Assembly (NCBI GenBank): GCA_958496175.1
Contig: OY292277.1
Coordinates: forward strand, 42,357,050-42,421,049
Length of the DNA: 64,000 nt
Direction: 5' to 3'
From: Sisyra terminalis
Lineage: Eukaryota; Arthropoda; Insecta; Neuroptera; Sisyridae
Position numbers and translations under genes: made by a program. Numbering within the stretch: the stretch's first letter is position 1; each line of letters begins with the position of its first letter. Positions 1 to 64,000 of the stretch are shown piece after piece. The notes beneath the pieces are model-generated. The model did not search any database, was not told the origin of the DNA, and saw only the letters and a list, made by a program, of their open reading frames with translations.

Positions 1-345
1 TTGCAAGTTTCATTGGTTTATTTTCAAACTTTTCCAAGCAATCTAAAAACATTTTTTTTTTCACTAGTTTAACTATTTGCAAAATTGTTTGCTTTATTAT
101 TGAGATCATTAAGGGTTCGTAGGAATGGTACTTGACTTGGGTCACTACTCAACAGTAGACCTTTTGTATTTTTGATGGTACTCTCATTATTGGTACCAAA
201 TTCGCACTAGATGATGGTATTTTTAATCACTTGAAATCAATTAATTGAAGAGTTAATATAGTAAATTTTGTTATAGCGATGCAACTGCAACTATTCAAGG
301 TATTGCCTGAAGAAGTTGTGAAACAAACCAACGAAACTTGCAAAA
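1..345. other. AT-rich DNA, nothing recognised
   Basis: No coding exon, RNA gene or clear repeat boundary is visible. A truncated SINE tail begins just after it. Confidence 0.4.
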
Positions 346-356
346 GGCTCAAAAAG

Positions 357-470
357 TATCGAATACATTTTCGATATTTTTCGATTTACGCAATTTATAT
401 TAACCCTAGAGTCGCCAAAGACCTTAGTAGTTTTAAATAGACGGTTAATAGTGCTAAAAAAATTACAAAG
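357..470 (+). mobile_element. 5'-truncated tRNA-derived SINE tail
   Basis: This stretch carries the body of a SINE family seen in fuller form at 12303, 44710 and 47121. The shared landmarks are 'TTTTCGATATTT', then 'CCCTAGAGTCGCC', then 'GACCTTAGTAG' and an A-rich end. The tRNA-like head with its Pol III boxes is missing, as is usual when target-primed insertion stops early. The assignment rests on similarity between copies in this window. Confidence 0.55.
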
Positions 471-767
471 TTTAAAAAATGTTCATCAATCTTTGTTTAT
501 CCAAGTTCTTGGCAAATATTCTGCTAATATTTCCATTTATTGTTTTATTTGTTAAAAGAATATAACATATAGCTGTGGCACTAGGATAGACCAAAAAAAT
601 TTACTTTTTCCTTCGATACTGTGAAAATATTGTTTAAGATAGCGAATAAAAGCTTCGTGGAAACTTGAGCTTAGTTTTAATATAAAGGGTTCCAATTATC
701 TTTTGTTTGCTTCCCATTAAATAACACTAGGAAAATGTACGATGATATTACTAGTACCAAATTTAAG

Positions 768-1200
768 ATATCGTAAAAAGCTTTACATATTCTTATAGAT
801 AGTTAAACGATCTACAAAAAAGATCTTTTATAATTTTTTGCCAAGTTTTCTGATTTAAAAGTTATAAGAGGTTAAACTTTAAGCCCATTGATTATTTGTT
901 ATTTTCTTCGATTAAACATCGAAATTTTCTCGACTAAGTGCCATATTTGGGAATACCCTAATCGATTTTTTTTAGTTCTGAATTAAAATTGGGATTAAAA
1001 ATTTGATTTTTTCATTTAAGAATGTTTACTTCATGAAGTAAGATGTTTAAATAGTGAAATAGACGATAAATTATTTGAGATCAAATTTTAACCTCAAGTA
1101 ACTATTAAAGTAGTGAATTTTGAAAAAAATTGTAAGACACCTTTTTTGTAGATCGGTTTATTTTCTTTAAGAATATGTATAGTTCTTTTCGATACCCTGA
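768..1200. repeat. Imperfect fold-back element
   Basis: Two arms of about 120 to 170 bp face each other around a centre near 990. The best-matched block is 'GATCTACAAAAAA' at about 811 and its reverse complement near 1147, flanked on both sides by further similarity such as 'ACATATTCTT'. This is the form of an old palindromic MITE. No target-site duplication could be made out, so the edges are approximate. Confidence 0.5.
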
Positions 1201-1209
1201 ATCGGTAAT

Positions 1210-1730
1210 TTGTAATCAATTCCCACATTTTCCCTGTGTAATTTAAATAGAAAATAACGAAAATCGTGAATAGGCTCTTCTTGGTATTTAACTAATAATA
1301 TTCGGAAGATAGGATTGGTATGGAAATATTCAATTACATTAGAAGGACTTGGGTTATCGAGTCATCATATGCCCATCTCTGCTTACTTGGAACAAAATCG
1401 AGCCCTTCTTAAACCGATTTAAAACTGGGGATGAAAAGTGGATTACCTTTACGAAAACATCAATCGAAAAAAGACATTGTAAATCCTTAAACCTCTAAAC
1501 CTAATTTTATTTATTTTTAGTAGAATGACATGAAAGGATGTAGATCCATGTACTAATTATTAATTTAGCGAAGTTATCTAAGCCTAATTTTAATCTAATT
1601 TTAAGAATGCTGTATAATATTAAGGACCAATATATTATGAGCTTTTAAAACCACAATAAATGCTCAAAACGGAATAGTATTGTCAGTAATGGGATAATTT
1701 AAAGACAGTAATTTGAGAAAAGAATTCGTT
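1210..1730. other. AT-rich DNA, nothing recognised
   Basis: No gene or repeat boundary is visible before the mariner remnant that follows. Confidence 0.3.
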
Positions 1731-1734
1731 GATG

Positions 1735-1915
1735 TTTAATAGAAAGGACATCATCCTGCATTATGACGGCCACATGCTGCTTTGGGAACTCGTCGAAAAA
1801 TTTCAGAACTAGGCTGGGAAATTCTATCACACTTACCATATTCTCCGGGCAAAGTACTTCAACTAGCATTGGTTTTGTTCGTTATAAAAACTTCCATCCA
1901 TTTTTTCACATCAGA
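1735..1915 (+). pseudogene. Decayed mariner transposase fragment (catalytic core end)
   Basis: Read on the plus strand with frameshifts, this stretch gives 'RKDIILHYDGH', then 'GWEILSHLPYSPG'. In mariner-family transposases the equivalent blocks are the LHDNARPH motif, which carries the second catalytic Asp, and the WEVLPHPPYSPDLAP motif, which carries the third. Here the second Asp survives and the third is replaced by Gly. The frame is broken by stop codons, so the protein is dead. No terminal repeats could be placed around it. The identification rests on these motifs only. Confidence 0.7.
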
Positions 1916-1919
1916 AAAT

Positions 1920-3500
1920 GAAGTATTTTTTTTAAAATAAAATATACAAATTGTTCCCATGCTGGCAAGAAGTTATTATTAATAATGCCAATTATATTAT
2001 TTATTAAATTTTATTCTCAATAAGAAAAATGTATACTTTGTGACAGAGTTTCTGGTAGATCTTATAGGTAAACTAAGTGCTTATTGAATCCTACAAAAAT
2101 TATCACATCAAAGCGTTGACGATTAAACCAGTAGCGCAACTCTTTTGATCAAAATTCAGCTAAATGCAGCACATATTTACATAAAGACGAAAAATTCCCA
2201 TTAGATAAATTCTGAAAAATATTTAGTAAGTCGTTAAGTGTTTAACTCGCAAATCTACTTATTCAGTTTACAAGTAATCACTTAAACATTGGCTCATTGC
2301 AAATACCTCCCCAGCACGTTTAATTGTTATGCGTATGGGTAAATTTCCAATTCTTGTTAACGTATTTAGCTTTTAATACCAATTACTGCAAACCTAACAA
2401 GAATCCAAACATCTTGATGGTTATTCGTGTGAAAACATTGTAAATAAGTCTTGTGAAACACAAACGACGCGACATAGACGCGACTAATGCATTAATTTTT
2501 GTAATTTATTCAATATGTTAAACAATTCATTTAACCACCATACCAAAGCAAATGTGTTTCTCATCATAATTAACAAACGAAAAAACCAACAATACATACT
2601 TAAAAAATACTAATTAATTACACCAAAAAAGTGCTTTTCTTGCAACAATTTTCGGTCGAATTTAAAGGCTGTTGAACTAAAAGTATGCACACATATATAC
2701 TAACTTATACAATCACAAAAAGATTTACTTTCATCTCTAAGGAAATCCTCTTCAATAAATGTAACAACATTTTTTCAAACTTGTTTAAGTATATTTAAAT
2801 TTTATCAATCAAGTATCGATTTCGTGTAATTATTTGTTCGAGATCAATTTTTAATTAATGTGTTCCATGCCTCTTCCAATTACCTGCGTATAATTTTGAC
2901 ATCTCACAAATCGTTTCCTCTACATCAAAACCTATACCTATCGTCTAGCCACTTTTTCAAAAATTCTTCAGGGAAATATTTTTAATTTGTGTTTACTTTC
3001 TTAATTAGTTAAAACATCGATAGCTTATAAATTTAAATTGTTGTTTCAACGAATTTCAACAGACTTCCACTCCCATCCTCTTCAATGATTTATATAAATC
3101 CATTTAAATGTCTAGCTATCGATAAATAGTTAATAAAACGGTTAATGACTGAGGAATGAGATGAATTTAAATTGATTCAATTTTTTTTATTGCAGAATAA
3201 CTTTGTGAAAATTGCTAGAATTAGCTTATACAAGTTACTAAAGCTGTTAGTTCTTTATTTTGACAAGCTTTGGTTTTTTATTTTTATATTTTACAAAAAA
3301 AAATATAAATTTCACGATATTTGGTGAAAATTTACCTTTTTATGTCCCAAACACACTTTAATTTTTTTTATTTAAAATATTAATTTTTGCCCCTTATTTT
3401 GATTTAGTATCGAAAAAGTACCCTAATTTTCAATCGAAAATTCTCGCGTAATATTTTTGTCCTTTCATTTTTGTTATTTTCTCTTATTTTTCCAACGGGT
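1920..3500. other. AT-rich intergenic or intronic DNA
   Basis: Homopolymer-rich sequence with no open frame of note, no splice-bounded exon and no clear repeat edge. It probably contains old unrecognisable transposon debris. Confidence 0.35.
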
Positions 3501-3504
3501 TTCA

Positions 3505-4437
3505 TCTACACTAATATATAAAATTCTTACGTCTGTCTGTACATTTCGATTTTGAACCCAATTTTAGGGTAAATATTTGTTTCGAGAGGCCCTTATTCCC
3601 AAATTTAACATTTTTAAAATTTTTGTCTGTCTGTCTGTCTGTGTGTCCCGATTTAACTAAAGAACGGAACAACCGAATTTCATGAAATTTGGTATTAAGA
3701 TACAACACAATTTCCCACAGACTATAGGCTTCTTTTCATTCCAAAAAAATAATAAGGGAAGGTTTTCCCTAGGGATGAAAATAGAAATTTTTACACTAGA
3801 CAGGTTAGTTATATATCATTGGAAAAGTAATTTAAAGTTAGAAGATAATCTGTAAAAATATTTTTAGTTGAACTGATAAAAAGCACAGTAAATTCAATTT
3901 AAATTTTAAAAAATTGCCTCTTTGATATATAAAACACATAGTTGATGTTAATAGCGTAATGGCTTACGTATCTGACATTCTGATGCTTCTAATTATAAAG
4001 ACGTGGGTTCAAATCTTACAGTAATTTTTTTTTTATTTTTTTTTTTACAAAGTTATTGTAAATAGACCCTTAGAGTTGCTCAATAAGGAAATATTAACGA
4101 AAAAAAGTAATAGTAGTAGTAGTAATAAAAATAATAGTAATAAAACTTAAAGTAAATACATTTTTAAAACCGTGCGTTCATAAAATCCTGTATTTATATA
4201 TCCCCTCTGATTGATGAAATTTAAATATTCGATGTATTCCTTCGATGTATTATAAGTAACAGTTTATTAAATGTGTCTTTTTAAAGTTGACAAAATAGTG
4301 CTTTTAAGTATGATTATGTTTTTCGTAAAAGAAATAAGAAAAATAATAATTTTCATATGCCACTGCAAATAGCAAATTTAAAAAGAAAATATAATCTACA
4401 CTTACGTTACGCAGACAAAGTCGCGGGGATCAGCTAG
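3505..4437 (+). mobile_element. Non-autonomous Helitron
   Basis: The 5' end reads 'TCTACACTAATATATAAA', and the 3' end reads 'GTCGCGGGGATCAGCTAG' after a short GC-rich stem-like stretch. The element sits exactly between a host A (3504) and T (4438). This is the signature of Helitrons: TC start, CTRR end, insertion between A and T, no target duplication. At 933 bp it is far too short to encode the Rep-helicase and must have moved in trans. A SINE-like insertion lies inside it, and 'GTCT' microsatellite repeats occur near 3626-3644. Confidence 0.75.
3945..4148 (+). mobile_element. tRNA-derived SINE inside the Helitron
   Basis: An A-box-like 'TAGCGTAATGG' (3952-3962) is followed 54 bp later by a good B box, 'GGTTCAAATC' (about 4007). 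This is roughly the spacing of a Pol III tRNA promoter. The body then reads 'CCCTTAGAGTTGCT' and ends in a TAG/TAA-rich tail with runs of 'TAGTAG'. The body motif resembles 'CCCTAGAGTCGCC' of the other SINE family here, so the two may share a 3' end. Confidence 0.6.
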
Positions 4438-4439
4438 TC

Positions 4440-5900
4440 CTACTATAATTTTGTTCCACTTTTTACCATTTGCAAAGACTTCTGCTCTGGCCTACCTATA
4501 TAAGATCAAAAATTTTTATCGAACTGTAATGCGAATATTTTAAGTAAAAAAATGGGATGACTACTATAATTATTTACGAGACATCTTGGATTCCAGGAAG
4601 ACGATTTCTTGTGAACATCATCTAATTCGATTTTTTCCTGCAATTAGCCCTGATGCAAATTCATCCATCATTAACTCTCCGCGAGGCCATAACTCCTATT
4701 CGCAGTGGGAAAATTCGTTATATTGAATATTATGAATATAGGAGGTATCATCTTCAGCCATACGTTTATTATTTCGTGCGCTTAATTGAATTGTAGCATT
4801 ATTTATTTAAATAAGACCGACCGATATGATCCGTTATGACGTACGCGACGCGGCATATCATTCTGAGACAGCCGTTATGATGAGGGAATATAAAATATCT
4901 ATCCGTAATATCGAATACCGATATTCACTTAAAATAATCGCCAAAAGATAATCACGCCATTTCGTGCATCATGTTTCAATCTATTTATATAAGATTTTTC
5001 TTCTTTGCTTTACCTACACTTGTTTTTTTCGTTGTTGTTGATAGATACTTGAAAAATGCTTTGTTTAACATTGTCTGATAAAATGGTGTAAGAAAAAATT
5101 TAATAATATATGCAAAGATTTTCATAAGTAAAAAAAAGGCATGATGAAGCTCTTATGGTCGACAAGAACAATTTGTAGGGCGAGGGTCAAGCATTCAAGT
5201 GAAAATATACAGTTACAGTCGGATAATTAACACCTCCGACTGGATTTGTTTCTAAGTTCTTGTATCAAGTTGAATTACAACGTTGTACGTTTCAACTTCA
5301 GAAAACCAGTCATGTCAAATGTAGTAATCGTAATACAAATAACGTTCCACTCGCATGACAATTATTATTTAATATCGTTCGTGCAAAATGAACATTACTC
5401 GGCTACTTTTAGTCACCGTAATGCTCTTTTCTAATGAAAACTACGAAATTCACCTAACTCATTTACGGGATAACGCTGCCAACGTGATTATGGGATTGGC
5501 CGCTTTTCACTTCGCTATGCTGTAATGAGATGTTTTGGGAAATGTGGTTAATTAGATTCAAGTTTATGCTCGGATTAATGGCCAGTTGAAGGTCTTAACG
5601 CCAATTATATTACCTATGTACGTATTGGAAAAAGTGAATCGTTCCATTTTTAGTGCATGACTTTTCAGGGGATATAAGTTCGGAAAATTCAATTAGAGAA
5701 ATTAAATTAATTGTAATAATTGAGGGCTTTAGGCCAATCGCACGTTCGGAGGAAATGGATGAATCTTCCGTTATAAGTATTGGTAGCGTTATGTGGCCAC
5801 TTTTGTTGATTCGAAAGAAATGGAAAGTGATCGATAGAAGATGAAAAGCCTGTTTTATTTACCTATGCAGATAATAATTGTGTAAGATGTTATACCAAGG
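4440..5900. other. Mixed non-coding DNA with a higher-complexity island
   Basis: The part from about 4560 to 4960 is less repetitive and richer in CpG, for example 'GACGTACGCGACGCGG', than the surrounding AT-rich sequence. Short open frames such as those starting at 5246 and 5653 lack coding character. No gene is called; the island could be regulatory. Confidence 0.3.
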
Positions 5901-5998
5901 TTTGTTTAAAGTATATGGGTACTAATCAAGTCAACGAATACAAAAAGGAACTTAATATTTCTAGAACTATATATTCTCTGGATTCTAACAGAACCTTT

Positions 5999-6605
5999 TT
6001 TGGTATAAGCTTGGATCAGGAACGTCGAAATTTGAGAACTGTTTTTGAATGGTTTCGATATTATTCCTGCACGTATTGTTCACTCGAATGCAATTTGTAC
6101 GTAAATTTTGACATGTCAGAAATAAAGTAGCGATTGTTATTTTCAAATATGTATTTATATTGTATTATGTAAAATTAAATTTTCTAAATAAAGTTTACTT
6201 TGGGAAAGTCCATTTCAGCACACCCATAATTTGGCAACGTTGCATTTTCGACTTTGTTTTAATTTAATTCGCGATTAAATCGGTCCATAAGAAAAATTTA
6301 GCCACAAAAGAGAGAATTATACCATATTAGAATTCAATTAACAAAAATATCGCGAATTAAATTACAAACAAAGTCGAAAATGCAACGTTGCCAGATTGTG
6401 CGTGTGCTTAAATGGACTAGAGCCGAATATTTAATTTTACATAGGTATTAAAATATAAATACATATTTGAAAATAACTGACGCTTCTTCATTTCTGGCAT
6501 ATGTCAAAGTTTACGTACAAATTTCATTCGAGTGAACAATACGTACAGGAATAATATCGAAACTATTCGAAATAGTTCCTTTCAGTTCTGAAAATTTCGA
6601 CGTTC
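5999..6605. mobile_element. Long palindromic element with a MITE at its centre
   Basis: The left arm begins 'GGTATAAGCTTGGATCAGG', and the right arm carries the reverse complement of the inner part ('GAAAATTTCGACGTTCC' at about 6589). Arms of roughly 190 bp flank a smaller palindrome at about 6210-6425. The right end lacks the outermost 'GATCCAAGCTTATACC' that the sister copy at 15508-16237 keeps, so this copy is end-truncated. The open frame across the left arm (5915-6130) is not a gene. Confidence 0.7.
6210..6425. mobile_element. Palindromic MITE, family with 'AGCACACCC' ends
   Basis: The inner block 'GCAACGTTGCATTTTCGAC' appears at both ends in opposite orientation, around 'GAGAGAATTATACCATATTA'. 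The same roughly 225-bp element is found at 7749, 15826 and 30187. In this copy the outermost left end is damaged. Confidence 0.75.
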
Positions 6606-7044
6606 CGCGTTTGTGCTTTTCCTTTAATTTCCCTTTTGCTGAAAAGAATCTTAGGTTATTTTCAAATATCTAGTGAATTTCATGTGCGATACTAAATGAC
6701 GTCATTAGTTAACTCTAAATTTTACAGGAGTATTTTGTAAAGTATAATTCTGCTATTGGTAGACTAGAAATGTTATAGCAAACTTATTCACCAGGGGAAA
6801 CATTTATAATTTAGATAGATAAAATATGATACTGTTAGTATATTGGGGAAAAAATCCTTAATTTAACCAAGTATACCGTGCAGCTGAATTAATAAAAGTA
6901 TGAAAAATATAGGTACAACTTACGAAAATTATTAATACTAAAGCTTATTTATTTCTACCATAGAGCCGCGCCATAGTAAAGCTGTGAAAAGTCCAAGAAC
7001 TGTTATTACATGCTATGTATGGTGAGCAAACTTAATACTGATAT

Positions 7045-7655
7045 GGGTACTAATCAAGTCAACGAATACAAAAAGGAACTTAATATTTCTAGAACTATAT
7101 ATTCTCTGGATTCTAACGGAATCTTTTTTAATGAAACCCTTAATTTCAATGTTGGCATCAATACTAAGTGATATCTAACCAAATCTCTATTTCGATGAAA
7201 CTATTTTCCAAATTGAATTTGTATTTAGTGTCCGCGTTTGTATTTTTCCTTTAATTTTTTTTTTACTGAATTTAGTAAATTTCCGGTGCGATACTAAACG
7301 ACTTCATTAGTTAACTCCAAATTGTACAGGAGTATTTTGTAAATTATAATTCTCTTATTGGTAGACTAGAAATATTATGGCAAACTTATTGATCAGGGGA
7401 ATCATTTATAATTTAGATAGATAAAATATGATACTGTTAGTATATTGGGGAAGATATCCTTAATTATACCAAGTATACCGTGCAGCTAAATTAATAAAAG
7501 TATGAAAAATACAAGTACAACTTACGAAAATTATTAATACTAAAGCCTATTTCTTTTTACCATAGACCCGCGCCATAGTAAAGCTGTTAAAAGTTCAAGA
7601 ACTGTTATTACATGCTATATATCAGGGGTGGGCAAACTTAATACTGGTATGATCG
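7045..7655 (+). repeat. Segmental duplication, copy 2 (no palindromic insertion)
   Basis: This is the sister of 5915-7030 and similar through most of its length. It retains about 95 bp (7130-7225) that are missing in copy 1 where the palindromic element sits. It is therefore the nearest thing to the pre-insertion state. Confidence 0.75.
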
Positions 7656-7748
7656 ATAATAATGTTTCTTATTTATACGCGATTGACTTTAGAAAATGGG
7701 TTCAATTATAAACAAATATAATTTTAAAGAGTCCGTTTTAGAGCTCAA

Positions 7749-7975
7749 GTCCGTTTTAGCACACCCACAATCTTGCAACGTTGCACTTTCGACTTTTTTT
7801 TTAATTTAATTCGCAATATTTTTATTAATTCAATTCTAACATGATATAATTCTCTCTTTTGTGGCTAAATTTTCATTATGGACCGATTTAATCGCGAATT
7901 AAATTAAAAACGAAGTCGAAAGTGCAACGTTGCCAGATTGTGGGTGTGCTAAAATGAACTTGAGCCGAAGAAAGT
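7749..7975. mobile_element. Palindromic MITE, same family as 30187-30411
   Basis: The ends read 'GCTCAAGTCCGTTTTAGCAC' and, inverted, 'GCTAAAATGAACTTGAGCC'. The interior has the 'GCAACGTTGC' blocks and the conserved 'CTCTCTTTTGTGGC' centre. It is well preserved and non-coding. The 30187 copy, with its clear 8-bp duplication, suggests hAT-like or another 8-bp-TSD mobilisation. Confidence 0.8.
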
Positions 7976-7979
7976 ATTG

Positions 7980-10290
7980 GAAGCACTATTTGAGAATTGG
8001 TAATATCCGTTGTAGAATAAACGGGATTTAAATTTTAAATTCAAGTTTGTCACATTGTCTGTAAATTTTTAGAACTTTATTATTAGAAATTTTCCTAAAC
8101 AAATTTAAAATGTCTGCGATTGACCCTTTGTCCACCCCTATATAATAGATATGTTTATCTCTTTTAACTGTTGCTTTTTTGTTCCATAAAAGTTGAAGTC
8201 ACAGCGATGCTAAAGAATTTTCGGGGAAAAATGTAAAACTTTTGAAACAAACGCCAATAATTGTCTACGTTGTGCTTTCCATGGAGGAAAAAATATCTAT
8301 GTAACTATAATACCTTTATGAGGTACGAGACCCTTAATGCGCTAGATAGACTCACTGTTGCCCAGATATTTTTTAATGTACCCATGATTTTATTGATCAC
8401 GTACGATTTTCTTATATCTAGTGACCTAAAATAGAACTCCGGTAGAGCTTAAACCAGGAAACTTAATTGAACCTAAGATGTTTGAATGGTAAATCACAAT
8501 CGTAAATAACTAGCGAGGGAAGTCGAAAAGTGTTACGTTGAGGTGAATGAACAAATTGGAAAAAAATTGATGAAAAAGTTCCATTCGAAAATTACGAATC
8601 TTTCATTTCCATTTTCATTTATCGCCTACTCGAAAACGTGCCTGTCTTCAAACAATACGATTTTAATTAACATTGAAACACGATCTTTAATAACTCATCG
8701 AAACGGTCGAGTTTCCTTGCTACGATTTATGCGTAAAATAGCAATCAATACGACTAATACAATAAATCGATAATGGCGCGGATTTTTTTTCGAAAATCAG
8801 AAAAAAAAAACGCTATTATCAAAATTATAGCGGTATCAGATTGTATTCTTCTCGAAAGCTTAACAAACTATCGATAATAGCGGTAAAATTGACGAGCGGT
8901 GTGCAGAGGGGGCGGATGAGGCTTTTTATTGTGTCAGGTATTATTAAACTAAACAGATTTTATGTGAAAGGCGTCTCTTTGAAGACTCGACAATTCGATT
9001 GTTGTCGTTTCATCACGAACTCTAGGGTTGATCGATAATTTTTTTTTCAGTTAGTAATTCGATGTAACGTTAAACCACAAACCAAAAATTTAAATTGCTT
9101 TCGAGAGAAATTTCTTCGAACAATTTCAAATCAATCGGCCGTTGTTGAGACCATCAGATTTTCGAAATTACAGAACGTATCTATAAGACTAGGTTCACAT
9201 GCTAATTAAGTGATGCCAAAGAAAATTCCGTTCAAAATCTTTTAAAATTCTCGATTTAACCAACAAGAAATTATGTAAAATCTTTAAAAAAAAGCAAAAT
9301 ATTTTTTTTCATACTTATGACAGACTACTAAGAAAATTATAATCGTCCAGATAGACTAATGGATGGTCTTCATGCATCCACTGCAATAAGAAAAACCCAT
9401 TGGATATTATATATCAATATACTCTACCATTACTGGAATGAAGACTAATGAATTTTCGATTGATAGTAGATAAGGGTCAAAGTTTTACTAGCTGTCTCGT
9501 AAACTCAATTTGCTGTTGAATACAATTTAAAAAGTTCAAGAACATTCTGAATTAACTTTGTAAGTTATGTAACAAAGTTGCAACTTGCAATCTTTGCATG
9601 CAAACGAAAAGCGATTTTGTCATTCAAAAAAAATAAAGTTACAGTAAATAGCTTTTTAAAAAAAAGTACTTGTAACTTGTAAAACACCAACAAAAATTCC
9701 TGGAAGTTTTGTTTGTTAGAACCGTTTACTGCATTATTTCATGTATATATTCATTAAGGTTTCTATACATTTTCAACAAGATTTGGGTCTAAGAAAATAT
9801 AAGATCAAGGAAGGACATTAAAGAAGGATATTACAGGAAATTTACAAATTAACTTAATTTTTATGATAAGAAACAATGTCATAATGCACTATTGTGCATA
9901 AATGTCAAGAATCTTCTTTATTTCTTAATCAATAAAAATGGGGAATTAAAACAACATCCTACTCTTTCAAACGTTGGCTACCACTCATAGTTCCATCAAA
10001 AAAAATTATCATAATTTGGAAAAAAATGGTCATATTTTTATGACCAGGGGCTATACCCTCGTGTAATTATGTGCTAATAAGTCTAATTTAAAATGACTCG
10101 TCTGAATATTGTTTGAAAATTATATGCGAGTACATGATTGAAAACAAAAATCAAATACAAAGTTGAGAATTTCTTTATTTTTTTTTTCAACTTTTTGCAG
10201 AATTTATTTAATATTTGGCCTTATAGCCTTGCTTTTTGCCAAGTTTTTGGATTCTATTCCCAACAAAGTATCCCATAGAGTCAAATTAGA
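7980..10290. other. AT-rich DNA, no gene recognised
   Basis: Short open frames at 8543-8773 and 8841-9038 have no recognisable domain and no splice context. No repeat edges were found. Confidence 0.3.
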
Positions 10291-10294
10291 CTTA

Positions 10295-10735
10295 TTCCAC
10301 TGACTTTGAACAATTATACTGTTTATACAATATATGAAATATATTGTGGTCTTATTTACGTATTATAATTTACAGAAGTAACCTATAAACATAAATTTGA
10401 ACAAATGCTTAAAGTATTGTCCAGATACATATTTAGATTACCGAGCAATCTTCTTCAGTAGTTAACTGCTACAAACTATATACTATTAAACTGATATGTG
10501 AGTCACGTATTAATCAACATATTTTGTAAATAAGGCCACAATATATTTTTATATTGTATATACAATATAACTGTTCAAAGCCAACGAAAAAAATTGAATT
10601 TGAAAGCTTTGAAGTTTAGCTCATGACTCATCACATAGCAGTTACGCATTGATCCAATACTACTTGATAACTAGTGATGAAAATTACTTGGCAATCATAA
10701 TACGTATCTGGGCAGTATTTCATTTATTCATTTGT
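10295..10735. repeat. Interleaved inverted repeats with degenerate hammerhead-like motif
   Basis: Two inverted pairs are interleaved (order a, b, a', b'). Pair a is about 10306-10360 and 10526-10583. Pair b is about 10418-10470 and 10668-10715. Arm b read on the minus strand has 'CTGAAGA' followed by a stem-like segment, a one-base variant of the hammerhead core box CTGATGA. See also 12950 and 27771. Confidence 0.55.
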
Positions 10736-10763
10736 TTAAACTTTTGTATAAATTTGTATGTTA

Positions 10764-10930
10764 GGGGGTCCGCGGTCCCACTTGAAAAAGTTTGTTTTTG
10801 TTTTTTAATTTAATGAAGGAATACTAAAATATAATATTGTCCGAAAATTGCACCTTTTTTCCACTCAGGAGCCCTTGGCATTATGCTTGATTTCCTTGGA
10901 GGTCCGCGGGTGAAAAAGGTTAGGAACCGC
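10764..10930. mobile_element. hAT-like MITE, one good end
   Basis: The right end reads 'AAAAAGGTTAGGAACCGCTG', the reverse complement of the common hAT terminus 'CAG.GGTTCCTAACCTTTTT'. 'GGTCCGCGG' occurs at both sides. The left terminus is eroded. Confidence 0.45.
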
Positions 10931-10934
10931 TGGT

Positions 10935-12300
10935 TTGGACCACTAGATATTGTTTATATTGTATAATTATCCCATACAGTGATTTACTCAAAAAGTTTAA
11001 ATGTACATAAATATTAGAAATTTTTTATAGTGTTGACTTATAAGTTTTAGGGGCTGTAGACTTATGTGTGTAAACCAATTTCAACTTGATATTCTTACGC
11101 ACTTTTAAGGAATGGGGCTTGCCGACCCCTAGACGAATAACGAAAATTTGTCCTTTTAACGTACGGAACCTTAATGCCATGAAGAATTTTATATATCAAA
11201 CCAATTAAAAAAATTTAAGCGCATATATTGGTTCTGGTTAATTGTTTGGACTGATATTCAGCAGAGATCCAAAGGTTTACTGTAGACTATCTGATCTAGC
11301 ATGAATCATTTGAATCCAATTAAGTATTATTTAATTATTTATAGTTATCTAGATTTAAATATTTTGGTAGTTCCAAGAATATGTGGTTTCGGTTGTTGAT
11401 TCGGAACTCGAGACAATCGTTTTTCCCATTCAAATATTCCCAAGCGGCTGATTAAGGAATTCGGATCGCTAAGTCATTCGAAAACACACCTTTTCCTTGT
11501 ATACATCACTAAACCGCATGTTCGTTTCTCGGAATGAATACAACGGCGAAAAATGCACTTCATACACATGTGCTCGATGGATAAAAGATTTCGCGTCATT
11601 TTTGCATAAATCCAACGATGTAGTAGACAATTATCTCAATAACATTTATTAAGAAACGAGCTTAATAGAACGATAGCCGTCCACCTTTTCCATGCACACC
11701 TCAACCGATGTGTAACAAAGAGGAAATTTACGCAAATGCAATTCGATAGTGCATGTACCTACAGTAAGTACCTAGAGGAGAGATGTTGGCTTGGTTTCTT
11801 CGAAATTTCAACCCGACATGACGCATGTGGATGCCTATGTTCCCTTTTGTAAACAAAGAGTCAGTGTGAAAGAAGAAGAAAAGTCGAGGGCGATGGACTT
11901 GGCCCATTGTATGCATATTATATGTAATAACGTATGGGCGGGAATTCCCTTCAAAAGTTTAAGACCTTTTTTTTTTCTTTTGCTTTTCTCTGATTCAACA
12001 CACAATGCATACACTTGTTCGGCCTGTTTATACAAATAATTTTATATTATTTATCATTTCATTTCCATGTCAAGCTTAATTATAAGAATTTGAGTGCAAC
12101 AAGACAATGTTTAAGTCAAAATGCAGTTTTTTTTCTTTCATACCACTTGAGAAAAAAAAAATAGATGGTAATAGAAAATAAATTATTAAAATGATGAAAT
12201 ATTAGCTCAATTATTTAAAATTAAGTCCCCTTTACTGACGTTTTATTGCCCCAAAATCTTCAAAATTTGATCGAATTTAGATTATAACAATAGTTAGAAT
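10935..12300. other. Non-coding DNA, no gene recognised
   Basis: The part from about 11390 to 11960 is less AT-rich and of higher complexity than its neighbours. Overlapping short open frames on both strands (11728-12039) cancel one another as coding evidence. Confidence 0.3.
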
Positions 12301-12302
12301 AA

Positions 12303-12478
12303 TGCCTACTGGTGGCCGAGTGGTTTAAGTGGCCGCTTCAAAATCGATATGTGTTGGATTTCAATCTCATATCGGGCAAATTTTCGATATTTCTCGATTT
12401 ACAGATTTTTATTATCTTTAGAGTCGCTTAAGACCTTAGTAGTTATAAAGCAACCGTAAATAATAGTAAAAAAATAGC
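12303..12478 (+). mobile_element. tRNA-derived SINE, full-length
   Basis: The head 'GGTGGCCGAGTGGTTTAAG' is a textbook Pol III A box as found in Ser/Leu tRNAs. A B-box-like 'GGATTTCAATCTC' follows at about 12356. The body contains 'TCGATATTTCTCGATTTAC', 'TAGAGTCGCTTAAGACC' and 'TTAGTAGTTAT', ending in an A-rich tail. Copies of the family lie at 357, 44710 and 47121. Confidence 0.75.
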
Positions 12479-12479
12479 A

Positions 12480-12945
12480 TAGGAAGTTATTAACTGCAAA
12501 AGCTTGCATAAGAATACTTTTTTGCAAAAATATATTGAGAAAATTAAAATCCTTTATTTGAGGAATAATACTTTTCTTTTTCAAATATTTCATTGAAATA
12601 TAAAAACATTCAATGATGTATGAGTGCATAATATTTGTCTTTCGAACAATTGATTCAATCATCATGATTTCGATAAATTGAATTCAAAACATATATAGCT
12701 GTTTTTATTTATTAAAATGTGTACCTGTTAATAACTTGCAACACCTGACCTTTAAATTCGTTATTGTATAGAATTTTAACGACTTAAGTTTTTCATTTTG
12801 ATTTTTCTACAATTTTAAGCTTAGTATTCTTAAAGATAAGCAAATGATTTTCCCTGTACATATACAATAAACCATAGTTTTCTTAAACTAATCTTTAAAC
12901 CCAAATTTTGAAGTTATGACCAACAAAAAAGTATCTTGATATATA
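12480..12945. other. AT-rich DNA, nothing recognised
   Basis: The 88-codon minus-strand frame at 12399-12665 runs out of the SINE into AT-rich sequence and has no domain. No gene is called. Confidence 0.3.
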
Positions 12946-12949
12946 AATT

Positions 12950-13150
12950 CCTGGCACGTATTTTGATTGCTTCGCAATCTTCTTCAGTGGTCATCCAGTT
13001 ACATTATATTTTTCCACATTTGCAGAATGATGATTCAACAAATCGAACAGTTCACTGATTTGTGAAGCGCCATATAACATTTAACGGAAACGTGCAATGC
13101 TATTTGCTTAGCGAAGAGAATTGTTAGGCAATCGAAATACGTATTCAACT
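12950..13150. repeat. Inverted pair of degenerate hammerhead-like motifs
   Basis: On the minus strand, 'CTGAAGA' (complement of 12981-12987) is followed by the hairpin 'GATTGCGAAGCAATC' and then 'AAAATACG'. On the plus strand near 13112-13146 a matching 'GGCAATCGAAATACGT' faces it. Layout and motif order resemble the better preserved pair at 27838-27983, but the core differs from the CTGATGA/GAAA consensus. Confidence 0.45.
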
Positions 13151-13154
13151 TTTT

Positions 13155-13800
13155 TTTTGTTGTTTTTGTTTAACTTTAAATGCTACTACTACTCTTGTAA
13201 TTTATTTTTAACGATTTTCTTTGTGCCAATGGTCCCCAATACCATTGGGTTCCCAGACCATTTTCCATGTACCCACTGCTGAGTTACTTAAGTTAAACTA
13301 TTAAAGATATTTTTTTTTATATTCTTATCAATTTACCAACAATTTTTACCGACAATCTTGAATAAAAGAAATTGCTGGTCTAACTGGCTTCCTCTAATAA
13401 ATTGTGGTCTTTAGTTTAAAACAGTTAGGACCTCTGTTTTAGGCTTTTATGTGTTATACTGTAAATTTAGTTTTTTATGATTTAACTAACCAATTAAGTG
13501 ACTAATGTTTTTAGATCGCCTAAAAAAGTTAAAAAATATATCAACGAAACATTACAAAATTTGAAAATTTTACTTCATTTTTTTTATAGTCAAATTCCCA
13601 AGAAATATCCAACTGGTATTAAATTAACATGGATGAAATTCAAAACTCAGATAGTCCATAAAGTAGTCTCAATTCTGTCAGGTTGCGTGGATATGAAGGA
13701 GGAAATATTCATAAAAACCCAATCTGCTGCTTCTTGAAATTTATTTGGAAAACATGTTAACTAATTGGTAATAAAATAAACGCTAGGTGCAATAGTCCTT
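13155..13800. other. AT-rich DNA, nothing recognised
   Basis: A 79-codon frame at 13498-13737 has no recognisable domain or splice context. Possible hAT-like debris lies near 13230 ('CAATGGTCCCCAAT'). Confidence 0.3.
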
Positions 13801-13806
13801 CTATGG

Positions 13807-14008
13807 CAATGTTTCTTAACCTGGAGATGGGGGATGGTATTTTTAGGGGTGTAAGAGAAGCCCTTAAGAATATAAGTTGTGAAATTGATTGTAAATTTTG
13901 TAAAAAATATATTTTTTGAACTTAAAAAACAGGATTTTGATTGGATTGCGGAGACCTGTTTCTAAATTCAAAGGAGGGGCGGCTCATTTAAAAGGTTAAG
14001 AAACACTG
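13807..14008. mobile_element. hAT-like MITE
   Basis: The terminal inverted repeats are 'CAATGTTTCTTAACCTGG' on the left and, inverted, 'AAAAGGTTAAGAAACACTG' on the right. The flanking octamers 'TTCTATGG' and 'TTTTATAG' agree at six of eight positions, fitting the 8-bp target duplication of hAT elements. It is 202 bp and non-coding. Confidence 0.6.
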
Positions 14009-14009
14009 T

Positions 14010-15135
14010 TTTATAGGAATAGTCTTCCTGATTTTTCCTTCCCATCTTCCAGGACTATAATTTGCTTATTTAAACCTAACTATTTCAAAAACCGAAATTT
14101 GACAAAAATCAACTGACAGACGGACATACAGAAATAGTAATGTTAAGGTTATAATAAGAAGATACAAATATACAATGTACTAAAATTGGAAAACAATAGA
14201 AAATGAACCATTGAAGTGTTGAAACGTTGACTCATCTTTCTGAAGAAAAAAAAATCTAGTTAACCCGAAGAAAAATCATCTTGGTCAAATCATCACAGCC
14301 CATTTAACACGAAAAAATTTTATTTTTCCTTTATAAAAATTTAATTAAACGAAGACTCGATAATAACAATAATTACAATTGTGATAAGGTAAATGAAGAA
14401 ATACACGCGTTGAAGAAGCTTTGTATTATTATCGTAATATTATTATCTCATAATGAGTACCTAATTATTTCTTCTTTGTGTGTATGAAGGTTTTAATACG
14501 AGTTAAATCATTTTAATCGAATTCTATACCAAGGTTGCTTAACACTTGGCAGATACAGTGTACGACGAAACGAGAGAACATAATCGCTATATTTACCCGA
14601 TATTATGAGAACCTTGTGAAAATCGCCAATTTCTGTATTACATAATGCAATAAAATCAAAGTCAAGACAATAAAGTCGAACGACGACTACCATGACAGTC
14701 GTTTATTTACAGTGAAAATGCCGAGATAGTGCCCATTTACAAATGGAAACAATCTGTATAAATTTCAACACAATTGAACTACACGAAGTCGACTTCTAGC
14801 TTACGATTTAGATAGAGTTTTCTTCGCATCCGATTGCACACATATGTCACTATCCATTTAACATGGTCGTGGAAAAAAAATATCATCCATATCTATGCAA
14901 AAGCTGAGAGAAAAGCCACATAGTGAAATATAGTCCGGGAAATTGTTGCATTTACAATCCGTGATAAAGTATGGCTCGATCAAAGTCAATCGGAAGATTT
15001 GTATGCAATAACATAATACTAATTGCAACATGTATACAGCGAAGACGATAAAATGTTACGTAACTTTCCTTCGACTTAACATTAGAAAAGCTGTCCGTCT
15101 GGCTGATTAAAACTCTCTAGATCTTCGTTTATAAC
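14010..15135. other. Non-coding DNA, no gene recognised
   Basis: Relatively complex sequence from about 14500 to 15130, but no frame with coding character. The minus-strand frame at 14508-14693 has no recognisable domain. Confidence 0.3.
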
Positions 15136-15507
15136 CAGTGGCGGCTGGTGCTTAGAAACCACGAAGAATTGATAACAGAAGAAGGCACGAAATAGGAAAT
15201 TTGTTAAGCAATTAGTGACTTCGAAAATTCGGACGTAAGTTTAGTTATTTTTTCGGCCACTAGCAGCGCATTATCGCAAAGATACATGACACACTGAATT
15301 GTTATTGATTGTTCGCTTTTTTGTTATCGTTATTCAAACTTAAGCTAAAGCTGTCAAAATATTCCACTCATATTCTTCATATACTTAACCTTTCCGACAC
15401 GGAAGGTTCAAAACTTTCAAATGGTCCAAAGCGGGGTATCCGACATACCCCAGATCATACTCCAGTGCTTCTCAAACAAAGTGAATTAGGTTTTGAAATG
15501 AAAATAT

Positions 15508-16237
15508 GGTATAAGCTTGGATCAGGAACGTCGAAATTTGAGTGGTTTCGTAATTATTTCTGTACGTATTGTTCACTCGAATGCAATTTGTACGTAAATT
15601 TTGACATATGCCAGAAATGAAGGAGCGACGGTTATTTTCAAATATTTATTATCAAATATATAAACAGAACATAAAAATTAAACAGTTCAATAATGCGACA
15701 GTAAATATTACCTAAGTATATTTTTCATTTCGCAAACATTTTGGAGTTCCTTTTCATTAATAATAATACATCACAGTTTTTCACAAGTATTTTTCCCATA
15801 AAAAAAGTGAACTTTATTTAGAAAATTTTAGCACACCCACAATCTGGCGACGTTGCATTTTCGACATTATTTTTAATTTAATTCGCGATTAAATCGGTTC
15901 ATATAAAAATTTAGCCACAAAAGAGAGAATTATACCATATTAGAATTAAATTTTAAAAAATATCGCGAATTAAATTAAAAACAAAGTCGAAAATGCAACG
16001 TTGCCAGATTGTGCGTGTGTTAAAATGGACTTGAGCCGAATATTTAATTTTACCCAGGTATTACAATATAAATACATATTTGAAAATAACCGACGCTTCT
16101 TCATTTCTGGCATATGTCAAAGTTTACGTACAAATTGGATTCGAGTGAACAATATGTACAGGAATAATATCGAAACTATTCGAAATAGTTCCCTTCAGTT
16201 CTGAAAATTTCGACGTTCCTGATCCAAGCTTATACCC
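15508..16237. mobile_element. Palindromic element, complete ends, innermost of the nest
   Basis: Both termini are present: 'GGTATAAGCTTGGATCAGG' and its reverse complement ending 'CCTGATCCAAGCTTATACC'. The arms also share 'GTTCACTCGAATGCAATTTG' and 'TTTTGACATATGCCAGAAAT'. The centre holds the 'GCAACGTTGC' MITE (about 15826-16036). A second, end-truncated copy is at 5999-6605. Open frames at 15309-15620 and 16001-16204 run through its arms and are not genes. Confidence 0.75.
15826..16036. mobile_element. Palindromic MITE at the centre of the palindrome
   Basis: Same family as 6210, 7749 and 30187, recognised by 'TTTTAGCACACCCACAATC' and the 'GAGAGAATTATACCATATTA' centre. Its right end 'TAAAATGGACTTGAGCC' is intact, and its left end is cut. 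Confidence 0.75.
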
Positions 16238-17049
16238 AATTACATGTCATAGTTATTGGTTGATCCTGCTGGTTTTGCTCTACTACCAATTGAAGGTCCT
16301 TCTTTCGAGTGCTATTTGCGGTGCTATTGATAACTTGGTCAAAAAGCTCAAAGCCGTGGTAGTTTAGATTACTATTTTTTCATTTAAAACATTTTCTTTT
16401 ACCAACTCCGTAATCAATTCTCGAAGGAATGCTTGTCTTCAGCTACGGTCTCCTTTTCACCAGTCTGGATTATTTTGTACCCATTTTGAGAATTATGAAG
16501 TAACCCCCGAAAAAACTTAATAAAGCTGTCTCTCTTCTCCAAATCGTAGTAAAGTGAAACATATAATCTTTGAAATAATTTTTAGAAAGCTGAAGAGTAT
16601 AAAGTGATCCATGGGGTGCCTGGGGTACGTAAAAACCCCGCTTCGGACCGGGAAAGTTAAATACCTTTAATATAACATAAATTTATTAATATTGTAATTC
16701 TACTTTTGTTCAGAAATCAATTTTTGGCTCAATTTGGAGTAAAAATTTCGGTACTCTCTAATACAGTAGTCCCCAACGATACCAATTTTCTTTTTTCAAG
16801 TAAACACTTCCTGGAACTTCCTAAGAAGACGACAGTATTTACAAAGAGCTTTCAAAAGCTTAGGAAATTGGAAGACGGTTGAATTTACATGCATTTCGTG
16901 AACAGGTAGCTCCAACAAATTAAAGATGTACCTACGAAACCAAATTCGGTTTATTTAAGGTGCCATAAATGGCCAGAAATCATTTTTTCTGTTTTATACA
17001 GCAGTACAGCACCCCTAGTTGAAAATATTGACCCGCCACTGCTTATAAC

Positions 17050-20000
17050 TGCAGGCAATTTCCATGCCACGTTTCTGTTGCACTGCGCCTCTTGCCGCAG
17101 GCGCACGGACCAGAGACAATGGCATGGCAGCTCGCGACCAGGAGTCTCGGAAGAAAGATGATGTTAACGCGATAAGACATTTGACTAGCCTCGCAACAAA
17201 TAAACACAGCACAATACCTCGGGCACAATTCGAAAAGATAGTGAAATTTTTTCCTACATTCCACCGTCGTATATTCGTATAATTCCTCTTTTGGAATTTC
17301 ATTCATCATAATTTGCATCCACTGAGCCGGATGACATTGTTCATTTATTATTTGAGGAGTTGGATGTGCCACGGCGAGTGCATGCGATTCGAAAATTGAT
17401 TTCGATTAATGGTCGCCTGCATTCAAAATGGAAAATTGTATTTATCATTTCCATTCATGTCATTGTAATTTGGCTTGAATAAGGCCTTAATCTATCTAAA
17501 TGGCGAGTTCGTGAAATATATGCTGTATATATGTATATATTGAATTTTTTTGGGACATAATGTTGAAATGATAATACTTCAGGTACCGTAAAGGTATCGT
17601 ACTGATATAGCCATTTAAATAATTTATTTGTTGTGCCTATTTATCATTGTCATTGCACTTTTTCCGCATTTGAAAAATTACTTCTTCCGGGAATGAATCT
17701 TTAACCCTATTCGAGATTCTTGTTTCTAGTTTCCTATGGTTTATGATTCAAATGAAAAAGTAACTAAATAATTAGTCACTATATCTATTTAATCTATTTA
17801 TTAATTAGTAACGAAATATTTACGAAAAAAATGATTTTTATTTATAAATAGGATAAAAATAGTCTTCCTAGTGACTCAGTGATAAAGGTCAAAATCCAAA
17901 AATTGTACAGAAAAGGTTGGATCGATCTTATAAGGGATGTTTTTATACCCTTAACCATAAAAAAAAAATCGGAAAAAGATTAAGAAATCAAATTTTGCTA
18001 GATTAATATTTGAATTAAGATGTTTAGTTTGGTGTCAAAATTTCTTTATCAAATTTTCCAATGAATTTTGTATCCATCTCAACTCTTTTTCTACCAAAAC
18101 CGATTATACGTAATACGTACAGAGGTATAATGTATCGCTTAAACTCATTTTTCCATAATTTATTATTAAATATCATATTTCATTGGTTAACGGTTTAATC
18201 TTATAAATGCACTTCTCTAAAAATAATCCTGGGGAAGTCCATATGAAATCAACCTTTTTACCAAAGACTTGTATAAAGTTTTATACATATACAATAAACA
18301 TACTTGGAAAAAAATAGATGGTTCCCAACAACAACTTAAATTCCTTTATATTTAGTTGGGACATTCAACTTGAATGTCCAATTTGTATATCATGCATAAA
18401 GGATAAGCTACTGAAACTAGAAATCTTTAATAAATAGAATCACTGTCTACGAAAACGAGTGGAGGTGATAATTTTTCGGAATCAATGATTCAATTGATTC
18501 AATCCAATTTGAAGAAACTTTTAGATCTATATTTCCCTTAAAATATCACGATCTATGGACCAATATATGGGTCAACTTATTGGCACATATATTGCGCCAA
18601 ACATTAGTGAATTTGTATCCATATTGGACCATCATTTCAAGTTCGGCAATCAATCGCCTGAAGGTAGTTTGGGTTAAATTGGAAAATATATAGGCTGTAA
18701 CTTTAAAAAATGATGTCAAAATCCTAAAATTAATTAATTTTTTTTAATTAAATGGAAAATTATGTTTGAAAATAAGATGATTAAAAACGTAATAGGTACA
18801 AATATATGTTAAAGTTACCAACTCAGAATCTGGAAGTTAAAACATATGACGATGGCCGTTATTTCGGGAACATTCCCTCAAAAATCCGTAGGATATGTTT
18901 TGGTGTGTACTGAAAAAATTAATACTTCTCGAATCTTTGACCAACACACCATTAATCTAGGTCCTTCTACACTATTCGCTCCGTGCACGATGGAAACGAC
19001 ATCTAACGGTTGCACTAAATTATGCAAAATTTTCCATTATGCGAATTAGTTACCGAACTTTTGACTATCGCTTAAAAATAAAAGAAATATGAATAAAACA
19101 GGAAAGAGTGTGGTGGAAAGAGTTTGGTGTTTTAGTGAATTCTATGTTTGTTTCGACATATAAAAATTTTCGTAACCAACAAGATAAAATTTATTATGAA
19201 CCATCTATATGTTTAGTTTTGGTTAACGAAATTTCGACCACTATTAGCGCTGCGATCGATTCAGTAGTCTTCATCATGACTTCACTCCCCGCGAACACCT
19301 ACATTTTACACCATACATACTATAATATTGGCTAATATGCAGCCTAAATATTGAGTAATACATAGATCTTTATTGAGAGGCTATAAGAGTTTTAGTTTCT
19401 GGTTATAATGACTGCTTAAATATAACGATTGGGTACTAAAACATAATAATGGTTCAAATTCTGGGTTAAATAAGGCTTTAAGTTCTTCATAAAATTTGGT
19501 GAATTATTAAGAATCCTTAAGCCTTTAAGAACTTAATTTGGTACAAGGCTTTAGCAAACATATTCCAAAAATAAAAAGTGGAAAAATTGCAGTTTATTCA
19601 TTACCACTTGTGGTATATAATGTACAACTTTGACAAAATTCAATTTTTGAGTCTTTAAATTCGACAAACTTTGAATCAAAACCATCAGATATAGACCTTA
19701 TTTAGTTATATTTAATATTTTTCATTATTTTAAAAACCGAAATTGGTACAACTTGCGCTTGTTTCACAATAATATTTTTTAAACCTTACAGGTAATAGTT
19801 TTCTTTTTTATAGAGTTATTTTATAACTTTGCTTTCTGAAAGAAATCATAAATACTGGGACATTTCGATTTGATGATTCTCTTTATTTTAATAGTTAATT
19901 TCTTAATCAAACCTCTTGACTTTGTAATACAATTATCTTCAATCATAAGCGTTAAATGTGTTGAATAAATTATCTGTAATTTCTGTTTATTATCAACGGA

Positions 20001-21380
20001 CATCCGTTAATAATTTCTTGATATTGCAAAAAATCTATTGAATTACTTAATAAATTACCTATATAAAAGAGTCATGTGGGTAAAACTTAATGTGAGGGCA
20101 TCGCTTAAGAGTACGAGGTTCAATTTAAATAATACGGTGGAAAATTAAAGATGGTATCAATTTAAAAATGAAAGGTTTCAAATGATTTTTCCACAGAAAT
20201 AATTTCAAATCCCAATTCGAGGCAGCCGAGTCTTTTGTCCATATCCAAATCCAAATTCATCCATTGTAACACACACATTATTGTCTATAATTCCAGGAAA
20301 CGAATCGAAAAAGCAGACGATGTTGTTAGACAACCAAATCCACCGGCTGTTAAGAACACCATTTCAACACACAACACATTTTAACATTCAGAAATAATTT
20401 TATTTAGTCGCAACCGGTTTTCAAACAGCCACCAACAATAATAACAATAGCCACTCAATTTCGTTTATAATTAAATATAATGGTACAGTAGTGAGTGTTT
20501 CTAATTTTTTCCCATTTCATATCGCCGAAATCATTTGTGGCAACTTAAAAGACGATCTAATACCTCCATTATTTATGTGGAGTAGGATTTATACATAATG
20601 TTCTAGTAGTGCCGCTTAAAAGGTATCACTAATTCTGCATCGATTTTTCAACCAACTAAACTCATTTAGAACCCTTTTTTCATACCAAATATCGTGTCAG
20701 TGTTTTTAATACCTACAGCTATTAAGAACTTAAATCAAACGTTTTTGTACCAATATATTCAGGATTGCATTCCGGAAGTCATATTGGATTCTCACTAAAA
20801 AGAGATGACAGAAAAAGTATTGGATTATAAAATACTGGAAAACTTTAGATATTTTTTTGAACTCCCTTTCTCTTTAACCCGTTGTCAAGAACAAAATTTA
20901 TTATAATTGTAGTTCATTATATCAATTTCTTAAAAAAAAAGCAATATTATCAAAGTCATTTTTGTCATTCCACCTCATCGTTCCGGAAAATCTCTGTTAT
21001 CCCGTTAGAAAATTCAAGAATCTAATGAAAAGGGGACCTAACTCTACTATTTAAATATTAATTTTTAATTTATTTAAAGACGCTCCACTTCACGGTTAAT
21101 TGCGTCTGTTGTCATTGTTATACTGAGTTCTTTGTTGTTTTTCATTTATTGTTGTTACTTATTATTAGTTCACTAGTATTTTTTTTTTTTGGTTATCATG
21201 TTTCTTTGGTCAATTTTTATTATTTATCATCACTAGTTATCCTGATTTTAAACTCACACCAGTTCCCACATGTTTCAAGAACTTCCCTAGCTTTCTTATT
21301 TCATCCTCATCATTTGCCAGCTTTTCTTTTAGGGTCACCGTCTGTTTCCCTAGTCCATTGTCTTGCTTATAAAAATATTT
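17050..21380. other. Long non-coding stretch, one higher-GC island
   Basis: From about 17050 to 17300 the sequence is clearly GC-richer, with open frames on both strands, but no recognisable protein. The remainder is AT-rich with small frames (for example 18846-19049, 19108-19335, 21149-21403) that carry no domain. No RNA gene was found. Confidence 0.35.
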
Positions 21381-21386
21381 ATATTA

Positions 21387-22656
21387 AAGGGACCGGAAAG
21401 TAATGTCGTTTTTATGATACACAATTAAAACACAAAATTTTGTTACAATTTTTGATTTTAAATCAACTTTATGATCAGCCTTAATCGTATCAACGTTTTG
21501 ATATCTAGTGTGCAAATTTTAATGCCAAATTAATAAAAATCAATTGATTACTAAGGACGATATCAAAAAAATACATTTTGAACATCACTTAAGCTATTAG
21601 TGTTTTACCACTGAGTAAATGTTGTAACGATCGAAATAAATAGAAATCCCATGGAATAACTTTGGACGATTATAATGGGTACGGCCAAATCATCCCCCCT
21701 TGATTTATTAGTTTTTCCAGAACTTTTTTTTTGCAGAGGAGTCTTGCATTACCATGTTGCAGCATAGCATTTTCTCTATTAACAATTCTTAGATATTTTA
21801 GTGTATTTGATTGACCAAAATTGATTAGGATTATTTAACAGCTCTTCGACTTTCTGGCCTACATTTGGCACCATTTCCTCCTTTAACATCTTATTGGTTA
21901 AATTTTTGCCATTTTTTATTGGTACCAGTTGGAGAAATGAAGTATCGAATCTAAACCTATAATAACTCATTTGGCATTAACAAAAGTCTCCTGCACTTAG
22001 ATAACCATTGAAAATGTTTTAGTAACAACTTTGCGTTACGACCTTGTGAAACTCGAAAAGCATAAAATACCAAATTTGTATTTCTTCAGGTTTTTGATCT
22101 TACCATTTCAATATAGATTTCAAAATAAAAAATATTTTGTAATTATTACTAAGTTGGTAAAATACTCTAATCATAAAACGTCTTTAGTACCACTTTGAAA
22201 TAACTTATAAACAGGTAAATGGCAGTTGAATTACTATAGCTTCAAAAACGAAATTACATTTCCTCCTTTAACATCTTATTGGTTAAATTTTTTGCCATTT
22301 TAGTTGGTACCAGTTGGAGAAATGAAGTATCGAATCTAAACCTATAATAACTCATTTGGCATTAACGAAAGTCTAATGCACTTAGATAAACATTGAAAAT
22401 GTTTTTATTGACAACTTTGCGTTACTTCCCTGTAAAACTTGAAAAGCATAAAACACCAAATTTGTATTCTTTCTGGTTTTTGATCTTACCATTTCAATGT
22501 AGATTTCAGAATAAAAAATATTTTGTTATTTTTACTAAGTTGATTAATTACTCTAATCATATAACGTCATTAGTACCACTTTGAAATAACTTATAAGCAG
22601 ATAAATGGCAATTGATTTACTGTAGCTTCAAAAACGAAATTACTTTTCGGTTCACC
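21387..22656 (-). mobile_element. Decayed mariner element with internal tandem duplication
   Basis: The ends read 'GGGACCGGAAAGTAATGTCG' on the left and, inverted, 'AAATTACTTTTCGGTTCACC' on the right, both bounded by TA. The 1270-bp length fits mariner. The minus strand between about 21760 and 21600 gives 'HGNARL', 'KKVLEKL', then 'WDFYLFRSLQHLLSGK', matching the mariner motifs HDNARPH and DxHLFRSLQHFLxGK, with stops and frameshifts between them. A segment of about 375 bp is duplicated in tandem (about 21880-22257 and 22258-22640), which an intact mariner would not have. Confidence 0.75.
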
Positions 22657-23310
22657 TAATGTTTCACCTTTATAAAAATTATGTGGTTTTTCAAAAATTA
22701 AGAATATTAATTATATATTTTGCTTTATTTAAATATCGTATGATATTTGTAGGAAAACAATGAGCAATTCTGAGGGAGTAAGGGTGGAATAAACCATAGT
22801 TTTGGTTCAATTAACATTGATTGAGGGATTGATTCAATTATCATTCGATAGTTATTAAATTCCGGTGTTCTAATAATCCAAAAAAAAAAGAATCGTTGAA
22901 TTTTTGATCTTACTGTTTCAATATAAATTTCAGAATAAAAAATATTTTGTAATTTTTACTAAGTTGATAATTTACTCTAATCATAAAATGTCTTTAGTAC
23001 CCCTTTGAAGTAACTTATAAGCAGATAAATGGCAATTGAATTACTCTAGCTTTAAAAACGAAGTTTCTTTTCGGTTCCCTTATTGTTTCATCTTTATAAA
23101 AATTATGTGGTTTTTCAAAAATTGAGAATATTAATTATGTATTTTTCTTTATTTAAATGTCGTATGATATTAGTAGGAAAAATCAGCAATTTTAAAGGAG
23201 TAAGGGTGGAATAAACCATAGTTTTGATTCAATTAAATTGATTAAGGCATTCGATAGTTATTAAATCTCGATGTTCTAATAATCCCAAAAAAAAAGAATC
23301 GTTGAATTTG
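22482..23310 (+). repeat. Tandem duplication of mariner end plus flank
   Basis: The block from about 22482 to 22906 recurs at 22907-23310 and includes 'TTATGTGGTTTTTCAAAAAT' and 'AAAAAAAAGAATCGTTGAAT'. The duplication spans the right end of the mariner and about 240 bp of flanking DNA, so it occurred after insertion. Confidence 0.75.
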
Positions 23311-24480
23311 TCACTGTGTGCTACTTTCTTTGAGACCCACTTGAGATCCGAAATTCAGAAGATACAATCGTAAATTACGTATGAGTAGGCATGTTGTACA
23401 TTGATAACCCAATTTCTCTTTTGGAAATAAGTACCTACTAAACGTTTCGATGATTGGAATACGAGAAAAAAGAAATGATTGCAAGAGGGGCAATGGCAAT
23501 TTTTCGTTATTTACGGACGAGAAAGCATGGACGCGACGCCTGTCGGGTCCGTCTGTCCGTCCATCCGCGTAGTAGCATGACCCTGACGCTATCCATCGCG
23601 ATGTGCACTTCCAGTTCAAGGCCGGCCAATGTTGAAAACACCTACAAGAAGAACTTCATGCTATCATTAATTTTTGAATGAATTTAAATGGAATTTCTCG
23701 GTTTCACTCACAACAATCTCCGCATGTTGTTCACCTCTTTAAACCATTTCAAATCTCGAGTTCACTGACAGAAGAATCAGTTGGGACTTAAACCCAATAC
23801 CTCATTTTCAACAAACCCTTACAAATTACTCATCACTCATATTCCTCATAATTTCAATCCAATAAGGAATGAGTGCCGTGCTCGTTTTTCCGCAGTGGCG
23901 GCGCGGCGGTTTAATTAACATGAAGACGACGCAGAAGACGCGGGCTGTGATAAAAACGGGGCATTGGTGACGCATTTCAATTACAAAAGAAAATATTGGA
24001 ATGATGAAATCGTTGAAAAACTAGTGAGTAAGCATTGGAACGTTTAAATTCTTTTCAAAATATGCTAAATGAATTTGAATTAATTTCTTCCACGTATTCG
24101 TGCAAAGATTAAAATATATTATTGGGGCTGACGCGTTTAACGGTCAGTTGTGTTTTAACCGTAAAGAAAACCACCTTTTAATATGCAGTTGTAAAATCAG
24201 TGAAAATTTTAAAGCATGAAATTGAAATGGAAAAAGTTTATACTCCAAGCATGTAAGTTCCTTTTAAAAATTCAGTTCTTATAATTTCTATCGTTTTTAT
24301 TCCAAAACATTTTTAGTAAAATTTTGATTTATACTTTTACTCAAATATATCAAAAGTTAGCTGTTATAATTTTTTTCTAACACTATTTACTTACTATTTA
24401 CACTATTTACACTAACACTAGCACTACTTACGAACTTCATATGAAAAACTGACATTTTTTAAGTCCTTATCTTTATTACA
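23311..24480. other. Higher-GC non-coding island and AT-rich flank
   Basis: Two GC-rich patches, about 23500-23640 and 23870-23970 ('GTGGCGGCGCGGCGG'), stand out from the AT-rich background. Frames exist on both strands but none has recognisable protein features. Conserved regulatory DNA is one possibility; nothing is called as a gene. Confidence 0.3.
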
Positions 24481-24486
24481 TAGGTA

Positions 24487-25416
24487 GGGGAGACCGGGTA
24501 CAAAAGTAACAGTTTGTACTTTTACCTTAATTTCTGGCTGGGTATTATTATTGCCATCAAATGAATATAACCACATATAAATTTAGTTTATGTTCTTCAC
24601 AATAGTAACTTGATTTATTAAATTATCGTGTGTTTTATATGAATAACACAGAGTTAAAAAAAATGTCACTTGTTACTTTCGACCACGTAGGCGGGTCGAA
24701 AGTAACACGTTGTGGGTCGAAAGTAACAAGACTGCTAAGGGTTGCTAATGAAAACATAGTACAAGTCAAATCAACAAATTACTGATTTAAAGACTTTATA
24801 TTAATGATATAAACCAAATTCAGCATTTTAAATACTCAAAAAATATATATTTTAAGGAAATGAATCAATAGAATGCCGTGACAAGGCATAAGAACTACTG
24901 CATGAAGAACTACTGACACGAAAATGTATCGAAAACCATTCTATTGAAGTAGATATCCATAAAAATATGATGTTAGTAATAAAATCATTACGAGGACAAA
25001 AGTAACATATTACTTTTGTACCCTAGGGGGCTATGTTACTTTTGTATCCATTCTCATTTTTAATAAAACATGTAACATAACCTTAAAACGGAACGTGCTA
25101 GAAAAAAATGAATTTAAAAAATGTACAATTTATCTAATCAAGAATGGATATGCAAACATTCGGATTGCTATGATCCTTTTACGACTATGTAATCAATAAA
25201 TAAGAAAACGTCGAAAAACTTACTTTTGACTGGTTAAAACACATTACTTCCTATTATATAACCTAACAACGCACTGCGCACGCGTTGGCTTAATGCGATT
25301 GAGGGAGGTACTCTAGGCTGTCACCTGATGGCAGCAAAATGATGTTTGCCCATTGGATAAACCTAGAAAGCATTTGTTACTTTCGACCCGCCGTTATTTT
25401 CGTACCCAGTCTCCCC
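24487..25416. mobile_element. TIR transposon with 'GGGGAGACCGGGTA' ends
   Basis: The left end 'GGGGAGACCGGGTACAAAAG' faces 'TACCCAGTCTCCCC' on the right, each bounded by TA. The interior repeats 'GTCGAAAGTAACA' and 'ACAAAAGTAACA' several times in both orientations, so the ends are extended by subterminal repeats. At 930 bp it has no readable transposase. The TA flanks would fit a Tc1/mariner-type enzyme, but the superfamily is not established. Confidence 0.65.
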
Positions 25417-25419
25417 TAT

Positions 25420-26650
25420 ACCTATTGCCCATTCGATATGGTCTCTACTTATATTAATTTTGCCTATAAAACGTGAACGATACATTAGATATATGTAAGA
25501 TTCGTTTCACATGTATAAACTTCCCAAACGATTTCAATTTCAAAAAGTATTCATCAACTAGCTTTTATCTGCTGAAATATATGAAAAAGTCCTAACCACA
25601 TTTCAGGTAGCAATCAAAGTGAAACCCAATAATACAGAGAGAAAAGTTGGAAAGTTGATGAAACGTACTATATTGATTAAATAATTCCGAAAGAAAAATT
25701 TCCCAACACTAAAGTTGCTCTTTTCTCAATTTTCGATTTTGGTTGAAAACAAACATACTTGATTTGCTATTCCCGTAGATCAGGCACATCAATGTGGATC
25801 AGAATCGTTATGGTCCAATTTATTCGTGAATGAAATTAAAAACCAAGTAGAAATTGCAACGTTATCAGATATTGACGTTCCTTAAAAAGGACATGCGCAA
25901 TTTTATGGGGTATTTACTAGGGATTTTGATTGAATTTTTGCGATTAAATTGGGCCATAATGGTACTGATCCACGGGAATACATGCCTTTGGTTTTTAAGT
26001 TTTTGGATAAGTTAAACTTCGACTAGTTTTTGTCTTTCTTTTTCTTTGTCTTTCCCTTTATTCATAACACCATATGACTCATACAAAAATCATTAAATTA
26101 AGAATTAAAATACTTCTTTGTATCGTATAAAATTTAAAACCATCCACCTAGCATTGTCATCATTTTCTGTTAATTTTAAAATTTTATCGTTTATAGTTTA
26201 CTTAGAGTTCACTTCTTAAAAAAAATTACTTCAAACTAATTTAATTGTAAATGTGAATTTCAAAAATTAGTTTGTATTTATTTTTAATAATGACTAATCA
26301 AAAGACCTTAACCTGCCAGTCTACATGGCCCAAAATGTCTTATAAAGTGAAAACCCTCATTAGGTTTTTGCAACTGGCCCAGTTATATAAATGCCAAAAG
26401 CAAAAAAAAATCAAAAATTTTGATTAGATATATGGGAAATTTTAAATCAACTTCACATTGCGTAGAGAGCTTGTAAAATGGGTAAATATTTTCAATGATG
26501 TAATTCGTAAGAAGTCGTTAAAATTTCCCATAATTTCAACTTGTTCTGCTTTAAATTTTTAAGTTTATTTTCCTTATTGAATTTCAGAAATTCAATGATT
26601 GGAATGTTTGGTTTTCTTCATTGTTTTATTTTGTTATGTTCTGTTTTGTT
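25420..26650. other. AT-rich DNA with an old palindrome
   Basis: An imperfect inverted repeat lies at about 25780-25990 ('GTGGATCAG' and 'CTGATCCAC' with further matching sequence). It contains 'TTGCAACGTTATCAGAT', resembling the 'GCAACGTTGCCAGATT' block of the MITE at 30187. It may be a distant relative. Nothing else is recognised. Confidence 0.35.
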
Positions 26651-26658
26651 CGATTACG

Positions 26659-26750
26659 TCAGTGGTTCCCAAATTTATACCTGCGGGCACCATGGTGGCC
26701 GCGAACTCGGTGCCTCTAGGTTACTATAATAAAATCATTAAAATTTTGTA
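26659..26750 (+). mobile_element. Possible hAT terminus
   Basis: The sequence 'CAGTGGTTCCCAAA' is the common hAT terminal motif, followed by 'CACCATGGTGGCCGCG'. No partner end was found, so this is a solo end or chance similarity. Confidence 0.3.
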
Positions 26751-26828
26751 ACTTGTACATATTGTGTTACCAACAAAAAATTTATCTTCACTAACAAGTA
26801 TTGCCCATTACTCAACTGACATCTTAAG

Positions 26829-27012
26829 CAGGCCATTAACGCTCCGACTTGCAGTCCAACTAGTCGGACTACTAGTTGGATCTTCTACTTGGATCGCCTA
26901 AATGATCCGCTAGACATCTAACTTCCAACGACACCATTCACGGTCCGACTTTAGATCCAACTTCGAAAGTCGGATCACTAGTTGGACTGCAAGTCGGAGC
27001 ATGAATAACCTG
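26829..27012. mobile_element. hAT-like MITE inserted in repeat copy 1
   Basis: The terminal repeats of about 35 bp begin 'CAGGCCATTAACGCTCCGAC' on the left and, read inwards, 'CAGGTTATTCATGCTCCGAC' on the right, both continuing into 'TTGCAGTCCAACTAGT'. Sister repeats read 'GACATCTTAGAAGTCC' across this point with no insertion. The flanks 'ATCTTAAG' and 'CTTTAGAA' look like a degraded 8-bp duplication of that site. It is non-coding, 184 bp. Confidence 0.7.
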
Positions 27013-27121
27013 CTTTAGAAATCCTCGAAATGTGTTCTTAGGTTCAATAATATTGGAGACTTTTGGATTCCACTCTTGAATGACTTAATTGATTGGAATG
27101 AAATATTGGCACTTACTAGTG

Positions 27122-27746
27122 CAGTCCCTAGACAAATTAATAGACGTACCATAGAATTTGTACAAACTATGAAGTAATAGATATTTTATTTTGTGTTTAA
27201 ACTTTTGATTGAATTTAACTTTCCTATAAAAATGGAATTCATTACACTTATCACTAATTAATGAGACAAAAAAAGTCATATTTACTGAATAATATTTTTT
27301 ACTATTATTTTAAATATCTTTTTAATAATGGCGAACTGAATTGTTTAATATTTAATTGAAAGCTCTTTTACTGCTATTAAAGCTTCAATCATTTGCAGCG
27401 TGCTGTATATGTAGGGCAATAATGTCCACTGCATCTGTGGATGGAGATTCTATTTATGAATTTTTTTTCTAAGGACTATTTTCCTGATGTGATCACTTAT
27501 TTAACCACTTTTCTTCCCATCAAATTCCACATATTTTCAATGGGGTTCAAATCAGGGTTTTTACCATAGGGTAAAGTAATTGGGGTACCTAATAATCAAG
27601 ACTATACCCTTAATTAAAAATTATATTTCCTAAAAATTTTTATTACTTTTAAAAATGTACAATGGAAAAACTATTAAATTTAATTTAGTAGAATACATAA
27701 AATTGGAAAAATTCTTAAGTGCATCTAATAATTTGACCAGGGACTG
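27122..27746 (-). mobile_element. Internally deleted Tc1-like element
   Basis: The ends are 'CAGTCCCTAGACAAATTAAT' and, inverted, 'CAGTCCCTGGTCAAATTATT'. The right end abuts TA, and the left abuts TG, probably a mutated TA. Sister repeats show the empty site 'GCTTGTACATTG'. At 625 bp it is less than half the usual Tc1 length. The end of the transposase gene survives inside it on the minus strand. Confidence 0.75.
27345..27600 (-). pseudogene. Tc1-family transposase C-terminal remnant
   Basis: Read on the minus strand, the segment near 27600-27500 gives 'LPYGKNPDLNPIENMWNLM'. This matches the Tc1 block SPDLNPIENLWN, whose Glu is the third catalytic residue (DD34E). After a frame break, 27405-27345 gives 'QMIEALIAVKELSIKY' then stop, resembling the family ending QAVIxAKGGxTKY. 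The N-terminal half is deleted and the frame is broken, so no activity is expected. Confidence 0.75.
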
Positions 27747-27821
27747 TACATTGTTTGCAATAAGAAGACAATTCAGGTTGTTTAAGGTCGATTTTTTAAT
27801 TTTTATTTAATATTTTTTAAT

Positions 27822-27875
27822 ATTCAAATTAGCTACATTTCGTTACGTATCGTAACCTCATCAGGTTTCTTGAAT
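27822..27875 (-). ncRNA. Hammerhead-ribozyme-like motif, left arm
   Basis: On the minus strand the order is 'CTGATGA' (complement of 27858-27864), a 6-bp stem GTTACG/CGTAAC with loop ATA, then 'GAAA' (complement of 27838-27841). This is the invariant hammerhead core: CUGAUGA, stem II, GAAA. Outer pairing between 27822-27828 and 27869-27875 could form stem I. Stem III is very short or mismatched, as in minimal hammerheads of Penelope-like elements. Activity is not established. Confidence 0.5.
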
Positions 27876-27945
27876 CACAAAAAATTTTTTTTTTTAATTT
27901 TTATTTATTTATTGAATTTAAATTGAAAATATTATATTTTTTGTG

Positions 27946-27999
27946 ATTCAAGAAGCCTGATGAAGTTACGATACGTAACGAAACGTAGTTAACTTGAAT
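27946..27999 (+). ncRNA. Hammerhead-ribozyme-like motif, right arm
   Basis: 'CTGATGA' (27957-27963) is followed by stem II GTTACG (27965-27970), loop ATA and CGTAAC (27974-27979), then 'GAAA' (27980-27983). 'ATTCAAG' (27946-27952) and 'CTTGAAT' (27993-27999) can pair as the outer part of stem I. 'AC GTA GT' after GAA could be a two-pair stem III. The core is complete, but pairing next to the presumed cleavage site is imperfect. Confidence 0.5.
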
Positions 28000-28184
28000 A
28001 TTAAAAAATATTAAATAAAAAAAAAACGATCTTAAACAACTTGAATTGTCTTCTTATTTAATAAAAGCTGAGATTTAAATTTTATCATCTATTGTTTGCA
28101 ATAATATGAATTATATAAAACCTTGGATATAAGGTATTTATCTGACATAATATTTTTTAAACGTTTAACGTAAACGTCTCCATA

Positions 28185-28438
28185 CACGGAAAAAAAATTA
28201 AATTACGATTGGAACATCGTAATCTAGAACCAAACTTTCAATATCTTATTTATACTTTCTTATTAACATTTGAATTTTTATGCTATAACATCTGTTTCAA
28301 GTAATAATCTTTATCAAATGAATTTTCCTATGAGGCGTTATAAATAGTTCAAAACGTTAGTTCAAGTCCTGCACTTCTATATTATATAGCCAAAAGAATG
28401 ATATTCTTATTGTAACTTTTGATATAACTTTTTCCGTG
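28185..28438. mobile_element. MITE with 'CACGGAAAAA' ends, TA target
   Basis: The ends 'CACGGAAAAAA' and 'TTTTTCCGTG' are each flanked by TA. Sister copies of the host repeat read 'CGTCCCTATACC' with a single TA at this point, giving an empty site. The element is 254 bp and has no coding content. A TA duplication with short inverted ends fits Tc1/mariner-type mobilisation. Confidence 0.7.
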
Positions 28439-28589
28439 TATCTTCATTTTTAATTGTTATGCCTTAATTATTCGTTGAAAATATTTGATTTCCCGATTCA
28501 ATAAAAACGTCATTAGGAAGACAAATTTCTTTAAATTTAGAGTGGGAAATTGAAAAATTAAAATGAAAAATTTAGTACTACATTTTCGT

Positions 28590-29420
28590 GGAACTAGCAA
28601 TCAAAAGTTGGAATTGAAATAAAGCAATTGTCAAAAAATCACCAACAACCAACACTTTCATTATGTGTTTTTACACGCGAACCGGGGTAAAGTTGGTGTA
28701 ACCGGCTAAATAAATGGCTTCGTATCTTAAAATAATATAAAAACAAAAAATAAATTAGTTTACATTCTGAAAGGATATCCTTTTATTGATTCTCGCCAAG
28801 TTTAATGGTTTCATTCACCCGCCAGCACCCAACCCCCATTCCCCCATATACATATCGCTCACCCTCAATGGACGCACATAATCGAATTTAATCGGTTATT
28901 GAGAGTTCTGCACCAGCTTCGGGCAACAGAACCGTACTAAACTTAATTAACACTAAACATTATAAACAGTGCTTAAATATGCGACTTACCACTTGTGGTT
29001 TTCCATTTTTTTCCCCCTTGACTCATAAACGCTTTTAGTACATCGCGCCACAAGTTCAGATTCCTCAAATGCAATGATTAGTCACGCTTGGTTCCTCTTG
29101 TCGCCAACATTGCAACAATAGAGGGAGCTCTTTTGGAAAACAACATGTGCAACAATCAGTGATTAATAGTGGGATTTCTAGTGCAATTATGTAATATATT
29201 ATCGGAAAAAATTACTCAAATGCAACAAGTTTTAAATGATTTTAAAGTTTTTTGACCTACAATTTATTTTAGTAAATGTAAGTGGTTTTTGAAGTGTTTT
29301 ATTGAGAAAAAAATTGTGCAACAATGGTTGATGAAAACTTAGTGATAGAATTGTGATTACTATGAAGTTATACCCAAGTTTAGTTAGTCGAAGAAACCAA
29401 ATACGATTAGGAACCTCCGG
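28590..29420. other. Non-coding DNA between repeat copies
   Basis: Part is unique sequence (28640-29150). The segment 29140-29400 shows weak similarity to the repeat ('GTGCAACAATGGTTGATGAA'). No gene is recognised. Confidence 0.35.
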
Positions 29421-29424
29421 TATT

Positions 29425-29859
29425 GTTCATTACTCAACTGGCATCTTAGAAGTCCTAAAAATGTGCTCTTAGACCCAAAAAGATTTGAAATCTATGGATT
29501 ACACTCTTGAATGATTCAATTGTTTGGAATGAAATATTGGCACGTGCTTGTACATTGTTTGCAACAATTTGAATTATTTAAAGGCTTGGATATTGGATAT
29601 GGATCGTTAAACGTCCCTATACCTTTATTTTCAATTGTTGTAATTTATTTCTTGAAAAAAGTTAGGATTCCCCGATACCATAAAACACTACTAAGTAAAC
29701 AAGTTTCTTCAAAGTTACAGTGGAAAATTGGAAAATTAAAATGAAAAATGTGTAACAATGATTAATGAAATCTTAGTGGTGGGATTGTGATTACTATGAA
29801 GTTATACTAAAGTTTAGTTAGTCGAAAAAAAACAAAAGAAATTGAGAACCTCTGGTATT
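29425..29859 (+). repeat. Repeat of about 435 bp, copy 2 (uninterrupted)
   Basis: It starts near 'TTGTTCATTACTCAACTGGC' and runs through 'GAAATATTGGCACGTGC' and 'AAAATGAAAAATGTG' into the next copy. The landmark 'ATCTTAGAAGTCC' recurs 435 bp later. The 77-codon frame at 29511-29744 lies inside it and is not preserved in other copies. It provides empty sites for insertions in copies 1 and 3. Confidence 0.8.
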
Positions 29860-30530
29860 GCTTATTACTCAATTGACATCTTAGAAGTCCTAAAAATGTG
29901 CTCTTAGACCCAAAAAGATTTGAAATTTTTGGATTACACTCTTGAATGATTCAATTGATTGGAATGAAATATTGGCACGTGCTTGTACATTGTTTGCAAC
30001 AATATGAATTATTTAAAGACTAGGATATTGGATATGAATTGTTAAACGTCCCCATACCATTTTTTTCAATTGTTGTAATTTATTTATTGAAAAAAGTTAG
30101 AATTTCCCGATACTTTAAAAACACTATTAAGTAAAAAAATTTCTTCAAATTTAGAGTGGGAAATTGAAAAATTAAAATGAAAAATGGGCTCAAGTCCATT
30201 TTAGCACACCCCCAATCGGGCAACGTTGCACTTTCGATTTTGTTTTTAATTTAATTCGCGATTAAATTGGTCCATAATGAAAATTTAGCCACAAAAGAGA
30301 GAATTATACCATATTAGAATTGAATTAACATGAATATCGCGAATTAAATTAAAAACAAAGCCGAAAATGCAACGTTGCCAGATTGTGGGTGTGCTAAAAT
30401 GGACTTGAGCCGAAAAATGTGCAACAATGATTAATGAAAACTTTGTTGTAGGATTGTGATTACTATGAAGTTATACTTATGAAGTTATGCCCAAGTTTAG
30501 TTAGTCAAAAAAATCAAAAAAGATTGGAAA
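29860..30530 (+). repeat. Repeat of about 435 bp, copy 3 (with MITE)
   Basis: It parallels copy 2 until 'AAAATGAAAAATG' at 30174-30186, where the 225-bp MITE interrupts it. It resumes at 30412 with a repeated 'GAAAAATG'. Removing the MITE and one octamer brings the copy back close to 435 bp. Confidence 0.8.
30187..30411. mobile_element. Palindromic MITE with clean 8-bp target duplication
   Basis: The ends are 'GGCTCAAGTCCATTTTAGCA' and its reverse complement finishing 'AAAATGGACTTGAGCC'. Perfect octamers GAAAAATG lie on both sides (30179-30186, 30412-30419). Copy 2 of the host repeat has one GAAAAATG at the same place. The 8-bp duplication points to a hAT, P or Merlin-type enzyme; the end sequence does not decide which. 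Confidence 0.85.
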
Positions 30531-30534
30531 CCTA

Positions 30535-30840
30535 TGGTATTGCTCATTACTCAACTGACATCTTAGAAGTACTAAAATTGTGATCTTAGACCCAATAATA
30601 TTGGAAACCTTTTGATTACATTCTTGAATGATTCAATTGATTGTAATGAAATATTAGCACGTACTAGTACACTGTTTGCAACAATGTGAATTATATGTGA
30701 ATTATATTTACTTATTTTCAATTGTTAAAATTTATTTACTTAACAAAATTAGGATTTCCTGATTTCAAGGAAATCAGTTTCTTCAAATTTAGAGTGGGAT
30801 ATTGAAAAATGGAAACAAAAAATGTGCAACAATGATTGAT
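30535..30840 (+). repeat. Repeat of about 435 bp, copy 4 (shortened)
   Basis: It shares 'TCATTACTCAACTGACATC', 'GATTCAATTGATTG' and 'TTAGAGTGGG' with the other copies but has lost about 100 bp in the middle and diverges more. It ends before the unique sequence leading to the CABIT exon. Confidence 0.7.
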
Positions 30841-31295
30841 GAAAACTTAGTGGTAGAATTATTATTATTAGGTAATTTTCTTATTTTCTTATAATACAAC
30901 ACCCCCACTTGAAAACCATGGACCGCCACTACCTCATAACCGCCATGTACCAGTTGAAGACGGGATTTTTTTGTGTCGAATTGGCGGCAAAAAGGCTGCA
31001 TTTTTATGGACCAGTATCTTCATTTGAAATCTCGTTTGTTCTTAATTATCATAAAACAGTGGCAAGATTTAAGCCATCACATTCGTGATAGCACGCGACT
31101 CCAATGATTTATTAATTTTAAGGCCATAAACATGCTCATGCCATAAAAACGAAATCTTGGTATGGTCTTACATTTTTTTGACATTTATAAAACTATAATT
31201 TAACTAATTTTATAATCTCTATAGTGTGGTATCATAAAACAATTTGACCTGAGAAATGTGTTACGTGTACTAATTTACTTTCGTTGTTGTTTCAG
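30841..31295 (+). other. Intron end upstream of the CABIT exon
   Basis: The stretch ends in a pyrimidine-rich tract and 'TTGTTGTTTCAG' (31284-31295), a good splice acceptor. Short fragments at about 30895-30950 resemble hAT-end debris ('GACCGCCACTACC'). No upstream coding exon of the gene could be identified in the window. Confidence 0.6.
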
Positions 31296-31296
31296 A
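31291..31296 (+). promoter_or_regulatory. Splice acceptor of the CABIT exon
   Basis: 'TTCAG|A' follows a T-rich tract. The exon starts at 31296 with two bases that would complete a codon begun in the previous exon, then GAG GCA CAG TTC CTG AAA before the ATG. Confidence 0.7.
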
Positions 31297-31315
31297 TGAG
31301 GCACAGTTCCTGAAA

Positions 31316-33073
31316 ATGGCAGCCACGGATGGTCAAATTGTATTAGCGGCTGCACGATGGTCCGAAGAAGGACATTATCTGCGCGATTTCATCTTAAAGC
31401 ATCCCCTGCCGGCTGTGGTCAAAGTCATCAAGGGCCAATATGGCGGATTGGGGGTGCCCACTTTACCCAATCCAGGATTGCAGTCGACAGCGCTTCTGAT
31501 TTCCGCTGGCGCGGCTCGGAAGCTTATAGCGCAGGCGGTGAAGTTGAAGGAAGGTCGACGGCTGGTTCCGGTTGGTTCTCGACTAGCGATTCCCGAATCG
31601 TATATGGGATACTTTGAGTTGTTGAGTGAGGAAGGTCGGGCGGTGCGATGTATTGAAAGTGTTTCGGAATTGGCACGTCGTAAACCGGAAGATGGATGTT
31701 TAGTTCGGGAACCGGTTCGAGCCGTTATGATTAAACCGGAATCGATCGAGTCGAACCTTCCCATTGCTGAAGGTGCGCGAACTATATCACCGGGTGAAAT
31801 TTTAGTGCCATGTGGTGAGTCGGGATTGTCGGGATCTCGAGGAAAGTTTCTGAAATGTATCGATTCGCATGGAGATGTTGTTCTTCTACCGATTGAACAA
31901 CGTGGAAAGTTCTCGGCGTTGGCTCGTGAAGATAATATAAGTGGTGTTCATACGGCGAAGAATTTGCTTAGTAAACGGCTTCCGTTGACTGTTCGACTAG
32001 TCCATGGAAGTCCCCCGCGCGGGATCAAAAGCACAAGTCATTTCCTACCCGAACTTCGATTACTAGCCGTGTGCGAAGAGGAGCACATCTTCGCCTTGCC
32101 ACTCCAAAAAGATTCTCATGGTCTCATAGCTCTACCTTTGGCTGCACCTCTTAAACTGCTTCGAACCCGAAACGAAGATCAACTGAAATCTCTCTTAGAA
32201 TTTACAAGACTTGTGGAACGTTCCAACAAAATGTTAATTGACGTCCAGGACAGAATACACATTTTAGAAGGACGACTAGCGGCTGTGCCACGTACTGGAT
32301 ATTTCCTACGCCGAAGCGCCTCGTCTGATTCAGCCGTTCCCAAACAGCTATCCAGACGTCGCGATGAAAACAAGGCTCCATCAGGAGGTCGCAATTCGCA
32401 CGACTACGACGAAATCGATCAAATCTACGATTATGTTCGTGGATTTGCACCCCTACCCAAAAGTGTGCTAGAACCTTCATCGACGCCATCATCCCCCAAA
32501 CTAGATAACCGACCCGAACCTCCTCCCATCGAAACAATCCCAACGAAAAAACAATCAGCGCCTGTAAAACGAACCCGTCGAACAGTCGAAACAAACATAA
32601 TCGAACACAAAGAGAAAGTCGTAGGCCTTCCAAAACTGTACATAAAAAATGGAAGTGCCCAAAAGTCACGGTTGTTTCGTCAGAAAAGTGCCTCACCGAT
32701 GAAAGAAGGCCCCCCAAGTCCCGTCTCCAAATCGGGATCACCTCTATTCAACATTCGATACAAATCCCTGTCGAATATTCAACAAGCAATGGAACTGGAC
32801 GCAATTCACGCGGGCATTATTAACGGCGGAACGTTGGACTCGAGTCACTCCGGAGGACGCACGTCGGGAGATTCGGCTGGCGCTAAGTTACCAGAAAAAC
32901 GATCTCGCAAATTATCACGACCACGAAGTTTAACAAACTTGGTATGGGGTCGACCCCCGGACCATCATCAACATCCACCAAAAAGCAAGCCTGAAGTCAC
33001 GCCGGTACATCGAAAATCTGCGAATAAATTAACGATCAGTGGACATAAGAGGGCAGGTCATTTGTATCTGTAA
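31316..33073 (+). CDS. CABIT-domain adaptor protein (Themis/GAREM-like), large exon
   Basis: This 585-residue frame is the only confident protein gene. Residues about 13-285 look like a CABIT domain, the module of the T-cell protein Themis and the adaptor GAREM. Visible marks are the N-terminal 'LPAVVKVIKGQYGGLG' strand and the core Cys181 in 'KCIDSHGDVVLLP'. Residues 286-322 look helical, possibly a coiled coil. The motif 'YDEIDQIYDYVRGFAPLP' (364-381) has tyrosines suited to SH2 binding. The tail (385-585) is basic, Ser/Pro-rich and probably disordered, ending in 'HLYL', which fits a class II PDZ ligand. The ATG has a good context (AAAATGG), but the frame stays open back to the acceptor at 31295, so an N-terminal extension from an upstream exon is possible. 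Higher GC than the surroundings supports selection. Among insect proteins I recall Serrano as the nearest type, but I am not sure, so no symbol is given. CABIT proteins act in tyrosine-kinase signalling in the cytoplasm; the role here is inferred. Confidence 0.85.
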   Translation: MAATDGQIVLAAARWSEEGHYLRDFILKHPLPAVVKVIKGQYGGLGVPTLPNPGLQSTALLISAGAARKLIAQAVKLKEGRRLVPVGSRLAIPESYMGYFELLSEEGRAVRCIESVSELARRKPEDGCLVREPVRAVMIKPESIESNLPIAEGARTISPGEILVPCGESGLSGSRGKFLKCIDSHGDVVLLPIEQRGKFSALAREDNISGVHTAKNLLSKRLPLTVRLVHGSPPRGIKSTSHFLPELRLLAVCEEEHIFALPLQKDSHGLIALPLAAPLKLLRTRNEDQLKSLLEFTRLVERSNKMLIDVQDRIHILEGRLAAVPRTGYFLRRSASSDSAVPKQLSRRRDENKAPSGGRNSHDYDEIDQIYDYVRGFAPLPKSVLEPSSTPSSPKLDNRPEPPPIETIPTKKQSAPVKRTRRTVETNIIEHKEKVVGLPKLYIKNGSAQKSRLFRQKSASPMKEGPPSPVSKSGSPLFNIRYKSLSNIQQAMELDAIHAGIINGGTLDSSHSGGRTSGDSAGAKLPEKRSRKLSRPRSLTNLVWGRPPDHHQHPPKSKPEVTPVHRKSANKLTISGHKRAGHLYL

Positions 33074-33083
33074 AAAGGTAAGT
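33074..33083 (+). promoter_or_regulatory. Splice donor four bases after the stop codon
   Basis: The TAA stop (33071-33073) is followed by AAAG|GTAAGT, a consensus donor with the intron starting at 33078. The stop is under 50 nt upstream of the junction, so nonsense-mediated decay would not be triggered. A weaker CAG|GTCATT donor lies at 33057 and would remove the stop. Confidence 0.7.
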
Positions 33084-34480
33084 CGTCGTTTTAATGTTAG
33101 GCTTCGATTCGAATCCGATAAGAAGTTTTCAAACAAAACGAACGAGACGTACAGCCTTAAGGATCATTTTTCAAATGATTCATCTTGCATATTCATCTTT
33201 TGCATACTTCTTGTACCTGATCGTCGAAAATTTGATTCGCGACCCCTATAATTATTTGAAAAATTCAGTTTCGATCGATCTATAAACAATAATTACATAA
33301 CTAACCATTAATTGTTTTGCCAAATTTAAGAGGCTCTATTAAACTCAGAAAAAAAAATGGTAAAGAAGAACAAAGTAGGATTTAACAAGTACCAATTCTT
33401 TGCTTTATGCTTAGCAACAACAGAAATACCAATCCATCTATTCATAATATTTTTACCCAATTTTAATCCAAAAAAAAATCACTGTATTATTTTTTATGGT
33501 CTGCCTTACAAATGATTCTTTAAAAAAAAAGCTTTAATACTTTAATATGCAATAGTGGCTTATGTAAATTATCATCCTCCACCTCAAAAAATAAATCTAA
33601 ATCAGGTAATATTTTTACTAGAGAAAAATTATTACGGTTCTTTATAAAAATCTACTTTTGTTAAAATCCAAAAAGAGGTGTTTTAATTATGGCCTTAATG
33701 AGCAAAAAATTTGGGGTTTGGATCGTAAATTTATTTGTGGGAAGGTTGGAGGAATGTTTGCTCACTTTTAAGAAACAACCCTTATCACTGAAATCAGTCA
33801 CAGTGCCAATCACAAAGGAATTAAAGGATTTTTGCATAAATCAAATCAGTTTTGGGGCAGTGAGGCTTAAGCTAAATCCGGTTTTTGAAGAATATTTAAG
33901 TAATTGATTAAATAAAAAATTGAATTTATTTATGAAGTCGATTTGGTTAAACGTTTTGGAAAGACATTTTTCAAGTTCTTTGTCCTTTTTAGTTCATAAT
34001 TTTGAATCGAATTTGCAACCACCAAAACTTTGGCAAGTTTATGGTCTTGCAGGTTCATTTTTGAGGTTCATTTTAAATTTCAATTTAATAATTACTTAGG
34101 TTTTTTTATACTTACCAAAATTTTATACAGAAAATGAACAATAATTTATTTATTTAGGAAATATTATTTAATTATTGAAATTCCTGAACAACTTTATTTT
34201 CTTCTACATGAAAACTAAGTACTCCAATTAATATTCTAATATTCATGTTAGAAAAAAAGTAGTCTATTTGACTACTTATAGCCAATGAATGAAATATTAT
34301 CGCCGGTTGGTAAAAAAGATAGCCCTGGCTACTCTGATCGAATAATCTCGAAATGACTATTGAGACAAATGACAACAATCATTTAGTTCATATTTGAGAC
34401 AATAATTATTATATAATATATTTGCATAAATATATGTTTAAATACATTCTTTGTTCTCTGTCTTGCCAACTTACATACAT
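33084..34480. other. Probable intron sequence, no gene recognised
   Basis: AT-rich DNA following the donor at 33078. Small frames (33094-33285, 33689-33907) have no domain. No repeat edges are seen before the mariner at 34483. Confidence 0.4.
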
Positions 34481-34482
34481 TA

Positions 34483-35555
34483 GGGGGACCGGATAGTATT
34501 GTCGTTATTTCAATATACAATTAAAGCACAAAATTTTCTTAAAACAATTGATTTTAAATCAATGATATAATCAGCCTCAATAATATTAAAGTTTTGACAT
34601 CTAGTGTGCAAATTTTTAATGCCATATTAGTAAAAATCAATTGATAAGCCAGGGAAATATAAAAAAAATCATTTTGAACATCACTTAAACTTTAAATTTT
34701 TTTACCACTTAATAAATGTGGTAACGATTGTAATAAATAAAAATTCAATGAAATAACTTTGGACAATTATAGTGGGGACAGCAATATCCACCCCCCCCCT
34801 TAATTTATTTGTTTTTTCCAGAACTTTTTTTCTGCAGAAGGACCTTGCATTACTATGTTGCAGCAAAGAATTTTATCAGTTAACAGTTCTTAAGTACTTT
34901 TGGGTATTTGGCCGGTCAATTATTTGACAGTTCTTTGATTTTCTGGCATACATTTCCCCTTTCTTCGTTGGTACCAGTTGGAGAAATGAAAATTATCGAA
35001 TTTGAACTTAAAAAAATTCTTTGGCATTAATGAACTGGCATTATGAAATTCATAAAGTTCATTAATGCCAAAGAATTTTTTTAAGTTCAAATTCGATATT
35101 TTTCATTTCTCCAACTGGTACCAACGAAGAAAGGGGAAAAAATTAACCAATTAGTTGAGGGGGGAAATGGTGCCAAATGTATGCCAGAAAATCAAAGAAT
35201 TGTCAAATAATCGACCGGCCAAATACCCAAAAGTGTCCAAAAACTGTCAATTGATAAAATTCATTAACATCTAATACACTTTGATAACCATTGAAAATGT
35301 TTTTAGTAACAACTTTGCGTTGCTATTTTGTGAAACTCGAAGATCATACAATACCAAATTTATATTCTTTCGGATTTTTAGTCCAACCATTTCAAAATAG
35401 ATTTTGGAATAAAAAATATTTTGTAATACTTTACGAAGTTGATAAATTACTCTAATCATAAAATATCTTGAGTACCATTTTGAAATTACTTATAAACAGA
35501 TAAATAGCAATTGAATGACTATAGGTTTAAAAACGACATTATTTTCCGGTACACC
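34483..35555 (-). mobile_element. Decayed mariner element with palindromic core
   Basis: The ends are 'GGGGGACCGGATAGTATTGTC' minus its last base on the left and, inverted, 'CATTATTTTCCGGTACACC' on the right, each bounded by TA. It is the same family as 21387-22656. The minus strand retains traces of transposase ('LQHSNAR' and 'KKVLEK'). The middle (34870-35270) has been turned into a palindrome, which destroys the gene. Confidence 0.7.
34870..35270. repeat. Large palindrome inside the mariner
   Basis: Arms of about 170-210 bp meet around 35045. Both contain 'TTTGGCATTAATGAAC', 'GGTACCAACGAAGAAAGGG' and 'GGCCGGTC'-type blocks in opposite orientation. The right arm keeps about 35 bp ('ACCAATTAGTTGAGG') that the left arm has lost. 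A fold-back repair event within the element would explain it. Confidence 0.8.
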
Positions 35556-35560
35556 TAATA

Positions 35561-35793
35561 CAGTATAATCTCATTAATCCGGCACTTCGATAGATTGGCA
35601 TGTCCAATAATCCAGCACCCTACTCCTACGCCTCTCTCGCCCTTCTATACCTGTACATACATTTATTCCTTCTATGAAATGCTTTATTTTATTCATTACC
35701 TATGACTTATGCACTATAATCCAGTAATCCAAACATTCCAATAATCCGGCACCCTGTGGTTTTTAATAGTGCCGGATTAATGAGATTATACTG
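35561..35793. mobile_element. pogo-like MITE, intact
   Basis: Perfect 25-bp terminal inverted repeats start 'CAGTATAATCTCATTAATCC', and the element is flanked by TA on both sides (35559-35560 and 35794-35795). Ends beginning CAGTATAAT with a TA target are typical of pogo/Tigger-type elements. At 233 bp it is non-autonomous. It landed a few bases from the end of the mariner. The perfect ends suggest it is one of the youngest insertions here. Confidence 0.85.
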
Positions 35794-35799
35794 TATATA

Positions 35800-38700
35800 C
35801 ATTTGATAATATATTATTATTTTAACTGAGTTATAAATTCAAAAATTTGGTTAAAACTTTTAGGAATGTAAACGAAAAATTAACAAAATTTAAAAATATT
35901 TAAATTACTTTGGAATATAGGTAGAAGACACGCATTATTTCGCGTAATTGACTTGGTTAATTTTTAACATTTAGCAGAAGTTACCCGTTTGTTGCATTTT
36001 GTTTACCGTAACAGACTAAACTAATTTCCATTACAAAATTTGTAGCTCATTTTATATACTTGAATTTTGTATAGAAGGCAATAATATTTTAAATATTTTT
36101 TTTCCTTCTCATCGTGCGGCTTAGGAAGAATAATATCAAAAATAGGCTTTTCGAATATGTAATTCAAAAACTTTTTAAGATTAAGAACTTAAAATTCAAT
36201 TGATTGATTTTTATTTGGTACCAAAACCATCCTCCTAAGTCAAATAGAATAGCCGTGGGTGCAAATTTCCCACATATATTAAACTATAACCTTTAGACTA
36301 TAGAAGAACGTCACCTTTTTCGAGCATTAGTAGATATATTATTATGATTTGAATATATTGTTGTATTTTTCTTGTAAGAATGAGAATCATTTTCTAGAAA
36401 GGTTATTCAAAAGCGATATTTTGACATTGTGTTTGGCTCGGTTAATTTTTCAAAGGCAAAATCATGCTGCAACGAAACGGAGAGTCGAACCATGAGGCAT
36501 AACGATAACGAAACAACGATAACAAAGAATCTCTAAGCGGAGAAAGATCAGATTAGAGCTGAAACAATAGGAGATTCGAGCCAAAAACCTTGACATTGTC
36601 GAAATATTCTGACATCGCCATTGGAATTTTAATTATAATGGCTGCATTATTCTCCATATGCATAAAATTAATCACAAACTAGTAAAAGTTGCCTACAGAA
36701 AATGTCTTTGTCTCTTTCCGGTCATTCCACCAAAAAACCTTTCTTCCATTAAAACCATTTGGTGCTCATCAGTTAAGCTCGTTGTTGGAGGAAAAAAAAG
36801 TGTGACAATTCATCTCTTTCACATTTAAAAAAGGCACTCGACTGTGATAGATTGTCCAAATTTGAGCAACAACAAAAGCGTTTTGACATTTTCTGGCTAA
36901 ACATTGGCTTTTTTGTCGTTTTTCGTTTCGTTTCGTGATGCGGTGGTAGGCGGATGATTGTCAGAATCTGGTTAACGTTTTCTTTATGCTTTTCGCTTTT
37001 GATTTCATTATAACTGCCTATCCGTAATACATTTGGGTATTGGTGTAACAGATGATGTAAATTTAAAACCAAAACACGCAAATGGACACGGGCAGGATAA
37101 AATATCATTTTTGATGATGTTGGAAGAGGTGGCTACACCCAAAAAGTAGGTTTTTCTTAACGAGAATTAGGCTGTGTTAAATAAGGGTGTGATGCAAGAA
37201 CCTCTTGGCTGGACATGCGATTTTTCAGAATTCCCAGTGGGATGTTGAGGAACATAAATAATTTTTCAACCGGCACACCTAAAAGACTCCACTGTGAACT
37301 TTGTAATATATCGTACAAATCGTAGGAACGAAAAATTGACCGTAACATTTTTTATACCTTTGACATTAATCATTCAAATATCGTAATCCCATGAAACCCA
37401 CCGGGTTGATTGTTTCAAAACCTTTTGGATGAGTTTAATAAGAAATTATAAAGTAGAACAAAATGGAAAAAGTGATCATTTTACTTCAACCTCAGAGTGT
37501 TCAAGCGACAACTTGAATTAAGTGAAAAATGAGCTCTTTGGTAATATAAGAACTACTCATATTACTTTACTTTCAGAACTGATTTTTTTTTCACTTCATT
37601 GATGAATTGGGGTAATATTTTTTCTCATAAGAAAATCGATTTTTGAAGATAATTTTTGTATCAATTACTTTATTCAATCTCTCACCCTTTAATTTTTTTT
37701 TTCCAAATTTTATGGCACACTCAATTTAAACCGAAGAAAAGGTGATTAGTTCTTGAAAGTTTTAAGATATTTTTTGGAAAAAAAATTAGTAAAAATTCTA
37801 AATTGAGACTTGTTAGTTAATGATAACAAAGATAAAGTAATTTCAATTTCTACAGCTTCGCAATTATAATTTCTGTTAAATATTTCTAGTGTGTTATCAC
37901 AGTAGTTATCAGAAAATCAATTAGCTAATTTCTATTGAGTGACCCGAGTTATTATTCCATTTATTACATTTTATTATCTTCAAATACTCATTCGATTAAT
38001 AATCTTTGAGGAATTCAATAATTTTCTCCAATTCCACCGAGAAAATTACCAGTTTTAATTCATCCATGATTAACGATTTTTCCTGGTTTTACATTGTATT
38101 TTCAAATATAAGTGCACATTTGTGTCAATGAAATTTGGAAAGTGTTTTCCTTATACGATGCAAATATATAATAAAAAAGGGTTTTTGAAAATTTCTCCCC
38201 TAAAAGAGTGAAAAACGGTAGCAAAATTTGTAAGAGATAACGTTTAATAAACAACCGAAATTTCAAATTTAATAATCAATCAAAGTCCGTTAAAAGCGAA
38301 ACGTTATTACTTCTTAATATAAAACAAAGTTGATTTATTATTAGAAACAAAAACTTAGGGTCTGCTTAAAAATTTAAACTCTGATAAGTAGATATATCTG
38401 AACAGGTTAAGTTAAGTTTATAAGTAAGAATTATGTTTTTTGGCTTTCACATATTGTAAACCTAAAAATCTGAAATACGTATTCACAAATAAGTACATTA
38501 GTGAGTGAGTAACCTTACCAACGTTTTGAATGCGTAAGTGGGGATAACAGAGCGCATGCGCATAGCCCATTCTGCACGGACGCACTGCAAGATAGCCAAT
38601 TTATATAGTTTTTATAATACAGAATAGTTTTAATAATTCGATATTGATAGAGTTGAATCAAACCGTATATTTTTATAAGTTCTTTTTAAACTACAAAATA

Positions 38701-39030
38701 GTTAATCATATATTTCGTAAGTCAAATATTAAATTTTTTTTGTAGTTCATTATTATAATTTTGATATTTAATCGGGATAAAAATGAAAAGAATTTATCAA
38801 AGTGGAACTGTGAATCATAAAAAGAAAGCAGAACAGGAGAGGGAAATAAGGAAAATTCTTTAATTGAATCCTTTTTTAGCCAAAATTACTACAGAAAGTA
38901 CTAAATTTACTGTAAGAGGAGGAAATTCAACTATAAAAGACAACTGAAGTCAAAGTTTAAGATATGGATTATATTCTTCATTGATGTTTAAAGCATTTAT
39001 TTAAAATTTGTATCGATATTTTTGATAGTT
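35800..39030. other. Probable intron or intergenic DNA, no gene recognised
   Basis: Mostly AT-rich. A more complex part lies at about 36420-37380. A 10-bp palindrome GCGCATGCGC (38552-38561), the NRF-1-type site, is present but isolated. Small minus-strand frames (36773-37108, 37157-37348) show no domain. Confidence 0.35.
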
Positions 39031-39034
39031 CTTA

Positions 39035-39185
39035 GGAACCTCAAAATTTGTTTTAGGGCCTTTTAATATATAAACTTGGTTTTGTTGTCTGCAAATATTT
39101 TACGGGCAGGCATATTTTACTAGTATTTTATAATTCTAATGATATAATTCAAATTATGCTAAGAACTTTAGTTATAAAACAAAAA
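39035..39185. repeat. Inverted repeat arm, partner at 41443
   Basis: 'GCTAAGAACTTTAGTTATAA' and 'TTTTATAATTCTAATG' occur here and, in reverse complement, at 41443-41530. The two arms are 2.3 kb apart and could be the ends of an old element or two opposed copies of a repeat. Confidence 0.5.
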
Positions 39186-39189
39186 CGGT

Positions 39190-41440
39190 TGAAACTTATT
39201 TATAGAATAAGAAACTAGATCTTTACAATGAATTATAACTTTTTACGTGTGTCTATAATTACACACTCACTTTTTTTAAGTATCTAGCGATATTGAAAAC
39301 TACTAAACTACGATTTTTTCCAATACTTTTGAGTAAATATCATGGAAAAATAGGTATTTACGTTTGTTATGATTCATTTACTCATATATTATTCATTTTT
39401 TGGTAACGTTTTCGAAATGTATCAGTCCCCAAATTTTGTCAAGAAATGCATTATATTCATAGTATAGTCATTCAAGCATATGCAATCCCCAAAAAGTATG
39501 TAGAAATCATTTTTTTATATTGATTTATTGATTAGGTCCGAAACATGATTTCCACCAAAAAATCCGTACCCGAAAGATGTCGTGTCTCCCTTGACAAAAT
39601 GATTTTCCCCAAAATTGTTTTTTTCATTATAACTTTTGAACCGTGCTAGATACAAATAAAATAGTTATTTTCAAATTAAAAGCTGAGGATATTTCCTACA
39701 AAAAAGGTTTTATACTAATTTTCCATAAATGTCATAGTTTGGCCGAAAATTTATGTCGAAAGCTCTAGTGTCTTATCAAATGAGATCAAAACAAAACAAA
39801 AATGGAATTATAAATAACGCTGCAGGGGCTGATTTTGCGAATATATCTAGATGTTTGCATTATATATCCTTTTTCAGAACTCTTATTTTTCTTTGTAGTA
39901 TTGAGTTGTAGCTGTTAGAATATTTTCGTATATTATGATGATGAAAGAAAAACAGTATTAACTTTTTGCAAATATTTTTAATTCTTACCCAAATCACTAA
40001 TTTTTTGATTGATTTATTCCGATTTTGCATATCATTTCGAATCCAAGAAAAAACAACTTTTTACTTTTAACATTCAATTTAAATAGTTAGACAAAGCGTG
40101 AAACAAGAGGTGTTTTTTTTTCGGTTACGCCTCTAACAGTGCACTTGGATCGAAACCATTTAAAATGCCATTCGAGGAAATGCAGAAAATCTCGATTTTC
40201 CTCTTAAGCCCTAACAAGAGTTCTTTTGTTTTTGTAACTACTACATCGGTTGTAGTTTGTATAACTTACATGCAGCACTTACTGTTATCAACTTCCGCTG
40301 GAGGTCCACGGAAGTGAGGTCGATTGCCTTTTCACTAGAACTCTTCATTGATATTATATGGTTAGTGCCTGAAACACGTTGTGGAAAAGTCAAGACGATA
40401 AAAAGTGGCTGATAGAAAATAAAAATAACCTGAATGATGATTTTTTTTTTAATTGCTGTTATCATTTACTGATTGAAGCACGTTTTATCGTCTTGACAAT
40501 GTTATTATGTGGATGGTTGTGGCTGCACCTGGATTTCGTTTTTCTATCAAATTCTGTTTATATTTCCGTTAACTTATCGTTTTTGAATACTTTTTTCACG
40601 TGAAACCCCAACAACTATCGTAAATTGTGCTGCTACATGTGGGTTATGTATTGATATCTCGATGGGTTTCCTCTTTGAAATGAGCTCATTAAAACTCAAC
40701 GGTTACCTACATATCGAAACTATTATGTTCAAATATGGTTTTGCTTAATTACAATTGTCTTTCAATAAGAAATATTCATTGGCAAGGATTCCATAAACAT
40801 TGAGTGTAAATTTAATCTCAATGGACAATTCTTGGCCACAAATTTCGAATAAATTTTGTAGAACTGCCGAAATGGACTCTTAAGGTACAACAGTTGCATG
40901 CATTGAAAAATTTTAAAACTTAATAGTGCAGTTAGTTTCCAAATTTTTTTTTTGTTGCATACCCAAAATTGCTCTTCAATCCGCATTTCAATAATTCTTG
41001 GGTCGTTACATTCAGGAATGGGCCCAGATTTCTCAGAAGAGAGGACAGTTATTTACTGCAAATATTTTCCTCCATTAAGGTCATTAATTAATGTTCTTAA
41101 CTTCTATCTTAATTTCATATTGCCACTGAAGTTATGTATCCAAAAATACCAAGATTTTCAATTTGGAAGTCATTTTTATACAGAAAATAAATATCTTCTA
41201 TCAGTAGCCAGATTTTTATACGGGTAGTGGTTTTTTTAGCGAACACTATATTTAAATCTTACCCTTAGAGGTTCTTCACAAAATTGCGGTAGGACTTTAT
41301 ACCCAAAGTTTCTTTATTCGCAAATGCTTTTTAGACGCATCTAAGAAGTTATACTTCATTGTAAAAGTCCAGTTTTTTTTTTCTGGGAATAAGTTTCTTT
41401 CATTACAGTTCTTACAATTCTGTACACTTCTCATACAGTT
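39190..41440. other. DNA between inverted repeat arms, no gene recognised
   Basis: Includes a perfect 15-bp inverted repeat (40389-40403 and 40483-40497, 'GTCAAGACGATAAAA'). Overlapping short frames on both strands near 40241-40603 arise around it. None has a recognisable domain. Confidence 0.35.
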
Positions 41441-41442
41441 CT

Positions 41443-41530
41443 TCTTTTATAACTAAAGTTCTTAGCAGAATTTGCACCATTAGAATTATAAAACTTATAA
41501 AATTTTGAGGTCCCTTTGATTAAAAATCTT
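41443..41530. repeat. Inverted repeat arm, partner at 39035
   Basis: Reverse complement of 39035-39185 with a shorter middle. Shared ends include 'TTATAACTAAAGTTCTTAGC' here. Confidence 0.5.
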
Positions 41531-41992
41531 AAACAACAATCAAGAATATTATATTTTAAACTTTGACTTGAGGATCTTTGACCTAAGGACTCCTGGTATC
41601 TGTACTCCGTGATGTAGTAGATTGGAATTTACAGTTTCTAATAACAACAACACTTTCTACTTAATGATTAATATACAAACTTTGGGAAGTGTACTACCAA
41701 CTGCATTTAACCGATACTGGACCTTAAATTGATGCAATTTTTTACCATTGCATTCGAACTCCTGTATCTATAGTCCGTGCTGATAGATGGTGGATTATCC
41801 GGTACTGAGCCAATGTTTAATATTTTTTTCAATTAAAAGGAGTTTATTGAACTTTGAGTCGTTAAAGAACTTAACAATTTTAAAGCAATAATAAAAGGCA
41901 ATTATTTTTTGAACCAATTTCAACCATACAAGGTACTATAGATAATATATGTACTATAATAGAGCAATGAAAAGTTTTTATAAACCCTCAAT

Positions 41993-42460
41993 TTTTAGTC
42001 CTTTCTAAGGGGTAACCTAAATGCCATCTAATAGGCCTAATGCATAATTTTTTTTCGATTTTAGATTCATTCTGACCTTTTGAAACCAATATTACGGTTT
42101 TGAGACCATCTTTTTCCCATTCGGCTGTTCTATAGCTTTAAAAGAACAAAAAGTGAACTCAAAATTATTATAAATAAGTTCTTATATCCCCAATTGATAA
42201 AATCCATTGTTTCCCAAGCTTTTTTTGTTCTATATTCCACCATATTAAAGTTTTGGGCAAGCTCTTAAATCAGTGGTTCCCAACCGATTTTGAGCCATGT
42301 GGCATGCTCCATCTTGGCATTTCTAAAATCCTGATGCCCCTCTCGTTATTTAAATTTTGTTTTTCAAAATTTTTTGATTATTCACCTGAAGGAAGCCTAA
42401 AAGCCCATGAACTTCGTATCCAAACAATCTTCCAATGGAAAGTTGATACAGAATAATCTT
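41993..42460 (+). repeat. Direct duplication, copy 1 (period about 475 bp)
   Basis: It contains 'GTAACCTAAATGCCA', 'GGCTGTTCTATAGC' and 'CAGTGGTTCCCAACCGATTT', all repeated about 475 bp downstream. The last motif is a hAT terminus, so each copy carries the start of a hAT-like element with the same flank ('CTTAAAT'). The duplication therefore followed the insertion. Confidence 0.75.
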
Positions 42461-42468
42461 CACCGTTA

Positions 42469-42930
42469 ATTATCAGTCCTTTCTGAACAGTAACCTAAAT
42501 GCCACCTAATACACTTAATGCCTAATAGTTTTTCGACCTTTGATTCATTCTGACTTCTTAAACCAATATGACGGTTTCGAGACTATATTTTTCCCAATGG
42601 GCTGTTCTATAACTTCAAAAGAACAAAAAATGAACTCAAAATTAAGTAAGTCCTTATATCCCCAATTGATATTGTTAATTCATTATTTCCCAAGCTTTTT
42701 TGCTCTATATTCTACCATATTAAAGTTCTGGACAAACTCTTAAATCAGTGGTTCCCAACCGATTTTGGGTCATGCCCCTCTAGACATTTCTAAAATTCTA
42801 ATACCCCCCTCATGATATTTAATTTTTTTATCAAAAATTTTTCGGTTATTCACCTGAAAGAAGCTTAAAAGCTCATTAACTTGGTATCTAAATAAGCTTC
42901 CAAAAAACTGGTCATCCATGAAAGAGAACA
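42469..42930 (+). repeat. Direct duplication, copy 2
   Basis: Sister of the preceding block. The hAT-type terminus is at 42746. Short frames (42540-42743, 42770-42967) fall within and are not conserved in copy 1. Confidence 0.75.
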
Positions 42931-43150
42931 ATATATATAATAGAGAACTGAAATGCCGAAATAGCAAAAATTTGAGTGAAATTTTACTCTGAAATGAATG
43001 AAAAACAATTGATTTTTAATAACTGATTTTCAAATTACTCCATAGTATTTGGTATAGTCAACCGAAGGGTGCACGTCCTGTTCATAACCTAGCAAAATAT
43101 TATCATACCCCACTGGTGGGGCATGCGCCCCACGTTAGGAATAACGGCTC
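42746..43150. mobile_element. Degraded hAT-like element
   Basis: The left end is 'CAGTGGTTCCCAACCGATTT', and a plausible opposite end is near 43120-43150 ('CCCCACGTTAGGAATAACGG', inverse of a GTTATTCCTAACGTGGGG-type end). 'GGGTCATGCCCC' on the left resembles 'GGGGCATGCGCCCC' on the right. The terminal bases on the right are eroded, so the boundary is uncertain. Confidence 0.45.
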
Positions 43151-44155
43151 AAGATCTTACAACAAAAACCACTGCCATATTTTTTTCCAAGATTTTAAAG
43201 AAAGGGTTCTTCATATATCTTCGGTTTGTCCTCTTTGATATGTCTGAACCTTATTGAAATGTAAAACTTTTATTTGCTTAAAAAAACGTTCTTTTTATCA
43301 GCACTCGTAAACATAAAACAGCCTTTACAGTTCAATATGACCCGTATACATCCCAGCCAAATGCTTTTCGCAGAATTATATTCAAATACGAGAAACATAT
43401 TTCCATATTTTTGTCGATAAAGTCATTGCATTGTGTGCGTTTTTTTTTACGAGTTTTTCTTTGCCAACTCCACATTATGCGTTTACACAAAAACGTGACA
43501 TGTTTACTGATAACTGTTACAAAACTTATTGAAATTACAATATTCATGTCCAGACTCTTTCAGCAATATAATAACATAAACTTTACGTACTTTGTATATG
43601 CAAATATGTCTTTAGTACCAACTGCACTTTACTGTTGCAGAGTAGTAAAAATAGATGAACAAATAGGAGTTGATGTGAGGAACAACGTTTCACTATAAGT
43701 ATAATAAATTGATTTTAAATTATCGAACTTTATATGCTCATTCTCCTATTGTATTAGGCTTAATTGAGGGAGAGAAAAAAGGAAATAAATTTGTAAGGAA
43801 CTCTTGTATGTTCATTTGAGACTTTACGAGACATTTTCTTAGTTTGTAATGCATACGAGGAGAGTGCCTATATTTTATAATTATTATTCATTTGTTGCTT
43901 GTCACAAAAACCATTTATCAATTCGTAACGTAGATTTATTATAAGGAATATTATACGGCTAAAACTCGTCTCGTTCATATACCTATGCATCTACCAATGC
44001 ATATTGGTGGAAGTGTTATGCCTCATTAAGCAACTTCTCCATTTTCGATCGACAAACAATTCCCTTAACGATACCACGAGAATTAATAACTCAAAGAAAA
44101 CACAAAGAAATTACCTTTTCTTTCGAATATTCTAACGTTTGTGTTTCCATTTCAG
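43151..44155. other. Probable intron, ending in a strong acceptor
   Basis: No gene is recognised. The end of the stretch has a branch-point-like 'TTCTAACG' (about 44130), a pyrimidine-rich tract and 'CATTTCAG' finishing at 44155. Confidence 0.4.
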
Positions 44156-44315
44156 ACGCATGGAGGATCTTCACCAATCACGAGGGATTTTCGAGGGGTT
44201 TTTCGATGTTGGAGGAAAACCATGAGAAAACATTACTGTGTTGTCCAATCGCCATAATTTTTTCTTCAATTTGACGACTGTGCTTTATTAAATATTAAAG
44301 AAAAAAATATTTGTG
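44156..44315 (+). other. Candidate terminal exon of the CABIT gene
   Basis: The acceptor at 44155 has a branch-point-like CTAAC about 20 nt upstream. Two overlapping ATTAAA signals (44287-44292, 44294-44299) with a GT-rich stretch after them would end a transcript. If spliced from the 33078 donor, the exon is 3' UTR. If spliced from the weaker 33057 donor, the reading frame stays open for 37 more codons ('AWRIFTNHEGFS...') to a TGA. No transcript evidence is available, and the exon could belong to another gene. Confidence 0.35.
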
Positions 44316-44700
44316 TATTGTTATATTATTTCGATTATAATTACTTACACTAAGTGTTTACTATCATGTACTATATAAATAAGAAATTTTATTTGAATTT
44401 TGCAAAATTTATCATGAAATTGGGGTCGAATTAGCTGGTGGGGCAAAATATTTTTGTGTTACTTAAAAAGTTTCATCCCCCAAAAAGAAAGACATTGTCG
44501 AATGCCATAAAATATTCGAATTGGATGTTACTAGATACCAATACATATATGTTCAATTCTTGTAACAAATATTCTTTTTTATGATTCAAAGTAACTGATA
44601 CCCGCATCTTCGTCCGTAGTTCACATGAAATTTTTTCAAGAAAAGTTGCAATTTTATTATATGAACCAAAAACTATGCGACAATTTCTAGTTTACCAAAT
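44316..44700. other. AT-rich DNA, nothing recognised
   Basis: No gene or repeat edge is visible. Confidence 0.3.
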
Positions 44701-44707
44701 TTCTAGT

Positions 44708-44825
44708 TTACCCTACTGGTGGCCGAGTGGTCTAGATGACCGCTCCAAAACTGGTAGTTATTGAGTTTGATCCACGTATCGAGAAAATTTTCAATATTTC
44801 TCGATTCTTTATTAGCAATTAAAAA
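44708..44825 (+). mobile_element. tRNA-derived SINE, 3'-shortened
   Basis: The A box 'TGGCCGAGTGGTCTAGATG' is followed by 'GTTTGATCCACG' in B-box position and 'TTCAATATTTCTCGATT' of the family body. The later body and tail are missing. Confidence 0.7.
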
Positions 44826-44859
44826 AATCTAGTTTGAAAAAAATTCCTAGATAAAGTTT

Positions 44860-47110
44860 GACTTTTTACACTAAAAATTTGGTTTGTGATGTTTTGTCAA
44901 TTTTAAGATATTTAAATTAGAAAAATTGTTTATGCCTGCTTTTGAACAATGTATGCTTGGACAATAGATATAACATAGTTTTACGGTTGTATGACAAAAC
45001 AGAACATGACAAAAACAAAGACAAAACAACAATTTAGTAATGAAAATATGACAAAACAGAATATTCCGTATTTTTTTTATTAAGTTGGTAATTCCTAGGT
45101 CCCTACTCCATCTAGTTAAGACCAAGCAGCAGAACCAACCTCAGTAATCGTCGCATTATCTTATATATTAAGATTGCTGATCAGTGAGACGTTTTCGTTG
45201 ACGCTGAGCAATTGTCTCTCTCATTTTGTTATAGTTAAAGCAACTGATCTCTGTCCGTAATACTTTCCGTCAGGATGGTGCCTAACGGGTTCTACACTAG
45301 CTCCATATTAATTTCGTTTCATTGATCGAGAAGAATTCGACCGATATTGGTATCGTCGTATAAATAATAATTAGAGCAATAATTAAATTTGTTTAAATAA
45401 TACAATTGACATACAATAATGGATAATTTCCCTCGAAGAACTAATGAATGATTGAATAATTAAACGAAAATATATGAAATATTCAGTTTTATCGTTATTC
45501 TGAACGGTAATGTTCTGTTTTATCCATATTCTTTTCTGACCTATTTTTATTCAGTTATGTTCAAGAACCAGATATATGTAAATTTACAGAGATAATTCAT
45601 GTTGTGATTTATTGCAATTACAAATTGTTTACCTATAAAATTTTGTGAGTTATTGTAAAAAAAAATAGTAATACTCCAGAGCAACTTTAAAAATTGTTTA
45701 GTAACCATTAAAAACAAAAGCATAGCGTGATGGATAAAAGGGGACCATGGCTCCGAGTGACTTATGAAAAAGGGCGGCAAATTGGTTCTGATAATTTTCC
45801 AAAACGTTTTGCTTTGTGAAAAACAGGAAGAGTACATTTTTAAATATTTAAAAATTAAAAAGTATTTAACGTTTTACCAATTTTCTTGTCTAATGATGAA
45901 AATAGGGGGTAGCAAATTTCCGGTCAGTTTCAGGCGGTGAAAGCACATGCTACGCCACTGATTAAAAGCGACAAATTCCTCTGAAAAATATTAAAGAATA
46001 TTTGTGATATATAAGTTGGTGTTTTTTCCGTTTTTTAAATCGAATTTTTGGCATAGCACTTAACAAAAGTCTTTTTTGGGATGAAAAAAACCATTGTCTT
46101 AAAAATATTTTTTTTAAAAATTGGTCCAAATATAACTAATTCGACCCTTGAAATTAAAATTCACTTTGAGAACAAAACTTGTGCCTTTTTTGAGAAAAGG
46201 TTTGATAAAAATATATGAAAAAAAAAACGCCTTTGTCACATAAATATTTTTTTGGAAAACAATATACCTATAACAAAGTAAAATTTACGCTAAGTATCTT
46301 TATTGAAACAATAATGAATTGTTAAAGTCATAAAATTACATTTTTAACATTAAGTTATAATACAATTATACTTTATATTATATTATAGAATGGAGGCGAA
46401 ATTAAAGAGTCATTTAATAAGTTTTTTGTGATACATTTATATAACATTAATTCATTTACTTTAAGCTCTGTCTTTTCTTTATTTTCCATATTATGTTACA
46501 TAAATCAAACAAAAAGTATAATGTAAACTTAAACATTGAAAATCTTATGGAAAAAAATTAGTATGAATATAAACGTTATAAACATTTTCTTGTAAAAGGA
46601 AAACATTTTCAGTCCCACACAATCAAGAAATTGTACATTGATTTCTACTGCTTAATGAAAATTGTTTGTTTTTTTTTTGGAGAAAATAATTTGATTTTTT
46701 TTTTAATATTTTTTTTGTGTGTGGCTGTAAAGTTTCACCTTATATTAATAAATCATATTGAAAAATCAATGTATTATTAAATTTTGTAAAAAAACATTGT
46801 TAGCATCATAATAATTGAATTATGTATGTGATTACCGAAAAACTTTGAAAAAATCTTTAAATAAAAATATATGAAAATTATTTTCTAACTTATTTTTTAT
46901 GGATTTCCAGAATGTTGTCCTAACAAAGAAAAGCAGCGAACGTTCAAATGTGTCAACCTTTTTACCAAATTAATCAATGTTATACTTTAATAATTCAAGA
47001 ATTTATCATTTAAAACAAAAATTTTTGGTATTCTAATTTTTTGAAAAAATCATTGATAGTTTGCAGTCGCTTTTTTAATATAGGCTTTCGAGTATGCTTG
47101 TTTATTAAAC
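44860..47110. other. AT-rich DNA, possible hAT end
   Basis: Near 45960 'CATGCTACGCCACTG' is the inverse of the common hAT terminus CAGTGGCGTAGC, without a visible partner. 'GACAAAACAGAA' is repeated near 44990-45060. The remainder is homopolymer-rich, and frames such as 45547-45837 have no domain. Confidence 0.35.
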
Positions 47111-47117
47111 ATGAAAG

Positions 47118-47290
47118 CATAATGGTGGTCGAGTGGTCCAGGTGACCACTCCATACCCGTAGGTTATGGGTTTTATTCTCGTATTGAGCAACTTTTTGAT
47201 ATTTCTCGAATACGGATTTATATAAACCCTAGAGTCGCTAAAAAACTTGATAGTAATAAAACGACGATAAGTAACAATAAAAAAAACTTA
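47118..47290 (+). mobile_element. tRNA-derived SINE, full-length
   Basis: A box 'GGTGGTCGAGTGGTCCAGG', B-box-like 'GGGTTTTATTCTCG', then the family body 'ACCCTAGAGTCGCTAAA' and A-rich tail. Divergence in both boxes suggests an old copy. Confidence 0.7.
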
Positions 47291-47654
47291 AATTTAGTGT
47301 TTAAAGTAATTAGTATAATATTTTTGCTATGAAAGTTGAACGATTTTTTTCAGGAAATGATCGATTTCAATCCCTTTATTCTAAAAAAGCATTGATAATA
47401 TTATGTTGTTTGATAAATTCAACAATGTTTTAATTATAATTGAGACATTTTTTTTTCAATTCAAAGAGAGATAAATACTAAAAAAGCATTTTGGTCTTTC
47501 ACGGAATTCTTTCATTTTCGGAGATCATTCTTGTTTAATATTTAATTCTTCTGGGTAAGAAAACATAAAAATGAAGAGGAAAAGAGGAATATAGAAATGA
47601 TATATATTAAAATTTTGGCGGAGTAATTGAAAAAATCTATAGTCAAATAAATAA
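47291..47654. other. AT-rich DNA, nothing recognised
   Basis: No feature before the left arm of the inverted repeat. Confidence 0.3.
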
Positions 47655-50141
47655 ATATAACTTTCGATTGGAATCCTTAAAAAAACAAATTAAGTTTGAC
47701 GATTTTCGTGAAAAATCAACGTTGGTTAACCCACGGTTTTTTTTTTGACGAAATTTTTTTTTGTTTCGAATTCGAACTAGATTGTTTAATACATTCTTAC
47801 GAATCCGAAACCTTATTTTACAATTACAATTACAAGCATTTGAAGTTGGGGATAATTTTTGGCCTTGTGATGATAGACTTCATCTCTTATTTGTGATTTG
47901 TTTGAAAAAAAATTGCACAGAATGTTCGAGGTAAGCTGTCCTTTCAACTTCCGTGATAAAAAAACTACCCTTGCGTTTGGACGATTTTCGAAAAAATCAA
48001 CAATGGGTCATGCTTTTCTTTAAGGAAATTCTTTGTGGATTAAAAATCTATTGGAGTATTTACGAATGGGACCTTTGGGGCATTACCACGGATATGAATC
48101 GGTGCGTGGTTCGTAAATCATATCTTATTTAATATCATATTGATTTCATCCCTTAAACGTGGTTGTTTTAGGAAAAATTTGCACAGCATGTACGGGTGGG
48201 CTTATACTTTCGATTGGCCTCAAAAAAGTTTTTTTTTTTTGAATTATGACGATTTTAATGTAAAATCAACGATAGTTGATCAATCCGTCCAAATTTCAAT
48301 CGCTTGTAACATATAGAGAACGATTTTCGAACCAATGACTGTTTCGGGCTTGTAACAATGTATCAAACGATAATATAACAATTTACTTCTAATTCCAAAC
48401 AAAAAAAAATTTCAAATTTTTTTGCGATGCCAATCAAAAATATACGTCCTGCCATACATGCTGTACAAATTTTTCCGAAAACAAAGTACCTACGTATAAT
48501 ATTTTTGCACTTGAAAATTGTTCTTATTGAAACTTTGAAACGATATTACTGGAGTCGTGTTTCACACAGGACAATTTTTTTTTCTTATTACTGCTCACGT
48601 AAGGGCATTGTTTCATAATCCATAAAAAACTGGTCTTTATAATGAAAAGTCACTCCTTGAAAATGAGGAATTTCAGGGCAAATTTAGTATACGCAATTTT
48701 TCATCTTTTACTTCCGTTTTTAATTCCCATGGATTCTGCCACCAAATTCAAATTCTATTCGTGCAGTTAACTTAAGGATGATTCAATCTAAATAATTCAG
48801 CTAAATTTTAACGAAAAAATCATTTCTTACGTCCTTTTTGTGCACTTGAAAATAGATCTTTTTCATTTTTGAAACGATATTGTGGGTGTTCTTTTCCAGA
48901 CAGGACAATCTTTTTTTTTATTATTACAATTCACTTATGGGTCTCCTTTTATAAATCGTAAAAAAAATAATGCTTATAAGGATAACAAACTTTCAACTAT
49001 CGATTTTTTTTTACAAAATGCTGAAGTTAGACAACTAACTTTGCAATTATGTAAAAGTGCTGTGCCTTATATTCTTCAATGTACAAGTTAATGTAACATA
49101 ATTGTATGATTTGATTTAGTAATAATATAATTTATTTTTACAGATCCAAATGACCCGGAAGTTAAGGACAAGGGAATTGGTTTTGCATTGAAGAAAGTAA
49201 CATTTTTTTGGGAGATAAATGATCTGTGAGTACCCTTCTTTTGAGACTTCTAAATGTTATTCTTATTGAAATTCTCGCTACAGAAGAAGCTGATCGATGA
49301 CAACAGAGAATTGTTCATGGGATTTGAATTTTTCAACATTTCTAAGTGGACGTTTGAGGAATCAATGCGGATCGTTTAATAAACTTCAATCAAATTCTTT
49401 AAGAATATAATTTCCACATTTGTTAACTCCCGAGAAAAACATGAATGGATTTACTATAACAATCAGTGGTGTAAATGTGTTTCAATTAATCAGTGAACGT
49501 GAAGTGATAAAGTAGTAAAAGTGATAAATAATCAAAATATCAGAAAAATCAAAAGCTTTTAATTTTTATATGATTGTAAAAATTGATACTGTTACATAAA
49601 TTATATAACGAAATAGAACTATTACTATTGTAATAAACTATTGTATTAGATTAAAGAATTAATTGATATTTAACATTAATAAATTATTTTTAATAAAATT
49701 TGTTGTTTCAATTCGATCTACCTTATCCGTCTCCCTGAAGTTTTTATATTTCAGAGTTTTTTCACAATTAACCAAGATGAGTTAAATTAATTCAATAATA
49801 TGATAGGTAAGGTAAGTAGAATGTTTTTCGATCGATTATCGGAAAATACGATAAAAAACGATATCGAAAAATATCTGAACTTTTCGATGTCCTTAATCCC
49901 TGTTATTAATAATAAAAATTACATATAACATTAGAAGATACTTTTCAAATACAAATGTGTTTTATCGAAGTAAAGGGATGAAGGACATTAAAATGTTACT
50001 ATGTCTTTAATCAAATTTTCCGGTATTAACCTGGAGAAGCTACGGTTAAAATATTTTTGGAAAATTCCAATTCCTTCGATCGAAAAAAATTTTCAAGTTC
50101 CAATCGATTAAGAAATCTTTATATATGAGTATAAACGATCA
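47655..50141 (+). repeat. Left arm of the giant inverted repeat
   Basis: The arm matches the reverse complement of 60541-63060 over almost its whole length. Shared landmarks include 'ACTACCCTTGCGTTTGGACG' (47966), 'TTTGCACAGCATGTAC' (48179) and the exon at 49144. It is built partly of degenerate subrepeats of about 270 bp ('GACGATTTTCG...AAATCAAC' near 47698, 47979 and 48248) and about 370 bp (48470 and 48830). It runs into the first satellite unit, whose first 170 bp also belong to the inverted match. Its short open frames (47696, 48427, 48882) are not preserved in the right arm. Confidence 0.85.
49144..49379 (+). pseudogene. Two-exon end of an unrecognised gene, left copy
   Basis: After an acceptor ('TTTATTTTTACAG') exon 1 reads 'DPNDPEVKDKGIGFALKK'. 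Exon 2 (49284-49379) follows the acceptor 'CTCGCTACAG' and reads 'KKLIDDNRELFMGFEFF', ending 'EESMRIV' and stop. AATAAA overlaps the stop (49378). A GTGAGT donor at 49226 would put the exons out of frame, while a GTAACA donor at 49197 joins them in frame. I do not recognise the protein. The same pieces occur in the right arm, so this is either a captured gene end or part of a duplicated gene whose upstream exons lie elsewhere. Confidence 0.5.
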
Positions 50142-51032
50142 ATACATATATCTTCCAATGGCCGAATCGATAAGCGCACGGAAAATGTGAAACGGAAAGA
50201 CGATGGATCGATCCCCCAATAAGGTAAAAGATTTTTATATTTCTACTAACCAATTTCTAATTAATATATATTCGTTACAGCTTAAATTATCACTTTCGAT
50301 CGTTAATAATTATCTTAACGTTAGTTTCAGCCGAATAATTCGATCATCACTTCCAACCTTTCGGGGTTGAGAAGTGATCGATCGATTAAGTAGATTTTTT
50401 TTTTTGTTTATACATAATATGACGTCATACACACGTCGGCACCCTTGTGACGACACTCAATGACGTCATTCTCGAAAAAAATCGAAAAAGGAGCGAATTT
50501 TCGATTTTCGTGAAATAGAATTTTGGGAATCGCTTAGTTACGTCACGGGAGGTCTAAAAAACATATCCTATAGTCAATATTTTTCATTTTTTTTTTTCAA
50601 AAATTTTTGGACCGAAAACCGAAAAATCCCAAAAATAGGCCAAATATCTCGATTTTTTTCACTTTTTTCATCTTTAACGTCGATTTGCGCGTTAACTATC
50701 GACCGTACGATACAGAGTGATAGCTCATTCGATAGCGCTTGAATTACTCTATCGATGGTGTAAATTTGGTCCCGGAAAACCATAAGGGGAAAAACTTTTT
50801 TTTTCGACTTTCCAGAAATTTCATTTCGTCGACTAAATGCACGTCGATTTTATGAATTTTTTTTTGTCGATTTTTTTAATGAAATTCTCACAATAGATAC
50901 CTAACGTTACGATTGAAACGAATATTTAAAAACTTTTTTGCTTTTCGATACCTTTCATCGAATTTTTGATATTGAAATTTTTAATTAATCATCTAATGCT
51001 TTGCATACGTTAAATTGTTTTATCGAAAAAAA
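49976..51032 (+). repeat. Satellite unit 1
   Basis: The most divergent of the ten: 'CGACCGTACGATACAGAG' where the others have 'CGATCGTACGATACCGAG'. An extra T shifts the minus-strand frame. The junction before it is 'GAAGTAAAGGGATGAAGG', as before units 8 and 10. Confidence 0.9.
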
Positions 51033-51208
51033 GGATAAAGGACATTAAAATGTTACTATGTCTTTAATCAAATTTTCCGGTATTGACCTGGAGAAGCTAC
51101 GGTTAAAATATTTTTGGAAAATTCCAATTCCTTCGATCGAAAAAAATTTTCAAGTTCCAATCGATTAAGAAATCTTTATATATGAGTATAAACGATCAAT
51201 ACATATAT

Positions 51209-51293
51209 CTTCCAATGGCCGAATCGATAAGCGCACGGAAAATGTGAAACGGAAAGACGATGGATCGATCCCCCAATAAGGTAAAAGATTTTT
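51209..51293 (+). promoter_or_regulatory. tRNA-like Pol III promoter in each satellite unit (unit 2 shown)
   Basis: 'TGGCCGAATCGATAAG' (51216-51231) fits the A-box form of Ser/Leu tRNAs. 'GGATCGATCCC' (51262-51272) sits 46 bp further on, in B-box position (consensus GGTTCGANNCC, one key base different). A TTTTT terminator follows at 51289-51293. A transcript of about 80-90 nt is possible. The acceptor stem does not pair well, so it is a tRNA relic rather than a tRNA. The same sequence recurs in all ten units. Confidence 0.5.
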
Positions 51294-51399
51294 ATATTTC
51301 TACTAACCAATTTCTAATTAATATATATTCGTTACAGCTTAAATTATCACTTTCGATCGTTAATAATTATCTTAACGTTAGTTTCAGCCGAATAATTCG

Positions 51400-51440
51400 A
51401 TCATCACTTCCAACCTTTCGGGGTTGAGAAGTGATCGATC
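51400..51440 (+). other. Hairpin in each satellite unit (unit 2 shown)
   Basis: 'CACTTCCAACC' (51405-51415) and 'GGTTGAGAAGTG' (51422-51433) pair with one bulge around loop TTTCGG, and the flanks 'GATC' extend the match. It lies between the tRNA-like segment and the CRE sites. Confidence 0.6.
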
Positions 51441-51475
51441 GATTACGTAGATTTTTTTTTTGTTTATACATAATA

Positions 51476-51601
51476 TGACGTCATACACACGTCGGCACCC
51501 TTGTGACGACACTCAATGACGTCATTCTCGAAAAAAATCGAAAAAGGAGCGAATTTTCGATTTTCGTGAAATAGAATTTTGGGAATCGCTTAGTTACGTC
51601 A
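51476..51601 (+). promoter_or_regulatory. Cluster of three CRE-type sites per unit (unit 2 shown)
   Basis: Full palindromic TGACGTCA occurs at 51476-51483 and 51517-51524, and a related TTACGTCA at 51594-51601. These are the binding sequences of CREB/ATF bZIP factors. Three within 126 bp, in every unit, would give about 30 sites in the array. Function is inferred from motif only. Confidence 0.45.
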
Positions 51602-51751
51602 CGGGAGGTCTAAAAAACATATCCTATAGTCAATATTTTTCATTTTTTTTTTCAAAAATTTTTGGACCGAAAACCGAAAAATCCCAAAAATAGGCCAAAT
51701 ATCTCGAATTTTTTCACTTTTTTCATCTTTAACGTCGATTTGCGCGTTAAC

Positions 51752-51812
51752 TATCGATCGTACGATACCGAGTGATAGCTCATTCGATAGCGCTTGAATT
51801 ACTCTATCGATG
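51752..51812 (+). promoter_or_regulatory. CGATA cluster per unit (unit 2 shown)
   Basis: Within about 60 bp there are CGATA or its complement TATCG at about 51752, 51763, 51784 and 51805. In flies, clustered CGATA is the binding pattern of the insulator protein BEAF-32, and TATCGATA that of DREF. Whether this species has such factors is unknown. Confidence 0.35.
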
Positions 51813-52088
51813 GTGTAAATTTGGTCCCGGAAAACCATAAGGGGAAAAACTTTTTTTTTCGACTTTCCAGAAATTTCAATTCGTCGACTAAATGCACGTC
51901 GATTTTATGAATTTTTTTTTTGTCGATTTTTTTTATGAAATTCTCACAATAGATACCTAACGTTACGATTGAAACGAATATTTAAAAACTTTTTTGCTTT
52001 TCGATACCTTTCATCGAATTTTTGATATTGAAATTTTTAATTAATCATCTAATGCTTTGCATACGTTAAATTGTTTTATCGAAAAAAA

Positions 52089-53144
52089 GGATAAAGGACA
52101 TTATAATGTTACTATGTCTTTAATCAAATTTTCCGGTATTAACCTGGAGAAGCTACGGTTAAAATATTTTTGGAAAATTCCAATTCCTTCGATCGAAAAA
52201 AATTTTCAAGTTCCAATCGATTAAGAAATCTTTATATATGAGTATAAACGATCAATACATATATCTTCCAATGGCCGAATCGATAAGCGCACGGAAAATG
52301 TGAAACGGAAAGACGATGGATCGATCCCCCAATAAGGTAAAAGATTTTTATATTTCTACTAACCAATTTCTAATTAATATATATTCGTTACAGCTTAAAT
52401 TATCACTTTCGATCGTTAATAATTATCTTAACGTTAGTTTCAGCCGAATAATTCGATCATCACTTCCAACCTTTCGGGGTTGAGAAGTGATCGATCGATT
52501 ACGTAGATTTTTTTTTTGTTTATACATAATATGACGTCATACACACGTCGGCACCCTTGTGACGACACTCAATGACGTCATTCTCGAAAAAAATCGAAAA
52601 AGGAGCGAATTTTCGATTTTCGTGAAATAGAATTTTGGGAATCGCTTAGTTACGTCACGGGAGGTCTAAAAAACATATCCTATAGTCAATATTTTTCATT
52701 TTTTTTTTCAAAAATTTTTGGACCGAAAACCGAAAAATCCCAAAAATAGGCCAAATATCTCGAATTTTTTCACTTTTTTCATCTTTAACGTCGATTTGCG
52801 CGTTAACTATCGATCGTACGATACCGAGTGATAGCTCATTCGATAGCGCTTGAATTACTCTATCGATGGTGTAAATTTGGTCCCGGAAAACCATAAGGGG
52901 AAAAACTTTTTTTTTCGACTTTCCAGAAATTTCAATTCGTCGACTAAATGCACGTCGATTTTATGAATTTTTTTTTTGTCGATTTTTTTTATGAAATTCT
53001 CACAATAGATACCTAACGTTACGATTGAAACGAATATTTAAAAACTTTTTTGCTTTTCGATACCTTTCATCGAATTTTTGATATTGAAATTTTTAATTAA
53101 TCATCTAATGCTTTGCATACGTTAAATTGTTTTATCGAAAAAAA
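52089..53144 (+). repeat. Satellite unit 3
   Basis: Member of a block (units 3-5) in which no differences were seen by eye. Marked by 'ACATTATAATG', 'GGAGCGAATT' and 'CAATTCGTCGAC'. Confidence 0.9.
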
Positions 53145-54200
53145 GGATAAAGGACATTATAATGTTACTATGTCTTTAATCAAATTTTCCGGTATTAACC
53201 TGGAGAAGCTACGGTTAAAATATTTTTGGAAAATTCCAATTCCTTCGATCGAAAAAAATTTTCAAGTTCCAATCGATTAAGAAATCTTTATATATGAGTA
53301 TAAACGATCAATACATATATCTTCCAATGGCCGAATCGATAAGCGCACGGAAAATGTGAAACGGAAAGACGATGGATCGATCCCCCAATAAGGTAAAAGA
53401 TTTTTATATTTCTACTAACCAATTTCTAATTAATATATATTCGTTACAGCTTAAATTATCACTTTCGATCGTTAATAATTATCTTAACGTTAGTTTCAGC
53501 CGAATAATTCGATCATCACTTCCAACCTTTCGGGGTTGAGAAGTGATCGATCGATTACGTAGATTTTTTTTTTGTTTATACATAATATGACGTCATACAC
53601 ACGTCGGCACCCTTGTGACGACACTCAATGACGTCATTCTCGAAAAAAATCGAAAAAGGAGCGAATTTTCGATTTTCGTGAAATAGAATTTTGGGAATCG
53701 CTTAGTTACGTCACGGGAGGTCTAAAAAACATATCCTATAGTCAATATTTTTCATTTTTTTTTTCAAAAATTTTTGGACCGAAAACCGAAAAATCCCAAA
53801 AATAGGCCAAATATCTCGAATTTTTTCACTTTTTTCATCTTTAACGTCGATTTGCGCGTTAACTATCGATCGTACGATACCGAGTGATAGCTCATTCGAT
53901 AGCGCTTGAATTACTCTATCGATGGTGTAAATTTGGTCCCGGAAAACCATAAGGGGAAAAACTTTTTTTTTCGACTTTCCAGAAATTTCAATTCGTCGAC
54001 TAAATGCACGTCGATTTTATGAATTTTTTTTTTGTCGATTTTTTTTATGAAATTCTCACAATAGATACCTAACGTTACGATTGAAACGAATATTTAAAAA
54101 CTTTTTTGCTTTTCGATACCTTTCATCGAATTTTTGATATTGAAATTTTTAATTAATCATCTAATGCTTTGCATACGTTAAATTGTTTTATCGAAAAAAA
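53145..54200 (+). repeat. Satellite unit 4
   Basis: Identical to unit 3 as far as can be read. Confidence 0.9.
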
Positions 54201-55256
54201 GGATAAAGGACATTATAATGTTACTATGTCTTTAATCAAATTTTCCGGTATTAACCTGGAGAAGCTACGGTTAAAATATTTTTGGAAAATTCCAATTCCT
54301 TCGATCGAAAAAAATTTTCAAGTTCCAATCGATTAAGAAATCTTTATATATGAGTATAAACGATCAATACATATATCTTCCAATGGCCGAATCGATAAGC
54401 GCACGGAAAATGTGAAACGGAAAGACGATGGATCGATCCCCCAATAAGGTAAAAGATTTTTATATTTCTACTAACCAATTTCTAATTAATATATATTCGT
54501 TACAGCTTAAATTATCACTTTCGATCGTTAATAATTATCTTAACGTTAGTTTCAGCCGAATAATTCGATCATCACTTCCAACCTTTCGGGGTTGAGAAGT
54601 GATCGATCGATTACGTAGATTTTTTTTTTGTTTATACATAATATGACGTCATACACACGTCGGCACCCTTGTGACGACACTCAATGACGTCATTCTCGAA
54701 AAAAATCGAAAAAGGAGCGAATTTTCGATTTTCGTGAAATAGAATTTTGGGAATCGCTTAGTTACGTCACGGGAGGTCTAAAAAACATATCCTATAGTCA
54801 ATATTTTTCATTTTTTTTTTCAAAAATTTTTGGACCGAAAACCGAAAAATCCCAAAAATAGGCCAAATATCTCGAATTTTTTCACTTTTTTCATCTTTAA
54901 CGTCGATTTGCGCGTTAACTATCGATCGTACGATACCGAGTGATAGCTCATTCGATAGCGCTTGAATTACTCTATCGATGGTGTAAATTTGGTCCCGGAA
55001 AACCATAAGGGGAAAAACTTTTTTTTTCGACTTTCCAGAAATTTCAATTCGTCGACTAAATGCACGTCGATTTTATGAATTTTTTTTTTGTCGATTTTTT
55101 TTATGAAATTCTCACAATAGATACCTAACGTTACGATTGAAACGAATATTTAAAAACTTTTTTGCTTTTCGATACCTTTCATCGAATTTTTGATATTGAA
55201 ATTTTTAATTAATCATCTAATGCTTTGCATACGTTAAATTGTTTTATCGAAAAAAA
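54201..55256 (+). repeat. Satellite unit 5
   Basis: Identical to unit 3 as far as can be read. Confidence 0.9.
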
Positions 55257-56312
55257 GGATAAAGGACATTATAATGTTACTATGTCTTTAATCAAATTTT
55301 CCGGTATTAACCTGGAGAAGCTACGGTTAAAATATTTTTGGAAAATTCCAATTCCTTCGATCGAAAAAAATTTTCAAGTTCCAATCGATTAAGAAATCTT
55401 TATATATGAGTATAAACGATCAATACATATATCTTCCAATGGCCGAATCGATAAGCGCACGGAAAATGTGAAACGGAAAGACGATGGATCGATCCCCCAA
55501 TAAGGTAAAAGATTTTTATATTTCTACTAACCAATTTCTAATTAATATATATTCGTTACAGCTTAAATTATCACTTTCGATCGTTAATAATTATCTTAAC
55601 GTTAGTTTCAGCCGAATAATTCGATCATCACTTCCAACCTTTCGGGGTTGAGAAGTGATCGATCGATTACGTAGATTTTTTTTTTGTTTATACATAATAT
55701 GACGTCATACACACGTCGGCACCCTTGTGACGACACTCAATGACGTCATTCTCGAAAAAAATCGAAAAAGTAGCGAATTTTCGATTTTCGTGAAATAGAA
55801 TTTTGGGAATCGCTTAGTTACGTCACGGGAGGTCTAAAAAACATATCCTATAGTCAATATTTTTCATTTTTTTTTTCAAAAATTTTTGGACCGAAAACCG
55901 AAAAATCCCAAAAATAGGCCAAATATCTCGATTTTTTTCACTTTTTTCATCTTTATCGTCGATTTGCGCGTTAACTATCGATCGTACGATACCGAGTGAT
56001 AGCTCATTCGATAGCGCTTGAATTACTCTATCGATGGTGTAAATTTGGTCCCGGAAAACCATAAGGGGAAAAACTTTTTTTTTCGACTTTCCAGAAATTT
56101 CATTTCGTCGACTAAATGCACGTCGATTTTATGAATTTTTTTTTTGTCGATTTTTTTTATGAAATTCTCACAATAGATACCTAACGTTACGATTGAAACG
56201 AATATTTAAAAACTTTTTTGCTTTTCGATACCTTTCATCGAATTTTTGATATTGAAATTTTTAATTAATCATCTAATGCTTTGCATACGTTAAATTGTTT
56301 TATCGAAAAAAA
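55257..56312 (+). repeat. Satellite unit 6
   Basis: Chimeric: the first part carries 'ACATTATAATG' like units 3-5, while the second part carries 'GTAGCGAATT' and 'TTTATCGTCG' like unit 8. This is the footprint of unequal exchange or conversion. Confidence 0.9.
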
Positions 56313-57370
56313 GGATAAAGGACATTAAAATGTTACTATGTCTTTAATCAAATTTTCCGGTATTAACCTGGAGAAGCTACGGTTAAAATATTTTTGGAAA
56401 ATTCCAATTCCTTCGATCGAAAAAAATTTTCAAGTTCCAATCGATTAAGAAATCTTTATATATGAGTATAAACGATCAATACATATATCTTCCAATGGCC
56501 GAATCGATAAGCGCACGGAAAATGTGAAACGGAAAGACGATGGATCGATCCCCCAATAAGGTAAAAGATTTTTATATTTCTACTAACCAATTTCTAATTA
56601 ATATATATTCGTTACAGCTTAAATTATCACTTTCGATCGTTAATAATTATCTTAACGTTAGTTTCAGCCGAATAATTCGATCATCACTTCCAACCTTTCG
56701 GGGTTGAGAAGTGATCGATCGATTACGTAGATTTTTTTTTTTGTTTATACATAATATGACGTCATACACACGTCGGCACCCTTGTGACGACACTCAATGA
56801 CGTCATTCTCGAAAAAAATCGAAAAAGTAGCGAATTTTCGATTTTCGTGAAATAGAATTTTGGGAATCGCTTAGTTACGTCACGGGAGGTCTAAAAAACA
56901 TATCCTATAGTCAATATTTTTCATTTTTTTTTTCAAAAATTTTTGGACCGAAAACCGAAAAATCCCAAAAATAGGCCAAATATCTCGATTTTTTTCACTT
57001 TTTTCATCTTTAACGTCGATTTGCGTGTTAACTATCGATCGTACGATACCGAGTGATAGCTCATTCGATAGCGCTTGAATTACTCTATCGATGGTGTAAA
57101 TTTGGTCCCGGAAAACCATAAGGGGAAAAACTTTTTTTTTCGACTTTCCAGAAATTTCATTTCGTCGACTAAATGCACGTCGATTTTATGAATTTTTTTT
57201 TTGTCGATTTTTTTAATGAAATTCTCACAATAGATACCTAACGTTACGATTGAAACGAATATTTAAAAACTTTTTTGCTTTTCGATACCTTTCATCGAAT
57301 TTTTGATATTGAAATTTTTAATTAATCATCTAATGCTTTGCATACGTTAAATTGTTTTATCGAAGTAAAG
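56313..57370 (+). repeat. Satellite unit 7
   Basis: Carries 'TTTGCGTGTTAAC' and a longer T-run, as does unit 9. It ends in the 'GAAGTAAAGGG' type of junction. Confidence 0.9.
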
Positions 57371-58426
57371 GGATGAAGGACATTAAAATGTTACTATGTC
57401 TTTAATCAAATTTTCCGGTATTAACCTGGAGAAGCTACGGTTAAAATATTTTTGGAAAATTCCAATTCCTTCGATCGAAAAAAATTTTCAAGTTCCAATC
57501 GATTAAGAAATCTTTATATATGAGTATAAACGATCAATACATATATCTTCCAATGGCCGAATCGATAAGCGCACGGAAAATGTGAAACGGAAAGACGATG
57601 GATCGATCCCCCAATAAGGTAAAAGATTTTTATATTTCTACTAACCAATTTCTAATTAATATATATTCGTTACAGCTTAAATTATCACTTTCGATCGTTA
57701 ATAATTATCTTAACGTTAGTTTCAGCCGAATAATTCGATCATCACTTCCAACCTTTCGGGGTTGAGAAGTGATCGATCGATTACGTAGATTTTTTTTTTG
57801 TTTATACATAATATGACGTCATACACACGTCGGCACCCTTGTGACGACACTCAATGACGTCATTCTCGAAAAAAATCGAAAAAGTAGCGAATTTTCGATT
57901 TTCGTGAAATAGAATTTTGGGAATCGCTTAGTTACGTCACGGGAGGTCTAAAAAACATATCCTATAGTCAATATTTTTCATTTTTTTTTTCAAAAATTTT
58001 TGGACCGAAAACCGAAAAATCCCAAAAATAGGCCAAATATCTCGATTTTTTTCACTTTTTTCATCTTTATCGTCGATTTGCGCGTTAACTATCGATCGTA
58101 CGATACCGAGTGATAGCTCATTCGATAGCGCTTGAATTACTCTATCGATGGTGTAAATTTGGTCCCGGAAAACCATAAGGGGAAAAACTTTTTTTTTCGA
58201 CTTTCCAGAAATTTCATTTCGTCGACTAAATGCACGTCGATTTTATGAATTTTTTTTTTGTCGATTTTTTTTATGAAATTCTCACAATAGATACCTAACG
58301 TTACGATTGAAACGAATATTTAAAAACTTTTTTGCTTTTCGATACCTTTCATCGAATTTTTGATATTGAAATTTTTAATTAATCATCTAATGCTTTGCAT
58401 ACGTTAAATTGTTTTATCGAAAAAAA
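57371..58426 (+). repeat. Satellite unit 8
   Basis: Carries 'TTTATCGTCGATTTGCGCG', as does unit 6. Confidence 0.9.
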
Positions 58427-59484
58427 GGATAAAGGACATTAAAATGTTACTATGTCTTTAATCAAATTTTCCGGTATTAACCTGGAGAAGCTACGGTTAA
58501 AATATTTTTGGAAAATTCCAATTCCTTCGATCGAAAAAAATTTTCAAGTTCCAATCGATTAAGAAATCTTTATATATGAGTATAAACGATCAATACATAT
58601 ATCTTCCAATGGCCGAATCGATAAGCGCACGGAAAATGTGAAACGGAAAGACGATGGATCGATCCCCCAATAAGGTAAAAGATTTTTATATTTCTACTAA
58701 CCAATTTCTAATTAATATATATTCGTTACAGCTTAAATTATCACTTTCGATCGTTAATAATTATCTTAACGTTAGTTTCAGCCGAATAATTCGATCATCA
58801 CTTCCAACCTTTCGGGGTTGAGAAGTGATCGATCGATTACGTAGATTTTTTTTTTTGTTTATACATAATATGACGTCATACACACGTCGGCACCCTTGTG
58901 ACGACACTCAATGACGTCATTCTCGAAAAAAATCGAAAAAGTAGCGAATTTTCGATTTTCGTGAAATAGAATTTTGGGAATCGCTTAGTTACGTCACGGG
59001 AGGTCTAAAAAACATATCCTATAGTCAATATTTTTCATTTTTTTTTTCAAAAATTTTTGGACCGAAAACCGAAAAATCCCAAAAATAGGCCAAATATCTC
59101 GATTTTTTTCACTTTTTTCATCTTTAACGTCGATTTGCGTGTTAACTATCGATCGTACGATACCGAGTGATAGCTCATTCGATAGCGCTTGAATTACTCT
59201 ATCGATGGTGTAAATTTGGTCCCGGAAAACCATAAGGGGAAAAACTTTTTTTTTCGACTTTCCAGAAATTTCATTTCGTCGACTAAATGCACGTCGATTT
59301 TATGAATTTTTTTTTTGTCGATTTTTTTAATGAAATTCTCACAATAGATACCTAACGTTACGATTGAAACGAATATTTAAAAACTTTTTTGCTTTTCGAT
59401 ACCTTTCATCGAATTTTTGATATTGAAATTTTTAATTAATCATCTAATGCTTTGCATACGTTAAATTGTTTTATCGAAGTAAAG
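58427..59484 (+). repeat. Satellite unit 9
   Basis: Matches unit 7 in all marker positions checked, including the 'GAAGTAAAGGG' junction after it. Confidence 0.9.
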
Positions 59485-60538
59485 GGATGAAGGACATTAA
59501 AATGTTACTATGTCTTTAATCAAATTTTCCGGTATTAACCTGGAGAAGCTACGGTTAAAATATTTTTGGAAAATTCCAATTCCTTCGATCGAAAAAAATT
59601 TTCAAGTTCCAATCGATTAAGAAATCTTTATATATGAGTATAAACGATCAATACATATATCTTCCAATGGCCGAATCGATAAGCGCACGGAAAATGTGAA
59701 ACGGAAAGACGATGGATCGATCCCCCAATAAGGTAAAAGATTTTTATATTTCTACTAACCAATTTCTAATTAATATATATTCGTTACAGCTTAAATTATC
59801 ACTTTCGATCGTTAATAATTATCTTAACGTTAGTTTCAGCCGAATAATTCGATCATCACTTCCAACCTTTCGGGGTTGAGAAGTGATCGATCGATTACGT
59901 AGATTTTTTTTTTGTTTATACATAATATGACGTCATACACACGTCGGCACCCTTGTGACGACACTCAATGACGTCATTCTCGAAAAAAATCGAAAAAGTA
60001 GCGAATTTTCGATTTTCGTGAAATAGAATTTTGGGAATCGCTTAGTTACGTCACGGGAGGTCTAAAAAACATATCCTATAGTCAATATTTTTCATTTTTT
60101 TTTTCAAAAATTTTTGGACCGAAAACCGAAAAATCCCAAAAATAGGCCAAATATCTCGAATTTTTTCACTTTTTTCATCTTTAACGTCGATTTGCGTGTT
60201 AACTATCGATCGTACGATACCGAGTGATAGCTCATTCGATAGCGCTTGAATTACTCTATCGATGGTGTAAATTTGGTCCCGGAAAACCATAAGGGGAAAA
60301 ACTTTTTTTTTCGACTTTCCAGAAATTTCATTTCGTCGACTAAATGCACGTCGATTTTATGATTTTTTTTTTGTCGATTTTTTTAATGAAATTCTCACAA
60401 TAGATACCTAACGTTACGATTGAAACGAATATTTAAAAACTTTTTTGCTTTTCGATACCTTTCATCGAATTTTTGATATTGAATTTTTAATTAATCATCT
60501 AATGCTTTGCATACGTTAAATTGTTTTATCGAAAAAAA
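59485..60538 (+). repeat. Satellite unit 10
   Basis: Mixture of unit 7/9 markers ('GCGTGTTAAC') with 'CTCGAATTTTTTC' of units 2-5. It has small private deletions near its end. Confidence 0.9.
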
Positions 60539-60540
60539 GG

Positions 60541-63060
60541 ATGATCGTTTATATTCATATATAAAGATTTCTTTATCGTTTGGAACTTGAAAATTTTTTT
60601 CGATCGAAGGAATTGGAATTTTCCAAAAATATTTTAACCGTAGCTTCTCCAGGTTAATCCCGGAAAATTTGACTAAAGACATTGTAACATTTTAATGTCC
60701 TTCATCCTTTTTTTCGATAAAACACATTTGTATTTGAAAAGTATCTTCTAACGTTATATGTAATTTTTATAATTAATAACAGGGATTAAGGACATCGAAA
60801 AGTTCAGATATTTTTCGATATCGTTTTTTATCGTATTTTCCGATAATCGATCGAAAAACATTTTACTTACCTTACCTATCATATTATTGAATTAATTTAA
60901 CTCATCATGGTATTCTAATTGTAAAAAAACTCGGAAATATAAAAACTTCAGGGAGACGGATAAGGTAGATCGAATTGAAACAACAAATTTTATTAAAAAT
61001 AATTTATTAATGTTAAATATCAATTAATTCTTTAATCTAATACAATAGTTTATTACAATAGTAATAGTTCTATTTCGTTATATAATTTATGTAACAGTAT
61101 CAATTTTTACAATCATATAAAAATTAAAAGCTTTTGATTTTTCTGATATTTTGATTATTTATCACTTTAACTACTTTATCACTTCACGTTCACTGAATAA
61201 TTGAAACACAATTTACACCACTTATTGTTATAGTAAATCCATTCGGGTTTTTCTCGGGAGTTAACAAATGTGGAAATTATATTCTTAAAGAATTTGATTG
61301 AAGTTTATTAAACGATCCGCATTGATTCCTCAAACGTCCACTTAGAAATGATGAAAAATTCAAATCCCATGAACAATTCTTTGTTGTCATCGATCAGCTT
61401 CTTCTGTAGCGAAAAATTCAATAAGAATTACATTTAGAGGTCTCCAAAGAAGGGTACTCACTCATTATTTATCTCTCAAAAAAATGTTACTTTCTTCAAT
61501 GCAAAACCAATTCCCTTGTCCTTAACTTCCGGGTCATTTGGATCTGTAAAAATAAATTATATTATTACTTAATCAAATCATACAATCATAGCAATCATAC
61601 TACATTAACTTGTACAATGAAGAACATAAGGCACAGCACATTTACATAATTGCAAAGTTATTTGCCTAACTTCAGCATTTTGTAAAAAAAATCGGTAGTT
61701 GTAAGTTTGTTATCCTTATAAGCATAATTTTTTTTACGATTTATAAAAGGAAATCCATAAGTGAATTGTAATAAAAAAAAAGATTGTCCTGTCTGGAAAA
61801 GAACACCCACAATATCGTTTCAAAAATGAAAAAGATCTATTTTCAAGTGCACAAAAAGGACGTAAGAAATGATTTTTTCGTTAAAATTTAGCTGAATTAT
61901 TTAGATTGAATCATCCTTAAGTTAACTGCACGAATAGAATTTGAATTTGGTGACAGAATCCATGGGAAATAAAAACGGGAAGTAAAAGATGAAAAATTGC
62001 GTATACTTAATTTAAATTTTCATTATAAAGACCAGTTTTCTCAACGGATTATGAAACAATGCCCTTACGTGAGCAAAAATAAGAAAAAAAATTGGTCCTG
62101 TGTGCAACACGACTCCCGCAATATCGTTTCAAAGTTTCAAAAAGGACAATTTTCAATTGCAAAAATATTATACGTACTTTGTTTTCGGAAAAATTTGCAC
62201 AGCATGTATGGTAGGACGTATATTATCGATTGGCATCAAAAAAAAAAATGAAAAAAATGATTTGACGGTTTTCGTGAAAAAGTAGCGATGGTTAACCCAC
62301 GGTTTTTTGACGAAATTTTTTTTTGTTTGGAATTAGAAGTAGATTGTTATATTATCGTTTTATCCATTGTTACGAACCCTAAACAACCTTTGGTTCGAAA
62401 ATCATCCCTTATATAACGATGTTACAAGCGATTGAATTTTAGATGGATTGATCGTTTGTTTCCATCGTTGAATTTTCCTTAAAATCGTCAAAATTCAAAA
62501 AAAAAAATTTCGATGTCAATCGAAAGTATAAGTCCACCTGTACATGCTGTGCAAATTTTTCCTAAAACAATCACGTTTAAGGGATGAAATCAATATGATA
62601 TTAAATAAGATATGATTTACGAACCACGCACCGGTTCATGTCCGTGGTAATATCCCATAGGTCCCATACGAAAATACTCCAATAGATTTCTAATGCACGA
62701 AAAATTTTCTCAAAGAAAAGCATAACCCATTGTTGATTTTTTCGAAAATCGTCCAAACGCAAGGGTAGTTTTTTTATCATGGAAGTTGAAAGGACAGCTT
62801 ACCTCGAACAGGCTGTGAATTTTTTTTTTTAAAAAATCACAACTAAAGGTTGAAGTCGATCATCACAAGGCCAGAAATTATCCCCAACATCAAATGCTTG
62901 TAATTGATATTAAATAAAGGTTTTTCTATGAACCACGCTCCAATTCATGTCCGCGGTATTATTCCAAGCGCAAAAATAGCAATGAATTTCGAATTCAAAA
63001 TAAAAAAAATCGTGTACTAACCATTGTTTATTCTCTATTGAATATCGTCAAAACGCAAGG
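60541..63060 (-). repeat. Right arm of the giant inverted repeat
   Basis: Reverse complement of 47655-50141. It begins abruptly with 'ATGATCGTTTATATTCATAT', the inverse of satellite sequence 165 bp into unit 1. About 170 bp of satellite unit therefore appear in inverted orientation before the unique arm sequence starts near 60718. It has an extra block near 62259-62320 ('GTTAACCCACGG') absent at the matching place in the left arm. Beyond about 63060 the match fades. Confidence 0.85.
61308..61553 (-). pseudogene. Two-exon end of an unrecognised gene, right copy
   Basis: Inverted counterpart of 49144-49379. Exon 1 (61462-61553) keeps 'DPNDPEVKDKGIGFALKK' but reads TGA where the left copy has TGG, five codons later. 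Exon 2 (61308-61403) is open to the same stop with two substitutions (R to K, N to I). If the inner GTAACA donor is used, the new stop lies in the intron and both copies would still encode the same end. Otherwise this copy is broken. Confidence 0.5.
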
Positions 63061-64000
63061 GTGGTTTTGATACCGGTTCTTTGTTTGTTTTTTTTTTTTT
63101 TTGATACTTTTTGTTTAAAATGGCTTTTTTTGTAGACAAAAGGTGTACCTTTAAAGTTTTTGTTTACAAATTACTTCATTAATTATTGGTTTAAAGAAGA
63201 AAACTCAAGTTTTTTTTTAAGATCCGTTAGATGATTAATTTTCCAAGTTGGAGACGTTTCGTTACTTATCGCAACTTCATCAGTAGTCTTAGATCGTAAA
63301 AACGTTTCAGTTTCAGTCCAAGTTCATCTAATTATATAAGAACAGAATATTATTATCTTAGATGTAAAAAAAAATCAAAATCTCGAAAGTAAAAGACAAT
63401 ACTTGTCTTAATATAAGTATATTTATTTAAGCAAAATACATTTTATCATTTAATTTCTAATGATATTACACTTTGTTAACATTCCTTTTTTAATTTGATG
63501 TTATTCATAATTATACATAATGAAAGCATTCATTTAGTTCTTGTCAAAGTTTAAAAATTAAACTATATTAATAAGTAATTCGATAAAAAATATAGATATA
63601 TGCAACAATGCAATATTCATTGTTTAATAAAAGTTATTTCTTTTCTTTTTTTCGGACATCCGGATCGTCTAAATTTGACAAAAATTGAATTTTAAGACAC
63701 ATGATATATTTAGCACCAAATTTCTTTTGATCTTTTTTATTTTATTTTTTATTTGAAATCTAAGTACTACGTTATAATTATTAAAATTTAGCTATTTTCT
63801 AAATATGGCAGCATAGGCACTGTTCATTAGACAAGTGTATAATATTTATATAATATATTATTTTCTTTTTTTTCAGTACAAATATAATATTTTCAATGAA
63901 TCTGGATATCTTTTTACAATTATAATATATTTATAGATACATTAGAATATATGTTGCTATTTTTTTTTTCAATTTAGGACTAGTTTTATTTGTTTTTAAC
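63061..64000. other. AT-rich DNA beyond the inverted repeat
   Basis: Apart from a hammerhead-like motif at 63257-63283 nothing is recognised. Confidence 0.35.
63257..63283 (-). ncRNA. Hammerhead-ribozyme-like core
   Basis: On the minus strand 'CTGATGA' (complement of 63277-63283) is followed by a stem of GTTGC with GTAAC (one G-U pair), then 'GAAA' and 'CGTC'. This is the conserved core with a GUC triplet at the expected cleavage position. Stem I pairing could not be confirmed. Confidence 0.4.

Follow-up and report, generated by a model that had tools for sequence, protein, structure and literature searches.

A Ten-Unit Tandem Array Within a Dispersed Family of Palindromic Repeats in Sisyra terminalis

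The Array and Its Inverted Arms

The window analysed here is a 64,000-nucleotide stretch of the Sisyra terminalis genome (C4:42357050-42421049 in a 376.6-Mb assembly of 11 contigs, which was also the genome searched). At 31316-33073 it holds a 585-aa ORF for a CABIT-domain (serrano-type) protein, placed by a one-protein tree among holometabolous insects and outside the sampled beetles. Another dispersed repeat family is found in the window at 6001-7973, 15507-16236, and 30187-30694, with copies in both orientations that are 77-93% alike. Duplications of 170-460 bp, in tandem or nearly so and with 82-91% identity, lie at 21829-23309, 29309-30694, and 41984-42903, and one of them is related to 35062-35547. 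The structure of main interest, an array of tandem units (here called U) between inverted arms, is laid out in Table 1.

Table 1. Features of the array and its arms, in window coordinates
Feature	Position	Strand	Remarks
Left arm outside the array	47655..49952	+	Inverted match to right arm; modules recur at other loci
Left arm, A-type repeats	~47655-48490	+	
Left arm, B repeats	48490-48990	+	
Left arm, inner segment X	48990-49952	+	
Exon-like piece A in X	49146..49226	+	Open here; stop in right-arm copy; splice-like borders
Exon-like piece B in X	49284..49379	+	TAA at end; open in 16/30 arms
Tandem array, ten U units of 1055-1059 bp, head to tail	49953..60517	+	Unit starts: 49953, 51012, 52068, 53124, 54180, 55236, 56292, 57349, 58406, 59463
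Stretch TCGATAGCGCTTGAATTACTCTATCGA, first U unit	50729..50755	+	Forms a short inverted repeat (TCGATAG ... CTATCGA)
27 bp of eleventh unit and junction to inverted sequence	60518..60544	+	
Inverted partial unit, positions 188 to 1	60542..60729	-	From self-comparison; ~95% like array units
Right arm	60730..63068	-	Inverted match to left arm
Right arm, X	~60772-61705	-	
Right arm, B	61705-62176	-	
Right arm, A-type repeats	62172-63068	-	

An earlier note on this DNA had described ten units of ~1056 bp enclosed by arms that are reverse complements of each other, and both parts of the description hold: all ten units are complete, and a comparison of the window with itself recovers the reverse-complement match. 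The segments ~47809-50141 and 62924-60542 align over 2,291 columns with 94.2% identity (ungapped columns). They differ by 134 substitutions (67 transitions and 67 transversions) and 15 gap events, for a K2P distance of 0.061; kilobase-long matches at such identity are beyond chance. Homology drops to 62-66% in the two outermost 120-base windows and reaches ~47655 and 63068, so that the outer limits first proposed for the arms were fair. The right arm does open with inverted satellite sequence, as had been noticed, over 188 bp rather than 170, and the same 188 bp also ends the left block of the match (49953-50141). Both arms thus have the border between arm and unit at the same place.

Divergence between the arms is uneven. 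The K2P distance is 0.12 at 47809-48420, 0.06 at 48421-49142, 0.02 in the 573 bp adjoining the array, and 0.04 in the 188 bp of unit sequence, a pattern that partial homogenisation of the inner part may have left. With 134 substitutions and 15 gaps between them, the arms are unlike a folded read, which makes an assembly fold unlikely, and the layout recurs at other loci; we regard an artefact, whether from a read folded on itself or from a collapsed repeat with a wrong count, as extremely improbable. Assemblies often get the copy number of arrays wrong, and it is only the number of units that assembly error puts in doubt.

Within the array, units 3, 4, and 5 are identical to one another, as are units 7 and 9, and unit 1 is the most divergent. 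Identity of this kind is what recent unequal exchange would leave, and the array has the homogenised, head-to-tail units that characterise a satellite. It breaks off at unit position ~27 and continues with inverted position 188; depending on the unit variant compared, the two sides of this junction may have 1 to 3 bp of microhomology. The region of TCGATAGCGCTTGAATTACTCTATCGA is the most conserved of the unit (in each of the 87 units, 26-base windows here depart from the consensus at no more than two positions), and the inverted repeat that it contains could be a protein-binding site. We considered two other roles for the unit. As a known RNA gene it gave no Rfam match at the gathering score and one below it, with an E-value of 2.4. 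The longest ORF stretch on its minus strand is open for at least 75 aa in 55 of 87 units; we rejected a coding role because minority letters are spread evenly across codon positions (0.103, 0.103, and 0.096), with no codon-position bias.

Copies Elsewhere in the Genome

One U unit compared with the whole genome gave at least 121 matches, the best of them 89% identical, from the 39 of 1,327 candidates that were scored. The window's own array is absent from this result, presumably because very common words are skipped, and other plain arrays may be missed for that reason. At least 101 of the matches exceed 300 bp, and these fall into at least 38 clusters besides the window. Of the 38 listed, 36 include matches on both strands, and tail-to-tail units no more than 200 bp apart occur in 32. 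The arm segment X is likewise dispersed, with at least 41 matches including the two window arms (40 of 989 candidates scored) and at least seven inverted pairs besides the window's own, their starts 3.6-4.9 kb apart.

We analysed 25 loci outside the window, or 26 with it. Twenty were chosen by U (L009-L028, of which L010 and L011 were extended by L029-L032 and are named E10 and E11) and five by X (L034, L035, and the extended loci L033, L038/L039, and L040/L041, named E33, E38, and E40). All five loci chosen by X contain U, and 16 of the 20 chosen by U contain X, limited in L020 to ~108 bp; X was not found at L013, L018, L022, and E11. The whole-genome comparison of unit and arm that the earlier note had called for thus finds units and the arm segment X together at dispersed palindromic loci. 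The reverse outcome, units everywhere without arms, is not what is seen, as X is missing from no more than 4 of the 20 U-chosen loci.

The outermost repeats take part in the same arrangement. A-type repeats run in opposite orientations on the two sides of E11, L027, E33, and E40, and therefore belong to the palindrome at those loci. From the outside in, the common order is A repeats (335 bp), then B with X or another middle segment, outer U, inner U, the centre, and the mirror image of all these, and the commonest layout often has two ~1-kb U units per arm. At most loci the outer U units form one clade apart from the inner ones (those of L013, L018, L026, and L034 fall elsewhere), and at L035 a U-like unit is located outside X. 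Open frames that resemble host genes lie beside the palindromes at L035:149-1156 and L034:1552-1923; the former reads like a homogentisate 1,2-dioxygenase. The structure in the window is no one-off rearrangement, and we read it as a member of a dispersed palindromic repeat family that has expanded locally. Among the fold-back, satellite, and palindrome papers that our literature searches listed, no title or abstract opening describes this family.

Exon-Like Pieces in the Arms

Both window arms carry the exon-like pieces of Table 1 in convergent orientation with splice-like borders. This is what would be expected had a host gene been duplicated in inverted orientation, with a satellite growing at the turning point, as an event specific to the window locus. 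The same layout is present at dozens of loci, however, and only part of the family has the pieces open: 5 of 28 arms, the window's left one included, keep piece A open and in register for length (two further arms are too short to read), and piece B is open in the arms counted in Table 1. Searches of Pfam, the PDB, and the protein database gave neither piece a significant relative. We read them as probable remnants belonging to no working gene, and consider the host-gene explanation, which had been among the earlier note's candidates, very unlikely given the recurrence of the layout and broken pieces for which no significant relative was seen.

Palindrome Centres and Arm Similarity

One type of palindrome centre occurs in 20 of the 26 loci, at 84% identity or more over at least 102 columns, the reference being itself one of the 20. 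A second type is common to three loci on contig C7, and E10, L028, and the window have no full match to the centre type. A centre common to so many loci argues for spread of the copies as palindromes. In a tree of X, 9 of the 12 two-armed loci, the window among them, have their left and right copies as sisters (the exceptions are L009, L012, and L016), and arms within a locus are up to 99.7% alike, as at E10. Sister arms argue for later exchange between the arms of a copy.

Sister arms would also be expected of palindromes that arose independently, and the main rival to a mobile family therefore persists. It holds that there is no transposon, that recombination, circular DNA, or segmental duplication dispersed half-elements or satellite pieces, and that many of them were made palindromic where they lay. 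Such a change could come from foldback priming at a DNA break or from template switching, the window then holding one such duplication with later growth of its array. The near identity of arms such as those of E10 fits this account, and foldback priming has a precedent in yeast, where inverted repeats near a break yield inverted duplications by that route (PMC10622511). As far as that report describes them, the yeast duplications resemble the palindromes studied here in having near-identical inverted arms and a short centre; they differ in being single events in unique DNA, whereas the family occupies many loci with shared centres. A centre common to 20 of 26 loci would not be expected from independent events unless some hot spot directed them. 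We looked for one in the form of a natural hairpin at direct U junctions, and shuffled sequences scored equally well at the 10 window junctions and 7 others. This rival account is to our minds possible and on balance doubtful.

Comparison with Fold-Back Elements

Several properties of the family are those of fold-back elements: long inverted repeats make up most of the element, tandem units inside them vary in number, and dispersed copies share the same arrangement. Other properties are missing. No target-site duplication above chance was seen at 12 of 13 palindrome ends, the true ends being uncertain; at the thirteenth, in L035, the flanking repeat is a T-rich 11-mer. No constant terminal sequence was seen, as the outer limits of the common sequence vary between loci, several of which are cut by the edges of the analysed sequence. 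The ORFs examined gave no Pfam match above the cut-off. At E33 both 5.8-kb arms contain a segment that is also amplified on contig C7 at 14.74-15.25 Mb, where its copies lie in both orientations with 93-99% identity and represent a recent local cluster. That the outer arm at E33 might be host DNA present in single copy was considered and rejected, since this arm is a local repeat of that C7 region with scattered relatives. The scarcity of target-site duplications and the extension of the E33 arms into a locally amplified segment both favour formation of the palindromes in place. Palindromic amplification without transposition, another candidate of the earlier note, may also account for the structure in the window. 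Judged by its structure the family is fold-back-type, and its transposition is something that we infer.

The earlier note had proposed a fold-back element among its explanations, which is the best structural fit, and had known of no named element with such a layout. Two elements described in Drosophila, Tetris (PMC4079207) and Galileo (PMC3573991), do combine long inverted repeats with tandem units inside them. Tetris of Drosophila virilis is described as a fold-back element whose long inverted repeats consist of a flanking domain plus tandem units in varying number; these units also make kb-size satellite-like arrays, some of them flanked by two arm domains (PMC4079207). Its arms reach 1,735 bp, its units are ~220 bp long, target duplications of 8-10 bp accompany three complete copies, and the copies described there are without transposase (PMC4079207). 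The window family resembles Tetris in its long inverted arms with tandem units able to form satellite-like arrays, and differs from the published account in arms of ~2.3-5.8 kb, in at least three tandem modules, and in target duplications, none of which were seen at the ends checked. For Galileo of Drosophila mojavensis, gain and loss of tandem units is reported to change arm length independently on each side (PMC3573991), and inverted arms with tandem-unit numbers that differ between sides are what the window family has in common with it. The Galileo arms described are shorter (to ~1.26 kb), some copies encode a P-superfamily transposase, and the element has 7-bp target duplications (PMC3573991), which sets it apart from the family.

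Uneven Amplification of Modules

Counts of U are unequal between the two sides in 15 of the 26 loci, some of which are cut by the edges of the sequence analysed. Outside the window, an analysed locus has at most five U units running the same way (L021). Amplification also affects the 335-bp A module, which on the right side of E11 occurs at least 15 times, with 97-100% identity to a single copy, and continues to where the analysed sequence ends. A search with the E11 copy gave at least 25 full or near-full matches of 96-97% identity in C3:59821475-59892398 (8 of 524 candidates scored), and from the match positions this 71-kb region is judged to hold many copies head to tail. At least three modules of the family occur in tandem (335, ~340, and 1056 bp), and the window's ten-unit array is one instance of a family tendency to amplify modules. 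Beside the right-hand A repeats of L009 there is a further tandem repeat (7457-8999), its shift ~260-270 bp, which contains an open frame of 195 aa with no Pfam match.

Discussion

We consider it probable that the structure in the window belongs to a dispersed family of fold-back-type repeats, large and palindromic, and that its central unit expanded at this locus. Copies of the family would most likely have spread as palindromes, moving perhaps as a DNA transposon, and exchange between arms would keep the two arms alike within most copies. Tandem modules would grow and shrink by unequal exchange, with unequal crossing over the presumed means of expansion. At the window, ten units on the left face 0.18 of a unit on the right, for which the simplest history is that a canonical palindrome lost its centre and most of its right-hand unit while the left side expanded. 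Most of the inverted U of the right arm would have gone in a deletion spanning the centre, which joined array position ~27 to inverted position 188, and the left U units would have expanded to ten, perhaps in that order. Against a fold-back family we counted the few target duplications, the varying outer limits, the E33 segment, the absence of X from 4 of 20 loci, arms that are not sisters in 3 of 12, and outer U units that fall outside the main clade at four loci. A further reading, to which we give little credence, is a satellite factory borne on palindromes, with multi-kilobase palindromes propagating without classical transposon ends, their arms exchanging, and each module able to seed satellites.

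The origin of satellite DNA is hard to catch in the act. Here a single genome has the same modules at low number, one or two in a dispersed palindrome, and in one copy amplified to ten units in a row; another module recurs many times within 71 kb. Stages between a mobile-like repeat and a satellite are therefore open to comparison within one genome. If the fold-back reading is correct, this would be a fold-back-type family whose arms are two to three times the length published for Tetris and Galileo and co-evolve inside most copies.
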